Assembly: GCF_000265525.1 (NCBI RefSeq)
Contig: NC_018015.1
Location: 656,322-720,321, forward strand
DNA from: Thermococcus cleftensis
GTDB lineage: Archaea; Methanobacteriota_B; Thermococci; Thermococcales; Thermococcaceae
Reading direction: 5' to 3'
Length of the DNA: 64,000 nt
The position numbers and the translations under genes are program-made. Position 1 is the stretch's first letter. Each line of letters opens with the position of its first letter. The notes under the pieces were generated by a model. That model had not been told where the DNA came from, ran no database searches, and saw only the letters and a list, made by a program, of their open reading frames with translations. Below are positions 1 through 64,000 of the stretch, piece by piece.

Positions 1-188
1 ACGGGCAGATCGTCAGGGTCATCGGAAGGGTCATCAGGAACGAGGAGGGGGTGCACGTCTTCGGCGAGGTCATACAGGACTTCAGCAACGCAGACCTCGA
101 TGCGCTGGAGGAGATACGGGAGCTTGAGAGGAAAGTTCTGCCCAAAGTCGAGGGCATCATAGAGTTCTTCGGGGGTGAGGAACTATGA
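1..188 (+). CDS. Replication protein A 14-kDa-type subunit, C-terminal part
   Basis: The 3' end of a gene that begins left of the window; reading starts at base 3 and about 61 residues are visible, ending in GGEEL. The visible part (GQIVRVIGRVIRN, then VFGEVIQDF) looks like the last strands of an OB fold, followed by a short helix. The TGA stop overlaps the next ATG (ATGA), so it is coupled to the RPA32 gene. In Thermococcales the single-stranded DNA-binding RPA complex is encoded as an rpa41-rpa14-rpa32 operon; the assignment rests mainly on that order. Confidence 0.75.
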   Translation, partial: GQIVRVIGRVIRNEEGVHVFGEVIQDFSNADLDALEEIRELERKVLPKVEGIIEFFGGEEL

Positions 189-985
189 AGAAGCGCCTTC
201 CAGCGAGCAGGGTTTACCTCAGGGACATCATAGAGGGCTACTACGTCAAGAGCGAGGGCGACTTTGAGCCCAACTACCTGATAACCCGCGACGCCAGAAA
301 GGTCTACCGCGTTAAAGTCGTCGCTACCGTCGTGAGGGAGCCTGTCATAAGCGCGGACGAGACCTACGGGAAGCTCCAGATCGACGACGGAACCGGAACT
401 ATATGGGTGCTCGGCTTCCGCGACGATACAAGGTTCATCAGGCTCGTGAAGAAGGGCGATCTCGTTCAGATAATCGGAAAAGTGGCGGAGTGGCGCGACG
501 ACAAGCAGATACTCGTTGAGGGCATAGCCAAGGTCGAGCCGAATATGTGGATACTCCACCGCTTCGAGACGCTGAAGGAGAAGGTAGAACACGCAAGGAA
601 AGCGAAGATTGCCTTTGAGATATACGACAAATACGGAATCACAGCAAAGGCAAAGGTCATAGCCAAGAACAGGGGCGTCAGCGAAGAGATGCTCCTTACC
701 ATAGACGAGCTGTACACGATGATGCTCGAGCAGAGGACACTCGAGGAAGAACTGTTCGAGGAGGGCGCAACGGAGGAGGTAAATGAGGAGAACCCCGAGC
801 TGGAAAAGGCCAAGGAAGCCGTGCTGAGTCTGCTTCGCGAGAAGGGCAAGGCGTTGTCCCACAAGTTCATCGTCAAGAAGCTCTCCCAGGAGTTCGATGA
901 GGGACTCCTTGAGGAGGCGATAACCCAGCTGTTGGCAGAGGGTGAGATATACGAGCCAGAGATAGGCTACTACGAGCCGCTGTGA
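185..985 (+). CDS. rpa32: Replication factor A 32-kDa-type subunit (single-stranded DNA-binding complex)
   Basis: A 266-residue subunit of the heterotrimeric archaeal RPA that binds single-stranded DNA in replication, repair and recombination. Residues about 35-115 form an OB-fold nucleic-acid-binding domain (KVVATVVREPVIS, then DDGTGTIWVLGF, then VQIIGKVAEWRDDKQILV). An acidic linker rich in Glu (about 170-205) leads to a C-terminal winged-helix-like region (about 205-260). The length is close to the 273 aa of the P. furiosus protein. The start ATG overlaps the stop of the preceding subunit. A T-rich stretch follows the stop and probably ends transcription. Confidence 0.9.
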   Translation: MKKRLPASRVYLRDIIEGYYVKSEGDFEPNYLITRDARKVYRVKVVATVVREPVISADETYGKLQIDDGTGTIWVLGFRDDTRFIRLVKKGDLVQIIGKVAEWRDDKQILVEGIAKVEPNMWILHRFETLKEKVEHARKAKIAFEIYDKYGITAKAKVIAKNRGVSEEMLLTIDELYTMMLEQRTLEEELFEEGATEEVNEENPELEKAKEAVLSLLREKGKALSHKFIVKKLSQEFDEGLLEEAITQLLAEGEIYEPEIGYYEPL

Positions 986-989
986 GCTC

Positions 990-999
990 TTCTCTTTTT
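990..999 (+). terminator. T-rich terminator after the RPA operon
   Basis: Pyrimidine/T-tract (TCTCTTTTT) directly after the rpa32 stop, in a 40-base gap before a convergent gene. Archaeal intrinsic termination relies on such T-runs and needs no hairpin. Confidence 0.5.
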
Positions 1000-1028
1000 A
1001 ACTCTCTTGAAAAATAGAAAAGCGGGGG

Positions 1029-1409
1029 TCAGTACTGCTCCCTCATCGTTCTGATGACCGGGTCGTGAATGAGCGTTGAGGTTATGCTATCCACCATGCG
1101 GAAGAACTCGTCGCGGCCCCTCTCGAGCGGCATGTTCTCCAGCTTTATCAGCTCGCACCTCGAGCCTAGTATCCACTTGCCGAGGAGTATCTTCTCCCGT
1201 CCTCCCCTCCGAAGGTCTAGCCTGATGAGGCCGTAGGGTATGTCGGCGGTCCACCAGTTGGCCCTAAAAATCACGCGCCAACCGGCTTCCTCGACGGCCT
1301 CGACGAGCTTTTCAAGCGTCACTCCCGGCCCGTGGGGAGTTTTGAAGGTGAGCACCGTCCAGAGGCCGTCCCCCACGAGTGCGTTGATGAGTTCGTCCTT
1401 AAACTCCAT
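1029..1409 (-). CDS. Conserved hypothetical protein (Thermococcales)
   Basis: About 126 residues, starting MEFKDELINALVGDG. No recognised domain, signal peptide or membrane segment; mixed alpha/beta composition with two adjacent Trp residues (RANWWTADIPYG). An upstream in-frame GTG at 1418 exists, but GGAGG lies directly against it, whereas it is 8 bases from the ATG at 1409, so the ATG is preferred. The gene follows ubiA on the same strand with the ubiA stop about 18 bases upstream, so the two are probably co-transcribed. Function unknown. Confidence 0.65.
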   Translation of the reverse strand: MEFKDELINALVGDGLWTVLTFKTPHGPGVTLEKLVEAVEEAGWRVIFRANWWTADIPYGLIRLDLRRGGREKILLGKWILGSRCELIKLENMPLERGRDEFFRMVDSITSTLIHDPVIRTMREQY

Positions 1410-1427
1410 GAGCACCACCTCCTTACG

Positions 1428-2258
1428 TTAAACGAGTGCGGCTATCAGGAACGCCATCACCGCCAGGAAAATACTCACCTTGAGCGTTTTCTGGGCCCTG
1501 TGGGCCGTCTCCCTGTCCTGGGAGCGTAGTATCAGGAACGCGGCGTAGAGTATCAGCGCATCTACCGGGACCATCGCGTAGTAACCCAGCCCCACGCCGG
1601 CCTTAACCGGAAGGAAGGACGCGATGACTGTTACGACTGCGAAGAGTGCTCCAACGTATGCGGCCTTCTTTTTCCCCCAGACTATTGGAAGCGTTCTCGC
1701 GCCCTTGGCGATGTCCCCCTCAACGTCCTCGATGTCCTTTATGATCTCCCTGGCCACGTTCACCAAGAAGGCGCATAGCGCCAGGTAGCCGGCTAAGCCA
1801 ATGTGCTCGACGGCTAGGGCACCGTAGAGCGGCGTCGCTCCTGTCAGTCCCGCCACCACGAGGTTTCCAACGAGGGGCAGGGGCTTGAGCTTCCAGGCAT
1901 AGAGGAACATGGCGGCGTACGCCACGACAGCCAGAATGAATGCCTGGAGGTTTATCAAGTAGGCCAGGAGAAGGCCGACCGCAAAGAGGGACAACGAGTA
2001 GTAGAGCGCGACCTTCCTGCCCATCGCACCCCTTGGGAGGGGCCTGTCCGGGCGGTTGATTTTATCTATCTCGTAGTCGAAGTAATCGTTTACCGTGTTC
2101 CCCCCCGCGCAGCCAAGGGTGACCACGAGGAAGACGAGCGAAGCTGTCAGCGTGTCGGGGAAGTGCCCAACCGCCACTATCGAACCCAAGAGCCCCACTA
2201 TTCCAGCCAGGACGCAGTTGTGGGGGCGGGTTATCTCGATGAACGCCTTGAGTTCCAT
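1428..2258 (-). CDS. UbiA-family prenyltransferase, probable digeranylgeranylglyceryl phosphate synthase
   Basis: Integral membrane prenyltransferase of about 276 residues, expected to add the second geranylgeranyl chain to geranylgeranylglyceryl phosphate in archaeal ether-lipid synthesis. The first Asp-rich motif is NTVNDYFDYEIDKINRPDRP (N/D-x3-D-x3-D) near residue 58 and the second is DIEDVEGD near 176. Eight or nine hydrophobic segments alternate with short loops, as expected for the family. The ATG at 2258 is preferred over a GTG nine bases upstream because AGGTGG is well spaced from it. Other UbiA activities are possible, but archaeal copies of this length and motif pattern are usually this enzyme. 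Confidence 0.85.
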   Translation of the reverse strand: MELKAFIEITRPHNCVLAGIVGLLGSIVAVGHFPDTLTASLVFLVVTLGCAGGNTVNDYFDYEIDKINRPDRPLPRGAMGRKVALYYSLSLFAVGLLLAYLINLQAFILAVVAYAAMFLYAWKLKPLPLVGNLVVAGLTGATPLYGALAVEHIGLAGYLALCAFLVNVAREIIKDIEDVEGDIAKGARTLPIVWGKKKAAYVGALFAVVTVIASFLPVKAGVGLGYYAMVPVDALILYAAFLILRSQDRETAHRAQKTLKVSIFLAVMAFLIAALV

Positions 2259-2302
2259 TAGGGCCACCTAATTCGATTAGGCAATCGACTTAAAAATCTT
2301 TG

Positions 2303-3370
2303 CTACAGCTCGTCCCTCGAGAGGAGGCCCAGCTCCTCACCGGTTTCGAGGACCCTCACGCGGCCGAAGCGCAGTTCGACGGCTTTCTCCACGGCTTCCA
2401 CAGGAAGGGGCGTGAGAACGTGGGCGCGCATCTCGCTGAAGTTTATCCACTTGAGTAGACCCACTCCCAGGCAGAGGCCGTTCCCGTCTATGAATCCAAC
2501 AAGAAGATTACTCAACCGATCGAAATCAACCGCCTTGAGCACTGCTCTACTGTACTGCCTCGAATGGCCCTCCGACTCGGCCTTCACCACGGTGTAGCGC
2601 TCCCCCTTCCAGCCGGCGAGGACGAGCCAGCGGAAGATCGCTGAGATCAGCTCGGTTTCCTCAGGGATTAAGGGCCTTCCCCGGAAGAGCTCCGTACCGC
2701 CGGGAGTGATCTCAGTTAAATCGACCTCCACGAGAGTTGAACCTGCGAAGTAGGCCTTCCACTTCTCCCTCCTGACTTCCCTGCGCTCCTCGCGGGAGTG
2801 CTCCCTCGCCTTGGAACTAACCTTAAGGGTCACCGTTTCCCCGTAAGGTGCGAGCGCATTCTTGAGGTCGTTAAGCTCGCCTTCCCTCTCCAGAAAGACG
2901 ATGACGTCTGGCCTAACCAGCTCGGCCTTGAGGCGCTTCATGTCGAACCCTGGTCCAGTAACGAAGCCGGTCGTGTCGATTAGGACTACATCGGCCCTCT
3001 CCGCGGCGATGTCGGAGAGGCGCTTTACAGCGACTGCCATCTCGCCGATGTACTGGCCCGGGGAAGTTGTGCCGATGAAGTAGTGGGCCTCACCGCTCAG
3101 CTCGCTCGGGCTGGAGAACGGGCCGTCCGGAAAGGCCAGGCTGACCGTTGCGGGGGGAAGGATCCCCTTCTGGCCGACGTCACTGTCCACAACAGCGACC
3201 CTAAGGCCCCTCTCAATCAGGCCGTTGGCGAGAAAGGTGAGAAGGGTCGTCTTCCCGCTGTCCGTTCCACCGATGAGCATCACCTTAACCGGCCCAGTCC
3301 TTGAGGAGAGCCCATCGAGAAGGGTCAGGCGATCCTCCGGGACATCTGTTGTGTAGGCCGCCTTGTTCAT
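2303..3370 (-). CDS. Polyribonucleotide 5'-hydroxyl-kinase, Clp1/Grc3 family
   Basis: A 355-residue P-loop protein with Walker A motif GGTDSGKT (residues 34-41) and a Walker B-type segment ADVVLIDTTGFV. The N-terminal kinase fold is followed by a C-terminal beta-rich domain (about 250-350). The family transfers the gamma phosphate of a nucleotide to 5'-OH RNA ends; the P. horikoshii member has been shown to be an RNA kinase, so a role in tRNA or RNA repair and processing is likely. The ATG at 3370 lies about 21-25 bases from a box A at 3391-3401, which suggests a leaderless mRNA. Confidence 0.85.
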   Translation of the reverse strand: MNKAAYTTDVPEDRLTLLDGLSSRTGPVKVMLIGGTDSGKTTLLTFLANGLIERGLRVAVVDSDVGQKGILPPATVSLAFPDGPFSSPSELSGEAHYFIGTTSPGQYIGEMAVAVKRLSDIAAERADVVLIDTTGFVTGPGFDMKRLKAELVRPDVIVFLEREGELNDLKNALAPYGETVTLKVSSKAREHSREERREVRREKWKAYFAGSTLVEVDLTEITPGGTELFRGRPLIPEETELISAIFRWLVLAGWKGERYTVVKAESEGHSRQYSRAVLKAVDFDRLSNLLVGFIDGNGLCLGVGLLKWINFSEMRAHVLTPLPVEAVEKAVELRFGRVRVLETGEELGLLSRDEL

Positions 3371-3390
3371 GGGAATGGGTTGGAGAGGGA

Positions 3391-3401
3391 GATTAAAAAT
3401 C
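3391..3401 (-). promoter_or_regulatory. Box A (TATA) promoter of the RNA 5'-kinase gene
   Basis: On the minus strand GATTTTTAATC lies about 21 bases before the ATG at 3370, which places the expected start of transcription at or very near the start codon. Confidence 0.5.
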
Positions 3402-3434
3402 TAACGCGCCACCTCCGCGCGAAGTACAATGAAA

Positions 3435-3446
3435 AAACTTATAAAA
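3435..3446 (+). promoter_or_regulatory. Box A promoter of the Lrp-like regulator gene
   Basis: ACTTATAAAAG is a strong archaeal TATA element. Transcription would begin near 3466, giving a leader of about 80 bases that carries a dyad (3469-3493) and a tandem ATGCAAA repeat (3522-3537). Confidence 0.6.
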
Positions 3447-3468
3447 GATTCGGCGCGCCCTGATTATA

Positions 3469-3493
3469 GGCCAGTGAAAATTTGACATTGGCC
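3469..3493 (+). promoter_or_regulatory. Imperfect dyad just downstream of the promoter, candidate operator
   Basis: A 25-base interrupted palindrome bounded by GGCCA and TGGCC, with 18 of 25 positions symmetric about base 3481. It covers the expected transcription start of the regulator gene at 3550, a position typical of autorepression by Lrp-family dimers. That this protein binds here is inferred. Confidence 0.4.
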
Positions 3494-3549
3494 CGAAAAT
3501 AGTTGATTTAATAAAGTGTAAATGCAAATCATGCAAAGGAGGTTTAAAA

Positions 3550-4014
3550 ATGGAGGAAAAGCCCACCCTTACCCCGAGGCAGATCAAGCTGCTCAGGAAG
3601 TTCTACGAGGAGGGCAGGACCATCGAAGTCCACACCGTTGAGAAGACCCAGGACGAGCTCGCGGAAGAGCTGGGCATAACCAGGCAGGCCCTGAGCAACC
3701 ACCTCAAGGTCCTCAAGGAGCTCGGCTACATAAGGACTGGCAGAGGATTCATAGACCTGACCGACAAGGCTCTTGATCTGCTCGGAGAGAAGAAGGGTGA
3801 CGTGTTCGTCTTCGTGAGGATCGAGCCCACCAAGAGGAGGCAGGTTTACGAGGCCATAAAGAGGCTCAAGATAAAGAAGATATACCGCGTCACTGGTGAC
3901 ATAGACCTCATCGTCGAGGCCGACAAGACGAGGCTCGACGAGATACTCGAGGAGATATCAGCGCTCGACGGAGTCAAGGAGACCATCACCCACATCGTCC
4001 TCGAGGTTCTCTGA
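3550..4014 (+). CDS. Lrp/AsnC-like transcriptional regulator (winged helix plus RAM-like domain)
   Basis: A 154-residue DNA-binding regulator. Residues 8-75 form a winged helix-turn-helix with recognition segment LGITRQALSNHLKVL. Residues about 85-154 (GDVFVFVRIEPTKRRQVYEAI, then VTGDIDLIVEADKTRLDEIL) have the beta-alpha-beta-beta-alpha-beta pattern of the RAM ligand-binding domain. Lrp proteins act as dimers or octamers and respond to amino acids or similar ligands; the ligand here is unknown. AAAGGAGGT precedes the ATG. The 3' end overlaps the convergent engB gene by 57 bases. Confidence 0.8.
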   Translation: MEEKPTLTPRQIKLLRKFYEEGRTIEVHTVEKTQDELAEELGITRQALSNHLKVLKELGYIRTGRGFIDLTDKALDLLGEKKGDVFVFVRIEPTKRRQVYEAIKRLKIKKIYRVTGDIDLIVEADKTRLDEILEEISALDGVKETITHIVLEVL

Positions 4015-4581
4015 GCTTTCCCGGGGCTTTTTGCCCTCCCTCAGCTTCTTCTCCATCAGCAGTCTGAGTTCGGTGAGGTTCTTTCCGAACTTGGCCGAGA
4101 TCGGAACGAAGGTTTCGGGGATTTCGCCGTAGGGAACCCCGAACTTTTCAGCCAGGAAGTTTATGGTGGCGTTCAGGTTCTTTATCTTGTCCATCTTATT
4201 GACTGCCACTATTGTAGGAATACCCAGCTCCCGGAGGAAGGAGTAGAACTCAACGTCAATTGGTATCTCACCGCGCTTCTCCCAGCGCTCGATTATCTCC
4301 GGAGCGGCCTTTCCGTCGATGACGAGCACGGCCAGCTCGATGTCATCAGCGTTGTTCTCGATGAAGTGAACTATTTCGTCCTTCACCTTCTCCTGGACCC
4401 TCTTCGGCACTCCGCTCATAAAGCCGAAACCGGGCATGTCCACGACGGTCTTTCCGCGCCAGTTCACCTCCACCGGCCTTCTCGTCACCCCTGGCCTCTT
4501 GCCACGCTTCACCCACTTCCCGGTCAGGCGAAAGATGAGAGTGCTCTTTCCAACGTTCGAACGTCCCACGAATATTATCAT
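3958..4581 (-). CDS. engB: GTP-binding protein EngB/YihA family
   Basis: A 207-residue small GTPase. It shows G1 GRSNVGKST near residue 6, G3 DMPGFGF near 49 and G4 NKMD near 128, with the Thr of TRRP as the likely G2 residue. Bacterial EngB acts in large-subunit ribosome assembly; the archaeal role is presumed similar but is less studied. The start is supported by GGGGTGAGGGA just upstream. The last 19 codons run antisense into the end of the Lrp-like gene, an unusually long convergent overlap for this window. The tail (SSENLEDDVGDG...) may be dispensable. Confidence 0.88.
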   Translation of the reverse strand: MIIFVGRSNVGKSTLIFRLTGKWVKRGKRPGVTRRPVEVNWRGKTVVDMPGFGFMSGVPKRVQEKVKDEIVHFIENNADDIELAVLVIDGKAAPEIIERWEKRGEIPIDVEFYSFLRELGIPTIVAVNKMDKIKNLNATINFLAEKFGVPYGEIPETFVPISAKFGKNLTELRLLMEKKLREGKKPRESSENLEDDVGDGLLDSVER

Positions 4582-4630
4582 TCCCTCACCCCACAGATAA
4601 ACCCCATTAGGGCCTTATAAGGGTTGGCGG

Positions 4631-4644
4631 AAAGGTTAAGTATT
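4631..4644 (+). promoter_or_regulatory. Box A promoter of the coiled-coil protein gene
   Basis: AAAGGTTAAGTATT lies about 30-40 bases before the ATG at 4675, between divergent engB and this gene. Confidence 0.4.
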
Positions 4645-4674
4645 CCCCCGACCAAATAGCCCCGGTGGTGTTTT

Positions 4675-5331
4675 ATGCCCGAGGTCGGTGAAACCAAGGC
4701 GAACCAGCTCATCAACAAGTTCGTCATATCCCTCACGGAGGGAAAGATACTCGGCTACGTTACCGACATAAACGTCGAGGTTGAAGGGGATCAGTTCTAC
4801 TTCATACTCAAGATGAGGGAAATCGAGAACCTCGGAAAGGGCCAGAGCATGTTCTCCAGCGAGAGAAAGCTCAAGATAAGGCCCAGCGACATAGTGAACG
4901 TCGGTCCCGACGTCATAATCCTCGGGAACGGCAAGGTTCCACCCCTGCGGGAAATAGAGCGGCTGAACCAGATAGCCGAGGAGTACAACGCCCTCGTTAG
5001 GGAGCTTGAGGCGAAGGAGAGGCTCATAGAGAAGCTCAAGGAAGAGAACTACGCGCTGACCAAGCAGCTCGACGAACTCCAGCGCGAGCTGAGGAAGCTC
5101 CAGGTTATGAAGGAGGACTTCGAGCACCTGAAGGAGCAGCTCGTAAGGCAGGAGGGGCAGTTGGAGATGGCCAAGGAGTACATAAGGCTCCTCGAGGGGC
5201 TGAGGCACGACATAGACAAGATAAAGGACGACGTGGACAGGCTGCTCCAGACCCAGCTGGAGGAGGTCGTCAGGGGAATAATCAACGAAGAACTGAACGC
5301 CAGAGGGTTGAAGAAAACGAGCTTCCTTTAA
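4675..5331 (+). CDS. PRC-barrel-like plus coiled-coil protein, CdvA-like architecture
   Basis: A 218-residue cytoplasmic protein of unknown function. Residues 1-90 are beta-rich (KFVISLTEGKILGYVTDINV, then VVNVGPDVIILGNG-like strands), resembling a PRC-barrel in which a G-x3-G-x-V/I turn precedes an acidic strand. Residues about 94-195 are a long heptad coiled coil rich in Glu, Leu and Lys, and the C-terminus is a short basic tail (NARGLKKTSFL). The same layout is seen in the crenarchaeal division protein CdvA, although Thermococcales divide with FtsZ. GGTGGTG precedes the ATG. The stop overlaps the convergent Sec61-beta stop by four bases. Confidence 0.75.
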   Translation: MPEVGETKANQLINKFVISLTEGKILGYVTDINVEVEGDQFYFILKMREIENLGKGQSMFSSERKLKIRPSDIVNVGPDVIILGNGKVPPLREIERLNQIAEEYNALVRELEAKERLIEKLKEENYALTKQLDELQRELRKLQVMKEDFEHLKEQLVRQEGQLEMAKEYIRLLEGLRHDIDKIKDDVDRLLQTQLEEVVRGIINEELNARGLKKTSFL

Positions 5332-5498
5332 CCGAAGAGCTGGGGACCGAAGGCGTGGAGGAGTATCTCGAGGGCCACAAGTATGAGCGTCACCGCGATG
5401 ACGCCCCTCGGGCTTATCTTTATCGCCCTGGTGTCCTCGTCGAAGAACCTCATCAGTCCCGCGCCGGTCGGGGGAAGGGTGGTCTTTTCCCTGGCCAT
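5328..5498 (-). CDS. secG: Preprotein translocase subunit Sec61-beta (SecG-type)
   Basis: A 56-residue tail-anchored subunit of the SecYE-beta protein-conducting channel. It begins MAREKTTLPPTGAGLMRFFDEDT, a sequence typical of archaeal Sec61-beta, and ends with one membrane segment (VIAVTLILVALEILLHAF). An upstream in-frame extension to 5573 is rejected because GAGGTGAG lies four bases before the ATG at 5498 and the family is about 53-60 aa long. A box A (ACTTTTTTATATG) lies at 5531-5547. Confidence 0.9.
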   Translation of the reverse strand: MAREKTTLPPTGAGLMRFFDEDTRAIKISPRGVIAVTLILVALEILLHAFGPQLFG

Positions 5499-5530
5499 TT
5501 CTCTCACCTCTTCAGGGAATAAGGCTCGTC

Positions 5531-5547
5531 CAACATATAAAAAAGTT
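5531..5547 (-). promoter_or_regulatory. Box A promoter of the Sec61-beta gene
   Basis: Minus-strand AACTTTTTTATATGTTG lies about 35-50 bases before the ATG. It sits back to back with the S6e promoter at 5557-5570. Confidence 0.5.
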
Positions 5548-5556
5548 GTGGAAGAA

Positions 5557-5570
5557 ACGTTTTTAAAGAC
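5557..5570 (+). promoter_or_regulatory. Box A promoter of the S6e gene
   Basis: ACGTTTTTAAAGAC, with expected transcription start near 5595 and a leader of about 45 bases that ends in a strong GGAGGTGGGAGG ribosome binding region. Confidence 0.5.
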
Positions 5571-5641
5571 CAAGCCACAGCGCTCACTGGATAAGGGGTT
5601 TACCCAATGAATCCCGCTAATGACAGAGGAGGTGGGAGGAA

Positions 5642-6019
5642 ATGGCGACCTTTAAGCTCGTTATATCCAACCCCAAGAACGGGATAGCCAAGCAGGTTGA
5701 GATAAGCGGTGAGCAGGCCGAGAAGCTCATAGGAAAGCGCATAGGGGAGGAGATCCCCGCGAGCGAGCTCGGACTCAACCTCACCGAGATATTCGGCGAG
5801 GAGATTCCGGGCGACGTCAAGCTAAAGATAACCGGTGGTACCGACAAGGACGGCTTCCCCATGAGGCCCGACGTCCACGGCCCGAGGAGGGTCAAGATAC
5901 TCGTCTCCAAGGGGCCGGGCTTCAGGCCGAAGGAGAAGGGCGAGAGGAGGAAGAAGACCGTCAGGGGCAACACCATCAGCCCCGAGATCGTCCAGGTCAA
6001 TATGAAGCTCGTCTTCTGA
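5642..6019 (+). CDS. rps6e: 30S ribosomal protein S6e
   Basis: A 125-residue small-subunit ribosomal protein. It begins [18 protein letters not shown] and carries the S6e signature around [20 protein letters not shown] (residues 62-81), followed by a basic stretch [19 protein letters not shown]. Its length is normal for archaea. GAGGTGGGAGGA precedes the ATG. The gene lies upstream of aIF2-gamma, a common Thermococcales arrangement, but an internal box A at 6078 suggests separate initiation for the latter. Confidence 0.96.
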
Positions 6020-6077
6020 GCTTCCTCCTTTCCCCAAACTTATAGCTTTTCTTAGCAGGTCTTCTCAATCTCGAGGT

Positions 6078-6090
6078 AACCTTAATAAAC
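6078..6090 (+). promoter_or_regulatory. Box A promoter of the aIF2-gamma/PIN operon
   Basis: AACCTTAATAAAC lies about 35-45 bases before the ATG at 6124; GGGGTGAGAG is the ribosome binding site. Confidence 0.5.
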
Positions 6091-6123
6091 GTCCCCGCGC
6101 TCTAAATTTAGGGGTGAGAGAAG

Positions 6124-7356
6124 ATGGCTGAGAAGAAGGAGTTTAGGCAGGCGGAAGTCAATATCGGAATGGTTGGTCACGTTGATCACGGTAAAACCAC
6201 CCTAACCAAGGCCCTAACCGGAATCTGGACCGACACCCACAGCGAGGAGCTGAGGAGAGGAATCACCATCAAGATAGGCTTCGCCGATGCCGAGATAAGG
6301 AAGTGCCCCCACTGCGGGAGGTACTCAAGCTCACCGGTGTGCCCGTACTGCGGCCACGAGACCGAGTTCGAGAGGCGCGTTTCTTTCATAGACGCCCCTG
6401 GACACGAGGCGCTGATGACCACCATGCTCGCAGGGGCTTCCCTCATGGACGGTGCCGTTCTCGTCATCGCGGCGAACGAGGGGATAATGCCCCAGACCAG
6501 GGAACACCTGATGGCCCTCCAGATAGTCGGCAACAGGAACATCGTCATAGCCCTCAACAAGATAGAGCTCGTGGACAGGGAAAAGGTTATCCAGCGCTAC
6601 CACGAGATAAGGGAGTTCGTCAAGGGGACCGTTGCTGAGAATGCCCCGATAATCCCGATTTCCGCTCTGCACGGTGCGAACGTTGATGTCCTGCTTGCCG
6701 CCATAGAGGAGTTCATACCCACACCGGAGCGCGACCCCAACAAGCCGCCCAAGATGCTCGTCCTCAGGAGCTTCGACGTGAACAAGCCCGGAACCAAGCC
6801 GGAGAAGCTCGTCGGCGGCGTCATAGGCGGCTCGATAATCCAGGGCAAGCTCAGGGTGGGCGACGAGATCGAGATCCGCCCGGGCGTTCCTTACGAGGAC
6901 CACGGCAGGATAAGGTACGAGCCGATAACGACCGAGATAACTTCCCTCCAGGCCGGCGGAAGGTTCGTGGAAGAGGCCTATCCTGGTGGACTCGTTGGAG
7001 TGGGAACCAAGCTCGACCCGTATCTCACCAAGGGCGACCTGATGGCAGGAAACGTCGTCGGAAAGCCTGGCCAGCTCCCGCCGGTGTGGGAGGATCTCAG
7101 GCTTGAGGTGCGCCTCCTCGAGCGCGTCGTCGGAACCGAGGAGGAGCTTAAGGTCGAGCCGATAAAAAGGAGGGAAGTGCTTCTCCTCAACGTTGGAACA
7201 GCCAGGACAATGGGCCTCGTTACCGGCCTTGGAAAGGACGAGATAGAGCTGAAGCTCCAGATACCCATCTGCGCTGAGGTGGGGGATAGGGTCGCCATCA
7301 GCAGGCAGGTCGGCAGCAGGTGGCGCCTCATCGGCTACGGCTTCATAAGGGAGTAA
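6124..7356 (+). CDS. eif2g: Translation initiation factor 2 subunit gamma (aIF2-gamma)
   Basis: A 410-residue GTPase core of the heterotrimeric aIF2 that brings Met-tRNAi to the small ribosomal subunit. G1 is GHVDHGKTT (residues 18-26), the switch I region contains ELRRGITI, G3 is DAPGHE and G4 is NKIE. A zinc ribbon of two CPHC/CPYC knuckles (about residues 61-78), diagnostic of the gamma subunit, is inserted in the G domain. Domains II and III, both beta barrels, fill the rest. The length is as usual for the family. Confidence 0.97.
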
Positions 7357-7389
7357 GCTCTTCTTACCCCTTTAATTTCGGTGAGATCG

Positions 7390-7806
7390 ATGGCCGAGAG
7401 GCGGGAGTGGCTGGTAATCCCGGACACGAACTTTCTTCTTGTTCCAGGACAGTTTGGCGTAGACATAATATCCGAGCTGAACAGGGTTCTCGATGTGAGG
7501 TTTAAAATCGCGGTTCCAAACGTTGTCCTGCAGGAACTGGAGGTTATAGGGCGGAAGTCCCGGGGAAAGGACCTCCTCGCGGTTAGAATGGCCAAGAAGC
7601 TCGCTGAGAGGTTCGATACAGTTGAGATAGGTGAATTCGGGAGGAAGCCGATAGACGACCAGATTTACGAGTTCGCCGTCGAAAACGAGCGCGTTATAGT
7701 GTGCACCAACGATAAGGGATTAAAGAGAAGGCTGAGGGAAAAGGGCGTTCCGGTCGTTTATCTCCGCTCGAAGAAGATTCTAGAGCTTGAGGGAATGTTG
7801 GAGTGA
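7390..7806 (+). CDS. PIN-domain nuclease, Fcf1/Utp24-like (VapC9-type)
   Basis: A single PIN domain of 138 residues. Likely metal-binding acids are Asp12 (VIPDTNFLL), Glu in LQELEVIG, Asp in PIDDQIYEF and Asp in CTNDKGLK. The gene starts 33 bases after aIF2-gamma and has no VapB partner, which argues for a housekeeping RNase (for example rRNA processing, as for Fcf1/Utp24) rather than a toxin. A GTG at 7381 is in frame, but GGTGA precedes the ATG at 7390 at better spacing. Co-transcription with aIF2-gamma fits a translation-related role. Confidence 0.8.
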   Translation: MAERREWLVIPDTNFLLVPGQFGVDIISELNRVLDVRFKIAVPNVVLQELEVIGRKSRGKDLLAVRMAKKLAERFDTVEIGEFGRKPIDDQIYEFAVENERVIVCTNDKGLKRRLREKGVPVVYLRSKKILELEGMLE

Positions 7807-7862
7807 GGCAAACAACGCAAAACTACCCAACAGAAAGTCCGCTTTTTCACCGGATCCCGTTC

Positions 7863-7876
7863 AAAATCCTTAAAAC
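7863..7876 (+). promoter_or_regulatory. Box A promoter of the HD hydrolase gene
   Basis: AAAATCCTTAAAAC lies about 32-45 bases before the ATG at 7908. Confidence 0.45.
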
Positions 7877-7907
7877 CCCCTCTTCTCCACCCGGTGGGGT
7901 GGTAAGA

Positions 7908-8678
7908 ATGTACACGGAGGAAGAACTGCTGGGCGAGATTAAGGAACTTCTCGCCGACGAAGAGCTGTACGAGATGTACGAGAGGGCCTTTAGAGAGTAC
8001 CACTACTACTTCGAGACCACCAACTACATCGTCCTAAACGTCTACGGCTTCAACGACCACGGGCCAATACACGTCCTCCTCACGACCAGGCGAGCGCTTG
8101 AGCTGCTCAACATCATCAGGAAGTTTGGGATCCATACTACGGCGGAGAAGCTCGGAAAGCCCTTCCGCTGGAGCAAGTTCATCGTCGCTTTCGGCGCGCT
8201 GTTCCACGACATTGGCAACATGATCCACAGGATAAACCACTACGAGTTCAGCGTTTTCCTGGCCGAACCGATAATAGAGAAGCTCGTGGGAGAGCTCAAA
8301 ACCGATGACCCGCTCCTGCTGAAGGCCATGACCCTGAACGCCATTTACACCCACGACGAGCACGTACCCTGCACCACCATCGAGGGCTCCCTCGTCACGA
8401 TAGCGGACGGCTGCGACATGGAAGCCGGGAGGAGCAGGCTGGTGCACAAGAAGGACAAGGTAGACATACACGCCGTCTCGGCCCTGGCCATAGAGAGGGT
8501 TGAGATAAAGGAAGGGAACGAGGAGCAGCCAATACTCATCGAGATATCGATGAAGCACCCCGCAGGGATATTCCAGGTGGACGAGATACTGACAAAGAAG
8601 GTGAAGAGCTCCCTCCTAAGCGGAAGGGTGAAGCTCAGGATACGCACGGGGACGGAGGTAATGGAGAAGGTTATTTAA
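7908..8678 (+). CDS. HD-domain metal-dependent phosphohydrolase
   Basis: A 256-residue soluble protein of the HD superfamily. It contains the HD pair in FHDIGNMIHR and further metal-site histidines in THDEHVPC, followed by Asp in IADGCDMEAGRSR. HD enzymes hydrolyse phosphomonoesters, phosphodiesters or nucleotides; the substrate here cannot be told. The open frame extends 35 codons upstream, but GGTGGGGTGG precedes the ATG at 7908 and the upstream codons overlap the promoter, so the shorter form is annotated. Confidence 0.82.
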   Translation: MYTEEELLGEIKELLADEELYEMYERAFREYHYYFETTNYIVLNVYGFNDHGPIHVLLTTRRALELLNIIRKFGIHTTAEKLGKPFRWSKFIVAFGALFHDIGNMIHRINHYEFSVFLAEPIIEKLVGELKTDDPLLLKAMTLNAIYTHDEHVPCTTIEGSLVTIADGCDMEAGRSRLVHKKDKVDIHAVSALAIERVEIKEGNEEQPILIEISMKHPAGIFQVDEILTKKVKSSLLSGRVKLRIRTGTEVMEKVI

Positions 8679-8680
8679 CC
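8667..8680 (+). promoter_or_regulatory. Box A promoter for a leaderless DUF434 mRNA
   Basis: AAGGTTATTTAACC overlaps the end of the HD gene and lies 20-25 bases before the ATG at 8700. No ribosome binding site is visible before that ATG, so a leaderless transcript is likely. Confidence 0.4.
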
Positions 8681-8699
8681 CTCCACCGTTTCTTTTCCC

Positions 8700-9377
8700 A
8701 TGCTGTGCGAGGCCTACCTCGACCTCAGGTACCTCCTCAACAGGGGCTACCGGAAGGGTTATGCCCTCGAATTTGTGGCCAACCACTACCGGCTCTCGCG
8801 GGAGGAACGGCACCTCCTGGCTAGGTGCGTTTTCTCAGATGAATGGATAGCCGAGGTTCGGGGAAAACTCCTCAAACCAGAGGAACTTAGAGACAGGGTT
8901 TTAGCGATTGACGGATTCAACGTCCTAATAACCCTTGAGTCCATTCTCGAGGGGAAAGCGGTTCTCTGCGAGGACGGGCTCGTGAGGGACCTTAAGTACC
9001 AGGGGAAGTACCGGCTGAACGAGGGGACTGAAAGGGTCATCGAGGACGTAGCTGAGAGTCTTGCCAGACTGGGGGTGAGTAAAGCCATCTTCTTCTACGG
9101 CTCGGCGGTTCCGAGGAGTGGAGTTGTCAGGAAGCTCACCGAGAAGATTCTGGAGCTGGAGGGAGTCCCCGGAGAGGTCCGCCTCGTCAGAAGCCCAGAC
9201 TTCGAGCTGAAGAAGTTCGAGACGGTTGCCACAGCCGACGTGGGAATAATTTCAAGGGTCCCAGCTGTTTTTGACCTGGCGGCGTACGCCGGACGGCCGC
9301 CCCGCGGAGGCGTAAAACCCCTGGTTAAACTTCTCAGGAAAGCTCAACAATCCCGTATTGAAAAGACGAGTGTTTAG
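8700..9377 (+). CDS. DUF434 domain-containing protein
   Basis: A 225-residue protein matching the archaeal DUF434 family from memory. The N-terminal 60 residues are helical (LCEAYLDLRYLLNRGYRKGYAL). The central part (RVLAIDGFNVLITLESIL, then VSKAIFFYGSAVPRSG, then ATADVGIISRVPAVFDLA) has Asp residues after strands in the manner of a PIN/NYN-like nuclease fold; that fold link is inference. It lies 21 bases after the HD gene but has its own box A. Confidence 0.75.
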   Translation: MLCEAYLDLRYLLNRGYRKGYALEFVANHYRLSREERHLLARCVFSDEWIAEVRGKLLKPEELRDRVLAIDGFNVLITLESILEGKAVLCEDGLVRDLKYQGKYRLNEGTERVIEDVAESLARLGVSKAIFFYGSAVPRSGVVRKLTEKILELEGVPGEVRLVRSPDFELKKFETVATADVGIISRVPAVFDLAAYAGRPPRGGVKPLVKLLRKAQQSRIEKTSV

Positions 9378-9433
9378 TACGGTCAGTGGAGACACATGAC
9401 ATGAAACCATTAAACTTATGCCGCTAAAACTCA

Positions 9434-9450
9434 AACTTAAAGTTTAAATA
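9434..9450 (+). promoter_or_regulatory. Box A promoter region of the lipoprotein gene
   Basis: AACTTAAAGTTTAAATA, a near-palindromic TATA element in a strikingly AT-rich 100-base stretch (9400-9490). A second TATA-like element (TTTTTATAAAAG) lies at about 9464-9475 but is too near the ATG to serve it with a leader. Confidence 0.45.
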
Positions 9451-9495
9451 CAACAAATTCCAATTTTTATAAAAGAAATATGGAGCTGAGGATAT

Positions 9496-10623
9496 ATGAA
9501 AAAGTTTCGAGGTCTTATTGCTATTTTCTTAGCAACTTTAATTTTCGTCGGAGTCAGCGGTTGCCTCGGAGGAGGGGGCGAGGAAAGCCCAACAGCCTCA
9601 GAGTCATACACGGAAGGGGAACATGCTACAACCCCCGGAGCCGGAGAAACGGGCGGCACGACGAGCGGAGGCTACACAACGGAATCCCCCACTCAATCGG
9701 GAACGACGACCACGGAAATGGAGACCCCAACGGATACTGAAACGGGGTACGCCTCCTGGCAAAACCCCTGGGACGCCCACAATCCCGTTCAGATAGACGG
9801 GGAGAGTTACCTCATAACGTACATCAAGTACAAGTTGAGGGTGAGAACGGAGGAAGGGGGTCCGGTCTACGAGTACGAGGTCGAGAAGAGAAGAGGGCCG
9901 GTCAAAATACACGTCTACGGCAACAGCATAGACATGGAAACTGGGAAGCAAGAGAAGGTCGATCTCGGTGAGTTCGAGGTCTACGAGTACTACGGCAAGA
10001 TAATCCCCATAAACGCCGAGGACATGAGCGACGCCTTTGAGTACCGCCTGTGGGTTGTGAACAGGAGTGAAGACACGGATACTTTCTTCCTGTTCCCAAC
10101 GCTAGACTTCCTAACGCTATATTCATCACTCTACGCGGGGACTGGAGACGTCGTTGGCGTGATGATGAAGTACGGGAACCAGACCTTCGAGTTCTACAAC
10201 CCGATAGCGGTCGGCAAGGGAAGCATCGCTCCGTACCAGGAAGGTGATATAAACATGCTTTCGGACATAGCGGACATAGAGGCAATATACCTGAGCTGGT
10301 ACGGGTTCTACAACTTCGGCTTCTGGACGGCCCTCGAGGACGAGAACATCTACCAGGAGACCACGGGCAGCTGGGGAGTAATGGGCTACCAGTACAACTA
10401 CGAGGTGAAGCCTGACGGAACGGTGAACCTCGGCGGGAAGGAGTTCAGGGTGTCCAGCGTGAGCTGGACGTACACCTTCGGGAGCATCACCGGCCAGGGA
10501 GAGGCCATAATAGCCGCCAACCTTCCGGTGCCCGTTGAGGCCAAGGGAGTCTTCATAGAGCAGGGCGGAGCCAACGTGTTCACCCACGTCAAAATAGAGG
10601 ACATCGGCTTCGAGAAGGCGTGA
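9496..10623 (+). CDS. Secreted lipoprotein of unknown function
   Basis: A 375-residue exported protein. It starts with a basic n-region and hydrophobic core (MKKFRGLIAIFLATLIFVG) ending in a lipobox-like VSGC, so Cys24 may be lipid-modified. Residues about 30-90 are a Thr/Ser/Gly/Glu-rich linker of the sort common in Thermococcales binding lipoproteins. Residues about 95-375 form a compact beta-rich domain rich in Tyr and Gly. It is not a recognisable ABC solute-binding protein and has no transporter genes beside it. GAGGAT precedes the ATG. Confidence 0.75.
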   Translation: MKKFRGLIAIFLATLIFVGVSGCLGGGGEESPTASESYTEGEHATTPGAGETGGTTSGGYTTESPTQSGTTTTEMETPTDTETGYASWQNPWDAHNPVQIDGESYLITYIKYKLRVRTEEGGPVYEYEVEKRRGPVKIHVYGNSIDMETGKQEKVDLGEFEVYEYYGKIIPINAEDMSDAFEYRLWVVNRSEDTDTFFLFPTLDFLTLYSSLYAGTGDVVGVMMKYGNQTFEFYNPIAVGKGSIAPYQEGDINMLSDIADIEAIYLSWYGFYNFGFWTALEDENIYQETTGSWGVMGYQYNYEVKPDGTVNLGGKEFRVSSVSWTYTFGSITGQGEAIIAANLPVPVEAKGVFIEQGGANVFTHVKIEDIGFEKA

Positions 10624-10640
10624 GCCGCTTCATTTTCAGG

Positions 10641-10653
10641 CAAACTTTAAATC
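10641..10653 (+). promoter_or_regulatory. Box A promoter of the DUF432-MscS operon
   Basis: CAAACTTTAAATC lies 22-34 bases before the ATG at 10675, with no ribosome binding site between, so the message is probably leaderless. Confidence 0.5.
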
Positions 10654-10674
10654 TTTTCCAGCCAATCTTATTCC

Positions 10675-11316
10675 ATGTTTGGCGAGCACGAGCTGAGAAC
10701 CCAGTTCATCAAAATCATTGACAAAAAAATCCACCTCGTCGAGGAATCCGAGAACTGGATTCTCTACCGGCGCGAAGGAGTTCAAGTTCTAATAAAGAAG
10801 GGAAAGGGGAAGTTCCTTATCCTTCCCGCCCCTGCGGAGGGCTACGGCGTTAAGTTTCTCATGATACGGCTCTCCGAAAGGATAGCCATACCCCCAAAGG
10901 AAAGAATAGTGGGCTATCTCTCCGCCCCGATAGACATCTCGATCAGAAGCGGCGACCTGGAGATAGACCGCTTTACCGTTGGACGGGAGAAGTACAGCCT
11001 CTACGGAGAGAAGACCGTTGGGGTGATAGCGAGGTACCACGAGAGCGACTTTTACGAGAGTATCCCAGATTCTCCCGCGGTAGTCAAACTGGTAATCTAC
11101 AACCCGACCGAGAGCTGGAAGATGGTTGAGAGGGTGGTCTTTCCCATAAGGAACAGCGTCATGTTTTATTCAGAGGAGCGGGCGTACTATCCCCTCATAA
11201 TCCTCCTCACCAAGGAGATCTACGAGGTGAACAACACCGGCAATCCACCGGACGGAACGCTCAGGCAGACCCACAGGGCCGAACCGCTTCCCAACTTCAG
11301 AATGAGGTGGTTGTGA
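10675..11316 (+). CDS. DUF432 domain-containing protein, partner of MscS
   Basis: A 213-residue soluble protein matching the DUF432 family from memory. It is beta-rich throughout with no membrane segment. It is coupled to the mechanosensitive channel gene: its TGA shares one base with the channel ATG (TGATG). A cytosolic accessory or regulator of the channel is a reasonable guess from this linkage, but no function is established here. Confidence 0.72.
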   Translation: MFGEHELRTQFIKIIDKKIHLVEESENWILYRREGVQVLIKKGKGKFLILPAPAEGYGVKFLMIRLSERIAIPPKERIVGYLSAPIDISIRSGDLEIDRFTVGREKYSLYGEKTVGVIARYHESDFYESIPDSPAVVKLVIYNPTESWKMVERVVFPIRNSVMFYSEERAYYPLIILLTKEIYEVNNTGNPPDGTLRQTHRAEPLPNFRMRWL

Positions 11317-12413
11317 TGGCCGCTAACACTACCACCTCTTCCACAGCTCCAACTCCCCCAATCCCGGTGAACTTAAGCCTATTCACCCTAGTGGAGGCGG
11401 CTCTGATAATCTTCGGAATGCTCGTTTTAGGGAGGATAGTCAGGAAGCTGATAATCCGCAAGTCCAAGGAGACCAGTATGACGTGGATAATAAACGAGGA
11501 CACGGCAGAGATAGTGTTCCGAATGTTCGTGCTCGGCGGCATAATCTGGGCCCTCTACCTGCTCGGCATAATGAGTTACGAGATCGGACCCACCACGATT
11601 GGAAACATAGCCTTTGCAATGGGCTTCTTCTACTTCTCCTACCTGATAGCCAAGAAATCCAAGGACTATATGATAATGAGCTCCGGCAAGAAGGCCAAGC
11701 CTGAAGTCATCGTGAAGGCGAAGATCTTCTACTACGTATTCATAACGATAGCCTTCTTCATGGCCCTCAGCTTCGCGGGTGTTAGCACCGAACTCAGCGC
11801 ACTCCTCGCCGCGGCAGGAATAACGGGTATCATTCTTGGTTTCTCCGCCCAGACTGTCGTTTCGAACTTCGTCTCCGGAGTTTTCATGTACTTCGACAAG
11901 CCGCTTCTCATAGGGGACCAGGTAAAGATAGGCGAACTGGAGGGTGTCGTTGAGGACATAAGAATACTGTCCACGAGAATAAGGGCCTGGGACGGCACGC
12001 TCATCAGGATTCCAAACGAGAAGCTCTTCAACAGCAACATAGTCAATTTCATGCGCTACCCCGTGAGAAGGGTCGATGTAGATGTAAACATAGCCTACGC
12101 CGCCGACGCCGAAAGGGCTGTGGAGATAATAAAGCGCGTTCTCGATGAAATCCCGCTCGTTCTGGTCGAGCCGGAGCCGCTTGTTTACGTGGACAGGCTC
12201 GACGACAGCTCGGTGGTGGTTGCGATAAGGGCCTGGGCGCCCAGTGAGAAGTGGTTCGACGTCAGAATGAGGATAATCCACGACGTCAAGAAAGCTCTCG
12301 ACGAGGCTGGAATAGAGATACCCTTCCCGCAGAGGGTGAACTGGTTCGCCAACGAGCTGAGGGTGAGGATAGAGGAGCCACAGGAAGAGGAAAAGGAAGA
12401 AGAACAGGCTTAG
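11316..12413 (+). CDS. Small-conductance mechanosensitive channel (MscS family)
   Basis: A 365-residue membrane channel that opens on hypo-osmotic tension. Three or four membrane segments lie within residues about 20-170. They are followed by the conserved pore helix and beta domain (ILGFSAQTVVSNFVSGVFMY, then GDQVKIGELEGVVEDI, then IPNEKLFNSNIVNF). The C-terminal cytosolic cage ends in a Glu-rich tail. An upstream GTG at 11307 is in frame, but GAGGTGG is spaced for the ATG at 11316. The stop overlaps that of the convergent RNA methyltransferase gene by four bases. Confidence 0.92.
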   Translation: MAANTTTSSTAPTPPIPVNLSLFTLVEAALIIFGMLVLGRIVRKLIIRKSKETSMTWIINEDTAEIVFRMFVLGGIIWALYLLGIMSYEIGPTTIGNIAFAMGFFYFSYLIAKKSKDYMIMSSGKKAKPEVIVKAKIFYYVFITIAFFMALSFAGVSTELSALLAAAGITGIILGFSAQTVVSNFVSGVFMYFDKPLLIGDQVKIGELEGVVEDIRILSTRIRAWDGTLIRIPNEKLFNSNIVNFMRYPVRRVDVDVNIAYAADAERAVEIIKRVLDEIPLVLVEPEPLVYVDRLDDSSVVVAIRAWAPSEKWFDVRMRIIHDVKKALDEAGIEIPFPQRVNWFANELRVRIEEPQEEEKEEEQA

Positions 12414-13738
12414 TCCCCTTTCTTTTCAATCAGCGCGTAGAAGAACCCAATAGTGCCGTGCCTGTGGGGCCAGGCTCTCATGGTTCCCGGCAAAAAGCCG
12501 CCGTCGTAGGGCCCACTCAGTGGGACGAGTCTGGCATCGCCGTGCCTTCTGAGGAACCACTCCACGACGTCCTCGTTCTCCTCCCTGAGCATTGAGCAGG
12601 TCGAGTAAAGCAACCTGCCGCCGGGCTTTAAAATCTCCCACGCGCTCTCGATAAGCTCCTTCTGGAGCTCCACGACCTTTGGAATGTTCTTCTCGCGGAG
12701 GCGCCACCTGAGTTCAGGGTTCTTGGCTATCGTTCCATCGCTGGTGCACGGGGCATCGAGGAGAACCCTATCCGCTATCCCACTGCCTAGGATCTCTGGA
12801 GCCTCCCTGCCGTCGGCCACTATGGTTTCGGCGATTTTAACTCCAGTCCTCCTGAGAACCTCGTTCATTCTCTTTACCCTTGTCCTATCAATGTCGAAAG
12901 CGTAGATTTCCCCCTCGTTGTTCATCAGCTCTGCCATGTGGGCCGTTTTGCCGCCGGGGGCGGCCGCCAGATCCACGACCGTTTCGCCGGGTTTCGGGGC
13001 TAAAACAAGGGAAGCCACCGCCGCGGCTTCCTCCTGAGCTATGACCAGTCCCTTGTTGAAGAGCCATTCTGGGTTGAAGGGGTCTAGGATCCTCAAAAGA
13101 GTCCCTACCCTCTCGCTTCTCTCGAATCGGACGTTCTTTTTCCGGAGATAGTCCTCAACTTCCTCAACGTTCGCCTTCAGAAGATTGACGCGTACGCTCG
13201 TCGGCAGGGTCTCGTTGAGCGCTTTGAGCAGCTCCTCCGCCTCCTCCCCCACGAGCCCGCGCATCTTCCGTATGAACCATTCCGGGAACAGGTAGTCCCA
13301 CTTCAGCCTCTTCTCCTCGGAGTCGAGCTTTGGGACGTAGTTGATGACCCTGGGGAGGAGGTCGTAGTAGTAATAGCCGACGTAGGGGTGGGTTCTGCTA
13401 GAGAGGAACTTGGCGAGGCCCTTGAGGTGCTGAAGGGTTTTCTCGTTCGGGTTCCTGAAGACGGCTATTTCAACGGCAACCCTCAGCGTCGCCCTCAACC
13501 AGGGATCCAGGATAAGGGGGGAAACTCCAACGAGCCCCTCAATCACCTCATCTATAAGGCCAAGCCTTCGCTGGATAGAGTAGAAAATGCCGGTGAGTTT
13601 CGAGTTCTCCCAGCCCTCGATTCTGTACTTTGCGAAGGCCCTCCTCTTAGCCTGCTGGCTGGGCTTCACCTCCTCACCAAGCTTCACCGCCTCTATCAGC
13701 GCGTAAAGCTGTCTGTCAGAGAGCTTCAACTTCCCCAC
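12410..13738 (-). CDS. RNA cytosine-C5 methyltransferase, NOL1/NOP2/Sun (NSUN) family
   Basis: About 442 residues. An N-terminal NusB-like helical and substrate-recognition region is followed by a Rossmann methyltransferase domain with SAM motif LAAAPGGKTAHMAELM. The two family cysteines are present: motif IV DAPCTSDGT and motif VI YSTCSM. The enzyme makes m5C in tRNA or rRNA; the target cannot be told from sequence. The frame is open to 13810, but GGAGGAG is well spaced before a GTG at 13738, which is taken as the start. It follows the HEAT-repeat gene by 68 bases. Confidence 0.9.
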   Translation of the reverse strand: MGKLKLSDRQLYALIEAVKLGEEVKPSQQAKRRAFAKYRIEGWENSKLTGIFYSIQRRLGLIDEVIEGLVGVSPLILDPWLRATLRVAVEIAVFRNPNEKTLQHLKGLAKFLSSRTHPYVGYYYYDLLPRVINYVPKLDSEEKRLKWDYLFPEWFIRKMRGLVGEEAEELLKALNETLPTSVRVNLLKANVEEVEDYLRKKNVRFERSERVGTLLRILDPFNPEWLFNKGLVIAQEEAAAVASLVLAPKPGETVVDLAAAPGGKTAHMAELMNNEGEIYAFDIDRTRVKRMNEVLRRTGVKIAETIVADGREAPEILGSGIADRVLLDAPCTSDGTIAKNPELRWRLREKNIPKVVELQKELIESAWEILKPGGRLLYSTCSMLREENEDVVEWFLRRHGDARLVPLSGPYDGGFLPGTMRAWPHRHGTIGFFYALIEKKGD

Positions 13739-13806
13739 AGTCACTCCTCCTGGGAGGACTCTCGGTGGAGGATTATATCTCTTTCGCAAAACCGAGGGGA
13801 GAAAGA

Positions 13807-14757
13807 TCAAAGGGCCCTCTCAAGGCCGAGAACCTTCATAGGTTCGGATTCGGCCGCTCGGGCATCACCCCACAAGTGGGACAGGAGGTCAGTTCTCCCT
13901 ATTGTGAACAACAGGAAGAGGGCATCTTCCCCACGCCCATCTCCAAGGAGCGCTCTGGCAGCCTCAAGGGCCTCATCGTGGCGCGAGCCGTAGTAGGCAA
14001 GCAGAGTTTCCTCGAGGTTCTTCCTTGCTTCTGCGGCCTTTCTGCGGAGGAAGACATCGCCACCGCCCGTTTCAACCGCCTTGAGTATAGAGGGGAAGCG
14101 GGAAAGGGCTTTCATTGCCCCTGGGGTTGAGTGGAATCTCATTATCTCCATCAAAAGGCCGATTCCCAGCTCGATGGTGAGTGCGTTGCCGCTCAAGAGG
14201 AGACTCTCAAGCCCTTCAACCAAGCGCTCCTCATATCCCTCAAGTCTTCCAGAGCTCAGAAGAACCCTGAGGCCCAGAAGTCTGACCCACAGGAAATCAG
14301 AGGAGGCTATGGAGTGAACCTTTGACAGCCCTTCTTCACTTAAGGAAGGCACCTGGATCCTACCGAAGAGGTCGATGAGCGAGAGACGGGCCAGGGTGTC
14401 GCCGTTTTTCATAACTTCCACGGCGGAGTTCAGGAGCTGAAGGAACCTCTTCTCGTCCAGGGGTACGCTTTTGAGCAGCCTCGCCAGAACCTCGATGGTC
14501 CTGTGAACCACCCTAGGGTCATCGTCGGACAGAAGCTTTGTCAGAGGTTCAAGTCCATGGTTCAACAGGAACTTCTTCGTCCCATCGTCCGTCCCTTCGA
14601 CAAGTTCGGCCAGGGCGGCGAGGGTCCTGAGACGAACAGCTGTGTCGGGATTGCTGAGGAGCTCGAGAAGGGCGAGAACTGCGCTCCTGTCGGTGCTCGC
14701 GAGCTTAACGACGTCCAGGGCTCGCCAGGATTTGATTATCTCTTCGATTTGATTCAT
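13807..14757 (-). CDS. HEAT/armadillo-repeat-like protein
   Basis: A 316-residue all-helical protein built from repeated helix pairs, for example LLELLSNPDTAVRLRTLAAL, LLSDDDPRVVHRTIEVLARL and IASSDFLWVRLLGLRVLL, spaced about 35-40 residues apart. Such solenoids are scaffolds for protein or RNA binding. No catalytic motif, membrane segment or signal peptide is visible. GGGGGTGAGAG precedes the ATG. It lies just upstream of the NSUN methyltransferase on the same strand, so a shared transcript is possible. Specific function unknown. Confidence 0.75.
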   Translation of the reverse strand: MNQIEEIIKSWRALDVVKLASTDRSAVLALLELLSNPDTAVRLRTLAALAELVEGTDDGTKKFLLNHGLEPLTKLLSDDDPRVVHRTIEVLARLLKSVPLDEKRFLQLLNSAVEVMKNGDTLARLSLIDLFGRIQVPSLSEEGLSKVHSIASSDFLWVRLLGLRVLLSSGRLEGYEERLVEGLESLLLSGNALTIELGIGLLMEIMRFHSTPGAMKALSRFPSILKAVETGGGDVFLRRKAAEARKNLEETLLAYYGSRHDEALEAARALLGDGRGEDALFLLFTIGRTDLLSHLWGDARAAESEPMKVLGLERAL

Positions 14758-14816
14758 ACTCTCACCCCCATTGTACCCTTAATAAATTGGAACCTATCCA
14801 ATATATCGTTTTCGCT

Positions 14817-15428
14817 TCATAACCTCTCGAACCGATAAATGTCCACCAAAATGCGCTCCAGTCTTTTCCTATGAAAGAAAAACTGGGCCGGAATCTCAAA
14901 GGGAAGGGGAATCCTGTGAGTCGTCCTAAAACCGGCACCTTTTACAAAAGCCTCGATGAAGCGCCTCACCTCGGGCTTGGCAAGATGAATGGAATACACC
15001 ACATCGCTCAGCTCGAAGGCCTTCAGAAGGAAAGGCCTGTCGGCGTGCTTCCTCTGGCTCCCGAAGGGAGGGTTCATCACGACCGCGTCAACCCTGCGCG
15101 AGAACTTCGAAACGTCGGAGTGCACGAACTCGATACAGTCCTCAACGCCGAGGGAGCTGGCGTTCTCCCGGGCAACACCAAGGGCCTTTTCATCAACCTC
15201 CACCGCGTAAACCTTTCCAGCACCCAGAATGCAGGCCCCTACCGAGAGAACCCCCGTTCCAGCCCCCAGGTCTGCTATGATTTTCCCCCCGATGTCTCCC
15301 AAAGAGTACGCCAGCCAAAGGAGCTCGGCCGCGACGTTCCCCGGTGTCCTGTACTGCTCCAGCTCAGGTTTCGGCTCTGGAAAGCCCCTTAGCCGGGAGA
15401 GTGTCATCGCAAGGTGCTTCTTCCTCAC
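14817..15428 (-). CDS. METTL5-like N6-adenine RNA methyltransferase
   Basis: A 203-residue class I methyltransferase. The SAM motif ADLGAGTGVLSVGA (about residue 50) and an NPPFGSQRKHADRPF motif IV are characteristic of the METTL5 family, which methylates adenine in small-subunit rRNA in eukaryotes. The archaeal target is inferred to be similar. It starts with GTG at 15428, overlapping the TGA of the Dph2 gene (GTGA), so translation is coupled to diphthamide synthesis; both products act on the translation apparatus. Confidence 0.83.
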   Translation of the reverse strand: MRKKHLAMTLSRLRGFPEPKPELEQYRTPGNVAAELLWLAYSLGDIGGKIIADLGAGTGVLSVGACILGAGKVYAVEVDEKALGVARENASSLGVEDCIEFVHSDVSKFSRRVDAVVMNPPFGSQRKHADRPFLLKAFELSDVVYSIHLAKPEVRRFIEAFVKGAGFRTTHRIPLPFEIPAQFFFHRKRLERILVDIYRFERL

Positions 15429-16459
15429 TTCCCACCACCGTGGAGGGCTGTGCCCAGGGGCTCGTCCCGGTCCCTTTCAGCCCCAAGTATCTCGTCGAAC
15501 TCGTAGTCATCTCTAAGGCCGAGGAGAATCTCGACCTCCGGCGGCGTTAGAACGGGCTTCCTCCAGTTCTCGTAGTCGTCTATGGGGACGCGAGGGCAGG
15601 CAACGACGACGTAGGCGTCAAAGTCGAAGCCCTCCAGCGCGGGGTAGCTGATGTGATTCATAGCTATGAGCCTCGCGTACTTGCCGTGCTCGCGGAGGAG
15701 CTTGACTATCCTTCTCGCCTCAGCCAATCGGAGCTGGCCCTTCTTGGTGCTCGTTATGACCCCGAACCGCCCGGCATCAAACGCCTTTGCTATCTGGGCC
15801 CAGCGCTTCCTGATGAGGCGCTCGGCTTCCTCATCGAGCCAGAGAGCGTCGCCCGAGTATGGGTTGACCGCGAGGGTTGGCTTCCGAGTTGCCAGAGCAA
15901 CGCCAATGGGGTGGAAGTAGCCGGCCCCTATGAAGAGAACCCCCTCAGCATCGGCCTTCGCCGCGGTGAAGTTGCAGCCGAGAACCTGGCCCGGCCAGCT
16001 GACGCGGGAGTCCCCTTTCCCGATGATAACCTCAAAGCCGTGTCTTTCCAGGAACTCCTTCGCCCTAGCGAGCTGGTGAATGTGCTGGGCAGTCGTGACG
16101 AGCGCTATCCTTCCTCCCAGATTCCGTATCTCGTCGAGGTTTTTCTCAAGCGCAGGAACCACATCAACGCCCGCGAAAGCTGGCACGAATATCGTCGGAA
16201 CCTCGAGGTGAAGGCGCATGTAGCTGTGACCGAGGTGTATCAGCGCGTCGCAGCCGAGTAGCTTCGCCTCCCTGTCGGCCGGATCGCAGGCACCGTAGTT
16301 GATGTCCCCGCTTATTATCGCCTCGATTCCGTTCTCCTCAAGAAAATCCGCCAGGGTCTGGGCCTCCCTTTTCAACCCTTCCGGCATCTGAATGAGCACC
16401 CGCTTAGCGTTGAGCTCTCTAAGGTTCTCCAGTATCTCACCCATCGAAACCTCGTGCAT
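15425..16459 (-). CDS. dph2: Diphthamide synthase subunit Dph2 (2-(3-amino-3-carboxypropyl)histidine synthase)
   Basis: About 344 residues, a radical enzyme that transfers the 3-amino-3-carboxypropyl group of SAM to a histidine of elongation factor 2, the first step of diphthamide synthesis. The three cysteines that hold the non-canonical [4Fe-4S] cluster are present at about residues 58 (INYGACDPAD), 162 (GQVLGCNF) and 288 (VVACPRVP), matching the three-domain archaeal homodimeric enzyme. The ATG at 16459 is chosen over a GTG nine bases upstream because GGTGGG is well placed for it. Confidence 0.93.
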   Translation of the reverse strand: MHEVSMGEILENLRELNAKRVLIQMPEGLKREAQTLADFLEENGIEAIISGDINYGACDPADREAKLLGCDALIHLGHSYMRLHLEVPTIFVPAFAGVDVVPALEKNLDEIRNLGGRIALVTTAQHIHQLARAKEFLERHGFEVIIGKGDSRVSWPGQVLGCNFTAAKADAEGVLFIGAGYFHPIGVALATRKPTLAVNPYSGDALWLDEEAERLIRKRWAQIAKAFDAGRFGVITSTKKGQLRLAEARRIVKLLREHGKYARLIAMNHISYPALEGFDFDAYVVVACPRVPIDDYENWRKPVLTPPEVEILLGLRDDYEFDEILGAERDRDEPLGTALHGGGK

Positions 16460-16570
16460 CGAACCCACCGACGACGGTAGGGGAAACCCTTTAAATCATC
16501 ATCGATTTGCAGAGTTGTACAGCACTTTAATGAACATGAAAATACATTACATACCATAGACGTGCAACCG

Positions 16571-16583
16571 AAACCTTTATTAG
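16571..16583 (+). promoter_or_regulatory. Box A promoter of the first YiiX-like gene
   Basis: AAACCTTTATTAG, followed in the probable leader by a GGTATT/AATACC inverted repeat at 16591-16613. Confidence 0.4.
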
Positions 16584-16628
16584 ACATTAAGGTATTAGAT
16601 TTTCTGCAATACCCTGGGGGTGTTCCAA

Positions 16629-17210
16629 ATGAAAAAGGTTGCTGCAATCTTGGTGTTGCTATTCCTGACTACGATGCTGAACCCGGTTGCCGCTTCCAGC
16701 AGCAAGGGAGACGCCAACTACTGGCACCCCTACCCCTGGAACGTTGTCCCGGGGGACATCGTCATCGGCCACAACCCCAACAGCGACATCTTCATACCCG
16801 GATACTGGACCCACACGGGAATGATAGCCTACTACGACAGCTACTACGGTGAGTGGGTCGTCATAGAAGCCTGGGAGTCCGGGATAAGACTGGTCCTTCT
16901 CTCTGACTTCCTCAGCAGGTACGACACCGTCGCGGTTCTTCGCGTCGCCACCAGCGACTACGTGAGGCAGAACGCTGTTTACTTCGCCTACCAGCAGCTT
17001 GGCAAGCCCTACGACTGGGGCTGGTACACCAAGCAGGTCTACGGTGACTCCTACTACTGCTCCGAGCTCGTCTGGGCAGCATACATAGCCGCCGGCGGTC
17101 CGGACATAGACGCCAACCCCGGCTGGACCCTGACATATCTCAACGGTGTGGCCCCCCAGGAGGTTTATGATGACGGGGATACTTATGTTATCTATTACCA
17201 CTCAATCTAA
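16629..17210 (+). CDS. Secreted YiiX/YebB-like permuted papain-fold cysteine hydrolase (copy 1)
   Basis: A 193-residue exported protein with signal peptide MKKVAAILVLLFLTTMLNPVAA. The domain has a catalytic-type His62 in PGYWTHTGM and Cys144 in YYCSELVW, in the order His then Cys, as in permuted NlpC/P60-related enzymes of the YiiX/C92 group. Substrates of such archaeal enzymes are unknown; there is no peptidoglycan in this lineage. A paralogue follows directly. GGGGGTG precedes the ATG at 16629; an in-frame codon nine bases earlier is less well spaced. Confidence 0.8.
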   Translation: MKKVAAILVLLFLTTMLNPVAASSSKGDANYWHPYPWNVVPGDIVIGHNPNSDIFIPGYWTHTGMIAYYDSYYGEWVVIEAWESGIRLVLLSDFLSRYDTVAVLRVATSDYVRQNAVYFAYQQLGKPYDWGWYTKQVYGDSYYCSELVWAAYIAAGGPDIDANPGWTLTYLNGVAPQEVYDDGDTYVIYYHSI

Positions 17211-17221
17211 ACCCACCCCTC

Positions 17222-17234
17222 GTTTCTATTTTTT
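17222..17234 (+). terminator. T-tract after YiiX-like copy 1
   Basis: TTTCTATTTTTT directly after the stop, before an independent box A for copy 2. Confidence 0.45.
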
Positions 17235-17255
17235 CCGACCGCGCCCCATGGGACA

Positions 17256-17273
17256 TAATAAAGCTTATTAACC
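17256..17273 (+). promoter_or_regulatory. Box A promoter of the second YiiX-like gene
   Basis: ATAATAAAGCTTATTAACC, a near-palindromic TATA region about 50-68 bases before the ATG at 17324. Confidence 0.4.
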
Positions 17274-17291
17274 TCCGAGCATACCCCATTT

Positions 17292-17309
17292 CTGCCCGAT
17301 TGAGGGCAG
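17292..17309 (+). promoter_or_regulatory. Hairpin immediately before the ribosome binding site
   Basis: CTGCCC-GATTGA-GGGCAG is a perfect 6-bp inverted repeat with a 6-base loop. GGAGGTG begins directly after the 3' arm, so the hairpin abuts the ribosome binding site of copy 2. Confidence 0.4.
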
Positions 17310-17323
17310 GGAGGTGTGATGAA

Positions 17324-17938
17324 ATGAGGAAGCTTGGAATAATAGCAGTGGTGTTCCTCCTTCTCGGCGCCACCGTCCCAGGTGCCAGCGCCGGAGACCT
17401 GCTCAACTACATCTGGGACACCAGGACTTACCAGCACCCGTACCCGACCGACGTTCAGCCGGGTGACCTCGTCTACGGCCACAGCCCGGACCTCTTTAAC
17501 GCCATAATCCCCGGCTACTGGATACACGTTGCCATCGTCGCCTGGTACAACGAGAGCATCAACGACTGGATGGTCATAGAGGCCAAGATAGGCAAGGGCG
17601 TCATCATCAGCCCGCTCAGCGAGTTCCTCAGCAGGTACGACGTCGTGGCACTCCAGAGGGTCATGGTCGACGACGCCACCAAGCAGAGGGCCATTCAGTT
17701 CGCCTACCAGCAGCTCGGCAAGCCCTACAACTATGACTACATAAGCAAGCCGGACGTCTACGACGACAAGTACTACTGCTCCCAGCTCGTCTGGGCCGCC
17801 TACCTCGTCGCCAGCGGCTTCACCGTGAACCTCGACGAGAACGACGGCGCCTGGAGCTGGACCTACTTCTACTCCGTCGCCCCGCAGGAGGTCTACGACG
17901 ACCCGATGACCTACACCATCTACAAGCACGAGGCCTGA
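17324..17938 (+). CDS. Secreted YiiX/YebB-like permuted papain-fold cysteine hydrolase (copy 2)
   Basis: A 204-residue paralogue of the preceding gene. It has signal peptide MRKLGIIAVVFLLLGATVPGASA, His68 in PGYWIHVAI and Cys152 in YYCSQLVW. The residue after Cys-Ser is Gln here and Glu in copy 1. Both share GDLVYGH/GDIVIGH, FLSRYD and FAYQQLGKPY blocks. The frame is open upstream to 17300, but GGAGGTG is spaced for the ATG at 17324. It has its own promoter and is followed by a T-rich stretch. Confidence 0.8.
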   Translation: MRKLGIIAVVFLLLGATVPGASAGDLLNYIWDTRTYQHPYPTDVQPGDLVYGHSPDLFNAIIPGYWIHVAIVAWYNESINDWMVIEAKIGKGVIISPLSEFLSRYDVVALQRVMVDDATKQRAIQFAYQQLGKPYNYDYISKPDVYDDKYYCSQLVWAAYLVASGFTVNLDENDGAWSWTYFYSVAPQEVYDDPMTYTIYKHEA

Positions 17939-17941
17939 ACC

Positions 17942-17957
17942 TCTCTTCTCCCTTTTT
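17942..17957 (+). terminator. T-rich terminator after YiiX-like copy 2
   Basis: CTCTTCTCCCTTTTTCC a few bases after the stop, before a new box A-like region. Confidence 0.4.
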
Positions 17958-18033
17958 CCATAGCCTAACAAAACCCTTTTATACGATCCTTCCCAAACGA
18001 TACCTTGAAGTTCGATGCATCGGGGTGACATGT

Positions 18034-18372
18034 ATGGGGGACATCATCGTAACAACCACCGAGAGCCTGCCGGGATACAGAGTAGTTGAGGTCAAGGGGC
18101 TCGCGAGGGGTGGGATAGTCAGGGCCACTCACGTGGGAAGGGACATAATGGCATTTCTCAAGAACCTCAAGGGCGGCGAGGTTCAGGAGTACACCCAGAT
18201 GCTTGCCGAGGCAAGAGAAGAAGCCCTGAGGAGAATGAAGCTCCACGCGGAGGAGATGGGCGCAAACGCGGTCATAGGTGTTCGTTTCATGACCTCAGCG
18301 GTGGCATCGGGCATGGCAGAGATATACGCCTACGGCACGGCCGTCGTGGTGAAAAAAGTCGGGGAGGAGTAG
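18034..18372 (+). CDS. YbjQ/UPF0145 family protein
   Basis: A 112-residue protein of the YbjQ (DUF74) family, recognisable from VKGLARGGIVRATHVGRDIMA and ANAVIGVRFMTS. The family forms beta-sandwich pentamers; a heavy-metal-binding role has been proposed but not proven. GGGGTGA precedes the ATG at 18034. It is the first gene of a compact set with the membrane protease-like gene (2-base gap), PadR regulator and SdpI-like gene. Confidence 0.85.
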   Translation: MGDIIVTTTESLPGYRVVEVKGLARGGIVRATHVGRDIMAFLKNLKGGEVQEYTQMLAEAREEALRRMKLHAEEMGANAVIGVRFMTSAVASGMAEIYAYGTAVVVKKVGEE

Positions 18373-18374
18373 GT

Positions 18375-19079
18375 ATGTACCTCCTGCCATTCCCCGTACT
18401 CGGGGCCCTTCTAGCGTGGGCGACGCTTTACTTTCTCGGCTTTGAAAGGCAGAGGTGGGGCGAGTTCCTCCTCGGCCTGGCGGCGTTCTTCATGGCAATG
18501 ATAGTCCAGAACCCCGTCCAGCAGCTGTCCCTTTTCGGAATGGGGATAACCTCCAACGAGGACGTGGTCGCGAGGGGACTGGCCTTTACCGTCGGCGTCT
18601 CTCTGTGGCTCGGCCTCGTGGCTGGGACGGTGCAGGAAGGCGTGAAGTACCTCCTGGTCAAGGGAAAGGACATAGGGACAGGTCTCTTCCTCGGACTGGG
18701 CTTTGGGGTAACCGAGGCGTTCGTAATAGCCGGTGCCGCACTGGCGGGCTCAATGGCGGTTGGAACTCCCCTAGAAGTGCCTCTCATCAGCGCTCTCCTA
18801 TCGATGGTCGAGCGCTACCTCGTCGTCCTGTTCCACGTCGGGACCGCAGCGTATCTCGCCCACGCGTACGCGGAAGGCTACGGAAGAGAAGCCCTAATCG
18901 CGGTGATCGGCCTCCACGCGGTCGTCGATTCCCTGGCCGCCTACTACCATCTCACGAAAAGCGAGCCTGCAATGTACGCCACCGAGCTGATAACGGCCCT
19001 GGCCGCGCTCTGGCTGCTCAGAAGGGTGGTTCCTAAGGCGAGGGCCGAGCTTCCAAGGGAGGAAGAGGTGCTGTGGTGA
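18375..19079 (+). CDS. YhfC/PrsW-like integral membrane protein, possible intramembrane metalloprotease
   Basis: A 234-residue protein with about seven membrane segments. Conserved polar residues sit inside or next to helices: QEGVKYLL (near 95), GFGVTEAF, LFHVGTAAYLAH and GLHAVVDSLA. Glu/His/Asp placed in this way resembles the YhfC/PrsW branch of the CPBP glutamic-type intramembrane protease superfamily. That is a pattern-based assignment; the substrate is unknown. It is sandwiched between YbjQ and a PadR regulator in one operon and overlaps the latter by about four bases. Confidence 0.7.
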   Translation: MYLLPFPVLGALLAWATLYFLGFERQRWGEFLLGLAAFFMAMIVQNPVQQLSLFGMGITSNEDVVARGLAFTVGVSLWLGLVAGTVQEGVKYLLVKGKDIGTGLFLGLGFGVTEAFVIAGAALAGSMAVGTPLEVPLISALLSMVERYLVVLFHVGTAAYLAHAYAEGYGREALIAVIGLHAVVDSLAAYYHLTKSEPAMYATELITALAALWLLRRVVPKARAELPREEEVLW

Positions 19080-19444
19080 GAAAAGTGCTGGCGGGCAAAA
19101 AAGAGAAGGCCCTCAAAAAGCTGAGAAAAGACCTCCGCTCCGGCCTCTACTCATACATGGTGCTCCTGCTCCTAGAGAGGGAAGAACTCCACGGCTATGC
19201 GATAAGGAAGAGGCTCGAGGAGCTGAGCGGGGGAAGGATAGTCCCCAGCGAGGGGGCCCTGTACGATATACTCAAGAGCCTCAGGAAGCTGGGCCTCGTT
19301 CAGGACTCCTGGGCGGAGGTTGGGGGAAGGCCGAGGAAGTACTACTCCCTAACCAAACTTGGAAAGGAAGTGCTCGAAGAGATGAAGGCGGAGGTTAGGA
19401 CCATAACCGAAACCCTGGAAAGAATGGGGGTGGAAAAAGAATGA
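19076..19444 (+). CDS. PadR-family transcriptional regulator
   Basis: A 122-residue winged-helix regulator. The PadR signature is clear in LRSGLYSYMVLLLLEREELHGYAIRKRL (in parts), IVPSEGALYDILKSL and GRPRKYYSLTKLGKEVLEEM, followed by a short dimerising helix. GTG codons at 19073 and 19076 are both possible; 19076 gives the usual GTGA overlap with the upstream stop. Its stop overlaps the next ATG. PadR proteins commonly repress adjacent membrane or efflux genes, so it probably controls this operon. Confidence 0.87.
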   Translation: MRKVLAGKKEKALKKLRKDLRSGLYSYMVLLLLEREELHGYAIRKRLEELSGGRIVPSEGALYDILKSLRKLGLVQDSWAEVGGRPRKYYSLTKLGKEVLEEMKAEVRTITETLERMGVEKE

Positions 19445-20229
19445 ACCCCGATGTCGCTTTCGGTCTTTTCATCTCGACCACAATGTTCGTCGCAGGGTTA
19501 TTGACATACCTTTATCGGAACAGACCCAACCACGCGATAGGCATCAGGATAGGTTACACTTACATCTCAGAGGAGGCGTGGAAGAAGGCCAACACCTTCG
19601 CGGGAAAGGCCCTCATGGGGCTCGGGCTTCTCCTTGGGGTGCTGAGCTTTACTGGAAACATAATTCTTCTGATGATGGCAATGATCATAGGGATTTCGCT
19701 AATAACCTGGAGGAGCTACGTCATAGCAAAGGAAACCGTTGAGCTTGAGGCCATCTCAATGCCAGCCGAGGGAGAGCCAAAACCCCTTGAAAGGATAGAG
19801 GTAAAGCCCTATCTGGCCATTCAGCTGGTTCTCATCTCCTCGTATCTAATATTACTCGCGGTTAGCTGGGACAGGATGCCTGAAATTATAGCGATCCACT
19901 TTAATGTCCAAGGGATTGCCGACCGCTTCGAACCGAAGTCCATCGGGGCGTTTCTGATACCGGTGGGTGGAGCAGTATTCATTCTCGGACTGACGTACTT
20001 GGGAAGGGACCCAGTGGCCTTAAGGATTCCCAAGGGCAACGCCAGGATCGCGAGAATAATCCTGGAACTCCTGACGATGCTCCAGTTCCTCCTGTGGGGG
20101 GCCTTCACGTATTCAATCCTCTACAATGCCTACTCGTACAGTTCCCCAACCTTCCTAGATGCAATGGTCATTGGGAGCATGGGGATTATCGTCGTCGAGA
20201 CCATCAGGCTCGTGAAGGCGATGAGATGA
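19441..20229 (+). CDS. SdpI/DUF1648-like membrane protein
   Basis: A 262-residue protein with about seven membrane segments. NHAIGIRIGYTYISEEAWKKAN (residues about 30-51) is the typical cytosolic loop of SdpI-like proteins, and MPEIIAIHFNVQGIADRF matches the DUF1648 signature (P..vp.HfN..G..D.w). In Bacillus, SdpI confers immunity to the SdpC toxin; in archaea the role is unknown. It is coupled (ATGA) to the PadR gene, an association also common in other genomes. Confidence 0.82.
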   Translation: MNPDVAFGLFISTTMFVAGLLTYLYRNRPNHAIGIRIGYTYISEEAWKKANTFAGKALMGLGLLLGVLSFTGNIILLMMAMIIGISLITWRSYVIAKETVELEAISMPAEGEPKPLERIEVKPYLAIQLVLISSYLILLAVSWDRMPEIIAIHFNVQGIADRFEPKSIGAFLIPVGGAVFILGLTYLGRDPVALRIPKGNARIARIILELLTMLQFLLWGAFTYSILYNAYSYSSPTFLDAMVIGSMGIIVVETIRLVKAMR

Positions 20230-20300
20230 GCGCGTATGAAGTCCTGAGAACCCTCAAGAGCCTCTTTATTGAAGCTTTCCCCATAATCGCCGACATCTGA
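20226..20300 (+). CDS. Possible 24-codon micro-ORF at the end of the SdpI operon
   Basis: The ATG overlaps the stop of the SdpI-like gene (ATGA) and opens 24 codons (MSAYEVLRTLKSLFIEAFPI...). This is the coupling geometry used by every junction in the operon. It could be a real microprotein or the stub of a deleted longer gene. No homologue is known to me. Confidence 0.3.
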   Translation: MSAYEVLRTLKSLFIEAFPIIADI

Positions 20301-20440
20301 ACATTCGGGGCCTGGACGGGCCAGAAATATGATTCGGGATAGTTACATTTTTCTTTGAAAGCCTCGTCGTTCACGGCGGGAAGGAGGTCAGACTAGTCTC
20401 TTCAACGCCTGCAAGTGAGGTCACTACTTGGACAATTCCG

Positions 20441-20457
20441 ATAGATTTAAATAATTT
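20441..20457 (+). promoter_or_regulatory. Box A promoter of the methyltransferase gene
   Basis: ATAGATTTAAATAATTT lies about 27-43 bases before the ATG at 20484. The 140 bases before it hold no ORF; a GACTAGTC palindrome occurs near 20391. Confidence 0.45.
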
Positions 20458-20483
20458 CATGCATTATTCCCGGGGGTGATGCT

Positions 20484-21278
20484 ATGTCCCTTGAAGAGTT
20501 GTACCGCTACGCGAGGGGGTACATGGAGCCGGGCAATGAGGGAGCCAGGAAAAGGTTCAAGGACCTCACGGGGTTCTTCGAAGGGTTGGGGCTTCCTAAA
20601 GGCGGCAGTGTTCTAGATCTATGTGCCGGAACCGGCATAGCTGGAATCGCTGCGGCAAAGGCAACGAACGCCAAGAAGTTAACCCTCCTCGACGCCAGAG
20701 CCGAGGATTTGGAGAAGGTTCAGGAGTGGGTCGAACTTGCCGGCCTGGGCATCGCTCCGGCAAAGGTTCACGGGGACGTGAGGGAAGCGGCGAAACTTGT
20801 TGGGGAGCACGAGGTCGCGCTCCTCTTTGGCAACACCATGATACACTTCGATCCCTTCGATGCGGTTAAGATATTCGCCAACGTTACCTTAGCGCTTAGC
20901 GAGAACGGGGTTTTCCTTATTGAAGACACCGACAGGGTTTACAGGATACTCTATGGAACGGGCTACAAGGAGTTCTTCGTCGAGAGCAGGGGAGAGGATC
21001 ACACTTTGGCCTCAGTCCACGAGGGCTACGACGTAACTAGAGGCACCTTCAGGAGAACCTACTACCTGCTACCGGGCTTCAGAAAGGTCGGGAGCTTCGA
21101 CTTCCACCATTGGGATCTGGCGACGCAGCTGGCGATCGGAAGAATATTCTTTAGGGAAGCCAGGCTCATAAGGCCGGGGGAGCACGGGTTCGTGAGGGTA
21201 GGGGACGTTCTCTACTTCAGAGAGCCCAGGAGGGAGATAGCCAAACTCGTCCTGGAAGATTTCAACGGCCCGAGCTGA
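20484..21278 (+). CDS. SAM-dependent methyltransferase, class I
   Basis: A 264-residue soluble enzyme with SAM-binding motif I VLDLCAGTGIAGIAAAKA (about residue 43), an acidic residue after strand 2 (LLDARAEDLEKV) and motif IV-like ALLFGNTMIHFDPFD. The absence of NPPY/DPPY-type motifs suggests a small-molecule rather than a nucleic-acid substrate, but this is weak. GGGGGTGAT precedes the ATG. Its 3' end overlaps the convergent neighbour by 17 bases. Substrate unknown. Confidence 0.8.
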   Translation: MSLEELYRYARGYMEPGNEGARKRFKDLTGFFEGLGLPKGGSVLDLCAGTGIAGIAAAKATNAKKLTLLDARAEDLEKVQEWVELAGLGIAPAKVHGDVREAAKLVGEHEVALLFGNTMIHFDPFDAVKIFANVTLALSENGVFLIEDTDRVYRILYGTGYKEFFVESRGEDHTLASVHEGYDVTRGTFRRTYYLLPGFRKVGSFDFHHWDLATQLAIGRIFFREARLIRPGEHGFVRVGDVLYFREPRREIAKLVLEDFNGPS

Positions 21279-21648
21279 GGTCTATTCTTATTTCCTGGCT
21301 CACGTTCCCGTTTTTGACAACGAGGTAGTAGCCGTCGTCAGGAACGGTGATGTTTAGGTTCAACTTTGTGATGTTCTCCCACTTCATCACCACCCTACCC
21401 CCCTCGAGTCCCTCGAAGTAGCCGGAGTCGGAGACAACCACGTAGACGGAGAAGGGGTTATCAGCAGTTATCGTCCCGAGGACATGAGAATCGGCCGGCA
21501 AAAGCTCGGCCTGAAGCGAGTCCGCCCCAAAGTAACCCTCCTGATGGGAATAGTCCGAGAGAAACGCCTCGACATTGACTGCTAGCCCTATGACAAGGGC
21601 AGCGACGAGCAAAAGCGCAAGCATTAAGTGGCCCTTCATTCCAACCAT
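21262..21648 (-). CDS. Membrane-anchored or secreted small protein, unknown function
   Basis: About 128 residues with one N-terminal hydrophobic segment (MKGHLMLALLLVAALVIGLAV), which could be an anchor or an uncleaved signal, followed by a beta-rich extracellular domain. Two ATGs (21648 and 21639) are in frame; neither has a strong ribosome binding site. The upstream sequence has box A-like stretches at about 21650-21685, so a leaderless or short-leader message is likely. The stop lies inside the end of the convergent methyltransferase gene. No known family recognised. Confidence 0.55.
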   Translation of the reverse strand: MVGMKGHLMLALLLVAALVIGLAVNVEAFLSDYSHQEGYFGADSLQAELLPADSHVLGTITADNPFSVYVVVSDSGYFEGLEGGRVVMKWENITKLNLNITVPDDGYYLVVKNGNVSQEIRIDLSSGR

Positions 21649-21856
21649 CAGGCTTTTATACGGCTCTTTAACTTAAAATCTTTTCGAATATCCGGCCAAA
21701 TCTCCCTCAGCGACTTCAGCAGGGATTTTGTGGGAAAATCTCCAGCCTAATAACTGAATTACTGTAACGTCCACGAATATCAACAACAATTAACCCATTG
21801 AGTTCCAATCACAGCTGGGTATTATGCAAAGCTAAGAATAAAAAGCTGGAGGCACT

Positions 21857-22651
21857 TCAAAGGGAATACGTCTCGGGCCTTCTGTCCCTGAAAACGTCGT
21901 TCATGTCGTTGAGCCTCTTACTCCTGGCGAGTTCAAGGTCTACCTCAACGACGGCCACCTCCTCCTTATCCTCGCTCCCCATGGCAAGGACTTCGGCCTT
22001 CGGCGAGGCTATCGTGCTCTTCCCTATGAACCTAAGGCCCCTCTCCTCGCCGATTCTGTTGGCGGTTACAGTGTAAACCCTGTTCTCCAAAGCCCTAATC
22101 GGCATCGCCCTCGGGGCATAGGGCATGACAAGGTTGCTCGGGTGGGCGATTATCTCAGCACCCTTCAGGGCTAGCGTTCTGGCGCTCTCCGGGAAGAACC
22201 AGTCGAAGCATATCATCACGCCGACCTTGGCGATGCCTATGTTGAAGACGTGGAAGCCGAGGTTGCCGGGCTCGAAGAAGAGCTTCTCCCGGTAGAACAG
22301 GTGAACCTTGCGGTACTTCCCTATGTAGCCGCTCCCTATAGGGCCCGTTATCACGGCGGAGTTGTAAAGCCTTCCCTTCTCGTCCTTTTCAGCCGTTCCA
22401 GCAACTATGAAAACGCCGAGCTCCCTTGAAAGCTCCATCAGGAACTCGGTCGTCGGGCCATCGGGAATCTGGCCGGCGACCTCTTCAACCTCGCCCCTGC
22501 TCTCAAAGTTGTATCCTGTATCAAAGAGCTCCGGCAGAACTATGAGCTGGGCACCCTCACGGACGGCGGTTCTTATCAGCTCCTCGGCCTTCGAGTAGTT
22601 AATCTCGGGCTCGAGGAGAACCGGCTCCATCTGGACGTAGGCGATCTTCAT
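21857..22651 (-). CDS. Nitrilase-superfamily carbon-nitrogen hydrolase
   Basis: A 264-residue enzyme with the Glu-Lys-Cys triad: Glu41 in VLPELFDTGY, Lys in KYRKVHLF and Cys in MICFDWFFPES. It is close in length and motifs to the thermostable nitrilase described from Pyrococcus abyssi, which acts on small aliphatic nitriles; many relatives are instead amidases such as omega-amidase, so the physiological substrate is uncertain. GGTGGT precedes the ATG at 22651. Gene stands alone. Confidence 0.88.
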   Translation of the reverse strand: MKIAYVQMEPVLLEPEINYSKAEELIRTAVREGAQLIVLPELFDTGYNFESRGEVEEVAGQIPDGPTTEFLMELSRELGVFIVAGTAEKDEKGRLYNSAVITGPIGSGYIGKYRKVHLFYREKLFFEPGNLGFHVFNIGIAKVGVMICFDWFFPESARTLALKGAEIIAHPSNLVMPYAPRAMPIRALENRVYTVTANRIGEERGLRFIGKSTIASPKAEVLAMGSEDKEEVAVVEVDLELARSKRLNDMNDVFRDRRPETYSL

Positions 22652-23017
22652 GCTACCACCACACCCACATCGCCCGGAGAGTAGATAAGGTTAGCGGAAC
22701 GGATCTGGAATGACAAACGTAATTAGAAGAGGAAAAAATACAAAAAACCAGTTTAAAACAGCCTTTAAGTCTGATTGCGATACTAAACACAACGCATCTT
22801 AGAATTACAAGTGTGTTAAATGATAAACAACCTCCGAAAGACATCTAAGGGACAGAAAAATCTGGCCTCTGAAACCAGGCTCCTGCGGCCCGTTTTTGTC
22901 CCCACGGGAGCTCGACCACCCGTTTCGCCTTGCAAGGAGGGGAAACCCCGAACCACGGAAAAGCTTAAAAAGGAACCCCCGGAGCTAACCCCGGAGAGAA
23001 ACTCAGGGGTGATGATC
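22652..23017. other. 366-base intergenic region between the nitrilase and L41e genes
   Basis: Divergent spacer. It holds the nitrilase leader on the left and the L41e promoter on the right; the middle (22700-22950) is AT-rich to mixed with no convincing ORF. An ATGATAA...CTGA pair resembles a C/D-box guide RNA only weakly and is not annotated. Confidence 0.6.
22959..22973 (+). promoter_or_regulatory. Box A promoter of the L41e/phosphoesterase genes
   Basis: AAAAGCTTAAAAAGG lies about 45-58 bases before the ATG at 23018; transcription would start near 22998. Confidence 0.5.
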
Positions 23018-23131
23018 ATGAAGAGGCGCCCGAGGAAGTGGAAGAAGAAGGGAAGAATGAGGTGGAAGTGGATTAAGAAGAGGATCAGGCGCTTGAAGAG
23101 GCAGCGCAGGAAGGAGCGCGGACTCATCTGA
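23018..23131 (+). CDS. rpl41e: 50S ribosomal protein L41e
   Basis: A 37-residue extremely basic protein, [18 protein letters not shown] followed by [16 protein letters not shown]. The core [19 protein letters not shown] aligns with the eukaryotic eL41 core (MRAKWRKKRMRRLKRKRRK). The peptide is a single helix at the subunit interface in archaeal and eukaryotic ribosomes. GGGGTGATG precedes the ATG. A frame open to 22820 upstream is not used: it is outside the box A. Easily missed because of its size. Confidence 0.88.
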
Positions 23132-23168
23132 TGCCCTCCTTCTTTTCCACCATTTTCCTGGTGGTCTC

Positions 23169-23819
23169 ATGTACTCTTTTGACGAGTTCGAGAGGCTGAC
23201 CCTCGAGCTTGACACCGAGAGGGGGAGGACTCTTCTCGTAGCGGATCCCCACATAGGCTTTGAACTCTCCCGCGGGCTGAGGGTAAGGACGCGCTTCGAG
23301 GAGAGGCTGGCGGAGTTCATAGCCGAAAAGGACCCGGACCTCCTGATTCTCCTCGGAGACGTTAAAGAGCCGATAGGACTGAGCTTCACGGCCAAGAAGC
23401 TCCTCATGAGCTTCTTTTCGGAGTTGGGGGATATTCCAACGCTGATAACCAAGGGCAATCACGACGGCAGGATAGAGGAGGTGGCCAAAGAGTTCAGACA
23501 CGTTGAGGTGGTGGAACACGTCCTCATAGAAAAAGCGCTCTTTCTCCACGGCCACACGGGTCTCCCTGATGTCGAGTTCTCTGAAGCCTATCTCGGCCAC
23601 ATACACCCGGCTTACACCTTCAAAAGCGGGGGCGTTGCGAGAAAGGTCAAGGTCTTCGCTCGCTCGGGGAGGTTTCTCGTCCTGCCTACGGCCAATCCTT
23701 TCATCGAGGGCTTCGACGTGAGGGAGGGGATAAAGATGGTCCCCTTCCTGCGGAACTCCCGGGAAATCGAGCTTTTCCTGCCAGAGGGTCTTTACCTTGG
23801 TAAGGTTTCGCTGGAGTAG
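23169..23819 (+). CDS. Metallophosphoesterase (calcineurin-like)
   Basis: A 216-residue soluble enzyme with all dimetal motifs in order: ADPHIGF (D-x-H), LLGDVKEP (GD), KGNHDGR (GNHD), LHGHTG and LGHIHPAY (GHxH). Archaeal members of this type are phosphodiesterases or phosphatases; bacterial relatives are encoded beside Lhr-type helicases and act in nucleic-acid repair. Here the neighbour is L41e, 37 bases upstream. The substrate cannot be told. Confidence 0.88.
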   Translation: MYSFDEFERLTLELDTERGRTLLVADPHIGFELSRGLRVRTRFEERLAEFIAEKDPDLLILLGDVKEPIGLSFTAKKLLMSFFSELGDIPTLITKGNHDGRIEEVAKEFRHVEVVEHVLIEKALFLHGHTGLPDVEFSEAYLGHIHPAYTFKSGGVARKVKVFARSGRFLVLPTANPFIEGFDVREGIKMVPFLRNSREIELFLPEGLYLGKVSLE

Positions 23820-23853
23820 TAATCCATTCCCCATTTATGTCCAATTCGCGGGC

Positions 23854-23865
23854 AAAGTTTATAAC
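23854..23865 (+). promoter_or_regulatory. Box A promoter of the TrmB-like regulator gene
   Basis: AAAGTTTATAAC, followed directly by a perfect inverted repeat at 23869-23888. Confidence 0.55.
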
Positions 23866-23868
23866 AGA

Positions 23869-23888
23869 TATGAAGACAAACCTTCATA
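23869..23888 (+). promoter_or_regulatory. Perfect inverted repeat, probable operator
   Basis: TATGAAG-ACAAAC-CTTCATA: seven symmetric bases on each side of a 6-base spacer, three bases after the TATA box and over the predicted start of transcription. Occupancy would block RNA polymerase, so autorepression by the winged-helix protein encoded just downstream is likely. Confidence 0.55.
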
Positions 23889-23919
23889 GGTAAGAAGGCG
23901 GGAAGGCAAGGTGAGTGAG

Positions 23920-24261
23920 ATGAGTGATGTTTACGAGAGGCTTGAAGCGTTACTCCGCTCGTTAGGCGTGAAGAAGACCGAACTGAGGATATACAGGCTT
24001 CTTCTGGAGAAGAAGGAGCCGATGAGAATAACGGAGATACAAAAGGAGCTGGGCATAAGCGAGCGCTCGGTGAGGGAGCACGTGCTGAGTCTCTACCGGA
24101 AGGGCATTCTCAAGAGAACGCTCATAGAGCAGGGCTGGCTGGGCTACACCTACACCGCCGTCTCGCCCAGCGAGGTCCTCGAGGACATCAAGCAGAACCT
24201 GATAAAAAGGATAAACGAACTGGAACAGGAACTGAAAAACTCCAAATACAGCAAAAGCTAG
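23920..24261 (+). CDS. TrmB-like winged-helix transcriptional regulator
   Basis: A 113-residue regulator. Residues about 8-75 carry a TrmB/MarR-type winged helix (LGVKKTELRIYRLLLEKK, then ITEIQKELGISERSVREHVLSL, wing IEQGWLGYTYTA), and residues about 80-110 form a coiled coil for dimerisation. There is no effector domain, so it is much shorter than sugar-responsive TrmB proteins. The ATG at 23920 is preferred to a GTG at 23911 because AGGTGA precedes it. The 3' end overlaps the convergent peptidase gene by four bases. Confidence 0.82.
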   Translation: MSDVYERLEALLRSLGVKKTELRIYRLLLEKKEPMRITEIQKELGISERSVREHVLSLYRKGILKRTLIEQGWLGYTYTAVSPSEVLEDIKQNLIKRINELEQELKNSKYSKS

Positions 24262-25946
24262 GCCCTCTCTACTATTCCAGTTTTCTCGAGTATCTCAACG
24301 AGCCTCCTCAGCGTTTCTTCTTCGATCTCTTCGTACTCCTCGCGAAGGGCCTCGTAGACCCTCTCCTCGGGAAGCATCTCGGCCAGCATCAAGAGCGCAT
24401 GGAGCTGAGCGAGCACCTTTCTGTCCTTCGTGAGCTTCCTGAACTCCTCCGCAAGTTCGGCGTCTCTCTCCCTGACGAGGCGTTCCGAGATGACGCCCTT
24501 AACCTTCCAGACCAGCCAGGGCTCCTGCCCGAACTCGTGGCCGCTCTCGATTCCCAGGAAGCGCGAATCCCTGGCGAGGCCCACCATCACCAACCTTTCG
24601 ATCTCCCCGGTTTCCCTCTCCCTGGAAAGCTCCCCCAGGTACTTCATCGCGTAGCCCCTGGCGAAGCGCTGGAGTTCGGACTTCTTAGCCCTCGCCAGCG
24701 CGAGAGCAGTGGCCAGAACGGCCCTGCCTATCACATCTATGCTCTCCAGGCTCACCTTGTCGATGGTGTCTTCGCTGGAGTGGTAGAAGCGATCCGGCCA
24801 GGTTATGGGCATCACCGCGGGGATACCGAAGAAGTTGAACACGTCGTGGTCGCTTCCCATCTCGTAGGGGTAGCTCCTAAACCTGAGCCTCGGGAGGTGG
24901 CTTCCTGAGAAGCTCTTCTCACCGGCGTTGGCCAGGTCAAGGTAGTACTCGAGGAGACCTGAAACCACGGAGAACCTCGATGCCGGCGTTCTGACGAGCA
25001 TCACTGCCGAACCGGAGCGATCCGGGCTTCCCGCCACCATGTCAAGGTTGATGACGGCATAGTAGTTATCCAGCTCGGCGTGGCGCTCTATGAAGGCCTG
25101 GGTTCCGTAGTACTCAGGCACCCAGAGGAAGGCGAAGCCGAAGCGGAAGGAGTCGTCATATAGTTCGCTGAGAACCCTGGCCAACTCGATGAGCATCGCG
25201 CTCCCGCTCGCGTTGTCATTGGCTCCTGGCTTCGGGTGGCAGACGTGGGCGGTGAGGAGTACGAAGAGCGGCCTTCCAATCTCGGCGTAGAGTATTGGAA
25301 GAACCTGCCGCCCGCTTATTGACACCTCGACCTCTATCCTCGCGTTCACCCTCTCGCCGGAGTTCAGCTTTCCGATTATCTCCCTGGCGATGTTCTCGGG
25401 AACCGCGACCGCCGGAATCCTCGCCCACTCGAGGTCGTCACGCGTGAGGAACAGGCCGATGTAGGGGAAAGCTCCTCCCGTCCCCTCGCGGTAGGCGATG
25501 AAGCCAACCGCCCCAACCTCGTTTGCCCTCCTGTAAGCGTCGCGCCACTCCCTTCCAACGAGGACTATCCTGCCCTCTGCCCTATCCCAGTCCTCCTCCC
25601 TGGCTATGTGAACCACCTCACCCTCGGCCCTCCCGCCGGGTGAGTGGGCCATCACCAGGAGGGGGCTAATTGACGTAGTTAGGGTCTTTCCCAGGATCTC
25701 GATCTCACCGCGCACCAGATCCCAGGCTATCGGGGCCTTCAGGGTTAGGTAGCGACTCCTTCCGTCGTAGGACTCTTCGTAAAGCCTGGGCTTGATTCCA
25801 AGGGAACGGAGCTCCCCCTCGATGAACTCAACGGCCTCAACCAGCTCCCGGGAACCCTGTATGCGGTGGAACCTGCTTATCTCCGCCATGTACTGCAGAA
25901 CGCGGTTCGGATCAAAAACGCCAGCATCGTTGAGAAAGCGCCTCAT
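24258..25946 (-). CDS. M28-type aminopeptidase-like metalloprotease
   Basis: A 562-residue protein without a signal peptide. The N-terminal half includes a protease-associated-like insert; the zinc peptidase core follows with HVCHPKPGANDNASG (His and Asp ligands), WVPEYYGTQAF (catalytic Glu and ligand), NLDMVAG (Asp) and GSDHDVF (His). The last 130 residues are helical and unfamiliar. The frame is open to 25988, but GGAGGGG is spaced for the ATG at 25946. Probably releases amino acids from peptides in this peptide-fermenting lineage. Confidence 0.82.
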   Translation of the reverse strand: MRRFLNDAGVFDPNRVLQYMAEISRFHRIQGSRELVEAVEFIEGELRSLGIKPRLYEESYDGRSRYLTLKAPIAWDLVRGEIEILGKTLTTSISPLLVMAHSPGGRAEGEVVHIAREEDWDRAEGRIVLVGREWRDAYRRANEVGAVGFIAYREGTGGAFPYIGLFLTRDDLEWARIPAVAVPENIAREIIGKLNSGERVNARIEVEVSISGRQVLPILYAEIGRPLFVLLTAHVCHPKPGANDNASGSAMLIELARVLSELYDDSFRFGFAFLWVPEYYGTQAFIERHAELDNYYAVINLDMVAGSPDRSGSAVMLVRTPASRFSVVSGLLEYYLDLANAGEKSFSGSHLPRLRFRSYPYEMGSDHDVFNFFGIPAVMPITWPDRFYHSSEDTIDKVSLESIDVIGRAVLATALALARAKKSELQRFARGYAMKYLGELSRERETGEIERLVMVGLARDSRFLGIESGHEFGQEPWLVWKVKGVISERLVRERDAELAEEFRKLTKDRKVLAQLHALLMLAEMLPEERVYEALREEYEEIEEETLRRLVEILEKTGIVERA

Positions 25947-26003
25947 AGCTATCCCCTCCAAAAGTAGCGTGGGGAGATATTTAAGCATCTCCCCGAGAGA
26001 GCA

Positions 26004-27062
26004 TCAACCCCATGTCACGTGCCTGTTGAGGAGGAAGCGGACGAAGAAGGAGACCACTATTCCAATCAGGTTCGCGATGAGGTAGTGTAACCCAAGATGA
26101 ACCAGGCCAGTGTAAATGGCCAGCTGAACAACCGCGCCCGTCAAAGCGGCCGCGTGAAACGTGACGAGCCTTTCCCAAAGGGGCTTCCTCTTGAGGTCCC
26201 TGAAGGTCCATAGGTCGTTCCAGGTGAAGTTGTTGAGTATCGCCAGCTCGGTCGCGGGTATGTTGGCCAGTATCTTGTCCCAGCCCAGGAAGTTCACGAA
26301 GGCCCACAGAAAGCCCTCGTTCACGACGACACCCGAGAGGCCGACGAGAGTGAACTTTACCAGCCTGTCAAGCTCGCCCTCCCAGCGCATGAGCCTGTAA
26401 ACGTGCTTGAGGTAGTTCACCATGGTCTTCGTTCCCAGTTTGCTCTCGCCGGCATGCCTCAGGCCGAAGGTGAAGGGAACCTCCTTGACTTCCTTGTATT
26501 TACCTTTTATGAGAATCTCCATGAGTATTTTGAAGCCTATCGGGTTAAGTTCGGCCCCCTCCACGACCTCCCTCCTGAGGGCGAAAAAGCCGCTCACCGG
26601 ATCCTTGATGTCCCGTATCTTTGGAAGCGCAAGGCGGCCTATCATTATGGCACCCTTCGAAATGAGCTTCCTGTACCAGTACCAGTTCCTAACCCCCCCG
26701 CCCGGCACGTACCTGCTCGCTATTGCTATGTCCGCGCCTTCTTCGATGGCCTTAAGTAGTGCGGGAATAACCTCCGGAGGGTGCTGTAAATCCGCGTCCA
26801 TAACCACGAAGACGTCGCCCTCGGCCTCCGCAAACCCCCGGAGAACAGCCGAAGAGAGGCCCTTCTCGTTGGTGCGGTGGATTACCCTAACGGGAAACCT
26901 CTCAGCCAGCCTCTCAGCAAGTTCCCAGGTTCTATCAGGGGAATCATCGTCCACGATGATTATCTCGTAGTCGTATCCCTTCAGAGCCCCGCTTATCCTC
27001 TCAAAGAGCTCCTCCAGGTTGTCCCTCTCGTTGTAGGTTGGAACGATGATTGAAACCTTCAC
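26004..27062 (-). CDS. Dolichol-phosphate mannosyltransferase with GtrA-like membrane domain
   Basis: A 352-residue membrane enzyme that makes dolichyl-phosphate mannose from GDP-mannose, a donor for protein glycosylation. Residues 1-230 are a GT-A glycosyltransferase family 2 domain (VPTYNERDNLEEL, DDDSPDRT, DADLQHPP with the metal-binding DxD, then DPVSGFFALRREV). Residues about 230-352 are four GtrA-like membrane helices ending RFLLNRHVTWG. It matches the P. furiosus enzyme of solved structure in length and across most motifs as I recall them. Confidence 0.93.
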   Translation of the reverse strand: MKVSIIVPTYNERDNLEELFERISGALKGYDYEIIIVDDDSPDRTWELAERLAERFPVRVIHRTNEKGLSSAVLRGFAEAEGDVFVVMDADLQHPPEVIPALLKAIEEGADIAIASRYVPGGGVRNWYWYRKLISKGAIMIGRLALPKIRDIKDPVSGFFALRREVVEGAELNPIGFKILMEILIKGKYKEVKEVPFTFGLRHAGESKLGTKTMVNYLKHVYRLMRWEGELDRLVKFTLVGLSGVVVNEGFLWAFVNFLGWDKILANIPATELAILNNFTWNDLWTFRDLKRKPLWERLVTFHAAALTGAVVQLAIYTGLVHLGLHYLIANLIGIVVSFFVRFLLNRHVTWG

Positions 27063-27096
27063 TGCCTTTCCCTCCGGTGGGGTGAGATAAATCCGT

Positions 27097-27110
27097 AAAC
27101 TTTATAAGCC
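27097..27110 (+). promoter_or_regulatory. Box A promoter of tRNA-Pro
   Basis: AAACTTTATAAGCC ends 26 bases before the first base of the tRNA, typical spacing for archaeal stable RNA genes. Confidence 0.6.
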
Positions 27111-27136
27111 CTACGAATTCCCTTAAGGGCGGGCAT

Positions 27137-27214
27137 GGGGCCGTGGGGTAGCTTGGCCTATCCTTCCGGCTTCGGGAGCCGGGGACCCGAGTTCAAATCT
27201 CGGCGGCCCCACCA
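27137..27214 (+). tRNA. tRNA-Pro (CGG anticodon)
   Basis: A full cloverleaf: acceptor GGGGCCG pairs with CGGCCCC; anticodon stem CCGGC/GCCGG encloses loop TTCGGGA with anticodon CGG at 27173-27175; T-stem CCGAG/CTCGG with loop TTCAAAT. The 3' CCA is encoded. No intron. Confidence 0.95.
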
Positions 27215-27536
27215 TAGGAAACTTTTCTGGCAAAAGTTCTATCGAAACCTGTGACCCTTTCTAAAAGGCCGATTTCCGTGTAATTTTCATTGGAAAGAAT
27301 GTCCAGACCTGGAAACTTTCAGAAGATCCGCGATTTCCAGGGACCTCTTTTAGGGATTTGCTTTTTGAAACCACAAACTTGGGGAGTTTCCGAAGAATTT
27401 CAGCGCCAGCGGAAGTCCAGCTTTTTAACTGTTTTGGTATCGAGAACTCGCCCCACAACAGCCCGAGACCGCGAACGTGCGCAGGATCCAGAAGGATAAA
27501 ATTTATAAATCCCACCTGAAACCTATCATCGGGCAT
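27215..27536. other. 322-base spacer between tRNA genes
   Basis: No gene is supported. It contains a perfect 8-bp inverted repeat (CCTGGAAA at 27308-27315 and TTTCCAGG at 27334-27341) and related GGAAACTTT/GAGTTTCC words at 27218, 27311 and 27388. A minus-strand open frame here runs through the tRNA-Gln gene and is not credible. Confidence 0.6.
27498..27510 (+). promoter_or_regulatory. Box A promoter of tRNA-Gln
   Basis: AAAATTTATAAAT ends 26 bases before the tRNA start. Confidence 0.6.
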
Positions 27537-27612
27537 AGCCCCGTGGTGTAGCGGCCAAGCATGCGGGACTCTGGATCCCGCGACCGGGGTTCGAATCCCC
27601 GCGGGGCTACCA
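27537..27612 (+). tRNA. tRNA-Gln (CTG anticodon)
   Basis: Cloverleaf with acceptor AGCCCCG/CGGGGCT, anticodon stem CGGGA/TCCCG around loop CTCTGGA with anticodon CTG at 27571-27573, T-stem CGGGG/CCCCG around loop TTCGAAT, and an encoded CCA. Confidence 0.94.
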
Positions 27613-27943
27613 TTCAACTGGGCTCCAGACCTTCGAACCCCACCCTACCTCTACCACCGGTTCTAATTTCAAACTCCATGTTACACCCCACATCGTACGT
27701 TGTAGCGTTACCCCCTTCTCAGGGGTTCCCCCCAAGACGGAGCTTTCTTCAGTGCGGCGGAGAATTCTCAACACCCAGTGCATCTTTTGATCCGCACTCT
27801 ATAGAATCTCCAGTACAGCCCGGGAAAACCACCATTAAAATCCAAAGAATAAAAGGTCAGCCAAGGTTTCAACAACGCACAGCACCAATTTTAGCTGAAT
27901 AGGGCAACAGAACGCCGAAAATTCGGAAATCGGACTTTTTAAG

Positions 27944-27956
27944 AACCTTTAAATAG
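27944..27956 (+). promoter_or_regulatory. Box A promoter of the two small helix-turn-helix genes
   Basis: AACCTTTAAATAG, with transcription expected to begin near 27980. Confidence 0.5.
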
Positions 27957-27976
27957 TATGCGGCCTATTTAGAGTA

Positions 27977-28001
27977 GTGTTACACATCGGATACCTAACA
28001 C
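27977..28001 (+). promoter_or_regulatory. GTGTTA/TAACAC inverted repeat at the transcription start
   Basis: GTGTTA at 27977-27982 and TAACAC at 27996-28001 form a perfect 6-bp repeat with a 13-base spacer; the left arm is itself part of GTGT-T-ACAC. It lies 20 bases past the TATA box, so it could be an operator for the helix-turn-helix protein encoded directly after it. Confidence 0.45.
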
Positions 28002-28013
28002 GGAGGTGGAGGT

Positions 28014-28229
28014 ATGAACAGCACAGTCAATCTGGAGGGTGAAATCAAGGACTTGCTCAGGCTTCACGGCCCACTGAGCGTGGCTTTCCTGACGAGGTTC
28101 CTCAACGAGAGGGGGCTGGACTGCACTAGGCAGAAGGTGGAGAGGACGTTGAGAAAGATGATCCAGCAGAAGAAGGTGGAGGCTTTTTACACCAACGGGA
28201 ACAGGAGAAAGCATTACCGTCTGCGGTGA
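28014..28229 (+). CDS. Small winged-helix-like DNA-binding protein
   Basis: A 71-residue protein: helices LEGEIKDLLRLHG, SVAFLTRFLNERG and TRQKVERTLRKMIQQKKV followed by a beta wing (VEAFYTNGNRRKHYRL). This is the minimal winged-helix pattern, so a local transcription regulator is likely. GGAGGTGGAGGT precedes the ATG. It is followed after 4 bases by a second helix-turn-helix gene and then the surface-fibre operon, which it may control. Confidence 0.65.
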   Translation: MNSTVNLEGEIKDLLRLHGPLSVAFLTRFLNERGLDCTRQKVERTLRKMIQQKKVEAFYTNGNRRKHYRLR

Positions 28230-28233
28230 TAGA

Positions 28234-28668
28234 ATGGGCGCAACTACAGCGATACTAGGAAACGACAGGAGAATGCTCATGGTGGAGTTCCTCCAGAAGA
28301 AGAACGGCCACGCAGAGCTGAGGGACATAGTTGAGTACATCGCCGAGATGGAAGGTGACACCGCCCGGAAGCACAGGAAAAGCGTGTACGTGAGCCTGAT
28401 GCAGACCCATATCCCAAAGCTGGAAAGGGAGGGGGTAGTAACTTTCAACCATGGCATCGTCACGCTCCTGAAGATACCGGACGATGTTACCGTCTACATG
28501 GAGGTCGTGAACAAGCACGACATCAGCTGGAGCGCCTTCTACCTGGGCACCTCGCTGATATTCATAGTCGCCGGTTGGTACCTGGGAAGCATGCCACTTC
28601 TTCTCGCGGCGCTGGTGTATCTGGCGATAAGCATCGTGCACCACAGAAAGATTAACCGGCTTGTTTGA
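28234..28668 (+). CDS. Membrane-anchored winged-helix-like protein
   Basis: A 144-residue protein. Residues 1-90 are predicted helical with a winged-helix feel (RRMLMVEFLQKKNGHAELRDIVEYI, then KSVYVSLMQTHIPKLEREGVVTFNHGIVTLL), similar in layout to the DUF7344 domain of other archaea. Two membrane helices follow (about 97-115 and 117-135). A membrane-tethered regulator that senses envelope state is a plausible role, but inferred. GGTGAT precedes the ATG. Probably co-transcribed with the preceding gene. Confidence 0.65.
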   Translation: MGATTAILGNDRRMLMVEFLQKKNGHAELRDIVEYIAEMEGDTARKHRKSVYVSLMQTHIPKLEREGVVTFNHGIVTLLKIPDDVTVYMEVVNKHDISWSAFYLGTSLIFIVAGWYLGSMPLLLAALVYLAISIVHHRKINRLV

Positions 28669-28755
28669 GCTAATGAAGAACTAATTGGCCTTCTTTAATC
28701 AGAACGGCCGGTTTTATTCACGGTAACGGCACATTACCCTTGAGTAAGCCGGAAT

Positions 28756-28768
28756 TTCCTATATAGCA
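28756..28768 (+). promoter_or_regulatory. Box A promoter of the DUF1102/signal peptidase operon
   Basis: TTCCTATATAGCA, with a leader of about 70 bases. A GGTAA/TTACC dyad at about 28722-28738 lies 18 bases upstream, where an activator or repressor could bind. Confidence 0.5.
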
Positions 28769-28860
28769 GAAGGGTCTTAGTGAGGTACAAGTGTCCCCGT
28801 GAAGTGCCATCTGGAGGTGGTGCCGAGAGATGCCGACTTGATATCCAGGAGGAAAACACC

Positions 28861-29493
28861 ATGAAGAAAGTTTTGGCCCTCGGTATGCTGGGGCTGATGA
28901 TCGCGGCGGCCTTCGCTTTGGGCACGAGCGCGACCTTCAGGGACTACCGCGTCCAGAGGAGCTCGCACATCGCCGTCGTTCCAGACGACAACGAGCTCAT
29001 CGATCTGACGCCCGTCCAGCCCTACGCGTACATCAACGATGGGGGGCAACTCGTTATTGACTTCTCAGAGAACAACCCGAACTGGCCCGGGCACGACGAC
29101 CCTAGCTGGGCGGAGTACCAGGGAGAACTTGAGGGGTACACCGGCAAGGGCATCGGTCTGAGCCCGCAGAGCAGGTACAACTTTGACCACGTCTTCAACG
29201 TGAGCAACCACCTCTGGGAGGACAAGGTCATAGTGGTCGAGGTCATCTCATCGGATCCCGGCAGGGTTTCATTCTATGACCCAGGAGAGAACATGTACAG
29301 CACAAACGGCAACAACATCCCCTACAACTCAGACACGGCTGTTGGAGACGTTTGCTTCTACCTTGAGCCAGGCGAGGCCCTTGGCGTGGGTATGGAGCTG
29401 GCGGCCGGGAACAGTCTTGGAAGCTACGACGTGACCATAACCGTCAAGGCCTGGCCCGCTGACGACGCACCGATTGACTGCGGAGGCTGGTGA
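28861..29493 (+). CDS. DUF1102 secreted protein, TasA/camelysin-like (first copy)
   Basis: A 210-residue exported protein. The hydrophobic leader MKKVLALGMLGLMIAAAFALGT is followed by SATFRDYRVQRSSHIAVVPDD, then a conserved block NELIDLTPVQPYAYIND. A T/S-x-F-x-(D/F) start right after the leader followed by beta strands recalls SipW-processed TasA/camelysin proteins, whose mature N-strand inserts into the next subunit. The remainder is a beta sandwich. The family name (DUF1102) is recognised; polymer formation is inferred. GGAGG lies before the ATG at 28861; the 27 upstream open codons are leader. Confidence 0.75.
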   Translation: MKKVLALGMLGLMIAAAFALGTSATFRDYRVQRSSHIAVVPDDNELIDLTPVQPYAYINDGGQLVIDFSENNPNWPGHDDPSWAEYQGELEGYTGKGIGLSPQSRYNFDHVFNVSNHLWEDKVIVVEVISSDPGRVSFYDPGENMYSTNGNNIPYNSDTAVGDVCFYLEPGEALGVGMELAAGNSLGSYDVTITVKAWPADDAPIDCGGW

Positions 29494-29498
29494 TCAAA

Positions 29499-30035
29499 AT
29501 GAAAAAGATAATCGGACTCTTCGTCCTTATAGCAGGGCTACTGATAGCCGTCACCGCCAGCAGTGCTAACTTCGCCTACTTTGAGGCGGACAGGAACGTC
29601 CATATCCAGGTTGTTCCCGACGACAACGAGCTCATCGACCTCAGGCCTATGCAGCCCTACGCGTACATCAACGACAACGGAATGCTCGTCATAGACCTCA
29701 GCCACAACAACGGCAACTGGGAAGAGGGATTCGGAGAGGGCGTCAGCCCGAACAGCACCTACATCTTCGAGGAAGTCTTCGGCGTGAGCAACGACCTCTG
29801 GGAGGGGACCCCGATATGTATGGAGATCACCTACAGCGGTGGCGACGAGGTCACGTTCTTTGAGGGTGACTATGTTGCCGGCCAGACCGTCGGTAGCGAC
29901 CACCTCACGGTCACCGTTATGCCCGGCGACGTCGTTAGGATCGGAATGATCATAAACACCACCGGAATCAGCGCGCCCGACTCACTGGACGGCCAGATAC
30001 AGTTCTACGCTGAGGCCGGCGAGTGCGAGAGCTGA
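29499..30035 (+). CDS. DUF1102 secreted protein, TasA/camelysin-like (second copy)
   Basis: A 178-residue paralogue of the preceding gene, sharing VPDDNELIDLRPMQPYAYIND, a NNGNW segment, SPNSTYIFEEVFGVSNDLWE and a C-terminal MPGDVVRIGMIINTTG block. The leader is MKKIIGLFVLIAGLLIAVTAS, then SANFAYFEADRNVHIQVVPDD. GGTGAT precedes the ATG at 29499, five bases after the upstream stop. Differences concentrate in the middle third, as expected for subunits with distinct positions or hosts. Confidence 0.75.
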   Translation: MKKIIGLFVLIAGLLIAVTASSANFAYFEADRNVHIQVVPDDNELIDLRPMQPYAYINDNGMLVIDLSHNNGNWEEGFGEGVSPNSTYIFEEVFGVSNDLWEGTPICMEITYSGGDEVTFFEGDYVAGQTVGSDHLTVTVMPGDVVRIGMIINTTGISAPDSLDGQIQFYAEAGECES

Positions 30036-30069
30036 TGAGCCGGTAAACTTTCGTTGTGGAGCGTTTGCT

Positions 30070-30093
30070 CCCCTTTTAGATTCTTCAAAGGGG
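30070..30093 (+). promoter_or_regulatory. Intra-operon hairpin that covers a ribosome binding site
   Basis: CCCCTTT (30070-30076) pairs perfectly with AAAGGGG (30087-30093) across a 10-base loop. The 3' arm is the GGGGG ribosome binding sequence of the gene starting at 30102, so the fold would hide it. Confidence 0.45.
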
Positions 30094-30101
30094 GAAGAGA
30101 T

Positions 30102-30611
30102 ATGGGGACAAAAACAGAATTCATTGCTGGCATTGGAATCATGATTATCCTGCTCATAGGGGCGGGGGGGCTTCACTCCTCTGACCCGATCGCGGTAGCA
30201 TACGCGACCCCCGATGGGGGAGAGTTCTCAATAGATTCCCCCGTCCCACCTTACTCGTACTCTGACGGCGGCGTTCTCGTCGTGGACATATCCCCGGACA
30301 ACCCCTTCTACTCGGAGGGAGGAACTGGACTGAGCATCAACAGCACCTACGTTTTTGATGACGTTTTCATCGTGGAGAACAATCAAAGCGAGACCGGTTA
30401 CGAGGTCATCTGCGTGAGGATCAGCTCGGATTTCATAGGAATTGGATTCTTCACCGGCCCATTCAACGGGAGCTGGTACGACGTGGTCGAGGTCTCCCTC
30501 AGGGCCGACGAGGGGACCGGAATAGGCATGAGGGTAAACACCACCGGACTTGAACTGGGTGATTACTGGGGCGAGATAACGATAGAGGCCTGGGGAGGAG
30601 ACTGTCGATGA
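30102..30611 (+). CDS. DUF1102-like secreted protein (third, divergent copy)
   Basis: A 169-residue exported protein with leader MGTKTEFIAGIGIMIILLIGAGG. Compared with the two copies upstream, it lacks the F-x-D start, but retains VPPYSYSDGGVLVVDISPDNP, GLSINSTYVFDDVFIVENN and GMRVNTTG blocks. It may cap or nucleate the fibre; that is inference. The ATG follows GGGGGAAGAG, which can pair in a hairpin. Its stop overlaps the signal peptidase start (ATGA). Confidence 0.68.
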   Translation: MGTKTEFIAGIGIMIILLIGAGGLHSSDPIAVAYATPDGGEFSIDSPVPPYSYSDGGVLVVDISPDNPFYSEGGTGLSINSTYVFDDVFIVENNQSETGYEVICVRISSDFIGIGFFTGPFNGSWYDVVEVSLRADEGTGIGMRVNTTGLELGDYWGEITIEAWGGDCR

Positions 30612-31672
30612 AGACTCTCCTCGAGTACAGCCTCCTGGCGGTTCTTGGAGTACTGGTCATCGGCTCACTGGTTGGAGCACTGCTGGACAGGCCAGTTTTC
30701 ATGTCGTACGCATATTCGGAGAGCATGACGCCCACGATAAACAAGGGGGACCTGTTCTTCATCAACCCCCTGGACAGGAGCCCAGAAGTCGGAGACGTGA
30801 TAGTGTTCAGGGTTGGGAGCACCTGGACGGTTCACAGGGTGGTTGCCATAATAGGAGATGGGTACGTAACGAAGGGAGACAACAACGTGGCAACCGACCA
30901 GCAGAGCCACAGCATACCCCCAATAGAGAAGGATCAGATCGGAGGGACGGTGATAGCCCCTGGCGGTCGCGTGATAACCGTACCAGAAGTGGGGAACTAC
31001 ATTGAGAACGGCCTCTCGGACAGGGGGAAGATCCTGCTCGGGGCCCTCCTCATCATCGTCGGGATACTTGCCTTCGGGAGCGGCGAGGCAAGGAGAAGGG
31101 GCGAGAGAAAGAGGTTCATCACCCTGAAGTTCAAGACCCTCTACCTGCTCGCCTCCTCGTTTCTCCTGCTCATGATAGCGGTGTCCATCTTCGTCTCCTG
31201 GGAGGTCATACCGGTGGAGTACTCCGTCACCTCCGCGGTGGGGGACCGGGAGGGCTGGTACGGGCCAGGGGAGGAGTTCCAGACAGAGATCACGGTGAAG
31301 AACAACAACATGTACCCGATGAGATACTACGTCTCCGCGCCGGAGCCCGTCACGGAGGTATCAAGCCCGGAGTTCGCCCTTTCACGTGGTGGGGAGAAGG
31401 ACCTCACCATCACGATAACCGCCCCCGAGGTCACCGCGGTGTACTCAACCAAGGTCACGCTGAACGCCTACCCGCCCCTGCTTCCGGAGTCGATTATGGA
31501 AGCCCTCTACCGGGTGCACCCCATGGTACCACTGATGGCCATACTGGCCGTCGTCTCGGCCTTTCTCGGAGTGGTTTACCTCCTCTCGGGAATAGGGAAT
31601 GAAGATGCGATTAGAATCAGGAGAAGGAAGCGTTCCAAGCTGAAGGGAATACCGGAGGTGTTTAGGTTATGA
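30608..31672 (+). CDS. Signal peptidase I (S26B/SipW-like) with C-terminal membrane and beta domain
   Basis: A 354-residue membrane protease. One N-terminal helix, then catalytic Ser39 in YSESMTPTINKGD and His76 in TWTVHRVV, with VTKGDNN nearby: the Ser-His form of archaeal and eukaryotic ER signal peptidases and of SipW. Two helices (about 137-155 and 170-195) follow, then an Ig-like beta domain (about 200-295), a last helix (about 305-330) and a basic tail. Ordinary Thermococcales signal peptidases lack this C-terminal half. Its location inside the DUF1102 operon points to dedicated processing of those proteins. Confidence 0.83.
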   Translation: MKTLLEYSLLAVLGVLVIGSLVGALLDRPVFMSYAYSESMTPTINKGDLFFINPLDRSPEVGDVIVFRVGSTWTVHRVVAIIGDGYVTKGDNNVATDQQSHSIPPIEKDQIGGTVIAPGGRVITVPEVGNYIENGLSDRGKILLGALLIIVGILAFGSGEARRRGERKRFITLKFKTLYLLASSFLLLMIAVSIFVSWEVIPVEYSVTSAVGDREGWYGPGEEFQTEITVKNNNMYPMRYYVSAPEPVTEVSSPEFALSRGGEKDLTITITAPEVTAVYSTKVTLNAYPPLLPESIMEALYRVHPMVPLMAILAVVSAFLGVVYLLSGIGNEDAIRIRRRKRSKLKGIPEVFRL

Positions 31673-33039
31673 GAGGCATCATTGCAGTGCTGATAACACT
31701 CACACTAGCATCACTTGTTATCGTCAGCTCAAGCGGGACTTTCGTTGGTTTTGACGCCACCCGAGAGGTCAAGGTCCAGGTGGTGCCGCACGAGCAGGAG
31801 TACATCGGCCTCGACTGCGAGGACGGCTACGCCGCGGTCATCGAGGTCGGCACGAACTCTGAACTCGATTTTGACGCGCTGACGGTCAGGAATTACCTCA
31901 ACGAGATGAAGGACGTCACGATCAGGCTCTACCCTGACTACTCAGGACTGCCGGGCGAGGTGGGCATGTTCGTGGAGACAGAGAACGGGGCCGTGAGGAC
32001 GCTTGTCTCCGAGGGGGAGTACACGTTCTTCGGAAACGTAACAGTCGGAAGCGCAGAGCCAGGGGAGTACATAGTCCCCGTTGATATGCTCGCCACGTGG
32101 GACGGCGGAGACGCGTCGATATCCACCTGCCCCATAAAGCTGGTCATCACGGGGAGCCCGACGATAGAAAAGGAGCTCCTGAATGGACCGCTGGAACTTC
32201 CAACCCATACTTACGCGGAGTGGACGTTCAGAATCACCGTGGGGAACCCCGGTGAGGAGCAGACACTCACGATAAAGGACGTGATCCCCGGAGAGTTCGA
32301 GATAGAGTCGATAGACCCGAGCGCCGGAACGTACACGGTAACGCAGACCGGGGCGGCGTACCACATAACCTGGGGGGTTTACCTTGGGACGGGTGAGAGC
32401 GCCCACATGAACGTGACGGTATACACCAAGCTCAACCCAGCTGGCAAGCAGGAGTTCACGTCCTGCGGTGACTACATACTGAACGAAGGGGCTGAGCTGG
32501 TGGAGTACGGCATCAAGAGTGAGGGCATAACCGTCCACGCGACCTGTGATGGTGGAGACTGTGACCTGTGCATAAGGAACCTGTGGCTCAGTGGCGCCAG
32601 GCACCTTCCCACCGACGCCCCCGCGGACTACAACACCAGAACAGTGGTAGAGAACATGGGGGACGGGAGGAAGCTTGTCGTGACACAGTACATCGGCTCG
32701 CAGTTCACCCTGACGAACTACGTACCGTCGAAGGGAACCGTCTCTGTGGAGGCCATGCCCGACGGAAAGACGCGTGTTACCTGGACCCTCTACCTGGCCC
32801 ACAACGAGGTAGCCCGGCTCAACCTCTACGAACACACTGACGGAATCCACACAAGCTCAAATACGTACGTCATGCTTACCACTACACCCTGCATTGCGGG
32901 CTGCGAGTGCCACGGCTGTGCCAAGTACGTGCACGTCTATTCCTGTGGCTGCCACGGGGAAGAGGGTCCAGAGGAACCGGACGTCTACGGAGGGGCTGAA
33001 ATCGAATCTGACTGTTGTACGGAGGAATGTGAAAGATGA
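31669..33039 (+). CDS. Large secreted TasA-like/DUF11-like protein with Cys-rich tail
   Basis: A 456-residue exported protein. The leader MRGIIAVLITLTLASLVIV is followed by SSGTFVGFDATREVKVQVVPHE, the same signature as the DUF1102 proteins. Residues about 25-165 form a first beta domain; two further beta domains (about 170-300 and 305-410) resemble DUF11-type surface repeats. The C-terminus (about 400-456) holds nine cysteines in 55 residues, with three more near residue 296-303, suggesting disulfides or metal sites. Start overlaps the signal peptidase stop. No membrane anchor at the C-terminus. Confidence 0.7.
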   Translation: MRGIIAVLITLTLASLVIVSSSGTFVGFDATREVKVQVVPHEQEYIGLDCEDGYAAVIEVGTNSELDFDALTVRNYLNEMKDVTIRLYPDYSGLPGEVGMFVETENGAVRTLVSEGEYTFFGNVTVGSAEPGEYIVPVDMLATWDGGDASISTCPIKLVITGSPTIEKELLNGPLELPTHTYAEWTFRITVGNPGEEQTLTIKDVIPGEFEIESIDPSAGTYTVTQTGAAYHITWGVYLGTGESAHMNVTVYTKLNPAGKQEFTSCGDYILNEGAELVEYGIKSEGITVHATCDGGDCDLCIRNLWLSGARHLPTDAPADYNTRTVVENMGDGRKLVVTQYIGSQFTLTNYVPSKGTVSVEAMPDGKTRVTWTLYLAHNEVARLNLYEHTDGIHTSSNTYVMLTTTPCIAGCECHGCAKYVHVYSCGCHGEEGPEEPDVYGGAEIESDCCTEECER

Positions 33040-34058
33040 ACAAAAAGAGCGTGGCGAAATTTATTGGAAGGAAGGAGGTTCTGGGAGTATTCCTGATCCT
33101 CTTCATGGTTTTCGCCTTTTATTCGGTAAAACTCATGAGCGCAAGTCCCTACGTCGTCACGACGCAGAGGGTTGGGACGTACAGTGAAGAGGGAACACTG
33201 AAGCACGAGGCGTATCTTGAACCGAACGACCTCTACGGTTACAGAGTAACCATGGACGAATACCCGATACCCCTGGTGGACAGATTCCTGCTGATCTACG
33301 ATTACCGCTCCAGCCCACCGCTGAAGGAAGGATCGTACCATATCCTCGTAAAGGCCGAGTACTACGTGAACAAGGGGAGCGACGAGGTAGTACTGTGGGA
33401 GGAGAAACTCTTTGACGAGAGAGGCAACCTAACGGGAGGCGCCTTCACCTCGGAGTACGTTCTGGACATGAAAGACTTCTCCAACACGAGCAACAGGATA
33501 ACCAGCGAACTTGGGGTGAGAAGGCTAAAGAACAGGATAACCATAGAGACCACCGTTACCGGGACCGGAACCGTCGGAGACAGGAAGATAACGGAAAGCT
33601 TCGACCACAGCGTCGAGCTGATACGGGACCCCACGGCGGAGCTCTACTACTTCACCGACACGAGCAAGGCCGAGAAGAGGGCGCTGACGGAAACCCTACG
33701 AACCGAAAAGGAGGCAAGTGTCCTTGGATTCAGCGGGAATCTTGGAACTGCCCAGACCGCGAGCACCGTGCTGGCAGCTCTGATGCTCATTCCCCTTCTC
33801 GGCTACGTCTACATCTCAAGGAAACCCAAAGACGAGCTGGCGGGGATCCGGGGGTACATGGTCAAGGGCGCCCCAGAAAAGGTCGAAAAGGTGGTCACGC
33901 TCAAGACGCCGAAGGACCTCGAGACCACCTTCGAGCTGATAGACAGGCCAATACTGCACTACCGGGAGGGCGATGAGGAAGTCTACGCGATAATAGACGA
34001 CGGAGTATCGTACGAGTACCGGAAGCTGCTGCCGGAAAAGGAGAAGGAAGCCAGCTGA
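33036..34058 (+). CDS. DUF5305 membrane protein
   Basis: A 340-residue protein with an N-terminal helix (VLGVFLILFMVFAFYSVKLM), an extracellular beta-rich domain (about 40-235), a second helix (TASTVLAALMLIPLLGYVYI, about 240-260) and an 80-residue cytosolic tail ending in a charged stretch. The DUF5305 family is recognised from memory and commonly lies next to signal peptidase genes in archaea. It probably anchors or assembles the secreted subunits. The ATG overlaps the upstream stop; a T7 tract follows the gene. Confidence 0.72.
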   Translation: MNKKSVAKFIGRKEVLGVFLILFMVFAFYSVKLMSASPYVVTTQRVGTYSEEGTLKHEAYLEPNDLYGYRVTMDEYPIPLVDRFLLIYDYRSSPPLKEGSYHILVKAEYYVNKGSDEVVLWEEKLFDERGNLTGGAFTSEYVLDMKDFSNTSNRITSELGVRRLKNRITIETTVTGTGTVGDRKITESFDHSVELIRDPTAELYYFTDTSKAEKRALTETLRTEKEASVLGFSGNLGTAQTASTVLAALMLIPLLGYVYISRKPKDELAGIRGYMVKGAPEKVEKVVTLKTPKDLETTFELIDRPILHYREGDEEVYAIIDDGVSYEYRKLLPEKEKEAS

Positions 34059-34070
34059 GGCTCCCTCCAT

Positions 34071-34078
34071 CTTTTTTT
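34071..34078 (+). terminator. T-run ending the surface-fibre operon
   Basis: Seven consecutive T residues 13 bases after the DUF5305 stop, ahead of a fresh box A for ppa. Confidence 0.6.
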
Positions 34079-34095
34079 AGATTTCCGTAACCAAC

Positions 34096-34108
34096 AACTT
34101 TAAAAGCC
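34096..34108 (+). promoter_or_regulatory. Box A promoter of ppa
   Basis: AACTTTAAAAGCC, about 52-65 bases before the ATG at 34161. Confidence 0.5.
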
Positions 34109-34160
34109 CTATCCGAAAGGCTAACCTAGAAGTTCTACAAGAGGTAAGAGGTGGTTAGAG

Positions 34161-34697
34161 ATGAACCCGTTCCACGAGCTTGAGCCCGGACCGGAGGTTC
34201 CAGAGGTCGTTTACGCTCTCATAGAGATTCCGAAGGGGAGCAGGAACAAGTACGAGCTCGACAAGAAGACCGGACTTCTTAAGCTCGATAGAGTGCTCTA
34301 CAGCCCGTTCTTCTACCCGGTGGACTACGGAATAATCCCGCAGACCTGGTACGACGACGGCGACCCCTTCGACATAATGGTCATAATGCGCGAGCCGGTT
34401 TACCCGCTCACCATCATCGAGGCCAGGCCGATAGGCATAATGAAGATGGAGGACAGCGACGATAAAGACTGGAAGGTCTTGGCCGTTCCCGTCGAGGACC
34501 CGTACTTCAAGGACTGGAAGGACATAGACGACGTCCCCAAGGCCTTCCTCGATGAGATTGCCCACTTCTTCCAGCGCTACAAGGAGCTCCAGGGCAAGGT
34601 CACCAAGATAGAGGGCTGGGGCAACGCCGAGGAGGCCAAGAAGGAAATCCTCCGTGCCATCGAGCTCTACAAGGAGAAGTTCGGCAAGAAGGAGTGA
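34161..34697 (+). CDS. ppa: Inorganic pyrophosphatase (family I)
   Basis: A 178-residue cytosolic enzyme that hydrolyses pyrophosphate to phosphate. Family I residues are visible: [44 protein letters not shown] with the metal-binding Asp cluster, and [13 protein letters not shown]. Length is that of the thermophilic enzymes. GAGGTGG precedes the ATG. Confidence 0.97.
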
Positions 34698-34733
34698 TTT
34701 CTTTTCCCCTTATTCCCTCAAGGAGGTTAAGGC

Positions 34734-35291
34734 ATGTACAAGCTCCTCAAGGTTAGGGACGTTGTGAGAATACCGCCCAAGATGTTCACGATGGACCCGA
34801 AGGAGGCGGCAAAGCTCGTCCTCCGCGAGGCCTACGAGGGCATCTACGACAGGGACGAGGGAGTCGTTCTGGCCGTTATGGACGTCGAGGAGATAGGCCA
34901 GGGCGTCATCGTGCCGGGAGACGGGGCAACCTACCACGAGGTCGTTTTCAACGTCCTGGTTTGGAAGCCCGAGATGCACGAGGTCGTCGATGGCGAGGTC
35001 ATAGACGTCGCCCCGTATGGTGCTTTCATCAGGATAGGTCCAATGGACGGTCTCGTCCATATTAGCCAGCTCATGGACGACTACGTCGTATTCGACGAGA
35101 AGAACAAGCAGTTCATCGGCAAGGAGACCAACAGGATACTCAAGCTCGGCGACGAGGCGAGGGCGAGGATAATAGCCATAAGCATCAAGAGCCGCGTCAT
35201 CAGGGAGAACAAGATAGGTCTCACCATGCGCCAGCCAGGTCTAGGAAAGAAGGAGTGGATAGAGAAGGAGAAGCGCAAGGAGGGAGAGTGA
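34734..35291 (+). CDS. rpoE1: DNA-directed RNA polymerase subunit Rpo7 (E')
   Basis: A 185-residue stalk subunit of RNA polymerase. The N-terminal RNP-like domain (residues 1-80, MYKLLKVRDVVRIPPKMF) and C-terminal S1/OB domain (about 82-165, GEVIDVAPYGAFIRIGPMDGLVHISQL) match Rpb7/E'. It pairs with Rpo4 (not in this window) to bind nascent RNA. AAGGAGGTT precedes the ATG. It starts an operon with spt4, the dephospho-CoA kinase, S24e and S27ae. Confidence 0.96.
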   Translation: MYKLLKVRDVVRIPPKMFTMDPKEAAKLVLREAYEGIYDRDEGVVLAVMDVEEIGQGVIVPGDGATYHEVVFNVLVWKPEMHEVVDGEVIDVAPYGAFIRIGPMDGLVHISQLMDDYVVFDEKNKQFIGKETNRILKLGDEARARIIAISIKSRVIRENKIGLTMRQPGLGKKEWIEKEKRKEGE

Positions 35292-35479
35292 TGGTCAAGG
35301 AAAAGGCCTGCAGGCACTGTCACTACATAACCACTGAGGACCGCTGTCCCGTCTGCGGGAGCAGGGACCTAAGCGACGAGTGGTTCGACCTCGTGATAAT
35401 CACAGATCCGGAGAACAGCAGGATAGCACAGAAGCTGGGCGTCAAGGTGCCCGGTAAATACGCCATAAGGGTCAGATGA
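35291..35479 (+). CDS. spt4: Transcription elongation factor Spt4 (RpoE'')
   Basis: A 62-residue zinc-ribbon protein (CRHC and CPVC pairs) that dimerises with Spt5 to promote RNA polymerase processivity. KYAIRVR at the C-terminus is typical. Its ATG overlaps the rpoE' stop by one base (TGATG). Confidence 0.95.
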   Translation: MVKEKACRHCHYITTEDRCPVCGSRDLSDEWFDLVIITDPENSRIAQKLGVKVPGKYAIRVR

Positions 35480-36009
35480 TGAGGCTCGTACTCACTCCCG
35501 AGCTCAGAAAAGCCCTCAAGGAGCCCCTGGGCGAACTCGTCCGGGGGGAGATTCCCGAACCGTACGTCAAGATTAGGGAAGAGCTTGAAAAAGCGCGGCA
35601 CGTCGTCACGGTCGGCGACGTGGTTACCGAGAACGTCATCAAGCTCGGTATATCTCCAAGTCTGGCGATATACGACCACCGGACGAAGAGGAAGGCCTAC
35701 AATCCTTCCATAGACCCGGGCGCGGTCGTGATGACCGTCCAGAACCCGGCCGGAACCATAACGAAAGCTTTATTAAACGCAATCAGAAAGGGCTTTGGAC
35801 TGGCCGAGAGGGGCAGGCGGGTTTACATAAAGGTGAACGGAGAGGAGGATCTGGCGGCGATTCCGGCCGTGCTCTACGCCCCGCCCGGAAGCGTGGTGCT
35901 CTACGGCCAGCCCGACGAGGGAGTAGTGCTTATAAAGGTAACACCCGAATGCAAGCTCAAGTGTGGAAAGCTCATGTCCAAGATGGAGGTGGTTCACGAT
36001 GGAGATTAA
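35476..36009 (+). CDS. GTP-dependent dephospho-CoA kinase (DUF359)
   Basis: A 177-residue enzyme of the former DUF359 family, shown in T. kodakarensis to phosphorylate dephospho-CoA with GTP in the last step of CoA synthesis. Family blocks include [51 protein letters not shown] and [12 protein letters not shown] (read in parts). Two adjacent ATGs are possible (35476 and 35479); the first gives the usual overlap with spt4. Its 3' end overlaps the S24e gene by 11 bases. Confidence 0.93.
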
Positions 36010-36295
36010 GGTTACCGAGATAAGGGAGAACAAGCTCCTCGGAAGGAAGGAGATATACTTCGATGTCATTCACGAGGGCGAGCCGACGCCGAGCAGGGCC
36101 GACGTCAAGGGCAAGCTTGTGGCCATGCTCGACCTTAACCCGGAGACCGTCGTTATCCAGTACATAAGGAGCTACTTCGGTAGCCGCGTCAGCAAGGGCT
36201 ACGCCAAGGCCTACGAGAGCAGGGAGAGAATGCTCTACATCGAGCCCGAGTACATTCTCATAAGGGACGGCCTGATTCAGAAGGAAGAGGAGTGA
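35999..36295 (+). CDS. rps24e: 30S ribosomal protein S24e
   Basis: A 98-residue ribosomal protein, [19 protein letters not shown], with the family motif [30 protein letters not shown] lies inside the previous gene, seven bases before the ATG at 35999, which makes this start preferable to the longer frame from 35963. Confidence 0.96.
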
Positions 36296-36305
36296 GGTGG
36301 TTTAG

Positions 36306-36473
36306 ATGGCCAAGAGGAAGAGCCAGAAGTGGAAGATGTACGAGGTTCAGGGCGGTAAGGTCAAGAGGAAGGGCAAGTTCTGCCCGCGCTGCGGTCCTGG
36401 AGTCTTCATGGCCGAGCACAAGGACCGCTGGAGCTGCGGCCGCTGCGGCTACACCGAGTGGAAGAGGAAGTGA
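36306..36473 (+). CDS. rps27ae: 30S ribosomal protein S27ae (eS31)
   Basis: A 55-residue zinc-ribbon protein, [18 protein letters not shown], with cysteine pairs CPRCG and CGRCG. It lacks the ubiquitin fusion seen in eukaryotes, as expected. Starts 10 bases after S24e with GAGGTGG. Too short to stand out in length-based ORF lists. Confidence 0.95.
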
Positions 36474-36487
36474 TTTCTTTTCTCTTC
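36473..36487 (+). terminator. T-rich terminator of the rpoE'-S27ae operon
   Basis: TTTCTTTTCTCTTCC immediately after the S27ae stop in a convergent gap. Confidence 0.5.
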
Positions 36488-36547
36488 CCGTTCAAGAACT
36501 CTTTTCCAGGACTTCTTCCAAGAGAAAAGCAAAGAAAAGAGGGAAAG

Positions 36548-37825
36548 TCAGCCGATGGCCGCCTGAACGGCCAGATCGGCCCTGACGATTCCGTAGCCGT
36601 AGTAGATGTCCCAGCCAGCGTCTCCGAGGTCGTCCGCCGTCGAGTGGAGGATTCCCCTGACGGTGTTGGTTCCCATATCGTCAAAGGTTCCAACAGGGAG
36701 AACCTTGCCGTACTTGTTGTAATAAGCCGCCTGTATGAGAGCAACCACACCGCTGACGTGCGGGGTGGCCATTGAGGTTCCACTGAGGCTCTCGTAGGTG
36801 TCGTCAGGATAGGTGCTGAGCACATCAACGCCCGGGGCGCTGACCTCGGGCTGGAGGTTGCTGAAGTAAGCTATAGCGTCGCTCGAGTCAGTCGCTCCGA
36901 CCGCTATAACCTCCGGATAGATGGCCGGATAGCTCGGCTGATCGGCGGCCTCGTTGCCGCTCGCTGCCACTATAACGACGCCGTAGTTGTAGGCCTGGAT
37001 TATCATGTCGTGGAGGTACTGGTCGTCGCTCGGACCACCGAGGGACATGCTTATGACCTCGGCGGCGTCGTCATCTGGATCACCGACGACTATTCCGTCG
37101 CCGTCCTTGTCGAGTATTCCGTCCGGACCGAGGAGGGCCTGCTCGATACCAATGGCGATGTCGGTGTAGGTTCCGCTTCCCCTGTCGTCAAGAACCTTGA
37201 TGGCGTAGATCTCAACGTTTGGAGCAACTCCGACGACGCCGATGTCGTTGTTAAGGGCCGCTATAGTTCCTATAACGTGGGTTCCGTGGCCGTTTCCATC
37301 GTACCAGTCAGCAGGATCGGTGCTGACGACTCCCCCTATGGTGCTAACTCCCCAGACAATGTTGGCGGCAATGTCCGGGTGATCCCAGTCGGCTCCAGTG
37401 TCGAGGACTGCAACCTCAATGACGCCGTTGCTGGAACCATCGGTTATGCTCCAGGTCTCGGGAGCCTTAACGCGCTCTATTCCCCACGGGATAGTCTGTG
37501 CAGGCTGGACTGGTTCAACCGCCCAGGGAGGACCGCCCCTGTAAACTTGAGCCATGTGGTCGTACTCGACCTTGGTGACACCGTCGAGTTTGGCCAGCTT
37601 TCCGACGGCGTTTGCTGGAATGTCAATGACGACTGCATCGATCAGCTTGAACTCGTAGACGATTTTACCGCCTATGCCCCTGACCGTGTTGGTATTGAAG
37701 TGGCCCTTATCGATGTGTGCCACCACCCTTACCATCTCAGGACCTTGTGCCGCAACAGGCACCACAAAGAGAGCACCAAGTACCACAAGGGCCATTAAGA
37801 CCCCCATAGTTGCTCTATAGTCCAC
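36548..37825 (-). CDS. Secreted subtilisin-like serine protease (Tk-subtilisin type)
   Basis: A 425-residue pre-pro-protease. Signal peptide residues 1-27 (hydrophobic [20 protein letters not shown]), propeptide about 28-106 acting as inhibitor/chaperone, then the S8 domain with Asp142 ([10 protein letters not shown]), His180 ([11 protein letters not shown]), oxyanion Asn291 (ASGNEA) and Ser351 ([11 protein letters not shown]). The Asp-rich insert [20 protein letters not shown] is the calcium-binding loop of Tk-subtilisin. A GTG start with GGAGGTGAG at correct distance is used. Likely supplies extracellular peptides. Confidence 0.95.
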
Positions 37826-37860
37826 TTTAACTCACCTCCAGACTAAGTTGTGCATACATG

Positions 37861-37872
37861 CCTAAATAGTGG
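37861..37872 (-). promoter_or_regulatory. Box A promoter of the subtilisin gene
   Basis: Minus-strand CCACTATTTAGG, about 36 bases before the GTG start. Confidence 0.45.
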
Positions 37873-37894
37873 ACTACTTAAGTCTTATCCATGT

Positions 37895-37942
37895 TGCATA
37901 TGACACAATGACACCAGAAAGAGGAATTTGTTGTCATATGAC
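37895..37942 (-). promoter_or_regulatory. Paired GTCATATG elements upstream of the protease promoter
   Basis: On the minus strand GTCATATGACAAC and GTCATATGCAAC lie about 38 bases apart. The outer one contains a perfect 10-bp palindrome, GTCATATGAC (37933-37942). Both are 25-80 bases upstream of the TATA box, a position expected for activator binding. Confidence 0.5.
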
Positions 37943-38064
37943 TTTCTAAAGACGTCATACGTTAAAAAATGGACAAATTAGAAGACAACAACGAGAAATT
38001 TCGAAAAATTTTCGGAATCCCTGCCGGCATTAAGCTAAAAAAGAGAGAACGCCATAAGTGCACC

Positions 38065-38655
38065 ATGCCAACCTACTACGGAATTAAGATTGAACTACAC
38101 CCCCAGGTGTATGAGCCGGCAGAGGATACCTTCCTGCTCGCGGAGAACCTCGCGGTTAGGGAGGGCGATCTCGCCCTCGACGTTGGAACAGGCACGGGGC
38201 TTATAGCACTCCTGATGGCGAGAAAAGCCCGCTTTGTTCTGGGCGTGGACATCAACCCCCTCGCGGTCGAGCTCGCCAACCAAAACGCCCAACTAAACGG
38301 CGTGAAAAACGTCGAGTTCCGCCTGAGCGACCTGTTTGAGAGGGTTGAGGGGAAGTTCGACGTGGTAACCTTCAACGCCCCCTACCTGCCCGGGGAGCCG
38401 GAGGAGCCGATAGACCTGGCACTCGTGGGCGGCGAAACCGGAAGGGAAGTCCTCGACCGGTTCATTCGGGAGGTCCCAAAACATCTCAAACCCGGCGGAA
38501 CCGTCCAGATAGTCCAGAGCTCCATAACCGGGGTGGAAGAGACGCTAAAAATGCTGGACGAAGTTGGTTTGGTGGGAAAGGTAGTGGCTAAGAGACACGT
38601 CTTTTTTGAGGATATCGTTCTTATAAACGCCGTTATGCCAAGAGGGCGCGTCTGA
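38065..38655 (+). CDS. HemK2/Mtq2-type protein N5-glutamine methyltransferase
   Basis: A 196-residue class I methyltransferase. It has SAM motif DVGTGTGLIALLMA, VDINPLAVELANQN and motif IV FNAPYLPGE. Catalytic NPPY reads NAPY, as in the archaeal/eukaryotic HemK2 branch that methylates the GGQ glutamine of class I release factors. The frame extends to an ATG at 37969, but those 32 residues are Lys/Asn/Glu-rich, unlike the family; homologues begin near MPTYYGIKIELHPQVYEPAEDTF, so 38065 is preferred, though no clear ribosome binding site precedes it. Confidence 0.82.
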   Translation: MPTYYGIKIELHPQVYEPAEDTFLLAENLAVREGDLALDVGTGTGLIALLMARKARFVLGVDINPLAVELANQNAQLNGVKNVEFRLSDLFERVEGKFDVVTFNAPYLPGEPEEPIDLALVGGETGREVLDRFIREVPKHLKPGGTVQIVQSSITGVEETLKMLDEVGLVGKVVAKRHVFFEDIVLINAVMPRGRV

Positions 38656-38788
38656 CCTCGAAGAGGAGCCTCACCCTCGGCCTCTCCGGGGCGTCCACGT
38701 CCTCCTCAAAAAAGTCCACCTCAATCTCCCTTGCCTTCAGCGCGGATCCGGGCTTTACCTCGAGCATGAAGAGGAAAGCGGGTGGCAT
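38633..38788 (-). CDS. Possible 51-codon small gene convergent with hemK2
   Basis: An open frame encoding MPPAFLFMLEVKPGSALKAR and about 31 further residues (…EVDFFEEDVDAPERPRVRLL…). It fills the gap between hemK2 and tyw1 and its stop lies 23 bases inside hemK2. Codon use (GAG, AGG, GAC rich) resembles real genes here. The upstream AAAGGTTTAAAAG could serve as either a box A or a poor ribosome binding site. No family recognised. Confidence 0.35.
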   Translation of the reverse strand: MPPAFLFMLEVKPGSALKAREIEVDFFEEDVDAPERPRVRLLFEVRRALLA

Positions 38789-38911
38789 CTTTTAAACCTT
38801 TCGCAGATTGACGAAGCATTTTTCGACGATGAAACACTACGCAGTCCCGACCCATCACCTTTTTAAAAGGCTCGCCCAAAGCCAACCCAGAGAGAGTGTT
38901 AGGTGAGGCTA

Positions 38912-39913
38912 ATGGCGTTAACGTTCAAGTCCAACCCGAACATGCCGGAGGAGATAGCGAGCCTCTTCAGGAAGCAGCACTACGCGCTCGTGGGCAGGCA
39001 CAGCTCGGTGAAGCTCTGCCACTGGCTCAAGGAGAGCATAAAGCACGACCGCTTCTGCTACAAGCAGAAGTTCTACGGCATAGCGAGCCACCGCTGCCTG
39101 CAGATGACGCCGGTTACGGCATGGTGCACCCACAACTGCATATTCTGCTGGCGCCCGATGGAGGGCTTCCTGGGAACCGAGTTGCCCCAGCCCTGGGACG
39201 ACCCGGCCTTCATCGTCGAGGAGAGCATAAAGGCCCAGAGGAAGCTCCTCGTGGGCTACAAAGGCATGCCGGGCATAAACATGAAGAAGTTCGAGGAGGC
39301 ATGGAACCCCAGGCATGCCGCAATAAGCCTCTCGGGCGAGCCAATGCTCTACCCCTACATGGGCGACCTCGTCGAAGAGTTCCACAAAAGGGGCTTCACC
39401 ACCTTCATAGTCACCAACGGAACGGTTCCGGAGAGGCTTGAGGAGATGATAAAGGAGGACAAGCTACCGACCCAGCTCTACGTCTCGCTGACAGCCCCGG
39501 ACATCGAGACCTACAACCGTGTGAACGTCCCGATGATTCCCGACGGGTGGGAGAAGATAAAGGAGACGCTGGGGCTCATGAAGGACGCCCAGACCAGGAC
39601 GGTGATAAGGCTGACCCTCGTCAAGGGGGAGAATATGCACAACCCAGAGGGCTATGCAAAGCTGATAAGGCTCGCCAGCCCGATGTTCGTCGAGGCAAAG
39701 GCCTACATGTTTGTCGGCTTCTCGCGCAATAGGCTCACCATCAACAACATGCCGAGGCACGGGGAGATCAGGGCCTTCGCCGAGGAGCTCGTCAAACACC
39801 TACCCGGCTACCACATCGAGGACGAGTACGAGCCGAGCAGGGTCGTGCTCATAATGCGCGACGACGTCGATTCCCACGGAACTGGAATCGGCGGCAGATT
39901 CATAAAGCACTGA
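38912..39913 (+). CDS. taw1: tRNA 4-demethylwyosine synthase TYW1 (radical SAM)
   Basis: A 333-residue enzyme that condenses N1-methylguanosine-37 of tRNA-Phe with pyruvate carbons to form 4-demethylwyosine. The radical SAM cluster binds Cys72, Cys76 and Cys79 (WCTHNCIFCW). Cys36, Cys49 and Cys62, spaced exactly 13 apart, correspond to the second [4Fe-4S] cluster site of the family. AGGTGAGG precedes the ATG at 38912. Monocistronic, followed by a T-rich stretch. Confidence 0.95.
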   Translation: MALTFKSNPNMPEEIASLFRKQHYALVGRHSSVKLCHWLKESIKHDRFCYKQKFYGIASHRCLQMTPVTAWCTHNCIFCWRPMEGFLGTELPQPWDDPAFIVEESIKAQRKLLVGYKGMPGINMKKFEEAWNPRHAAISLSGEPMLYPYMGDLVEEFHKRGFTTFIVTNGTVPERLEEMIKEDKLPTQLYVSLTAPDIETYNRVNVPMIPDGWEKIKETLGLMKDAQTRTVIRLTLVKGENMHNPEGYAKLIRLASPMFVEAKAYMFVGFSRNRLTINNMPRHGEIRAFAEELVKHLPGYHIEDEYEPSRVVLIMRDDVDSHGTGIGGRFIKH

Positions 39914-39943
39914 GCTTCTTCCCTTTATTTTGCCGCCAGATGG

Positions 39944-39960
39944 AAAAAGTTTATTTATTC
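39944..39960 (+). promoter_or_regulatory. Box A promoter of the CetZ/surface-protein operon
   Basis: AAAAAGTTTATTTATTC, about 35-50 bases before the ATG at 39995. It is the only strong box A seen before 43956, so cetZ probably depends on it. Confidence 0.5.
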
Positions 39961-39994
39961 CCAGCCCTTAGAATCTGCTTAGGGGTGTAAGGTG

Positions 39995-42220
39995 ATGAAG
40001 AAGGCTCTGGCCACAATAATGATTGTTCTCATGCTGATTCCAGCCGTTGGCGCCGGAACGATAGACGGCTCCGTGACGTTTCTCAGCGGGGTTTCCCAGA
40101 GCACAAAGCAGACAAGGGAGGTAAGCCTGGCACTCATGGCCCTGATCTCGGCACGCGATGATGTTAAGTGGGACGTAACTCCCGATATCGAGGTCCTCGT
40201 GGACGAGCTTTTAAAGGAGCAGAACGCAGACGGTGGCTGGGGATATTACTTCAACGAACCCAGCAACGTCCTTGACACGTCCTACGCCGTGATAGCACTC
40301 ACCAGGGCATACCCCTTGATGGACGTCTGGGAGGCAAGGGACGTCAAGAGAGCCATTGACGCCGGGATTAACTACCTCCTCTCAGCCAAGGAGGAAAACG
40401 GCTGGGGCTACGTACCCGGGACACCGGTCTCCTGCTATCCAACCGTCGTGGCCCTCTGGGCCCTCGGAGAGAACGGCTACACTTACAACAGCAGAACCGT
40501 CCGTGATGCAGTTAAATACCTGGAGAGCGTCAATGCCTCTTCCTGCGAGATCTCGAGCTACGAGTTCCTTGCCCTTAGGGTCATAGCTTACCACAGCACG
40601 GGCTACCCGCTGGGGAGCGAGGTTGCGGACCAGCTAAAGGACGTTCTGCTGAAGGAGAACCTTGAGACCAAGGAGAGGGCCATGCTGACCTACGCCCTCG
40701 TTCTCGTCTCCCCCCTGGATCTCGACGTTGCCAGGGCCCTCAAGATGCTTGAGGAAGAGGGCAGGGCTTCCGGCGACGTCTTCTTCTGGTTCAACACCCC
40801 CAAGCTGACCTCCCAGACCGAGGTAATAGCTTCCACTTCCTTCGCCCTGATGGCGCTCTCGCACCCCCTAAAGGTCACCATTCCAAGCGAGGCCATCAAC
40901 CCCTACGCCATGCCCTGCAGGGAGCTGAAGAACATGCAGAATCCTGACGGCGGCTGGGGGCTGGTCCTCAACGAGCCAAGCGACGAGAAGGCCACTTACT
41001 ATGCCCTGCTCGGGCTCGAGAAGTGCTACCCAACCAATGAGAGCGTTGAGAGGGCCCTCAGCTGGGTCAGGGGGGCCTACGAGAGGGACTCCCTGTGGGT
41101 GAGGGAAAACGGAAGAATGTCCGTCGGCTACTACTACGCCCTTGAGACCCTCCTCCACTACGGCCTGCTGGGTGAGGAGGAGAAGGCCCAGGCGATAGAA
41201 ACCATAAGGAACGCCCAGCTCGACTACGGCCTCTGGGGCAACACAGTCCTCGGCCCCCAGCCCTACGACACGGCCCTGGCGGTAAAGGCCCTCCTCGACC
41301 TCGGCGTACCCGCAAACGACACCCTTATCCAGGCCGCCAAGGAGTGGCTTTTAAGCATAAGCAGCGGCGGCTGGGGAACCCACGTCACGACGCCCCACTT
41401 CTCCTACATGCTCAAGCCCGACGTCCTCACCACGATAACCGTCCTCGAGGCCCTTGAGGAAATAGCCACCCCGGACGAGCTCAAACCCCACCTTGAGTGG
41501 CTGATCGAGCAGAGGGTGAACGGGGGCTGGGCCTACTGGAAGGCCTACTACGTCTGGCAGAAGAACAGGGAGTACCCCGGGACTCCGAGCGTCGAGCTGA
41601 CGGTCCGCGCCACTGACCTGCTCCTGAGGCACGGCTACAACTACACCTCCGAGACCCTTGACTTCGTGATGAACGCCAGGGACAGCGGGCTGATAAGGAA
41701 CAAACCCATAGAAACCGCCAGCGCGATACTCTACCTCAGCCGCTTCCAGTACATACCCCCGGTCAGCCTCAACGACGTGAGGGCATACATGGACACCGAC
41801 CTCTTTGAGGTCATTGCCCCCGAGATGGAGAACGAGAGCGTGGCGGAGATAGTGGACTACCTGAACGACGCCTTCAGCGGCGGTTTCATTGCTTCCAACG
41901 GCACCGAGATCGGCGATGGTAGCTACATAGTCATAGCCAACTTCGGCGACTACAGCATAAGACCCTACAACCCCTACCTGCCATTCCACATCGGCAGCGA
42001 TAACGTCACCGTCGGCAACGTCACCGTCCCGATGAACGGGTCGGTTGCCCTGATACCCGGCAAGACGCCAGAAGGAGTTGTTCTCTTCGTCCTCTACGGG
42101 CAGGGAGGCGAGGAGACAGTTAGGGACATCTTCACAACCGGATTCATCAAGTACATAGGCGGAAGCGCAATGGTCTTCGTCAGCGAGAACGGTAGGGTGA
42201 GAGTAATAGTGGTGGGGTGA
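39995..42220 (+). CDS. Secreted alpha/alpha-toroid repeat protein (terpene-cyclase/prenyltransferase-like repeats)
   Basis: A 741-residue exported protein. Signal peptide MKKALATIMIVLMLIPAVGAG is followed by about ten helical repeats with GGWG motifs: NADGGWGYYFNEPSNVLDTS, KEENGWGYVPGTPVS, NPDGGWGLVLNEPSDEKAT, SSGGWGTHVTTP and VNGGWAYWKAYY. These resemble QW repeats of squalene cyclases and complement-TED or prenyltransferase toroids. No DxDD catalytic motif of squalene cyclases is visible, so a binding or structural role is more likely. The last 150 residues are beta-rich. It ends 7 bases before cetZ. GGGGTGTAAGGTG precedes the ATG. Confidence 0.72.
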   Translation: MKKALATIMIVLMLIPAVGAGTIDGSVTFLSGVSQSTKQTREVSLALMALISARDDVKWDVTPDIEVLVDELLKEQNADGGWGYYFNEPSNVLDTSYAVIALTRAYPLMDVWEARDVKRAIDAGINYLLSAKEENGWGYVPGTPVSCYPTVVALWALGENGYTYNSRTVRDAVKYLESVNASSCEISSYEFLALRVIAYHSTGYPLGSEVADQLKDVLLKENLETKERAMLTYALVLVSPLDLDVARALKMLEEEGRASGDVFFWFNTPKLTSQTEVIASTSFALMALSHPLKVTIPSEAINPYAMPCRELKNMQNPDGGWGLVLNEPSDEKATYYALLGLEKCYPTNESVERALSWVRGAYERDSLWVRENGRMSVGYYYALETLLHYGLLGEEEKAQAIETIRNAQLDYGLWGNTVLGPQPYDTALAVKALLDLGVPANDTLIQAAKEWLLSISSGGWGTHVTTPHFSYMLKPDVLTTITVLEALEEIATPDELKPHLEWLIEQRVNGGWAYWKAYYVWQKNREYPGTPSVELTVRATDLLLRHGYNYTSETLDFVMNARDSGLIRNKPIETASAILYLSRFQYIPPVSLNDVRAYMDTDLFEVIAPEMENESVAEIVDYLNDAFSGGFIASNGTEIGDGSYIVIANFGDYSIRPYNPYLPFHIGSDNVTVGNVTVPMNGSVALIPGKTPEGVVLFVLYGQGGEETVRDIFTTGFIKYIGGSAMVFVSENGRVRVIVVG

Positions 42221-42227
42221 TAGGGAA

Positions 42228-43337
42228 GTGAGGGCTCTAATCATCGGGGTCGGCCAGTGCGGAACTAAAATCGCCGACCTCTTTTCTCTCGTTGATTTTG
42301 AGGCGCTTGCGATAAACACCTCCCGGGGCGACCTCGAGTACCTCAAACACATTCCGGCGGAGAGGAGGATACTCATAGGCGAGAGCATAACGGGCGGAAA
42401 GGGCGTCAACGCTAACCCCCTCCTCGGAAGGGAGGCAATGAAGAGGGACCTTCCGATGGTGATGAGGAAGATAGGCTCGATAATCGGCTATGAGGACGTG
42501 GACATCTTCTTCCTCACCTTCGGCTTCGGTGGAGGTACTGGAGCTGGAGGAACGCCGGTTCTGGCGGAGGCCCTCAAGGAGGAGTACCCGGATTCACTCG
42601 TCGTTGCTATTGGGGCACTCCCCCTCAGGGAGGAGGGCATAAGGCCTACCATCAACGCCGCCATAACGATAGATAAGCTCTCCAAGATAGCGGACTCGAT
42701 AATAGCCATAGACAACAACAAGCTCAAGGAGGGCAACGACGACATAAGCCATGCCTACGAGAGAATCAACTACACGATAGTAGAGCGCATAGCCTCGCTT
42801 TTGGCCCTGGTCGATGTCCCTGGCGAACAGACCCTCGATGCCAGCGATCTGAAGTTCGTCCTCAAGGCCTTCGGAAGCTTCGCGACGGTCGGCTACGCAA
42901 AGGCAGATGCAGGCAAGGTCAAGAGCCTGTCAAGGCTCATCATCAGGTCGTTCGAGAGCGAAGGCCTTTACCTAGACGCAAACATCGAATCGGCCCTCTA
43001 CGGCCTCGTCGCCGTCCACGGTCCACCGGAGGTTCTGAAAGCCGGCGACATCTTTGAGGCCTTGGATTACCTCACCAACAAGATAAGGGGCAAGCAGATT
43101 TTCAGGGGCTTCTATCCTGACCCCAGGGAGAGGGAGGTCGAGGTGGTGACCCTGCTGAGCGGAATCTACGAGAGCAGGAGCATCGAGGAGATAATAGTGA
43201 CCGCCAAGAACTACGCCAAGTCATTCATGAAGGCCAAGGAGGAGGCAGAGACTAGGAAGAGAGAGCTCCTGAGCGGCCTGCCCGACTTCGACGACATCTA
43301 TCCCGCTGAGGACGAAGCGGGGGAGGGAGGGGAATGA
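42228..43337 (+). CDS. cetZ: CetZ, tubulin/FtsZ-superfamily cytoskeletal GTPase
   Basis: A 369-residue GTPase of the archaeal CetZ group, whose haloarchaeal members control cell shape and motility. It starts MRALIIGVGQCGTKIAD; the tubulin signature GGGTGAGGTP is at residues 101-110. Unlike FtsZ it retains a long C-terminal domain and an acidic tail (PDFDDIYPAEDEAGEGGE) that could bind partners. GTG start 7 bases after the secreted toroid gene; its stop overlaps the next ATG. Thermococcales also carry FtsZ for division elsewhere, so this copy likely has another task. Confidence 0.92.
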   Translation: MRALIIGVGQCGTKIADLFSLVDFEALAINTSRGDLEYLKHIPAERRILIGESITGGKGVNANPLLGREAMKRDLPMVMRKIGSIIGYEDVDIFFLTFGFGGGTGAGGTPVLAEALKEEYPDSLVVAIGALPLREEGIRPTINAAITIDKLSKIADSIIAIDNNKLKEGNDDISHAYERINYTIVERIASLLALVDVPGEQTLDASDLKFVLKAFGSFATVGYAKADAGKVKSLSRLIIRSFESEGLYLDANIESALYGLVAVHGPPEVLKAGDIFEALDYLTNKIRGKQIFRGFYPDPREREVEVVTLLSGIYESRSIEEIIVTAKNYAKSFMKAKEEAETRKRELLSGLPDFDDIYPAEDEAGEGGE

Positions 43338-43963
43338 GCGAGGTCGTCAGGGACTCCGTGGAGGCGGCGCTGGACCTCGATGAGAGAGAAGTTTACTCCC
43401 ACATTGCCCACGAGAGTGCTGAGGACATAATAAGGATAATCTCCTCCCTCGATGCCGAGCGGGCAAAGCTCCACGGCGAGGTCATCTACTACAAGGACGA
43501 CTGGGACGACCTGATAAGGGAGAGAATGGCGAAGGGGAAGCGCCACACCGCCTTCGACTTCTACAACCCCGCTCTGCTTGACATCTGGGAGCGGAAGGTG
43601 AAGGAGATAAAAAAACTAAAGAGGCTAGAGAAAATTGGCTATACCATTCTGAGCGTCGTTGTAACCGCTTCCGTAGTTGTCTCGGCCCTCACGGGCCAGC
43701 CGTACTTTCTCCTCGGCCTCTCAATCCTCCCGCTGGCAGTTTTCATTCGGGATTCGAGCAGGGAGCGCTTTGACCTAATCTACCATGAACTCACCCAGTT
43801 CTTCATAGACGAGCTTAGAACCCTCGTCAATAAGCACGGTCTCGACCCGGAGCGTTACAAGTTCAAGCTTTTCAGTGGGGATTACTTTGGAATAGAAACC
43901 AGGAAACTCAGAACGGGGCTTTTCGCAGTGGTACGGGCCGAAAACTCCAGGGGCAACCATTAA
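43334..43963 (+). CDS. CetZ-coupled membrane protein of unknown function
   Basis: A 209-residue protein translationally coupled to cetZ (ATGA). Residues 1-100 are charged and helical (DREVYSHIAHESAEDIIRII-like, then KVKEIKKLKRLEK). Two membrane helices (about 103-121 and 124-141) make a hairpin, and a cytosolic C-terminal part follows (HELTQFFIDELRTLVNKHGLD, then KFKLFSGDYFGIETRKL). Both ends are therefore probably cytosolic, well placed to recruit CetZ filaments to the membrane. No domain recognised. The stop overlaps a box A for the pilin-like genes. Confidence 0.72.
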   Translation: MSEVVRDSVEAALDLDEREVYSHIAHESAEDIIRIISSLDAERAKLHGEVIYYKDDWDDLIRERMAKGKRHTAFDFYNPALLDIWERKVKEIKKLKRLEKIGYTILSVVVTASVVVSALTGQPYFLLGLSILPLAVFIRDSSRERFDLIYHELTQFFIDELRTLVNKHGLDPERYKFKLFSGDYFGIETRKLRTGLFAVVRAENSRGNH

Positions 43964-43966
43964 ATA
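43956..43966 (+). promoter_or_regulatory. Possible internal box A before the pilin-like genes
   Basis: ACCATTAAATA overlaps the stop of the CetZ-coupled gene, about 37-47 bases before the ATG at 44003; it may give extra transcription of the pilin-like genes. Confidence 0.4.
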
Positions 43967-44002
43967 GATGTTCAAAGATATACCGATAGTGAGGGGAGAA
44001 AG

Positions 44003-44560
44003 ATGAGGTTAGTGAGACGTGGTCAGGTTTCGCTGGAGTTTATGCTCGTGTTTGGAATAATGCTCGTGCTTATGCTGTACTCCGTGAACAGCGTGACGTT
44101 CAAGGAAGGATCAACATCAACGGAAACCCTCAAGATGCAGGTGCTCCTCGAGGAGAAAAGCCTCGCCAATGCGATAGCAGGTACGATAGCGCAGGTCTAC
44201 GCCCAGGGGCCTGGGGCGAAATCTACCACATACGCAAAGGTAACCTACCTGGCCGAGCCCGACTACCTCCAGAAGGCCTTTGGCTCGGCCAAGGTGAGCG
44301 TCGGGTCGTCCGGCAACCTGGTGTTCGTGGGAGTCGGTGACAACCTCATAACGGAAGACGCGAACGGCGCCGAGAAGAACACGGTCACGACGGAGATGCC
44401 CTACACTTCTAAGGGAAAGGGAATACTGTTCCCAGACGGTCTCCCTTCAAAGTCCATCAGGATAATCGTTGAGTGGGACCCGAGCAGGGACGAGGACTGG
44501 AGCGCCGCCGTCGTCGGCAGCTACCTGGAAATCACGATAAACATCAACCCCGGTGGGTGA
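44003..44560 (+). CDS. Pilin-like protein with class III signal peptide (1)
   Basis: A 185-residue protein with an archaeal type IV-pilin leader: MRLVRRG | QVSLEFMLVFGIMLVLML, with cleavage expected after Gly7, Gln at +1 and Glu at +5, followed by a 20-residue hydrophobic helix. The rest is beta-rich and Gly/Ser/Thr-rich. The best canonical signal in the cluster, so possibly the major subunit. GTGAGGGGAG precedes the ATG. Cleavage would need an EppA- or FlaK/PibD-type peptidase, not in the window. Confidence 0.8.
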   Translation: MRLVRRGQVSLEFMLVFGIMLVLMLYSVNSVTFKEGSTSTETLKMQVLLEEKSLANAIAGTIAQVYAQGPGAKSTTYAKVTYLAEPDYLQKAFGSAKVSVGSSGNLVFVGVGDNLITEDANGAEKNTVTTEMPYTSKGKGILFPDGLPSKSIRIIVEWDPSRDEDWSAAVVGSYLEITININPGG

Positions 44561-44562
44561 AG

Positions 44563-45006
44563 ATGAGAAAGGGCCAGATAAGCCTTGACTTTCTGTTCGC
44601 AGTTACGCTTGTGATGATAACGATGCTCAACGTGGTCTACATAGCCACGAGCGAGAAGGGCAACGCCGAAACCTTTGACGTGACCGCGAGGCTCAAGGTG
44701 TTCTCTGTGGACATCAGGGACACCGTGGCCAAGGTATACGCCTCCGGGGACGGGTTCAGCGTGAGGAAAACCTCACCGTTCCCCCTCAAGAGCGGGGAGG
44801 GGATAGTAATCAGACTGAACGCCGATGACGACACAATAACGGTCATAGGTATCATCGGAGGGAATACGTACACGGTGGTCCAGAAGAGCCCGGTGCCCAT
44901 ATACACCGACAGCTCGGTGCAGTTAAATCAGGATACCGACGAGGTTTGGATCGTCGCGCGAGAGGAAGGGGGTGTGACGTATGTTGAAATCCAGACGTCG
45001 CCGTAG
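44563..45006 (+). CDS. Pilin-like protein with class III signal peptide (2)
   Basis: A 147-residue protein, MRKG | QISLDFLFAVTLVMITML, with Asp replacing Glu at +5, then a beta-rich head. Starts two bases after the previous stop with GGTGGGTGA before the ATG; the 30 open codons upstream belong to the end of the previous gene. Its last 26 bases overlap the next gene. Confidence 0.75.
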   Translation: MRKGQISLDFLFAVTLVMITMLNVVYIATSEKGNAETFDVTARLKVFSVDIRDTVAKVYASGDGFSVRKTSPFPLKSGEGIVIRLNADDDTITVIGIIGGNTYTVVQKSPVPIYTDSSVQLNQDTDEVWIVAREEGGVTYVEIQTSP

Positions 45007-45463
45007 GGGACAGACGGCCATTGAGGTGCTCTTCATCGTGGGCATAATCCTCACCGGCATAGCCTTGATGACACCCGGTTATATTAAGGAAAGCGACACG
45101 GCCACGGTAGTGGCCTACGTTAAGAACTCGGCCGCGAGCGCCTGCGCCTACCTGAACTCTGGAGTCACGACAGATAGATATCCCCAAAGAATCCTCAACG
45201 CAATCATAACGGAGTCCAACTACACTTACAAGGCATTCCGTGTTGTGGGAGTGACCTCCAGCGAGAGCGAGGACACCATAACGGTAGGCATCATAATAGA
45301 GTACTCGGGAAAGATTGACCTCGGGGACGACGCGATAGCCGGAACGATAAGGGCATTCATAATCAGCGACCTCGCCGAGAGCGGCAACGCGAGGCTCGTT
45401 GGGGACACCCTATACTATGGGGGGCGAGAGGTGGTAATAGTCGTGAGTGTGGTGAGAGCATGA
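44981..45463 (+). CDS. Pilin-like protein with class III signal peptide (3)
   Basis: A 160-residue protein, MLKSRRRRRG | QTAIEVLFIVGIILTGIALM, with Glu at +5 and a strongly basic leader. The body has short beta strands and two Cys-free termini apart from a single Cys in SACAYLNSG. Overlaps the preceding gene by 26 bases in another frame and the next gene by four (ATGA). Confidence 0.75.
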   Translation: MLKSRRRRRGQTAIEVLFIVGIILTGIALMTPGYIKESDTATVVAYVKNSAASACAYLNSGVTTDRYPQRILNAIITESNYTYKAFRVVGVTSSESEDTITVGIIIEYSGKIDLGDDAIAGTIRAFIISDLAESGNARLVGDTLYYGGREVVIVVSVVRA

Positions 45464-46950
45464 GAAGGAGGGGACAGGTACTTTCGCTGGACGCGATGCT
45501 CTCACTGATAATAGTGATCATGATCCTCGGTATGGTCAGCACGACCTCGACGGCAATGAAGAACGAGATAACCACGATGGTAGGCTGGTACGAGAGAAGC
45601 AACATAGGCGACAACATGCTCGATCTGATAATGAAAACCCCCGGAAGCCCGGACAACTGGGAGACCAATCCCTCATCTATGGTACAGCTAGGACTGGAAA
45701 ACCCAGATTACCCCGACACAATTGACTACAACAAAATCGAGGCCCTGAACGAGGCGTACCAGAACAACGACGAGGCTCTCAAGGAGGCGCTCTCAAACCT
45801 CAGCCTCGGGAAGGACTTCAGCCTGGGCTTTTTCCTTACCAGAATCGAGATCGAGGGCGACGTCACAGTAGTGCCACCCACCACGGAAGGCTCGGTTGAT
45901 GTCCCCTCAGGAGGACACCTCTCCATAACCCCAGTCAGGGGATACGCCTATGGGAGGGGCATATACGCGGAGTGGATAGACCCCGAGAGGGTGGACCTTG
46001 AGGGTGTTGGAAACATTCCCAACGTGATAAACATCAGTGCCGGCGAGACCTTCGTTTTCAAGCTCATCGAAGGTGGAAGCGTGAGGGTTGATGTTCCAGG
46101 TGGGGGAAGTCCCGGCGGGCCGGTGAACTACGAGATACCCACAGGAGTCACGGTTCACATAGAGGTGGAGACCGGCTACCTCCTGATAGGCTGGGCAAAG
46201 CTTGACAACGGTACCTACGAGCTCTGGATACCCTACCACCGCCAGGGCCAGCAGGTGAGGACGACCTGGGAAGGCACGGTCTGGTGGGGACAGCAGGGCG
46301 GGGTTTCCTCGTCCGATCTGGTGATAAAGTACATCTACGCTACGGAAGTCGTTCACGCCGATTACAACATCACCCTGATTAACGGCGAGTTTGTAAACGA
46401 TCCTGACGAAATAAAGGCCTCGATGGACAGGTCGCCCTGGGTGACCTACTCCGAGAGGCGCGTGCCGATGAGCAAGATGATATACTCAAGCCAGTATACC
46501 GTGACCCCCTCCGACCTTCCAAAGGAGATGTACGTGGGCACTCTAACCACGACGGTTCCAGACTACATGAGCTTCAAGATAGAGTTCTCCGACCCGGGTT
46601 ACGTCGTGCTCGTGGCGTGGCTCAGGGGCACCAACGTCTCAGGCTACTCCGTCCTCGCCGCGTACCGCACCGAGGAGGATCCCACCATGAAGGCCATAAT
46701 CAACCAGACCATCAACGGAAACAACGTGGTGCACTACTACTCCTCCCCCAGCCCGGATTACATCGTCATACCCTGGAACGACTTCCTGACCACGGTGAAG
46801 CAGGGCGAGAGCCTTGACATCTACGTGTGGGTTTACAAGATGAAGGACGTCAACGTTATGCAGTTCATCGACCTCAACGGGATAAACACCCTGATGAAAC
46901 CCCAGGTGAGCCTGGCAGTTTTAAGACTCAGCGTGTGGGATGACTCATGA
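45460..46950 (+). CDS. Large pilin-like surface protein with shifted class III-like leader (4)
   Basis: A 496-residue protein whose N-terminus MRRRG | QVLSLDAMLSLIIVIMIL keeps the basic-Gly-Gln start but moves the acidic residue to +6. The head is large and beta-rich, with a Gly/Pro segment (VPGGGSPGGPVNYEIP, about 212-227) and Trp-rich strands. In size and position it recalls large minor pseudopilins. Coupled at both ends by four-base ATGA overlaps. Confidence 0.68.
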   Translation: MRRRGQVLSLDAMLSLIIVIMILGMVSTTSTAMKNEITTMVGWYERSNIGDNMLDLIMKTPGSPDNWETNPSSMVQLGLENPDYPDTIDYNKIEALNEAYQNNDEALKEALSNLSLGKDFSLGFFLTRIEIEGDVTVVPPTTEGSVDVPSGGHLSITPVRGYAYGRGIYAEWIDPERVDLEGVGNIPNVINISAGETFVFKLIEGGSVRVDVPGGGSPGGPVNYEIPTGVTVHIEVETGYLLIGWAKLDNGTYELWIPYHRQGQQVRTTWEGTVWWGQQGGVSSSDLVIKYIYATEVVHADYNITLINGEFVNDPDEIKASMDRSPWVTYSERRVPMSKMIYSSQYTVTPSDLPKEMYVGTLTTTVPDYMSFKIEFSDPGYVVLVAWLRGTNVSGYSVLAAYRTEEDPTMKAIINQTINGNNVVHYYSSPSPDYIVIPWNDFLTTVKQGESLDIYVWVYKMKDVNVMQFIDLNGINTLMKPQVSLAVLRLSVWDDS

Positions 46951-49124
46951 GGAGACGGGGTTTCGTGTTCACCCTGGACGCGGTCCTCGCAGTACTCCTG
47001 GTAACCATGTTCGTGGTCAGCATGGTCCAGGTCACGAGCACGTCAAGCCAGGTCTACTCAACCTACATGCGCTCCCAGAGCAAGTACATGGCCGAGGACA
47101 CGCTAACGATGCTTAGAACAGTACCGCTGAGAGAACTGGTGCCGCCGGAGAAGCTGGAGGAGTGGATGAGCGGAACCGACCCGGTCATCAACACAACACT
47201 CGTGACTCCGGACATGTCGCCGATAGACATAGTCTCAACTTACTGGGCCACCGACCCGCTCTATCCTGAAGTCGATTTTAAACACAAGGCCGAGATAATA
47301 ATGGGTTACGTACTCAACAACACCCTGAAGGGCTACAACTACGAGATGATGATAAACGACTACACCAGCCCGTACCTTAAAAAGACCGGCTCCGACTCCT
47401 CTGCCTCACCCGACGTAATTCCCGCCACCCTCATAATAAGCGGCTACGCCTACAACCAGACCCCCAGGGGCTATATGGCGAGGGCGTTTCTGACCAAGGC
47501 GGAGTACACGAGGAGCGACCTCTTCGGCTGGTTCAGGGTTCTCGCCGCGGCGGAGTCGAGTGATGGTACAAGCAACACCCTGACGGTCACGAGGAAGATA
47601 AACATTCCGGCAGTAGATGAGGATTCCATATACGAGGCCGACGGCAACTTCATACACAGGCTCTACGAGGAAGAGGACGTGTACATAAACGGGCAGAAGG
47701 TGACGCTGACCTATTCAGAGCCCAACGCCCCGAACCTCGAGAGGTACCTCGTCCCAGGCGATAACGAGGTGAAGATGGTCTTCCGGGATTACAAGGCCCA
47801 AGACGGCTACGCGGGAGAGATAGGAATAGGTAGCGGTACCACGATCTACGTGAACTATAAGTCCAACTCACTCAACGTCGATGATCCCGGACTGGTGAAG
47901 GTTTACAACATAACCTCCAGCTACACGGGCTTCATGTACCTCCTGGAAAACTTTGTCCCCGGAAACATTACATCTATCGACATGAAGTTCAAGGTTGAGG
48001 GCGCCGAAGTCGTCAGGCTCTACTACGGTCTCGGCGGAAACCTCTACCTCCTAGCAGAGAAGAGGGTTGATCCCAATTCCATCGAGACGGTGGAGTTCAC
48101 GAACAGTACTATAGCGGACGCCCTCGATGATTACGGGATAACCTACGAGGACCTCTCAAAGATGGTCTTCGACTTCGTTATCGCCGTGGACGCCAAATAC
48201 GATGATGATAAGCAGCATTTCTACTACGGAGGCGCCAGCTCGGACTCGTACCCCTGCAACGACTGCGGAGGTGTGCGCGAGAGGGTTCTCTACGGATACC
48301 CCGATTCGTACGTTAAGATTGGCTACATTTCAAAGGTCGTCACCTCAAGATACAGCATACCCCTATCCATATACGTGGACTATAACGACCCCACATACAG
48401 CGACCCCACGGGTTACCACTGCGGCGTTCAAACGTACAAGAGCATGAGCGTCTCGTACACTCTTCCCTCCAAGGCTATTCCCTGGTATGCGGACCTGTGG
48501 GTCGGTTACTGCTTTGACAGCTCCACCACCCAGACCCTTGAGGAGAACGGGGAGGAGTTCTACTCGGGTCCCAACGGGAGGTATGCCATAAGGATAGCCT
48601 ACACCAAGATGTTCGACTGGATGATGAGGGAAGGCGACAACACCTTCACCGCCACCCTGTCCGTTGGAGTGAACGAGGGTGGGACTTCTTACAGGGAGGG
48701 TGCCACCAGAGGAATAATCAAGTACTTCATCGAGGGTTACGCGGGCTACGGCGAGGTGTTCCCCAAGGCCCTCCAGGGATACCCCGATTACCAGGGCTAC
48801 CGCCTCCAGTACTACTACGGGCCCAGCAGCGAGCCCAGAACGATCCTCATAGGCGACCCTCCATACAAGGACATATCTATAGATGAACTCGATCCCACCA
48901 GATACGCGGTGGACGACGCGATACTCAGGCTGTTCGAGAAGCTGAACTATGAAAACGACCAAAACCCCGACGAATGGAAGAGCGAACCCTTCGACGGCTC
49001 CAGGGAGAATCCTATAGACGTGGACCTGCCCGAGAGTGTCAGGATCGACTTCGTCTCAATGGGAAACATACCTGGACTCTTTGAACCGATAACGATAACC
49101 CTTCGCGTCTGGAGGGAAGGCTGA
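46947..49124 (+). CDS. Large pilin-like surface protein (5)
   Basis: A 725-residue protein, MRRRG | FVFTLDAVLAVLLVTMFVV. The leader pattern survives, but Gln at +1 is Phe. The extracellular region is beta-rich and rich in Tyr, with a CNDCGG pair near 434. A segment MKFKVEGAEVVRLYYGLGG and following strands look carbohydrate-module-like, though no named domain is certain. The stop shares one base with the next ATG (TGATG). Confidence 0.65.
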   Translation: MRRRGFVFTLDAVLAVLLVTMFVVSMVQVTSTSSQVYSTYMRSQSKYMAEDTLTMLRTVPLRELVPPEKLEEWMSGTDPVINTTLVTPDMSPIDIVSTYWATDPLYPEVDFKHKAEIIMGYVLNNTLKGYNYEMMINDYTSPYLKKTGSDSSASPDVIPATLIISGYAYNQTPRGYMARAFLTKAEYTRSDLFGWFRVLAAAESSDGTSNTLTVTRKINIPAVDEDSIYEADGNFIHRLYEEEDVYINGQKVTLTYSEPNAPNLERYLVPGDNEVKMVFRDYKAQDGYAGEIGIGSGTTIYVNYKSNSLNVDDPGLVKVYNITSSYTGFMYLLENFVPGNITSIDMKFKVEGAEVVRLYYGLGGNLYLLAEKRVDPNSIETVEFTNSTIADALDDYGITYEDLSKMVFDFVIAVDAKYDDDKQHFYYGGASSDSYPCNDCGGVRERVLYGYPDSYVKIGYISKVVTSRYSIPLSIYVDYNDPTYSDPTGYHCGVQTYKSMSVSYTLPSKAIPWYADLWVGYCFDSSTTQTLEENGEEFYSGPNGRYAIRIAYTKMFDWMMREGDNTFTATLSVGVNEGGTSYREGATRGIIKYFIEGYAGYGEVFPKALQGYPDYQGYRLQYYYGPSSEPRTILIGDPPYKDISIDELDPTRYAVDDAILRLFEKLNYENDQNPDEWKSEPFDGSRENPIDVDLPESVRIDFVSMGNIPGLFEPITITLRVWREG

Positions 49125-52100
49125 TGAGAAGGAGAGCCTACATCATAAACTCCACGGTCATACTCCTAATCATACCCCTGATGCTCCTCCTCGCCACCTA
49201 CGAGGACGTCTCCTCCCAGATAATCTTCGCCCAGAGCGAGAGAATGCAGGTTGAGAGAACATATAGAGTCGTATCGTACGTCGAGCTGGACCTCCAAAGG
49301 GCCCTGGAAATATCAGGAAAGAGGGCCCTGGTCACGGTCGTTGATTACATAGCCAGCACTGGCAATTTCCTCGATCCCCAGACCAGCCCCGCCAACGTCA
49401 CCATTCGTGACCTGGTGCTCTTTAAAGAGGCCAGTGGAATCTCCCAGAGCTACGTGGACAAGATAATGAAGGATCAAACGCTGAAGAAGTGGCTGATAAA
49501 CGTCTCCACCGAACTGAAAAAGCAGGGCTACACGATGGAGATAAGCAACACCCCCCTGACAGACCTCCAGACGATGAGCGACCGCGAGCTGAGGGATTTC
49601 CTCATCAACAACGTGGACATAACCGTTGCCCCCCTTGACTCATTCAGGATCGTCATAAGGGCCAGACTGGAGAACGTTAAGATATACGACTCGGCCAGCA
49701 ATGTTATTTATGAAGGGCAGATCCCGAGAAAAGGGTACGTTTACTCCATAATCTCCATACAGGATCTCGAGGATCCGATGTTCTCGGCCCTCACGAACGG
49801 AAGGTACTTCCGCTCCATTCAGCCCTGCAACTACACCTATCCCGAGCTCATAGACAGGCCGATGAAGGTTCTCTACGGCAACGGCAACAGCGACAGGGAC
49901 CACGTGGCCGGGATATACAAGAGCGCCCCAGATCTGGATTACATCTTCTTCGGTCCAACCTATCCCAACGCCGACGCCCACGCGTACGTTTTGAAGTCAG
50001 GAAGCCCCTCCGATGGTACTCCCTTCCTGAACGGGACGGTATTCCAGCCTGGAGGGGACCCGGTGGACCCATCTAAGGTTTTTAAAACGGGGGATCTTGG
50101 AGTCTTGGTCTTCAGCGACACCAGCTCGAGCAACTGGTGCGACGCTTCCTACAAATGGAGGGTTAACATCACAATACCCTGGACACCCCAGGGAAGCCTC
50201 GTTCTCCTGAAGGTCCCTACCTCGATGTTCCCAGGCATATACGCCACGGAAGACATGGCATCGCTGGTAATATACGACGGAAATGGCAACTGCGGCCAGG
50301 TGGATTTCTGGATAGAGTACTGGGGAAGCACCTACGCCTGGATCTGGATAAAGTCCACCGGAACTACCTACTCAATATACTTCACCGACGACCCAGCCCG
50401 GGCAACTACCGGGTATAACGTGGACCAGATGTTCTGGCTGATAGACACTTTTGATGGCAGCGCAGGTTCAGCCCCGAACTCCGCACTCTGGGAGAATCCG
50501 GGCGGGGCGTACCTGGACGGAAACGGCAACGTGGTGGTTCCCGCCGGTGCGGAGAAGCTCGTCCTCCAGACTCTCGACACCCTCAGCGGGAGCTTTTTCA
50601 TCAGGTTCAAGATGGCCCCTGAAAGGGCGGTGAGGGACTTCGACGCGGGGGCACAGGTGGAGCCTGAGGCGATCGTGCAGGAAGGGTACCTCAGGATCAG
50701 AGTGAACTACCCCTCAAACGCCAGGGACGTTCAGATACCCGTGCACTTAAATTCCACGATAGCCCAGGTGATCCTCCATAACGACCTGAACGAGGCCCAG
50801 ATTGAAGTGTACTCCGACCCGGAGATGACGTCTCCCCTGCCGTTCTGGATAGAGTACTGGAACGACGACGGCGCCCTCATATGGATACGTGGGGATCTGC
50901 CGGGAACCTTCTACATCAGGTACAACACCGGAACCTACCGCAGGGGCAACGGCGAGGCCGTGTTCCCCTTCTTCGATGACTTTAACGAGACCCTTTCAAA
51001 GTGGATAATCGACCCCCACGACCAGGGGGCAGGGGTTAGTTTGAACCCAGAAGGTACGGGGACAGTAACTATAGACGGGGGAGATTCACTGTTTGCGATG
51101 GTGAACAAGGACCCGCTGGACATAACATACGACTTTGCGGTCAGGTTCAGAATGAAGCCAAACTTTGATTCCAGAAGGGACTGGAACGCTGGAATTGGAG
51201 TGTGGGACGGTTGGATCAGATTGGTAGGGGCGAATCGGCGGGCTAGATATTACATAGCCGAACAACTCTTCACCGATGATATAAACAGCGGGAACGATCC
51301 CATGGCAATTCACTGGGTGGAATGGGGATACTCTGGAACCTGGTGGATAGAAAACTGGTGGTATGACAACGACGACCTCGACGACGGGCAGGTTTCGAAC
51401 AGAGACTACGACTACCACACCTATGAAGTCAAGGAAATCTACAACACCAGCGCGAGCTTCACGGACTTCACGAGAGACGTTACCAACAACTACGATGAAA
51501 CCTACAAGACCCTCTACTCCTACCTGAAATACATATTCCTAGTCATAGACAGCGAAGACGAAGACAGGGGAGCAACCTACGACTGGATATTCGTCAGGAA
51601 GCTGATAGACGACGATAAGCTGTCGTACGATATAACAAACCACGCAATATCCAACAGCCTTCAGTTCATAGACGACACGAGCGCCACCAGTGAGGATCAC
51701 GGCGGCGATTTCCTGGGAATACTGAAGGACTGGGGGGACAGCCTGGTCTCGACGTCAAGCGCTCCAACCTACACCTCATACACCTACCGCTATGAGGTGA
51801 ACTTCACACCCTCCAACGGCAATGTTGAACTATCCTTTGCGCGCATATCCTCCACGGGTTCCATCAATCGCGTCGAAACCTCTGTGTCGGGGTATCCCGC
51901 GGATAGCCTGAAGGTCGGAATCGTCATCGATAACACCCGCGACAACGATGCGTACTTTGACTGGATAGTAATAGGCCTCGGCAACTACTACCCCGTCAAA
52001 CCAGCCCAGATAACCTCCTCGGGCGTTGAAACAGCCCCCGAAACCACAGCCACCTACAACTCCAAAGCCTACGATCTCCAGCCCTTCGTGGAGTGCGTGA

Positions 52101-52555
52101 TGGATATGAAGTACTTCGGAACTTACTCCGGCTGGTCCTTCTTTGAGAGGCTGGAGAACAGCGACGACAACCACGCCAACTACTTCAGGCTCTCAATGGA
52201 GATGCAGGACGAGCTCGGGATAAAGTACGGTGACGAGTACTACCCGATAGGCCTCGTCAGCTTCATGGTTCCCTACAGAACCTACGATGAGAAACTGTAC
52301 AACCTGTTCAGCGACCTCCAGAAGAACCCGGAGGAGGGCGTTTCCAGCGTGGATTACAACTTCCTCAACTACTACTTCAAAGAGGGAGCCTCCATAACAG
52401 GGCAGGGATACCGCATATGGGGCATCTCCTACGCCTATCCGGACGACGTGAACACGGTGCTCGGTAATCCTCTGGAAGTTCCGTTCTTCATGGACTACGA
52501 AACAGCCACTGCCATCTTTGGAGCTGAAGGAGCGAACGACCTGCTGAAGAGGTGA
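49124..52555 (+). CDS. Giant cell-surface protein with two DUF2341-like modules (6)
   Basis: A 1143-residue protein, the largest in the window. The N-terminus MRRRAYIINSTVILLIIPLMLLLA is a membrane helix that keeps the basic start but lost Gly-Gln; it may anchor the protein. Residues about 30-300 contain helical and beta parts. Two DUF2341-like modules follow (about 337-450, KWRVNITIPWTPQGS...WIEYWGSTYAWIWIK; about 517-625, LRIRVNYPSNARDVQIPVHL...WIEYWNDDGALIWIRGD), each followed by a concanavalin-like beta domain (MAPERAVRDFDAG; MKPNFDSRRDWNAGIGVWDG). DUF2341 occurs in archaeal surface proteins that may bind glycans. Confidence 0.72.
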   Translation: MRRRAYIINSTVILLIIPLMLLLATYEDVSSQIIFAQSERMQVERTYRVVSYVELDLQRALEISGKRALVTVVDYIASTGNFLDPQTSPANVTIRDLVLFKEASGISQSYVDKIMKDQTLKKWLINVSTELKKQGYTMEISNTPLTDLQTMSDRELRDFLINNVDITVAPLDSFRIVIRARLENVKIYDSASNVIYEGQIPRKGYVYSIISIQDLEDPMFSALTNGRYFRSIQPCNYTYPELIDRPMKVLYGNGNSDRDHVAGIYKSAPDLDYIFFGPTYPNADAHAYVLKSGSPSDGTPFLNGTVFQPGGDPVDPSKVFKTGDLGVLVFSDTSSSNWCDASYKWRVNITIPWTPQGSLVLLKVPTSMFPGIYATEDMASLVIYDGNGNCGQVDFWIEYWGSTYAWIWIKSTGTTYSIYFTDDPARATTGYNVDQMFWLIDTFDGSAGSAPNSALWENPGGAYLDGNGNVVVPAGAEKLVLQTLDTLSGSFFIRFKMAPERAVRDFDAGAQVEPEAIVQEGYLRIRVNYPSNARDVQIPVHLNSTIAQVILHNDLNEAQIEVYSDPEMTSPLPFWIEYWNDDGALIWIRGDLPGTFYIRYNTGTYRRGNGEAVFPFFDDFNETLSKWIIDPHDQGAGVSLNPEGTGTVTIDGGDSLFAMVNKDPLDITYDFAVRFRMKPNFDSRRDWNAGIGVWDGWIRLVGANRRARYYIAEQLFTDDINSGNDPMAIHWVEWGYSGTWWIENWWYDNDDLDDGQVSNRDYDYHTYEVKEIYNTSASFTDFTRDVTNNYDETYKTLYSYLKYIFLVIDSEDEDRGATYDWIFVRKLIDDDKLSYDITNHAISNSLQFIDDTSATSEDHGGDFLGILKDWGDSLVSTSSAPTYTSYTYRYEVNFTPSNGNVELSFARISSTGSINRVETSVSGYPADSLKVGIVIDNTRDNDAYFDWIVIGLGNYYPVKPAQITSSGVETAPETTATYNSKAYDLQPFVECVMDMKYFGTYSGWSFFERLENSDDNHANYFRLSMEMQDELGIKYGDEYYPIGLVSFMVPYRTYDEKLYNLFSDLQKNPEEGVSSVDYNFLNYYFKEGASITGQGYRIWGISYAYPDDVNTVLGNPLEVPFFMDYETATAIFGAEGANDLLKR

Positions 52556-52559
52556 AATC

Positions 52560-53303
52560 ATGGGGCTGGAAGATTTCCTCTACCGCATTGGTGAATCGGT
52601 GTACTCAGCCGGTGCCAAGGTCAGGGCATTTCTTTTTCCCACTCCCGGGGAAAGGCCACCGGACTTCAGTCTGATGAAGAGGCTCACCAAAAAACCGCTG
52701 ACGGTTCACGAGTTCCTAAGCTTAAGGCTGCAGGTGGCGTTTCTCCTTTACCTCTTTGCCAATCTGGCAATGCTCCTCCTCCGGCTGAACCCCATCTGGA
52801 TAACGGTGTTTGGAGGGCTGTACTTCCTGTACATCAGGTACACACTCGCCAAGAACTGGAGCTTCTTCATAGACCCCGAGCCATATCGGGCTTTCTACTA
52901 CGGAATCTCGGCCGTAACCCTGGCCGCGTTCCTTGGCTACACCCTCGTGAGAAGGGTCGCTACCTCGGTTTACTACTACTATGGCTACCTCCTGATGGTC
53001 TTCGCAGCGGTGATGGCGTTCCGCTGGTACTTCAAGCAGAGATACGGAAGGGACTACACCTACGGCATCGTGGAGGAAGTAAAGGGAGACCTCGTAAGAG
53101 TCTTCGTCCACGACGACATAGCGGCAAACGTCAAGCCGGGTCACTACTGGGTTGACGCCGTGGAGGACCTCGCAGTGGGAAGGGTCGTTAAGCTTTTGGT
53201 CGAGGACAGGAAGCTTAGGGGCGCGGTTCCGATCAGGATACTCGAGGTGTACCTTGGTCAGTCCTCCCACAGCTCAACCGAGCCGAAGGAAGAAACCGAG
53301 TGA
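52560..53303 (+). CDS. DUF2101 membrane protein
   Basis: A 247-residue protein placed in DUF2101 from memory. Residues 1-55 are cytosolic, followed by about five hydrophobic segments (between 56 and 155; for example VAFLLYLFANLAMLLL and ISAVTLAAFLGYTLV), then a cytosolic beta-rich domain (about 165-235, YGIVEEVKGDLVRVFVHDDI). It begins four bases after the giant gene and closes the operon. It may be a membrane platform for the pilin-like proteins, but it does not look like the TadC/FlaJ-type platform. Confidence 0.72.
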   Translation: MGLEDFLYRIGESVYSAGAKVRAFLFPTPGERPPDFSLMKRLTKKPLTVHEFLSLRLQVAFLLYLFANLAMLLLRLNPIWITVFGGLYFLYIRYTLAKNWSFFIDPEPYRAFYYGISAVTLAAFLGYTLVRRVATSVYYYYGYLLMVFAAVMAFRWYFKQRYGRDYTYGIVEEVKGDLVRVFVHDDIAANVKPGHYWVDAVEDLAVGRVVKLLVEDRKLRGAVPIRILEVYLGQSSHSSTEPKEETE

Positions 53304-53533
53304 AGAATCAGAAGGAAAATCGAGTGGCAGGGCTCAACGAGGTTGGTCTTCACAAAGCCTTCCCCATTCCTCATTATCTCCAGGGGTTCGGTGCCAGAGC
53401 ACTCGGGGAGGATTAGAACGCGCTCGTTCTCCATGATTATCCGGAATCCAAGCCCTTCGCAGGTTCTGGCGATGAATTTCCGGAATCCTTCCCAATCGAG
53501 GATCTCAACGCGGTAGTAGATAGTGTACCCCAA
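53258..53533 (-). CDS. Conserved hypothetical protein
   Basis: About 91 residues, starting from a TTG at 53533 (GGTGATAGA just before it), reading GYTIYYRVEILDWEGFRKF. A box A-like CTTTTTAAGG lies near 53563-53575. The open frame reaches 53587, but that extension would overlap the promoter. Mixed alpha/beta, no signal peptide. The last 46 bases overlap the convergent DUF2101 gene. No family recognised; gene reality is supported by codon use and a promoter, function unknown. Confidence 0.5.
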   Translation of the reverse strand: MGYTIYYRVEILDWEGFRKFIARTCEGLGFRIIMENERVLILPECSGTEPLEIMRNGEGFVKTNLVEPCHSIFLLILHSVSSFGSVELWED

Positions 53534-53605
53534 TCTATCACCGTTGATAGTAATACATGGAACCTTAAAAAGTTTTCGGACTTGCAATCGCGCATCGTAA
53601 GGAGT

Positions 53606-53620
53606 AACGTTTAAGCAACG
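53606..53620 (+). promoter_or_regulatory. Isolated box A in the gap before guaAA
   Basis: AACGTTTAAGCAACG on the plus strand with no normal gene downstream; transcription from about 53643 would read a 15-codon frame (ATG at 53645) and then antisense into the end of guaAA. Confidence 0.25.
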
Positions 53621-53688
53621 CCGCGCATTTGAAAATAAGGGGCGATGAGGAAAGAACCCGTTGCCGAGAAAAATGAGGAGAGGACCGA

Positions 53689-54258
53689 CTAGCTGAGCTC
53701 CCCACAGAGCCTGGCGAAGTTCCTGTAAACCTCCGCTCCCCTCTCCGTGTGGGCAACCTCCGGGTGGAACTGGACGCCGTAGATGGGCAGGCTCTCGTGC
53801 TTCATGGCCTCAACCGGACAGGTCTCGCTCCTCGCGAGGAGCCTGAAGTTAGGTGGCAGCTCTTTCACCTCGTCCATGTGGCTCTCCCAGACCCTCAACT
53901 TTTCCGGAAGCCCGCGGAAGATGTCGTCCTCCTCGACTATTTCGATCTCGACGAGGCTGTACTCTGCTTTTTCACCCCTGCCGACCTTCCCCCCGAAGTG
54001 CCTCGCTATCAGCTGGTGACCGAGGCAGATGCCGAGGATCGGGACGTTGAACTCGTCGTAGTGCTCAAGAACAGCAGAGCAGTTGCCGGTCCTGTCTATG
54101 TCCGGCCCGCCGGAGAAGATTATGCCCTTCGGCTTCATCGCCTTTATCTCCTCAAGCGGCGTCGTGTTCGGGATTATCTTCGCCTCGACGCCGAGGTACC
54201 TCAGGGTTCGCCAAATCCTGTGAACGTACTGCCCGCCGTTGTCCATTATGACTATCAT
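53689..54258 (-). CDS. guaAA: GMP synthase glutaminase subunit
   Basis: A 189-residue class I glutamine amidotransferase that feeds ammonia to the ATP-pyrophosphatase subunit GuaAB. Triad: Cys78 in GICLGHQL, and His and Glu in [12 protein letters not shown]. In Thermococcales GMP synthase is two separate proteins. Its ATG overlaps the stop of the vapC-type gene by four bases, so expression is coupled to that toxin-antitoxin pair and not directly to guaAB. Confidence 0.95.
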
Positions 54259-54701
54259 TTCACCACCTCCAAGAATTTGAAAAACTCATCGTGCTCATCA
54301 ACCAGGTAGAAGGCCCGTAAGCCGAGGGATTTGGCCAGCCCGACCATCTTTTTGTCGTTCGTCACTAGAACCGCTCCCAGGTAGCGGGCGGTTGCGATGA
54401 AGTATATGTCCGAGGCCTTGTGATGGGTCTGAAATGCAACCTCCCGAAGGTCTTCAATGAGCAGTTCCTCGGGAACCCACACGACGATTTCGCCGTAGTA
54501 GTCCAACGCCCTCTCGACCCGCTCGCGGTCGAAGTACCTCGAAAGAACCGCCACGAACTCCACTTCACCCAAACGGGGAGAGTACAGTTCAAGAACGCCC
54601 TCCTGGGCAAGTTTGATGACCCTCTCTGCAACCTCGGTCCTTTCCGGGTAAAAGCTGGAAAACAGGTGAAAAACCACGGAAGTGTCTATGACGACCCTCA
54701 T
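54255..54701 (-). CDS. vapC: VapC-type PIN-domain toxin
   Basis: A 148-residue PIN ribonuclease: Asp6 in [14 protein letters not shown], Glu in [10 protein letters not shown], Asp in [11 protein letters not shown] and Asp in VTNDKKM. VapC toxins cleave tRNA or rRNA when freed from the antitoxin. It overlaps both the antitoxin gene upstream (ATGA) and guaAA downstream (ATGA). All acidic residues are present, so the nuclease is probably active. Confidence 0.88.
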
Positions 54702-54907
54702 GTCTCCTCCTCCCTGAGGCGCAGGAGGTAATCAGTCGGGTCCTCCTCAAAGCGCTCCCTCGTGAGTTCTCCCCTCATCTCCCTGGCCAGCTCAAGGAAG
54801 TCCCCGCGGTATATCCTCACCCTGAGCCTCTGTCCCTCCCTCAGCTTGAGTGGCTTGAGGGGCTTCAGAACCCCGTTCTCGTAAACCACCTCGATGATCT
54901 CGCCCAT
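54698..54907 (-). CDS. vapB: Antitoxin of the AF2212/DUF104 family
   Basis: A 69-residue protein. [20 protein letters not shown] and [15 protein letters not shown] give the short beta strands of the DUF104 antitoxin fold; the C-terminal half ([20 protein letters not shown]) would wrap the toxin. These antitoxins lie upstream of PIN toxins in archaea. GGTGGGAG precedes the ATG, and a box A lies at 54933-54949. Confidence 0.87.
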
Positions 54908-54932
54908 GCTCCCACCGCTTTAAATTCTCCCC

Positions 54933-54949
54933 GAAAATAAATAAAGGTT
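54933..54949 (-). promoter_or_regulatory. Box A promoter of vapBC-guaAA
   Basis: Minus-strand AACCTTTATTTATTTTC, about 26-42 bases before the antitoxin ATG. It means guaAA has its own transcript unit headed by the antitoxin gene. Confidence 0.55.
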
Positions 54950-54950
54950 C

Positions 54951-55874
54951 TCACTCGAACTCGATCGTCGCCGGAGGCTTGTTGGTGACGTCGTAGAGCA
55001 CCCTTCCAACATCGGGAATCTCGCTCGTTATCCTGAAGGCTATCCTCTGGAGGACCTCGAAGGGGACGTTCATGGCATTTGCCGTCATGCCGTCGAGGCT
55101 CTCAACGACGCGAACCGCTATCGTTTCCTTGTAGGCCCTTATGTCGCCCTGAACGCCGACGGTCTTCACTCCCAGCAGAACGGCGAAGGCCTGCCAGGGT
55201 CTCAGCCCGGCCCTCTCGATTTCCTCCTCGACTATGGCGTTGGCTTCCCTGACGATGGCGACCTTCTCCGGAGTAACCTCACCAAGGACACGGACGGCAA
55301 GACCCGGCCCCGGGAAGGGCATGCGGTTGTATATCTTCTCCGGGAGGCCGAGCTCCCTGCCAAGCTCCCTGACCTCGTCCTTGTAGAGGTCGCGGAGCGG
55401 CTCGATGAGCTTGAGGTTGAGCCTCTCGGGCAGACCTCCAACGTTGTGGTGGCTCTTGATTTTGCCCTTGCTCTCAATCCAGTCCGGGGCTATGGTTCCC
55501 TGAATGAGGAACTGTGCGTCAATCTCTCTAGCCACCTCCTCGAAGACCTCAATGAAGACCCTGCCGATTACCTTCCTCTTCTCCTCCGGATCGGTTACGC
55601 CTTTGAGCTCTCTGAAAAAGCGCTCGCCGGCGTCGACGTAGTGCAGGTTGAGCCCGAACTCGTCGCGGAAGGTCTTGACGACGAATTCTGGCTCGTTCTT
55701 CCTCATGAAGCCGGTGTTCACGAAGACGGCGTGGAGTCTGTCGCCAATCGCTTTGTGAGCAAGCACCGCTGCGACCGAGCTGTCAACGCCGCCGGAGAGG
55801 GCTATTATGGCCTTCCCGTCACCGACCGTATTCCTTATCTCCTCAACCTTCTCCTCGATGAACCTCTCCCACAT
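54951..55874 (-). CDS. guaAB: GMP synthase ATP-pyrophosphatase subunit
   Basis: A 307-residue enzyme that adenylates XMP and aminates it to GMP with ammonia from GuaAA. PP-loop motif SGGVDSS is near residue 28, with [16 protein letters not shown] and the C-terminal dimerisation domain ending [13 protein letters not shown]. The ATG at 55874 is preferred over upstream in-frame codons because AGGTGG is well spaced. In other Thermococcales it lies directly next to guaAA; here a toxin-antitoxin pair intervenes. Confidence 0.95.
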
Positions 55875-55906
55875 GAGCACCACCTTTTTGCCAACCATTC
55901 GGACGT

Positions 55907-55920
55907 CAATTTATAAACCT
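55907..55920 (-). promoter_or_regulatory. Box A promoter of guaAB
   Basis: Minus-strand AGGTTTATAAATTG, about 33-46 bases before the ATG. Confidence 0.55.
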
Positions 55921-55943
55921 ATCCGAGCGGAAATTAGACAGTT

Positions 55944-59077
<3,134 letters not shown>

Positions 59078-59081
59078 TCCA

Positions 59082-59753
59082 TCACCTCCTCGCCCACTCC
59101 ACCATGCTCCTGAAGAGCCTCAGGCCGTCCTCGCTACCCAGAAAGCGGTCGCTCGCGCGCTCCGGGTGGGGCATGGTTCCGAGGACGTTGCCCATCTCGT
59201 TGGCTATGGCGGCTATGTTCAGAACCGAGCCGTTTGGGTTCGCTTTTTCGGTTACGTTGCCCTTTTCGTCGCTGTACTGGAAGACGATTCTGACCTTAGA
59301 GGGGTCGTCTACGTAGTAGTTGCCCTCCGCGTGGGCTATCGGCATTCTGATAACCTCGCCGGGCTCGTAAAGGGTAGTAAAGGGCGTTTCAGTGTCTTCA
59401 ACGCGGAGGTGCACCCATCTGCAGAGGAAGCGCGGTATCCTGTTCGGCCTCAGCGCCCCCGGAAGGAGACCGGTCTCGGTAAGGATTTGAAAGCCGTTGC
59501 ATATCCCAAGAACGGGCCTCCCCTCGCGGGCGAACTCCTTAACCTCTTCCATTATCTCCTGCCTCGCCGCTATCGCTCCGGCCCTAAGGTAGTCGGCGTA
59601 GCTGAATCCCCCTGGGAGAACGATGCCGTCGAAGTCCCTGAGATTAGCTCTGTACCAGACGCGCTCGGCCTCTGCACCGGCCCTCCTTATGGCCCTCTCC
59701 GTCTCGAAGTCGCAGTTTGTTCCGGGGAAGACGATGACCGCGAACTTAACCAT
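59082..59753 (-). CDS. purQ: Phosphoribosylformylglycinamidine synthase subunit PurQ
   Basis: A 223-residue glutaminase subunit. Triad: Cys in [10 protein letters not shown], His and Glu in MPHPERASD. It delivers ammonia to PurL in the PurLQS complex. Starts one base after the purS stop. Confidence 0.96.
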
Positions 59754-59754
59754 C

Positions 59755-60006
59755 TCAGCTCACCGGTTCGATGCTGTACTCGTAGTTGTGGATCAGCGGG
59801 TTGGCAAGGAGCTTTCTGCACATCTCCTCGACCTCTCGCTCAGGCTTCTCGCTCTCCAGCTCGAACTCGAAGTACTTGGGAACGCGAAGGTTCTCCACCG
59901 CGTAGCCGAGGTTCCTGAGGGCGTTTCCTATGACCCTTCCTTCCGGGTCGTTGAGGCCTTCCTTGAGGCGAACGATGACGGTAACCTTCCACTTCATTTC
60001 AACCAC
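59755..60006 (-). CDS. purS: Phosphoribosylformylglycinamidine synthase subunit PurS
   Basis: An 83-residue protein, [20 protein letters not shown], that bridges PurL and Pur[12 protein letters not shown] and [18 protein letters not shown] match the family. GAGGTGGTTG precedes the ATG; one base separates it from the upstream purP stop. Confidence 0.95.
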
Positions 60007-60007
60007 C

Positions 60008-61150
60008 TCACGTTACCACCTTCTCAAGCTCGTCCAGCTCAACCGCGCGCTTTATCTCCAGGGCAATCCTCCTTCCGGTGCTCATCGGCTTCCTCCAGAG
60101 GGCGTTACCATAGGGGTGACCCATCGCCATGTGGATGTTGGTTCCACCGCCCGTCCTCGGCGCTACATCGTAGATGTAGAAGTTGAGATCCTTGTCAACG
60201 GCCGTCTGGAGCGTAAAGGGCCCGATTATTCCGGGTGGATAGTACTCCTGCGTCGCCCTGACGTAGCGCTCGGCCATGTCGAAGACCTTCTCAAGAAGGC
60301 TCTCACGGAGCGTTGAGGAAGCGTGGCCCGTCACGGTGTATTCCGGCTCGAACTGGTGCTCTGGCAGGGTCAGCTGCTGGCTCGCCGGAAGCCTCACGTG
60401 GCCGTCCAGGCTCGTCTCGAAGCGCCAGTCGATTCCCAAAAGCTCAATCTCCCCATCTATCGGCGAGTAGAAGAAGTCGAAGTTGAAGACCGGGCCTATG
60501 ATGTAGCGCTCGATTCTGGCCCTCACGAGGTCCTCCTCGGTGATTACGCCGAGCCTGATGAGCCTCTCCGCCTTCTCGCGGAACTCCTTGTAGCTTGCCG
60601 CCGTGAAGAAGCCGCGCTCAAGCCTCTTCTTTGCGTGCGGCAGCTTGACGATGACTAGGCCGACCTCATCACTCTCTTCTGGGCTAACGGGCTCCGGGTA
60701 GGGAAGACCGGCCTTCTCAAGGAGCCAGTAGTAGCTCTTCTCCTCGCTCCTCTCCTCGCTCCGAAGCAGGTTCCTGCTCCCGAAGAGCGGAACGCGGAAG
60801 TCGTTCTCCACCCTGTCTATGCCCGTGTAGACCACGAAGGAGCGGTTTGGCACAAAGATTACGTTCCTCCTTACCAGCTCCTCCTGGACGTCAATGATTT
60901 GGGCAAACTTCTCAAGGACCATAACCTCGTCAATGAAGCCCTTGGTTAAACCGTCCTTCGTCTTCCTCAGCTTGAAGTACTCCGCATAGGTCCTGTGCCT
61001 GCCCCTCTGGGCGACAACTAAAACTGGAAGGCCCTCCTCCTTTGCTCCATCGGCTATGTCCAGCGCGGAGTGGCTTCCGAGGACGCCGACGGTTATCTTC
61101 TCAGGGTCGTACCTCTCAAGGACTCCTAAAATTTCCTCACGGCTTATCAT
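60008..61150 (-). CDS. purP: PurP-family FAICAR synthetase (first copy)
   Basis: A 380-residue ATP-grasp enzyme of the same family as the copy at 55944-56939. It has TVGVLGSHSALDIADGAKEE, LVIVKLPHAKKRLERGFFTA, and GPFTLQTAVDKDLNFYIYDVAPRTGGGTNIHMAMGHPY (in parts). The ATP-grasp loop differs markedly from the other copy (KLPHAKKRLERGFF against [12 protein letters not shown]). GAGGTGG lies before the ATG at 61150; the ten codons upstream are rejected. Lies 10 bases from purD. Confidence 0.87.
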   Translation of the reverse strand: MISREEILGVLERYDPEKITVGVLGSHSALDIADGAKEEGLPVLVVAQRGRHRTYAEYFKLRKTKDGLTKGFIDEVMVLEKFAQIIDVQEELVRRNVIFVPNRSFVVYTGIDRVENDFRVPLFGSRNLLRSEERSEEKSYYWLLEKAGLPYPEPVSPEESDEVGLVIVKLPHAKKRLERGFFTAASYKEFREKAERLIRLGVITEEDLVRARIERYIIGPVFNFDFFYSPIDGEIELLGIDWRFETSLDGHVRLPASQQLTLPEHQFEPEYTVTGHASSTLRESLLEKVFDMAERYVRATQEYYPPGIIGPFTLQTAVDKDLNFYIYDVAPRTGGGTNIHMAMGHPYGNALWRKPMSTGRRIALEIKRAVELDELEKVVT

Positions 61151-61160
61151 CTTAACCACC

Positions 61161-62477
61161 TCAGCATAAATTCGGCTCAAAATCCTTTCCGAGCTCCCTC
61201 ATAACGCGTATTCTCTTCTCCACGCTTCTCCACGTCCCAACGTCGCGCCTGTAGAACAGTTCACCACGCACATGGCCAATGGCATTCTGGGCTATGCTCT
61301 CGGCTTCATCGAGGGATTCGGCGATTCCAACGACCGCTATGGCGCGCGAACCGAGGAGCGTAAAGTTCTCATCAATGGACGCGTAGTAGAGCCTAGCCCC
61401 GGATTTAACAACGGCCTCCTCATCTACCCCGACCTTAACGCCTTTAACCGGGTTCGTTGGATAGCCCCTCGGTGCGAGGTACTTGACGACGGTGGCTTTG
61501 TTCTCAAACTCCGCCTTCCTGAGGTTGCCGTCAACGATTCCCTCAGCGATCTCAAGCAGGCTCGTCCTGAGGAGCGGGAGGACGTTCATCGCCTCGGGGT
61601 CGCCGAAACGGGCGTTGTATTCTATGAGAACGGGCCCATCTTTGCTCAGCATGAACTGGCCGTAGAGGATCCCCTTGTAGGGCGTTCCGTTCTTCCGCAT
61701 GGCTTCAACGGTCGCTTTCAAAGTTTCAAGGGCCTTTTCGTAGTCCTCGCGCGTCACGAAGGGGAGCAGGCCGTTCGCGCATGAGTATGAGCCCATGCCG
61801 CCGGTTATGGGGCCCTTATCGTCCTCGTAGGCGTGGGGATAGTCCTGGGCGAGGGGCATCGGAATCACTTTCTTTCCGTCCGTAAAGACCTGGAAGGTGA
61901 ACTCGACGCCGTCGGTGCGCTCCTCGATGAGAACCCTACCGTCCTTCCTAATCAGCACCTCGGCGTAGGCTTTGGCCTCCTCGTTGTCCCTCAGCTGGTA
62001 GCCCACAACTTTGACGCCCTTTCCGCCGGTGAGGCCGATTGGCTTCACCACGACCGGCTTCCCGAAGTCATCTATCCACGAGCGCATCTCGGTAACGTCT
62101 GTGAAAACCCTGAAGGCCTTCCTTCCCGGAATCTCGTTGCGCTCCATGAAGGCCCTCGCGAAGGCCTTGTCGGTTTCGAGCCTCGCCGCCTCCCTGCTCG
62201 GGCCGACCGCTGGAATCCCGTTCTCTTCGAGCATATCAACGATGCCCCTCTCAAGTGGTGCCTCCGGGCCGATGAAGGCCAGCTCGACGCCAAACTTTCC
62301 AGCATAGGCGAGAACCCTCTCGACGTCCGTTTCCTTGGCTAAACCGTAGCCCTTCGCGAGCCTAGTGAGGCCGGGGTTCCTGTGCTTTGAAACCACGTAA
62401 AGTTCCGCACCGTCCCTTACGAGGGCCTCACCTATGGCGTTTTCCCTACCGCCGCCTCCAACGAGCAGAACCTTCAT
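61161..62477 (-). CDS. purD: Phosphoribosylamine-glycine ligase (GAR synthetase) PurD
   Basis: A 438-residue ATP-grasp enzyme that joins glycine to phosphoribosylamine. It begins [20 protein letters not shown] and contains [15 protein letters not shown] (ATP-grasp loop) and [26 protein letters not shown] precedes the ATG at 62477, which is preferred to one 12 bases upstream. First gene of the leftward pur operon. Confidence 0.96.
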
Positions 62478-62507
62478 GAGCTTCACCATTTATCTGTCAA
62501 AAATTAC

Positions 62508-62520
62508 AACTTTTAAGCTT
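62508..62520 (-). promoter_or_regulatory. Box A promoter of the purD-purP operon
   Basis: Minus-strand AAGCTTAAAAGTTG region, about 31-43 bases before the purD ATG. Confidence 0.5.
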
Positions 62521-62540
62521 TGTTTTTACATTAAAATGGC

Positions 62541-62553
62541 AAAACTTATAAAG
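62541..62553 (+). promoter_or_regulatory. Box A promoter of purE
   Basis: AAAACTTATAAAG, about 31-43 bases before the purE ATG. The two pur promoters face away from each other about 20 bases apart, so one regulator could control both. Confidence 0.55.
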
Positions 62554-62583
62554 TGTCGCGGACAATTTCTTTCGGTGAAGCCC

Positions 62584-63015
62584 ATGAAGGTGCTCGTGGT
62601 TATGGGAAGCAGGAGCGACTCCCATATAGCGGAGAAGGTTACGGCAGTTCTCGACGAGTTTGGCGTTGAGTACGACGTTGAGGTCGCCTCGGCCCACAGG
62701 AATCCGAAGAAGGTTGAAGAGCTAGCTAAGAAGGACTACGACGTTTTCATAGCGATAGCGGGCCTGAGCGCAGCTTTGCCAGGAGTCATAGCGGCGCACA
62801 CGGTCAAGCAGGTGATAGGCGTCCCGGTCTCGGCCAAACTGAACGGCCTCGACGCGCTACTCAGCATCGCCCAGCTGCCGCCGGGGGTTCCAGTAGCGAC
62901 GGTCGGCATAGACAACGGCAAGAACGCCGCTTTGCTCGCGATAGAAATCCTTGCCCTGAAGGACGAAAACCTGGGGAAGAAGCTTGAAGAGTACAGGGAA
63001 AGGATGCGGGCGTAA
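62584..63015 (+). CDS. purE: N5-carboxyaminoimidazole ribonucleotide mutase-type PurE
   Basis: A 143-residue protein of the AIR carboxylase/N5-CAIR mutase family. It has [53 protein letters not shown] (in parts) and [25 protein letters not shown] precedes the ATG at 62584; the open frame upstream to 62434 overlaps purD and the promoters and is not used. Whether it works on CO2 directly (class II) or on N5-CAIR cannot be settled here; no purK is in the window. Confidence 0.93.
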
Positions 63016-63024
63016 GCCCGCATC
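63003..63024 (+). terminator. Perfect 9-bp hairpin over the purE stop codon
   Basis: GATGCGGGC-GTAA-GCCCGCATC; the TAA stop lies in the loop and stem. A second hairpin, TTGAGC-CGAA-GCTCAA, follows at 63057-63072. Neither is followed directly by a T-run, so a role in 3'-end stability or convergent termination is as likely as intrinsic termination. Confidence 0.5.
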
Positions 63025-63152
63025 GAAACACGGGCTTATTCCACCCGCAACCTTATTTGAGCCGAAGCTCAATACTATTTTAGCCTACAATGTGGAACAC
63101 TTCGGCCCTTTTAAATCTTTCCTTTTTCCATCGAACTGTAACAAAGTGTTAA

Positions 63153-64000
63153 TTATAGCAGGTGCTTTCTCCTTTCGTAATCCTGTTGATGCCAACCCGA
63201 ACTCCGGGTTCTAAGCTCCACAGCGTGGGCAACCATCTCGGCACGTCTCTTTGCCTCGGCAATGTCTTTGGCCCAAGCCAAGGCGACGCCGAGCCTCCTT
63301 CCAGGATAAGCTTCGGGCTTCCCGAAGAGCCTCACCGTCGCGTTCGGGACGCTGAGGGCCTTTGAAAGACCGCGGAAGCCCGGGGAGTAGCCTGAAACGT
63401 TGGCCTTGATTACGTGTGTAGCTGCTGGCGTCAGGAGCGGGAACAGGCGATAACCTTCAACCCACTCGCCGGGAATCGGGAGGCCGAGGACCGCCCTGAG
63501 GTGGAGTCCAAACTCCGAGAAGCCAGTCGGGTGGGAGGCGAGGGTTACCATGCCCGTGTCGTGGGGCCTCGGGGAGACCTCGTTCGCCCAGACCTTGTCG
63601 CCCTTAACGAACATCTCAACGCCGAACAGTCCGAGGCCGCCGAGAACGTCGGTGATGCGCTTGGCTATGCGGTAAACCTCTCGCTCGGCCTTCCCGCTTA
63701 TCTCGGCCGGCTGCCAGCTGGAATGATAGTCGCCGTCAATCTGGTAGTGGCCGACCGGCTTCGGGAAGGTGGTAACGATCTCACCGTTCTCGTCGTAGTG
63801 CCTGACGGCAAGCTCGGTTATCTCAACGTCGAAGTCTATGTGCTCCTCGACGATTATCTTCTCGGCGCTGCCGCGGGCCTTCTTCTTGGCCACCTCCCAG
63901 GCCTTTGGAACGTCCTCCGGTCCCTTCACGAAGTAGGAGCCCTTTCCAGAGGAGCTCATTATGGCCTTGGTGTGGCAGGGGTAGCCTATCTTCTCGCAGG
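63153..64000 (-). CDS. purT: Formate-dependent GAR transformylase PurT, C-terminal part
   Basis: The gene continues past the right edge; about 282 C-terminal residues are visible. ATP-grasp features include IMSSSGKGSYFVKGPEDV (ATP-binding loop), VEEHIDFDVEITELAV, FGVEMFVKGDKVWANEVSPRPHDTGMVTL and FGKPEAYPGRRLGVALAWA. PurT uses formate and ATP to make FGAR, as PurP uses formate later, so this pathway is folate-independent at both formyl steps. It is convergent with purE. Confidence 0.93.
   Translation of the reverse strand, partial: CEKIGYPCHTKAIMSSSGKGSYFVKGPEDVPKAWEVAKKKARGSAEKIIVEEHIDFDVEITELAVRHYDENGEIVTTFPKPVGHYQIDGDYHSSWQPAEISGKAEREVYRIAKRITDVLGGLGLFGVEMFVKGDKVWANEVSPRPHDTGMVTLASHPTGFSEFGLHLRAVLGLPIPGEWVEGYRLFPLLTPAATHVIKANVSGYSPGFRGLSKALSVPNATVRLFGKPEAYPGRRLGVALAWAKDIAEAKRRAEMVAHAVELRTRSSGWHQQDYERRKHLL

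Follow-up and report, generated by a model that had tools for sequence, protein, structure and literature searches.

A conserved Thermococcus operon for a candidate donor-strand fimbria related to the haloarchaeal Taf pilus

What does a compact operon of Thermococcus cleftensis build, when it combines proteins of the DUF1102 family with a signal peptidase of its own? In the window, the whole stretch of 64,000 nucleotides analysed here, the open reading frame list places six co-directional genes at 28861-34058, as in the initial annotation. Three of them encode DUF1102 proteins (A, B and C), and the others encode the signal peptidase, a larger protein D and a DUF5305 membrane protein; these genes and all of the features described below lie on the forward (+) strand. 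The order A-B-(C)-signal peptidase-D-DUF5305 is kept across the Thermococcaceae and Archaeoglobaceae loci found, amounting to 33 loci when contig ends are allowed for. A DUF1102 protein is encoded in 87 of 94 Thermococcaceae genomes, and the four matches in the T. cleftensis genome all fall inside this locus. The DUF5305 gene is the last of the operon (33036..34058; PF17231, 41.2 bits), and its product was found in all 27 related loci whose contigs extend far enough. The signal peptidase (30608..31672) scores 58.9 bits against the archaeal signal peptidase model TIGR02228 (cut-off, 51.85). Both scores lie above the cut-offs, bearing out the earlier proposal that a dedicated signal peptidase and a DUF5305 protein share the operon.

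A pair of putative regulators precedes the operon. A TATA-like box (CCTTTAAATAG, 27946..27956), assigned by eye, stands ahead of a small 71-aa putative winged-helix protein (28014..28229), which has relatives in many Thermococcaceae loci and matches no Pfam family above cut-off. It is followed by a DUF7344 regulator (28234..28668; PF24035, E 5.8e-18) with C-terminal membrane segments, as judged by eye. In 21 of the 33 related loci the DUF7344 gene immediately precedes A, and DUF7344 also occurs in haloarchaeal Taf loci. A second TATA-like box (CTATATAG, 28759..28766) and a candidate RBS (GGAGG, 28848-28852), likewise assigned by eye, are located ahead of the subunit operon and of A, respectively.

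The three DUF1102 proteins, A (28861..29493), B (29499..30035) and C (30102..30611), match PF06510 with 133.3, 139.8 and 97.6 bits (E 8.9e-39, 9e-41 and 9.7e-28), well above the curated cut-off of 22.2 bits. For C, several analyses began at 30099, which adds one residue. In the window, A and B contain the strand sequence VVPDDNELIDL, D contains VVPHEQEYIGL and C contains ATPDGGEFSI. The initial annotation had described a common leader and motif in all three DUF1102 proteins and a larger relative. This holds for A (SATFRDY), B (SANFAYF) and D, which carry the leader followed by AxFxx(Y/F), but fails for C. Across the related loci, the leader plus [SG][SA]xF was found in 34/34 A, 33/33 B and 24/25 D proteins, as compared to 0/15 for C; three D frames with misplaced starts (L035, L036 and L053) were trimmed to the motif for this count. 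The three alignments, A3, A4 and A5, cover 62 of 82 subunit sequences, 19 of 25 and 24 of 33, respectively. The putative donor segment, residues 21-30, is unpaired in the monomer model with a pLDDT below 50, while its conservation is 0.79 versus 0.65 for the remaining mature chain. A second hydrophobic stretch past residue 35 was detected in none of the 107 A, B, C and D sequences at the threshold used, in agreement with the earlier expectation that the mature proteins keep no transmembrane anchor.

Protein D (31669..33039) is composed of a DUF1102-like N-terminal domain, DUF11-like repeats and a Cys/His-rich C-terminus, where the Cys/His cluster is present in 13 of 25 proteins. Although a Pfam search of D returned no DUF1102 match and only a weak DUF11 match (E 1.6e-5), profile comparison aligned its N-terminal domain with DUF1102 over 142 columns (E 6.8e-12). 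The match persisted when the leaders were removed (E 6.8e-8), and when the N-terminal strand was removed as well (E 5.6e-5, probability 66%). Judged from these profiles, the N-terminal domain of D is related to DUF1102, as the initial annotation had supposed in calling D a larger relative of the family, and D is a candidate tip or capping subunit.

Profile comparisons further connected the subunits to the Taf (Tafi) pilus of haloarchaea. Both A and B match TafE (E 3.6e-11 and 1.1e-11), C matches TafF (E 8.4e-10), and D matches TafC (E 1.5e-6, or 0.0015 without leader and donor strand; the three misplaced D frames were excluded). The matches of A and B to TafA are weaker than those to TafE (E 0.0036 and 7.4e-5). 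TafE has been named an adapter, and TafA is the candidate pilin. Two proteins of a Halorubrum coriense locus form a bridge, as they pass the DUF1102 cut-off (E 3.6e-7 and 6.9e-7), and they or their close neighbours match the NCBIfam models of TafE (to 8.5e-16) and TafA (to 5.2e-10), as well as PDB 9p0a (E 2.8e-12), deposited as the Natrinema Tafi pilin. A plasmid locus of Haloferax larsenii encodes a long signal peptidase, TafC, DUF7344, TafA, TafE, TafF and DUF5305. Against the Taf equivalogs NF052520-NF052523, no protein of the window scored above cut-off; the best was B to TafF, with 17.8 bits versus 420, and A and D had no match. A TafF search of 21 relatives' genomes yielded two weak matches at E<=1, none above cut-off. 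One is the window's B, with a matched stretch running past the stop codon; the other lies in a different genome. The profile comparisons indicate that the subunits of the operon are homologous to Taf proteins, with the haloarchaeal Taf pilus as the closest match.

Searches of solved structures by sequence gave nothing relevant for B alone, the DUF1102 profile or the D profile. In Foldseek searches with the predicted fold of B, AbpA (7ueg) was the sole match below 1e-3 among those listed (E 2.6e-4), with type 1 pilins next. For AbpA, the TM-scores are low (0.37), and the VIA Z of 7.9 over 113 residues, a level described by the tool as common, is equalled by major-sperm-protein (MSP) domains. 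TasA was absent from the best 50 matches listed in each fold search of B, which proves nothing either way. Together with the homology to Taf pilus proteins, the AbpA match supports the original suggestion that the locus makes an extracellular fibre and has a signal peptidase dedicated to it. That suggestion had also likened the layout to both sipW-tasA and AbpA; the likeness to AbpA may hold at the level of the predicted B fold, while that to TasA/camelysin finds no counterpart in sequence. The operon is thus predicted to act like TasA and AbpA, yet groups by sequence with the haloarchaeal Taf fimbriae.

Two further points that the initial annotation missed concern the signal peptidase, which has an extra domain, and a hairpin after B. 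By its family score and its Ser/His active site, the enzyme is an archaeal/ER-type signal peptidase I: Ser39, His76, Asp91 and Asp97 are present in 24 of 24 sequences, and the fold search retrieved human SEC11 (7p2q, E 2.9e-5). Beyond the catalytic domain, model residues 199-290 (model pLDDT 83.0) form a second extracytoplasmic domain flanked by predicted membrane helices. Its predicted fold is PapD-like, with Foldseek E values of 7e-4 to 7e-3 that span the whole PapD/MSP/ASH class, also matched by B, so that the label denotes a fold class only; the Z scores reach at most 7.8, below the tool's confidence level. The Caf1M chaperone is among the fold matches of the peptidase ectodomain. The domain is conserved into the haloarchaea, where 11 plasmid records carry a long signal peptidase, six of which were viewed. 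Tentatively, we suggest that it may cap the groove of a freshly cleaved subunit and pass the subunit to the next free donor strand. Maturation and chaperoning would then be combined in one membrane protein, as a chaperone pathway without an usher, common to the examined loci of Thermococcales, Archaeoglobales and Halobacteria.

Between B and C, the transcript can form the hairpin GGAGC-GTTT-GCTCC (30058..30071), a candidate attenuator. All four outer pairs are present in 33 of 41 Thermococcaceae segments, and one pair has changed on both sides (19 G-C, 14 A-T). Shuffling of single loci did not reveal the hairpin (3/41 at p<=0.05), and the background of 52 in 776 anchors counts the hairpins themselves; we claim the hairpin because it recurs across loci and shows this two-sided change. 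Among the eight failing segments, four lack the anchor (L049, L008, L016 and L021) and four have the anchor but no pairing (L043, L031, L058 and L060). Each of the four segments without the anchor has another hairpin, as seen by eye. Ten Archaeoglobi segments, outside the 41-segment pairing test, bear T-runs in place of the hairpin. In Pyrococcus archaellum operons, terminators follow the main subunit, according to the accessible text of PMC10665913. The conserved hairpin after B probably sets the subunit excess.

Taking these observations together, we consider it quite probable that the operon produces a surface fimbria assembled by donor strands, together with its anchor, and that this fimbria is a relative of the Taf pilus in Thermococcus. 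In the proposed mechanism, the dedicated signal peptidase would cut the leaders from A, B and D, and leader removal would free the N-terminal strand xFxx(Y/F)..R, which would fill the groove of the following subunit. The main subunits of the shaft would be A and B, produced in surplus since the transcript would be trimmed by the hairpin that follows B. As for the presumed direction of growth, D would be placed at the tip or the start of the fibre, while C, a TafF-like candidate base or anchor that shares the fold of the subunits but lacks a donor strand, could only accept one and would terminate the fibre at the membrane. A new subunit would probably be held by the second signal peptidase domain until the next one comes, and DUF5305 would probably complete the membrane assembly site.

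Could the proteins instead be secreted beta-sandwich proteins that do not polymerise, S-layer-associated or substrate-binding for example, with a signal peptidase of their own for maturation? No fibre has been seen, the fold class is common, with a VIA Z of 7-8 for unrelated MSP domains, and D has DUF11-type repeats, which are found in many surface proteins. Against this, the subunits are homologous to a protein that was deposited as a pilin, the Taf locus contains a matching set of parts, and the conserved N-terminal segment is unpaired in the monomer model; we regard such a non-polymerising role as unlikely. Given that A and B are closer to the so-called adapter TafE than to TafA, they might also be minor or adapter subunits, with the main pilin encoded elsewhere and the locus providing the base and tip only. 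However, all four DUF1102 matches of the genome are within this locus, and the conserved hairpin after B is expected for abundant subunits, which leaves this arrangement with a slim chance.

The remaining alternative, a true TasA/camelysin system sharing a common ancestor with Bacillus sipW-tasA, is highly improbable and is disfavoured by sequence. PF12389 has no match in the T. cleftensis genome at E<=10, the mature domains reach only E 0.11-0.83 against four haloarchaeal TasA/camelysin-type proteins in profile comparison, and the SipW-dependent leader model TIGR04088 matches none of A, B, C and D at E<=1, nor A and D at E<=10. These results give no support to membership in the TasA/camelysin family, nor, at the sequence level, to the homology to TasA that the initial annotation had judged from pattern. 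The signal peptidase does weakly match the SipW model NF046067 (E 5.2e-8), but with 32.7 bits versus a cut-off of 190. The F-x-x-hydrophobic spacing after the leader is the same, as the TasA donor residues F29 and I32 are spaced by three, like F and Y/F here (accessible text of PMC9674648). In addition, a Halorubrum long signal peptidase and DUF5305 lie at least 2.4 kb from a SipW/TasA-type cluster on the same contig. A distant common ancestry with TasA may exist at the fold level.

Our literature searches found no paper naming DUF1102, and none about this locus among those on Taf, Natrinema Tafi, DUF1102, DUF5305 or DUF7344. By term search, the accessible text of a 2025 Thermococcales review (PMC12713403) mentions no pili, fimbriae or filaments. 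If the fimbria proposed here is real, the genetically tractable Thermococcales would gain a nearly universal surface pilus outside the type IV class. The orphan Pfam family DUF1102 would be joined with DUF5305 and DUF7344 in one system, providing a testable model for donor-strand fibre building in single-membrane cells.

Among known fibre systems, Bacillus TasA shares with this operon a leader followed by an F-x-x-hydrophobic donor strand and a dedicated signal peptidase resembling the ER type, but no sequence relationship of the subunits was found. In the TasA system, TapA provides an Ig-type chaperone (accessible text of PMC10151520); no separate tapA-like gene was seen in the operon, and the possible counterpart here is the extra signal peptidase domain. 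AbpA of Pyrobaculum calidifontis is the best fold match of B, with no sequence match found, and the accessible text of the Mth60 fimbriae paper contains no signal-peptidase or TasA link. The chaperone-usher pili (FimA, Caf1M/Caf1) resemble the system in predicted fold, as pilins of the FimA type come next in the fold searches of B, and Caf1M is among the matches of the peptidase ectodomain. They differ in that the thermococcal cell has a single membrane, the operon has no usher gene and the chaperone-like domain is fused to a protease; as compared to the two-domain PapD chaperone, the prediction shows just one PapD-like domain, which is part of the signal peptidase. Relative to the Taf pilus (Natrinema sp. 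J7-2, PDB 9p0a), every score is below the Taf equivalog cut-offs, and the Thermococcus genes form a single compact operon, all in the same direction, with two genes of the shaft type. The thermococcal C is short and its one hydrophobic segment is N-terminal, whereas the TafF of the Haloferax larsenii locus contains a linker as well as hydrophobic segments at the C-terminal end, and the thermococcal D has DUF11-like repeats and Cys/His clusters where the TafC of that locus has a LamG domain. The Taf pilus nonetheless offers counterparts in TafE for A and B, TafF for C and TafC for D, and with its long signal peptidase, DUF5305 and DUF7344, the Haloferax larsenii Taf locus has a counterpart for every part of the thermococcal locus but the 71-aa regulator.

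Six plus-strand genes at 28861-34058, as delimited by ORF calls and family models, encode A, B, C, a signal peptidase, D and a protein with DUF5305; A, B and C belong to the Pfam family DUF1102 and D is a larger relative. The junctions C/signal peptidase, signal peptidase/D and D/DUF5305 are 4-base overlaps in the window. Two further genes, one for a 71-aa protein and one for a DUF7344 protein, lie upstream of the operon, and TATA-like boxes, read by eye, precede both this pair and A.

The operon is real and conserved. DUF1102 occurs in 87 of 94 Thermococcaceae genomes, including 72 of 74 with a completeness of 90% or more, and in 88/115 genomes phylum-wide, of which just one, at E 9.9e-4, is from beyond the family. 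Scanning named genomes yielded 34 loci, from Thermococcaceae, Geoglobus/Archaeoglobaceae and one Halorubrum coriense. Sequence search of the 33 non-Halorubrum loci found A in all of them, B and the signal peptidase in 32 each, DUF5305 in 27 and C in 14, and a contig border ends all six DUF5305-less loci and the one lacking B and the signal peptidase. D was found in 24/33; in five more its slot holds a short, diverged reading frame, and the remaining four stop before that slot. DUF7344 lies immediately upstream of A in 21/33.

The leader and strand motif that the initial annotation ascribed to all four proteins holds for A (34/34), B (33/33) and D (24/25), and is absent from C (0/15). Two cysteines past residue 35, possibly forming a disulphide, occur in 32/34 A, 29/33 B and 14/15 C proteins.

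By sequence alone, DUF1102 matched no solved structure. Halorubrum proteins over the DUF1102 cut-off also match the models for TafE and TafA of the haloarchaeal Taf pilus, and thus bridge DUF1102 to Taf; a neighbour of theirs matches PDB 9p0a, the Natrinema Tafi pilus. In profile comparison, A and B matched TafE, C matched TafF and D matched TafC, the last match dropping to E 0.0015 once the leader and donor strand were removed. When B was modelled with AlphaFold (pLDDT 79.4), AbpA of Pyrobaculum was the only PDB match below 1e-3 among the Foldseek matches listed, and type 1 pilins ranked next. 9p0a reached a VIA Z of 7.3 against this model; since generic MSP domains equal such values, the fold result supports, without proving, kinship. 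The subunits had been likened to TasA and camelysin; this was tested and no kinship was found. Separately, a SipW/TasA-type gene cluster lies a few kb from a long signal peptidase and DUF5305 in Halorubrum (L086:6697-10325), and one Halorubrum coriense protein (L068:5509-6999), which may be a tip adhesin, joins a TafE/DUF1102 domain to a right-handed beta-helix.

The signal peptidase measures 327-376 aa in all complete copies (31/33; contig ends cut the other two). Ser39, His76, Asp91 and Asp97 are invariant in 24/24 aligned sequences, and fold searches matched the catalytic part to human SEC11 and Streptococcus SipA. In the model, this part is followed by two helices, then by a domain of seven strands (residues 199-290, pLDDT mostly >90) and a further helix; if the flanking helices span the membrane, this domain would sit outside. 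Its Foldseek matches are PapD-like (CEP192 ASH domain, 7.2e-4; MSP, 8.6e-4; Caf1M chaperone, from 1.2e-3), and with VIA Z at or below 7.8 the label denotes a fold class only. By hhalign, this region is also present in the signal peptidase of Halorubrum, at E 1.3e-12 when the entire C-terminal part is compared and at 6.6e-8 when only the domain is. The genome's other signal peptidases are at 1118931, where 193 codons are too short for the extra domain and no significant match to it was obtained, and at 1145781, an open frame of 177 codons. The former directly follows two small secreted-looking proteins (G000:C1:1118045-1119476; L090:4046-5477), perhaps another dedicated cassette. In Bacillus, TasA is described as receiving a strand from TapA, which overlaps sipW (PMC10151520). 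By analogy, the fused domain could do TapA's job here, and this peptidase-chaperone idea is the most novel part of the operon.

D (31669-33039, plus strand) is Cys/His-rich, as are some of its relatives: clusters of up to 11/16 residues occur in 13/25 D proteins, as against 0/143 of the other five operon proteins. D perhaps binds metal, and the clusters, together with kinship to lectin-bearing TafC, make it a candidate tip or capping protein.

Directly 3' of B, a hairpin (30058-30071) is conserved across Thermococcaceae (33/41 segments), with one pair changed on both sides, G-C to A-T, in a compensatory manner; in Archaeoglobi, T-runs stand in its place. Terminator signals are described after the main archaellin gene of Pyrococcus furiosus (PMC10665913), and with this precedent the hairpin suggests that A and B would be made in excess.

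Homology, conserved order, the motif pattern and predicted folds are what is shown for the operon, which probably forms a fibre. In A, B and D the leader would be cleaved before xFxx(Y/F), freeing a strand to be taken up by the next subunit; C, devoid of a donor strand, would terminate the chain at the membrane. To DUF5305 we would ascribe membrane assembly and nothing further.

DUF5305 lies near a long signal peptidase in 5/6 haloarchaeal plasmid loci viewed, one of these five (Halocatena) also having an annotated DUF1102 protein. Packed into ~7 kb of the Haloferax larsenii plasmid locus L093 are genes for a long signal peptidase, for a TafC that bears a lectin-like LamG domain, and for DUF7344, TafA, TafE, TafF and DUF5305. 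Its TafF, the relative of C, has C-terminal hydrophobic segments in its sequence. Apart from the 71-aa protein, L093 has an equivalent for every type of component in the window. The Thermococcus operon belongs to the Taf kind as a distant member.

Follow-up and report, generated by a model that had tools for sequence, protein, structure and literature searches.

Can an archaeal tubulin serve a pilus? The question is raised by a locus of Thermococcus cleftensis in which the gene for the tubulin homologue CetZ lies among genes for secreted, pilin-like, and membrane proteins. To our knowledge, no role is established for CetZ outside haloarchaea, and Thermococcales, with a single CetZ that is always found at pilus genes, provide a clean place to ask. 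The window analysed here, a stretch of 64,000 nucleotides (NC_018015.1:656322-720321), contains ten such genes, hereafter g1 to g10, with positions counted from its first letter. The account that best explains them, to which we would assign a probability of roughly 0.55, is that they encode the minor-pilin and tip part of a clade-1 type IV pilus whose base would be organised by CetZ tethered through its membrane neighbour, g3.

Layout and Conservation of the Locus

ORF calling confirmed ten ORFs on the plus strand of the window, the successive gaps from g1 to g10 being +7, -4, +39, about +2/-4, -26, -4, -4, -1, and +4 bases. Except for the 39 bases between g3 and g4, neighbouring genes overlap or lie at most seven bases apart, bearing out the same-strand cluster and spacing described for this DNA in an earlier sequence-only reading. 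Alternative starts are available for g1 (39992 or 39995) and g5 (44557 or 44563).

The locus was then compared with that of 60 other Thermococcales genomes covering six genera (61 loci with the window). Order and strand of the ten genes are kept in 60/60 of these loci with few exceptions, namely g1 missing in two, g10 relocated in one genome, and g5, and likewise g10, divided between two ORFs in a single genome each. Synteny limited to one strain, the outcome named by the sequence-only reading as speaking against its proposal, was therefore not what was found, and its link of CetZ to a large extracellular system is upheld by stable linkage wherever a Thermococcales locus is assembled. CetZ itself is present in 89/94 Thermococcales genomes, the remaining five being fragmented assemblies (73-91% complete) in which FtsZ alone was seen, without CetZ and g3; wherever both CetZ and g3 were found, they are adjacent. 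No CetZ appeared in the 21 genomes searched from sister families of the class. The last gene, g10 (52560..53303), encodes a DUF2101 membrane protein (PF09874, 268 bits) that is Thermococcales-restricted among the genomes searched, occurring in 87/94 genomes of the order and in none of the sister-family or control genomes.

The association of CetZ with pilins is robust and, together with the scaffold idea, already published, contrary to the sequence-only reading, which was unaware of any description tying CetZ genetically to a large extracellular assembly. Makarova 2016 (PMC4858521), citing Szabo 2007, noted that the clade-1 type IV pilus loci of most Thermococci include a squalene cyclase and a GTPase of the FtsZ family. 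Brown and Duggin 2023 (PMC9856176) found pilin genes beside cetZ in 15/15 Thermococcales and proposed CetZ as an assembly scaffold.

Several features were also observed at the downstream flank. Purine biosynthesis genes occupy positions 53689-62489 on the minus strand, in opposite orientation to the cassette, and comprise GMP synthase subunits (53689 and 54951), a DUF1246/DUF1297 protein (55944), an AIR-synthase-like protein (56936), and GARS (61161), fitting the purine genes near cetZ reported by Brown and Duggin (PMC9856176). A PIN-domain (VapC-like) gene (54255-54701, minus strand) overlaps the end of the gene for the small GMP synthase subunit, and about one genome in three carries it at the matching place. 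Lastly, on the strand opposite g10, a 109-aa ORF with no Pfam match (53258-53587, minus strand) overlaps the end of that gene.

Pilin-like Surface Proteins and a Distant Pilus Motor

Six consecutive genes encode proteins with pilin-type N-termini. Those of g4 (44003..44560; class III signal peptide RRG/QVSLEF), g5 (44563..45006; RKG/QISLDF), and g6 (44981..45463; RRG/QTAIEV) are pilin-like, with weak Pfam matches to class III signal peptide families for g4 (PF04021) and g6. They are followed by a large pilin-like protein of 496 aa, g7 (45460..46950), for which the Pfam scan matched no family; by a very large one of 725 aa, g8 (46947..49124); and by g9 (49124..52555), a membrane-anchored protein of 1143 aa with DUF2341 modules (PF10102, E=1.7e-14). 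The pilin-type N-terminus is present in 61, 56, 59, 61, 61, and 56 of the 61 orthologues of g4 to g9, respectively, the same test giving 0-1 for CetZ, g3, g10, and the flanking genes.

The AlphaFold2 model of g8 (pLDDT 84) displays a helix at residues 10-58 and a large beta-rich head, a predicted shape resembling that of a giant pilin. Assignment of g8 to a known adhesin fold was rejected, Foldseek hits being scattered among beta-sandwich proteins with E-values to 3e-7 and TM-scores of about 0.1. Since DUF2341 proteins have been read as tip adhesins (PMC4858521), g9 is predicted to be a PilY-like tip adhesin. A g9 of only 359-377 aa is found in 8/61 genomes, and the one scanned is devoid of DUF2341.

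The published model of such clade-1 loci combines minor pilins and DUF2341 tip adhesins with a single ATPase and two TadC proteins (PMC4858521). The cassette in the window contains no motor genes, and a motor operon is located about 270 kb away in the same genome, at 986-992 kb, encoding a 622-aa T2SSE ATPase, two T2SSF proteins (357 aa and 302 aa), a DUF515 protein, and a 336-aa protein. The one strong T2SSE match and the two T2SSF proteins of this genome are all in this operon. The archaellum was rejected as a partner, its ATPase and platform not being found in the window's genome, which leaves the pilus motor as the only candidate there. We place the ATPase in clade 1 by inference from its neighbours and from the assignment of Thermococci to this clade by Makarova. 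The distribution of DUF515, present in 92/94 genomes of the order and, among 14 control genomes, in Methanocaldococcus jannaschii alone, fits that of clade 1. The genome further contains a single prepilin-peptidase match (PF01478, 401 aa) at 1469.7 kb, next to which is a pilin of 55 aa, and short class III pilins at 158 kb (two in tandem), 359 kb, and 1470 kb. What the sequence-only reading had taken for a candidate new surface system is better described as part of a known type of pilus, covering its minor pilins and tip, with the motor encoded elsewhere. Counted in favour of this account were the pilin-type N-termini, the motor operon, and the short pilins with their peptidase, as well as the retention of the full cassette in three genomes, namely that of the window, with one strong T2SSE match and no archaellum motor, and two others (G073 and G076), each with a single T2SSE match.

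As a separate observation, the pilus ATPase frame reaches about 820-1230 aa in many Thermococcales (G000:C1:988257-989012 and equivalents), where the T2SSE match breaks off at model position 238, a pattern suggestive of an intein; the version in the window's genome is the short one of 622 aa.

These data also bear on the idea that the products form an S-layer-associated surface assembly rather than a pilus, using the pilin export route while CetZ scaffolds envelope growth. The sizes of g7 to g9, which are oversized for pilins, and the secreted toroid protein in the cassette would suit such an assembly, as would the fact that no report of a clade-1 pilus in a Thermococcus was found, a point also counted against the account preferred here. 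Nonetheless, pilin-type signals in all six proteins, the presence in the genome of pilin motor, short pilins, and peptidase, and the formation of pili by the related methanogen genes (PMC4858521) make an S-layer assembly quite improbable.

A Secreted Toroid Protein without Cyclase Residues

The first gene, g1 (39995..42220), is annotated as squalene cyclase and matches the SQHop-cyclase-like toroid families of Pfam (PF13243/PF13249). Upon alignment with squalene-hopene cyclase, the catalytic D376 and D377 correspond to L and T, and the DXDD motif occurs in 3/59 g1 orthologues. Cyclase activity was consequently rejected, as was a complement-like thioester, whose motif is absent in 59/59. The protein has an ordinary signal peptide, with a hydrophobic N-terminus in 59/59 orthologues and a pilin-type one in 8/59. 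Judging by these residues, it is probably a binding or scaffold protein, better named secreted alpha/alpha-toroid protein; the missing catalytic motif is, as far as found, among the points new here.

Two comparisons between genomes concern the surroundings of g1. Between L080 and L084, g1 is wholly replaced (9% of its length being alignable) amid neighbours that are 89-95% identical, so g1 too may face outward partners. The related genomes L059 and L071 have no g1 and a shortened g9 (485 and 468 aa, respectively; the scanned L059 protein is without DUF2341), which hints at a possible joint role of g1 and the long g9.

Promoter-like Elements and Probable Transcription Units

The possible box A noticed by the sequence-only reading in the 39-base gap turned out to be a conserved element. 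In the window, TTAAATA (43960..43966) overlaps the g3 stop codon 43 nt 5' of the g4 start, and a ribosome-binding-like AGGGGAG lies between it and the g4 ATG at 44003. The same heptamer is located 38-52 nt (median 43) 5' of g4 in 58/61 genomes and occurs at any other internal junction in 0-2/61, its position and sequence fitting an archaeal box A. A promoter-like A-rich/TTTATTTA element also precedes g1 (39942..39959), with TTTATTT in 40/59 and TGGAAAA in 29/59 of the orthologous upstream regions.

Conservation of this box 5' of g4 and its near-absence elsewhere indicate that the ten genes probably form two transcription units, g1-CetZ-g3 likely being one and g4-g10 the second. The gaps do fit the single large operon proposed earlier, which is nonetheless rendered doubtful by a promoter-like element splitting CetZ and g3 from the pilin genes. 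A literature search found no published transcript map for the locus. Separate expression of the CetZ-g3 and pilin units, as the internal box A suggests, was counted against the account in which CetZ serves the pilus.

CetZ and Its Candidate Membrane Tether

The second gene (g2, 42228..43337) encodes a member of the tubulin superfamily (PF00091, E=3.6e-30) with a GGGTG motif and a CetZ-type C-terminal domain (CetZ_C, PF21011, 58.8 bits versus a cut-off of 21.6). It is nearer to CetZ than to FtsZ, its closest solved relatives being the CetZ structures 4b46, 3zid, and 4b45. GGGTG is invariant in 61/61 orthologues, as are both acidic T7-loop residues, D204 and D207, whose conservation is compatible with a predicted GTP-dependent polymerisation. 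Towards the C-terminus, all 61 orthologues share the motif GLPDF[DE]D[ILV]Y (GLPDFDDIY in the window, 43275..43301), followed by a variable tail.

The adjoining membrane protein, g3 (43334..43963), matched no Pfam family. Its residues 5-95 are 80% identical, versus 30% for the membrane segment (96-132), and its AlphaFold2 model (pLDDT 77) predicts, with moderate confidence, a helical hairpin made of helices 79-120 and 133-168. A conserved cytosolic N-terminal region followed by a helical membrane hairpin is therefore the predicted architecture. No known fold could be assigned, given that neither a PDB sequence match nor a fold match was obtained, and the search for relatives outside Thermococcales gave just two marginal matches, to the C-terminal half of g3; the missing fold match was counted against the preferred account. 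FtsZ, for example, is a membrane-tethered cytoskeletal protein, and the CetZ peptide and the conservation pattern of g3 are, by analogy, features to be expected of a protein of this kind. The invariant peptide, the CetZ-g3 adjacency, and the 80-90% identity of CetZ and g3 residues 5-95, against 30% for the g3 membrane segment and 34-49% for the surface proteins, were counted in favour of CetZ acting through g3 at the pilus base.

Averaged over pairs of genomes within the order, identity is 0.86 for CetZ, 0.59 for g3, 0.39 for g1, and 0.34-0.49 for g4-g9. In near-identical sets of 12-13 genomes, CetZ (0.87) equals FtsZ (0.88) and exceeds the pilus ATPase (0.78), the flanking radical-SAM gene standing at 0.85. 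Being more conserved than the ATPase, CetZ may have its main job other than at the pilus, a consideration counted against the preferred account; its FtsZ-like conservation would be explained if CetZ probably also has a general role in shape or polarity. Taken further, CetZ and g3 would have solely a general task in cell shape, in polarity, or in organising the membrane and be mere neighbours of pilus genes through inherited linkage or loose co-regulation. This is the strongest rival, favoured as well by the conserved promoter element between g3 and g4 and by the agreement of CetZ, g3, and g1 with the genus tree, from which g7-g9 depart freely. Yet adjacency and the same gene order survive over six genera, the secreted g1 shares a unit with CetZ, and haloarchaeal cetZ2 independently stands beside a different pilus locus (PMC9856176), so that we consider mere neighbourhood rather unlikely.

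Exchange of the g7-g9 Module

Proteins g8 and g9 occur in matched forms. A g8 of 640-756 aa pairs with a g9 of 463-1206 aa, usually with DUF2341, and a g8 of 843-878 aa pairs with the g9 of 359-377 aa; one locus (L041) is intermediate, with 811 and 720 aa for g8 and g9, respectively. When mapped on a tree built from CetZ and the flanking genes, the form of g9 switches six times, and that of g8 switches with it in 6/6 independent contrasts (sign test, p about 0.03), a co-switching counted in favour of the pilus-tip account. On the g8 tree, moreover, the short-g9 form is a single clade. Genus labels change 14 times on the g8 tree and 10 times on the g7 tree, versus the minimum of 5 on those of CetZ, g3, and g1, all of them quick trees with some long branches. 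The replaced block is directly visible in the sister genomes L033 and L034, which are 95% identical in DNA from the upstream gene to g4, have no detected similarity from early g5 to mid g10, and then return to about 91% identity; several other sister pairs exhibit comparable replaced blocks centred on g7-g9. At the level of sequence, gene trees and sister alignments alike show that g7-g9 are exchanged as alleles between species and genera.

As for the purpose of such exchange, we would tentatively propose, at somewhat less than even odds, that a near-frozen CetZ-g3 pair presents interchangeable g7-g9 proteins, traded across species and genera, that probably confer strain-specific recognition in adhesion or DNA exchange. 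Another possibility is that the pilus serves DNA uptake (competence), in which case CetZ would position the uptake and tip exchange would reflect DNA or partner recognition. In Methanococcus maripaludis, transposon insertions in the related clade-1 locus, including a DUF2341 gene, block DNA uptake, the genes there being needed for natural transformation (PMC10133366), mutants that also count in favour of the broader pilus account. DUF515, shared by M. jannaschii and Thermococcales and by no other control genome, and the natural competence of T. kodakarensis (PMC7137780) point the same way. Competence is, however, known in few strains and the cassette is present in all, and strong tip diversity fits adhesion or recognition equally or better; a dedicated uptake pilus thus seems doubtful.

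Proposed Mechanism and Comparison with Known Systems

Building on the computed gene content, conservation, motor presence, module exchange, and conserved internal promoter element, we infer the following course for the preferred account of a pilus base organised by g3-tethered CetZ. The g4-g8 pilin precursors and the anchored DUF2341 protein g9 would be exported, the pilins cut by a prepilin peptidase whose gene lies outside the cassette, and the pilus put together by the ATPase and two TadC-type platform proteins of the distant motor operon, with g7-g9 forming its exposed tip or adhesin complex. CetZ would polymerise at the cytosolic face of the membrane, its C-terminal peptide contacting the conserved cytosolic region of g3 as tether, and the resulting CetZ-g3 layer would position or stabilise the pilus base, while CetZ probably retains a general shape or polarity role. 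We know of no CetZ reported in methanogens, where the clade-1 pilus is present, a circumstance counted against this account. The locus offers practical handles on it, namely g3 as candidate tether, GLPDFDDIY as candidate binding peptide, a probable promoter of their own for the pilin genes, and an outer module that may be swapped or deleted leaving CetZ untouched.

No description of the promoter element, of the CetZ-g3 features, or of the module exchange was found in the literature examined, and these count as new. Relative to the Thermococcales cetZ neighbourhoods of Brown and Duggin, the locus type and the scaffold hypothesis are held in common, the internal promoter element, CetZ C-terminal peptide, g3 cytosolic region, and g7-g9 exchange not being found in the available text of that work (PMC9856176). 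The clade-1 pilus of Thermococci and class I methanogens (PMC4858521; the M. maripaludis epd locus, PMC10133366) likewise comprises several minor pilins, a DUF2341 tip, an ATPase with two TadC proteins, and stand-alone short pilins. In comparison with that of class I methanogens, CetZ, g3, and DUF2101 seem to have been added in Thermococcales, and here 270 kb separate the motor operon from the pilin cassette. In haloarchaea, cetZ2 beside the pilB2/C2 pilus (subclade 4F) similarly places a CetZ at a type IV pilus locus; nonetheless, that pilus belongs to another clade and has its own ATPase in the locus, so that the pairing apparently arose independently. Finally, the UV-induced Ups pili of Sulfolobus, as cited in PMC8416519, provide a parallel for a variable outer part that sets partner recognition, although they are a different pilus with no CetZ reported, and their variability resides in the major pilin, whereas here it is concentrated in a module of large proteins.
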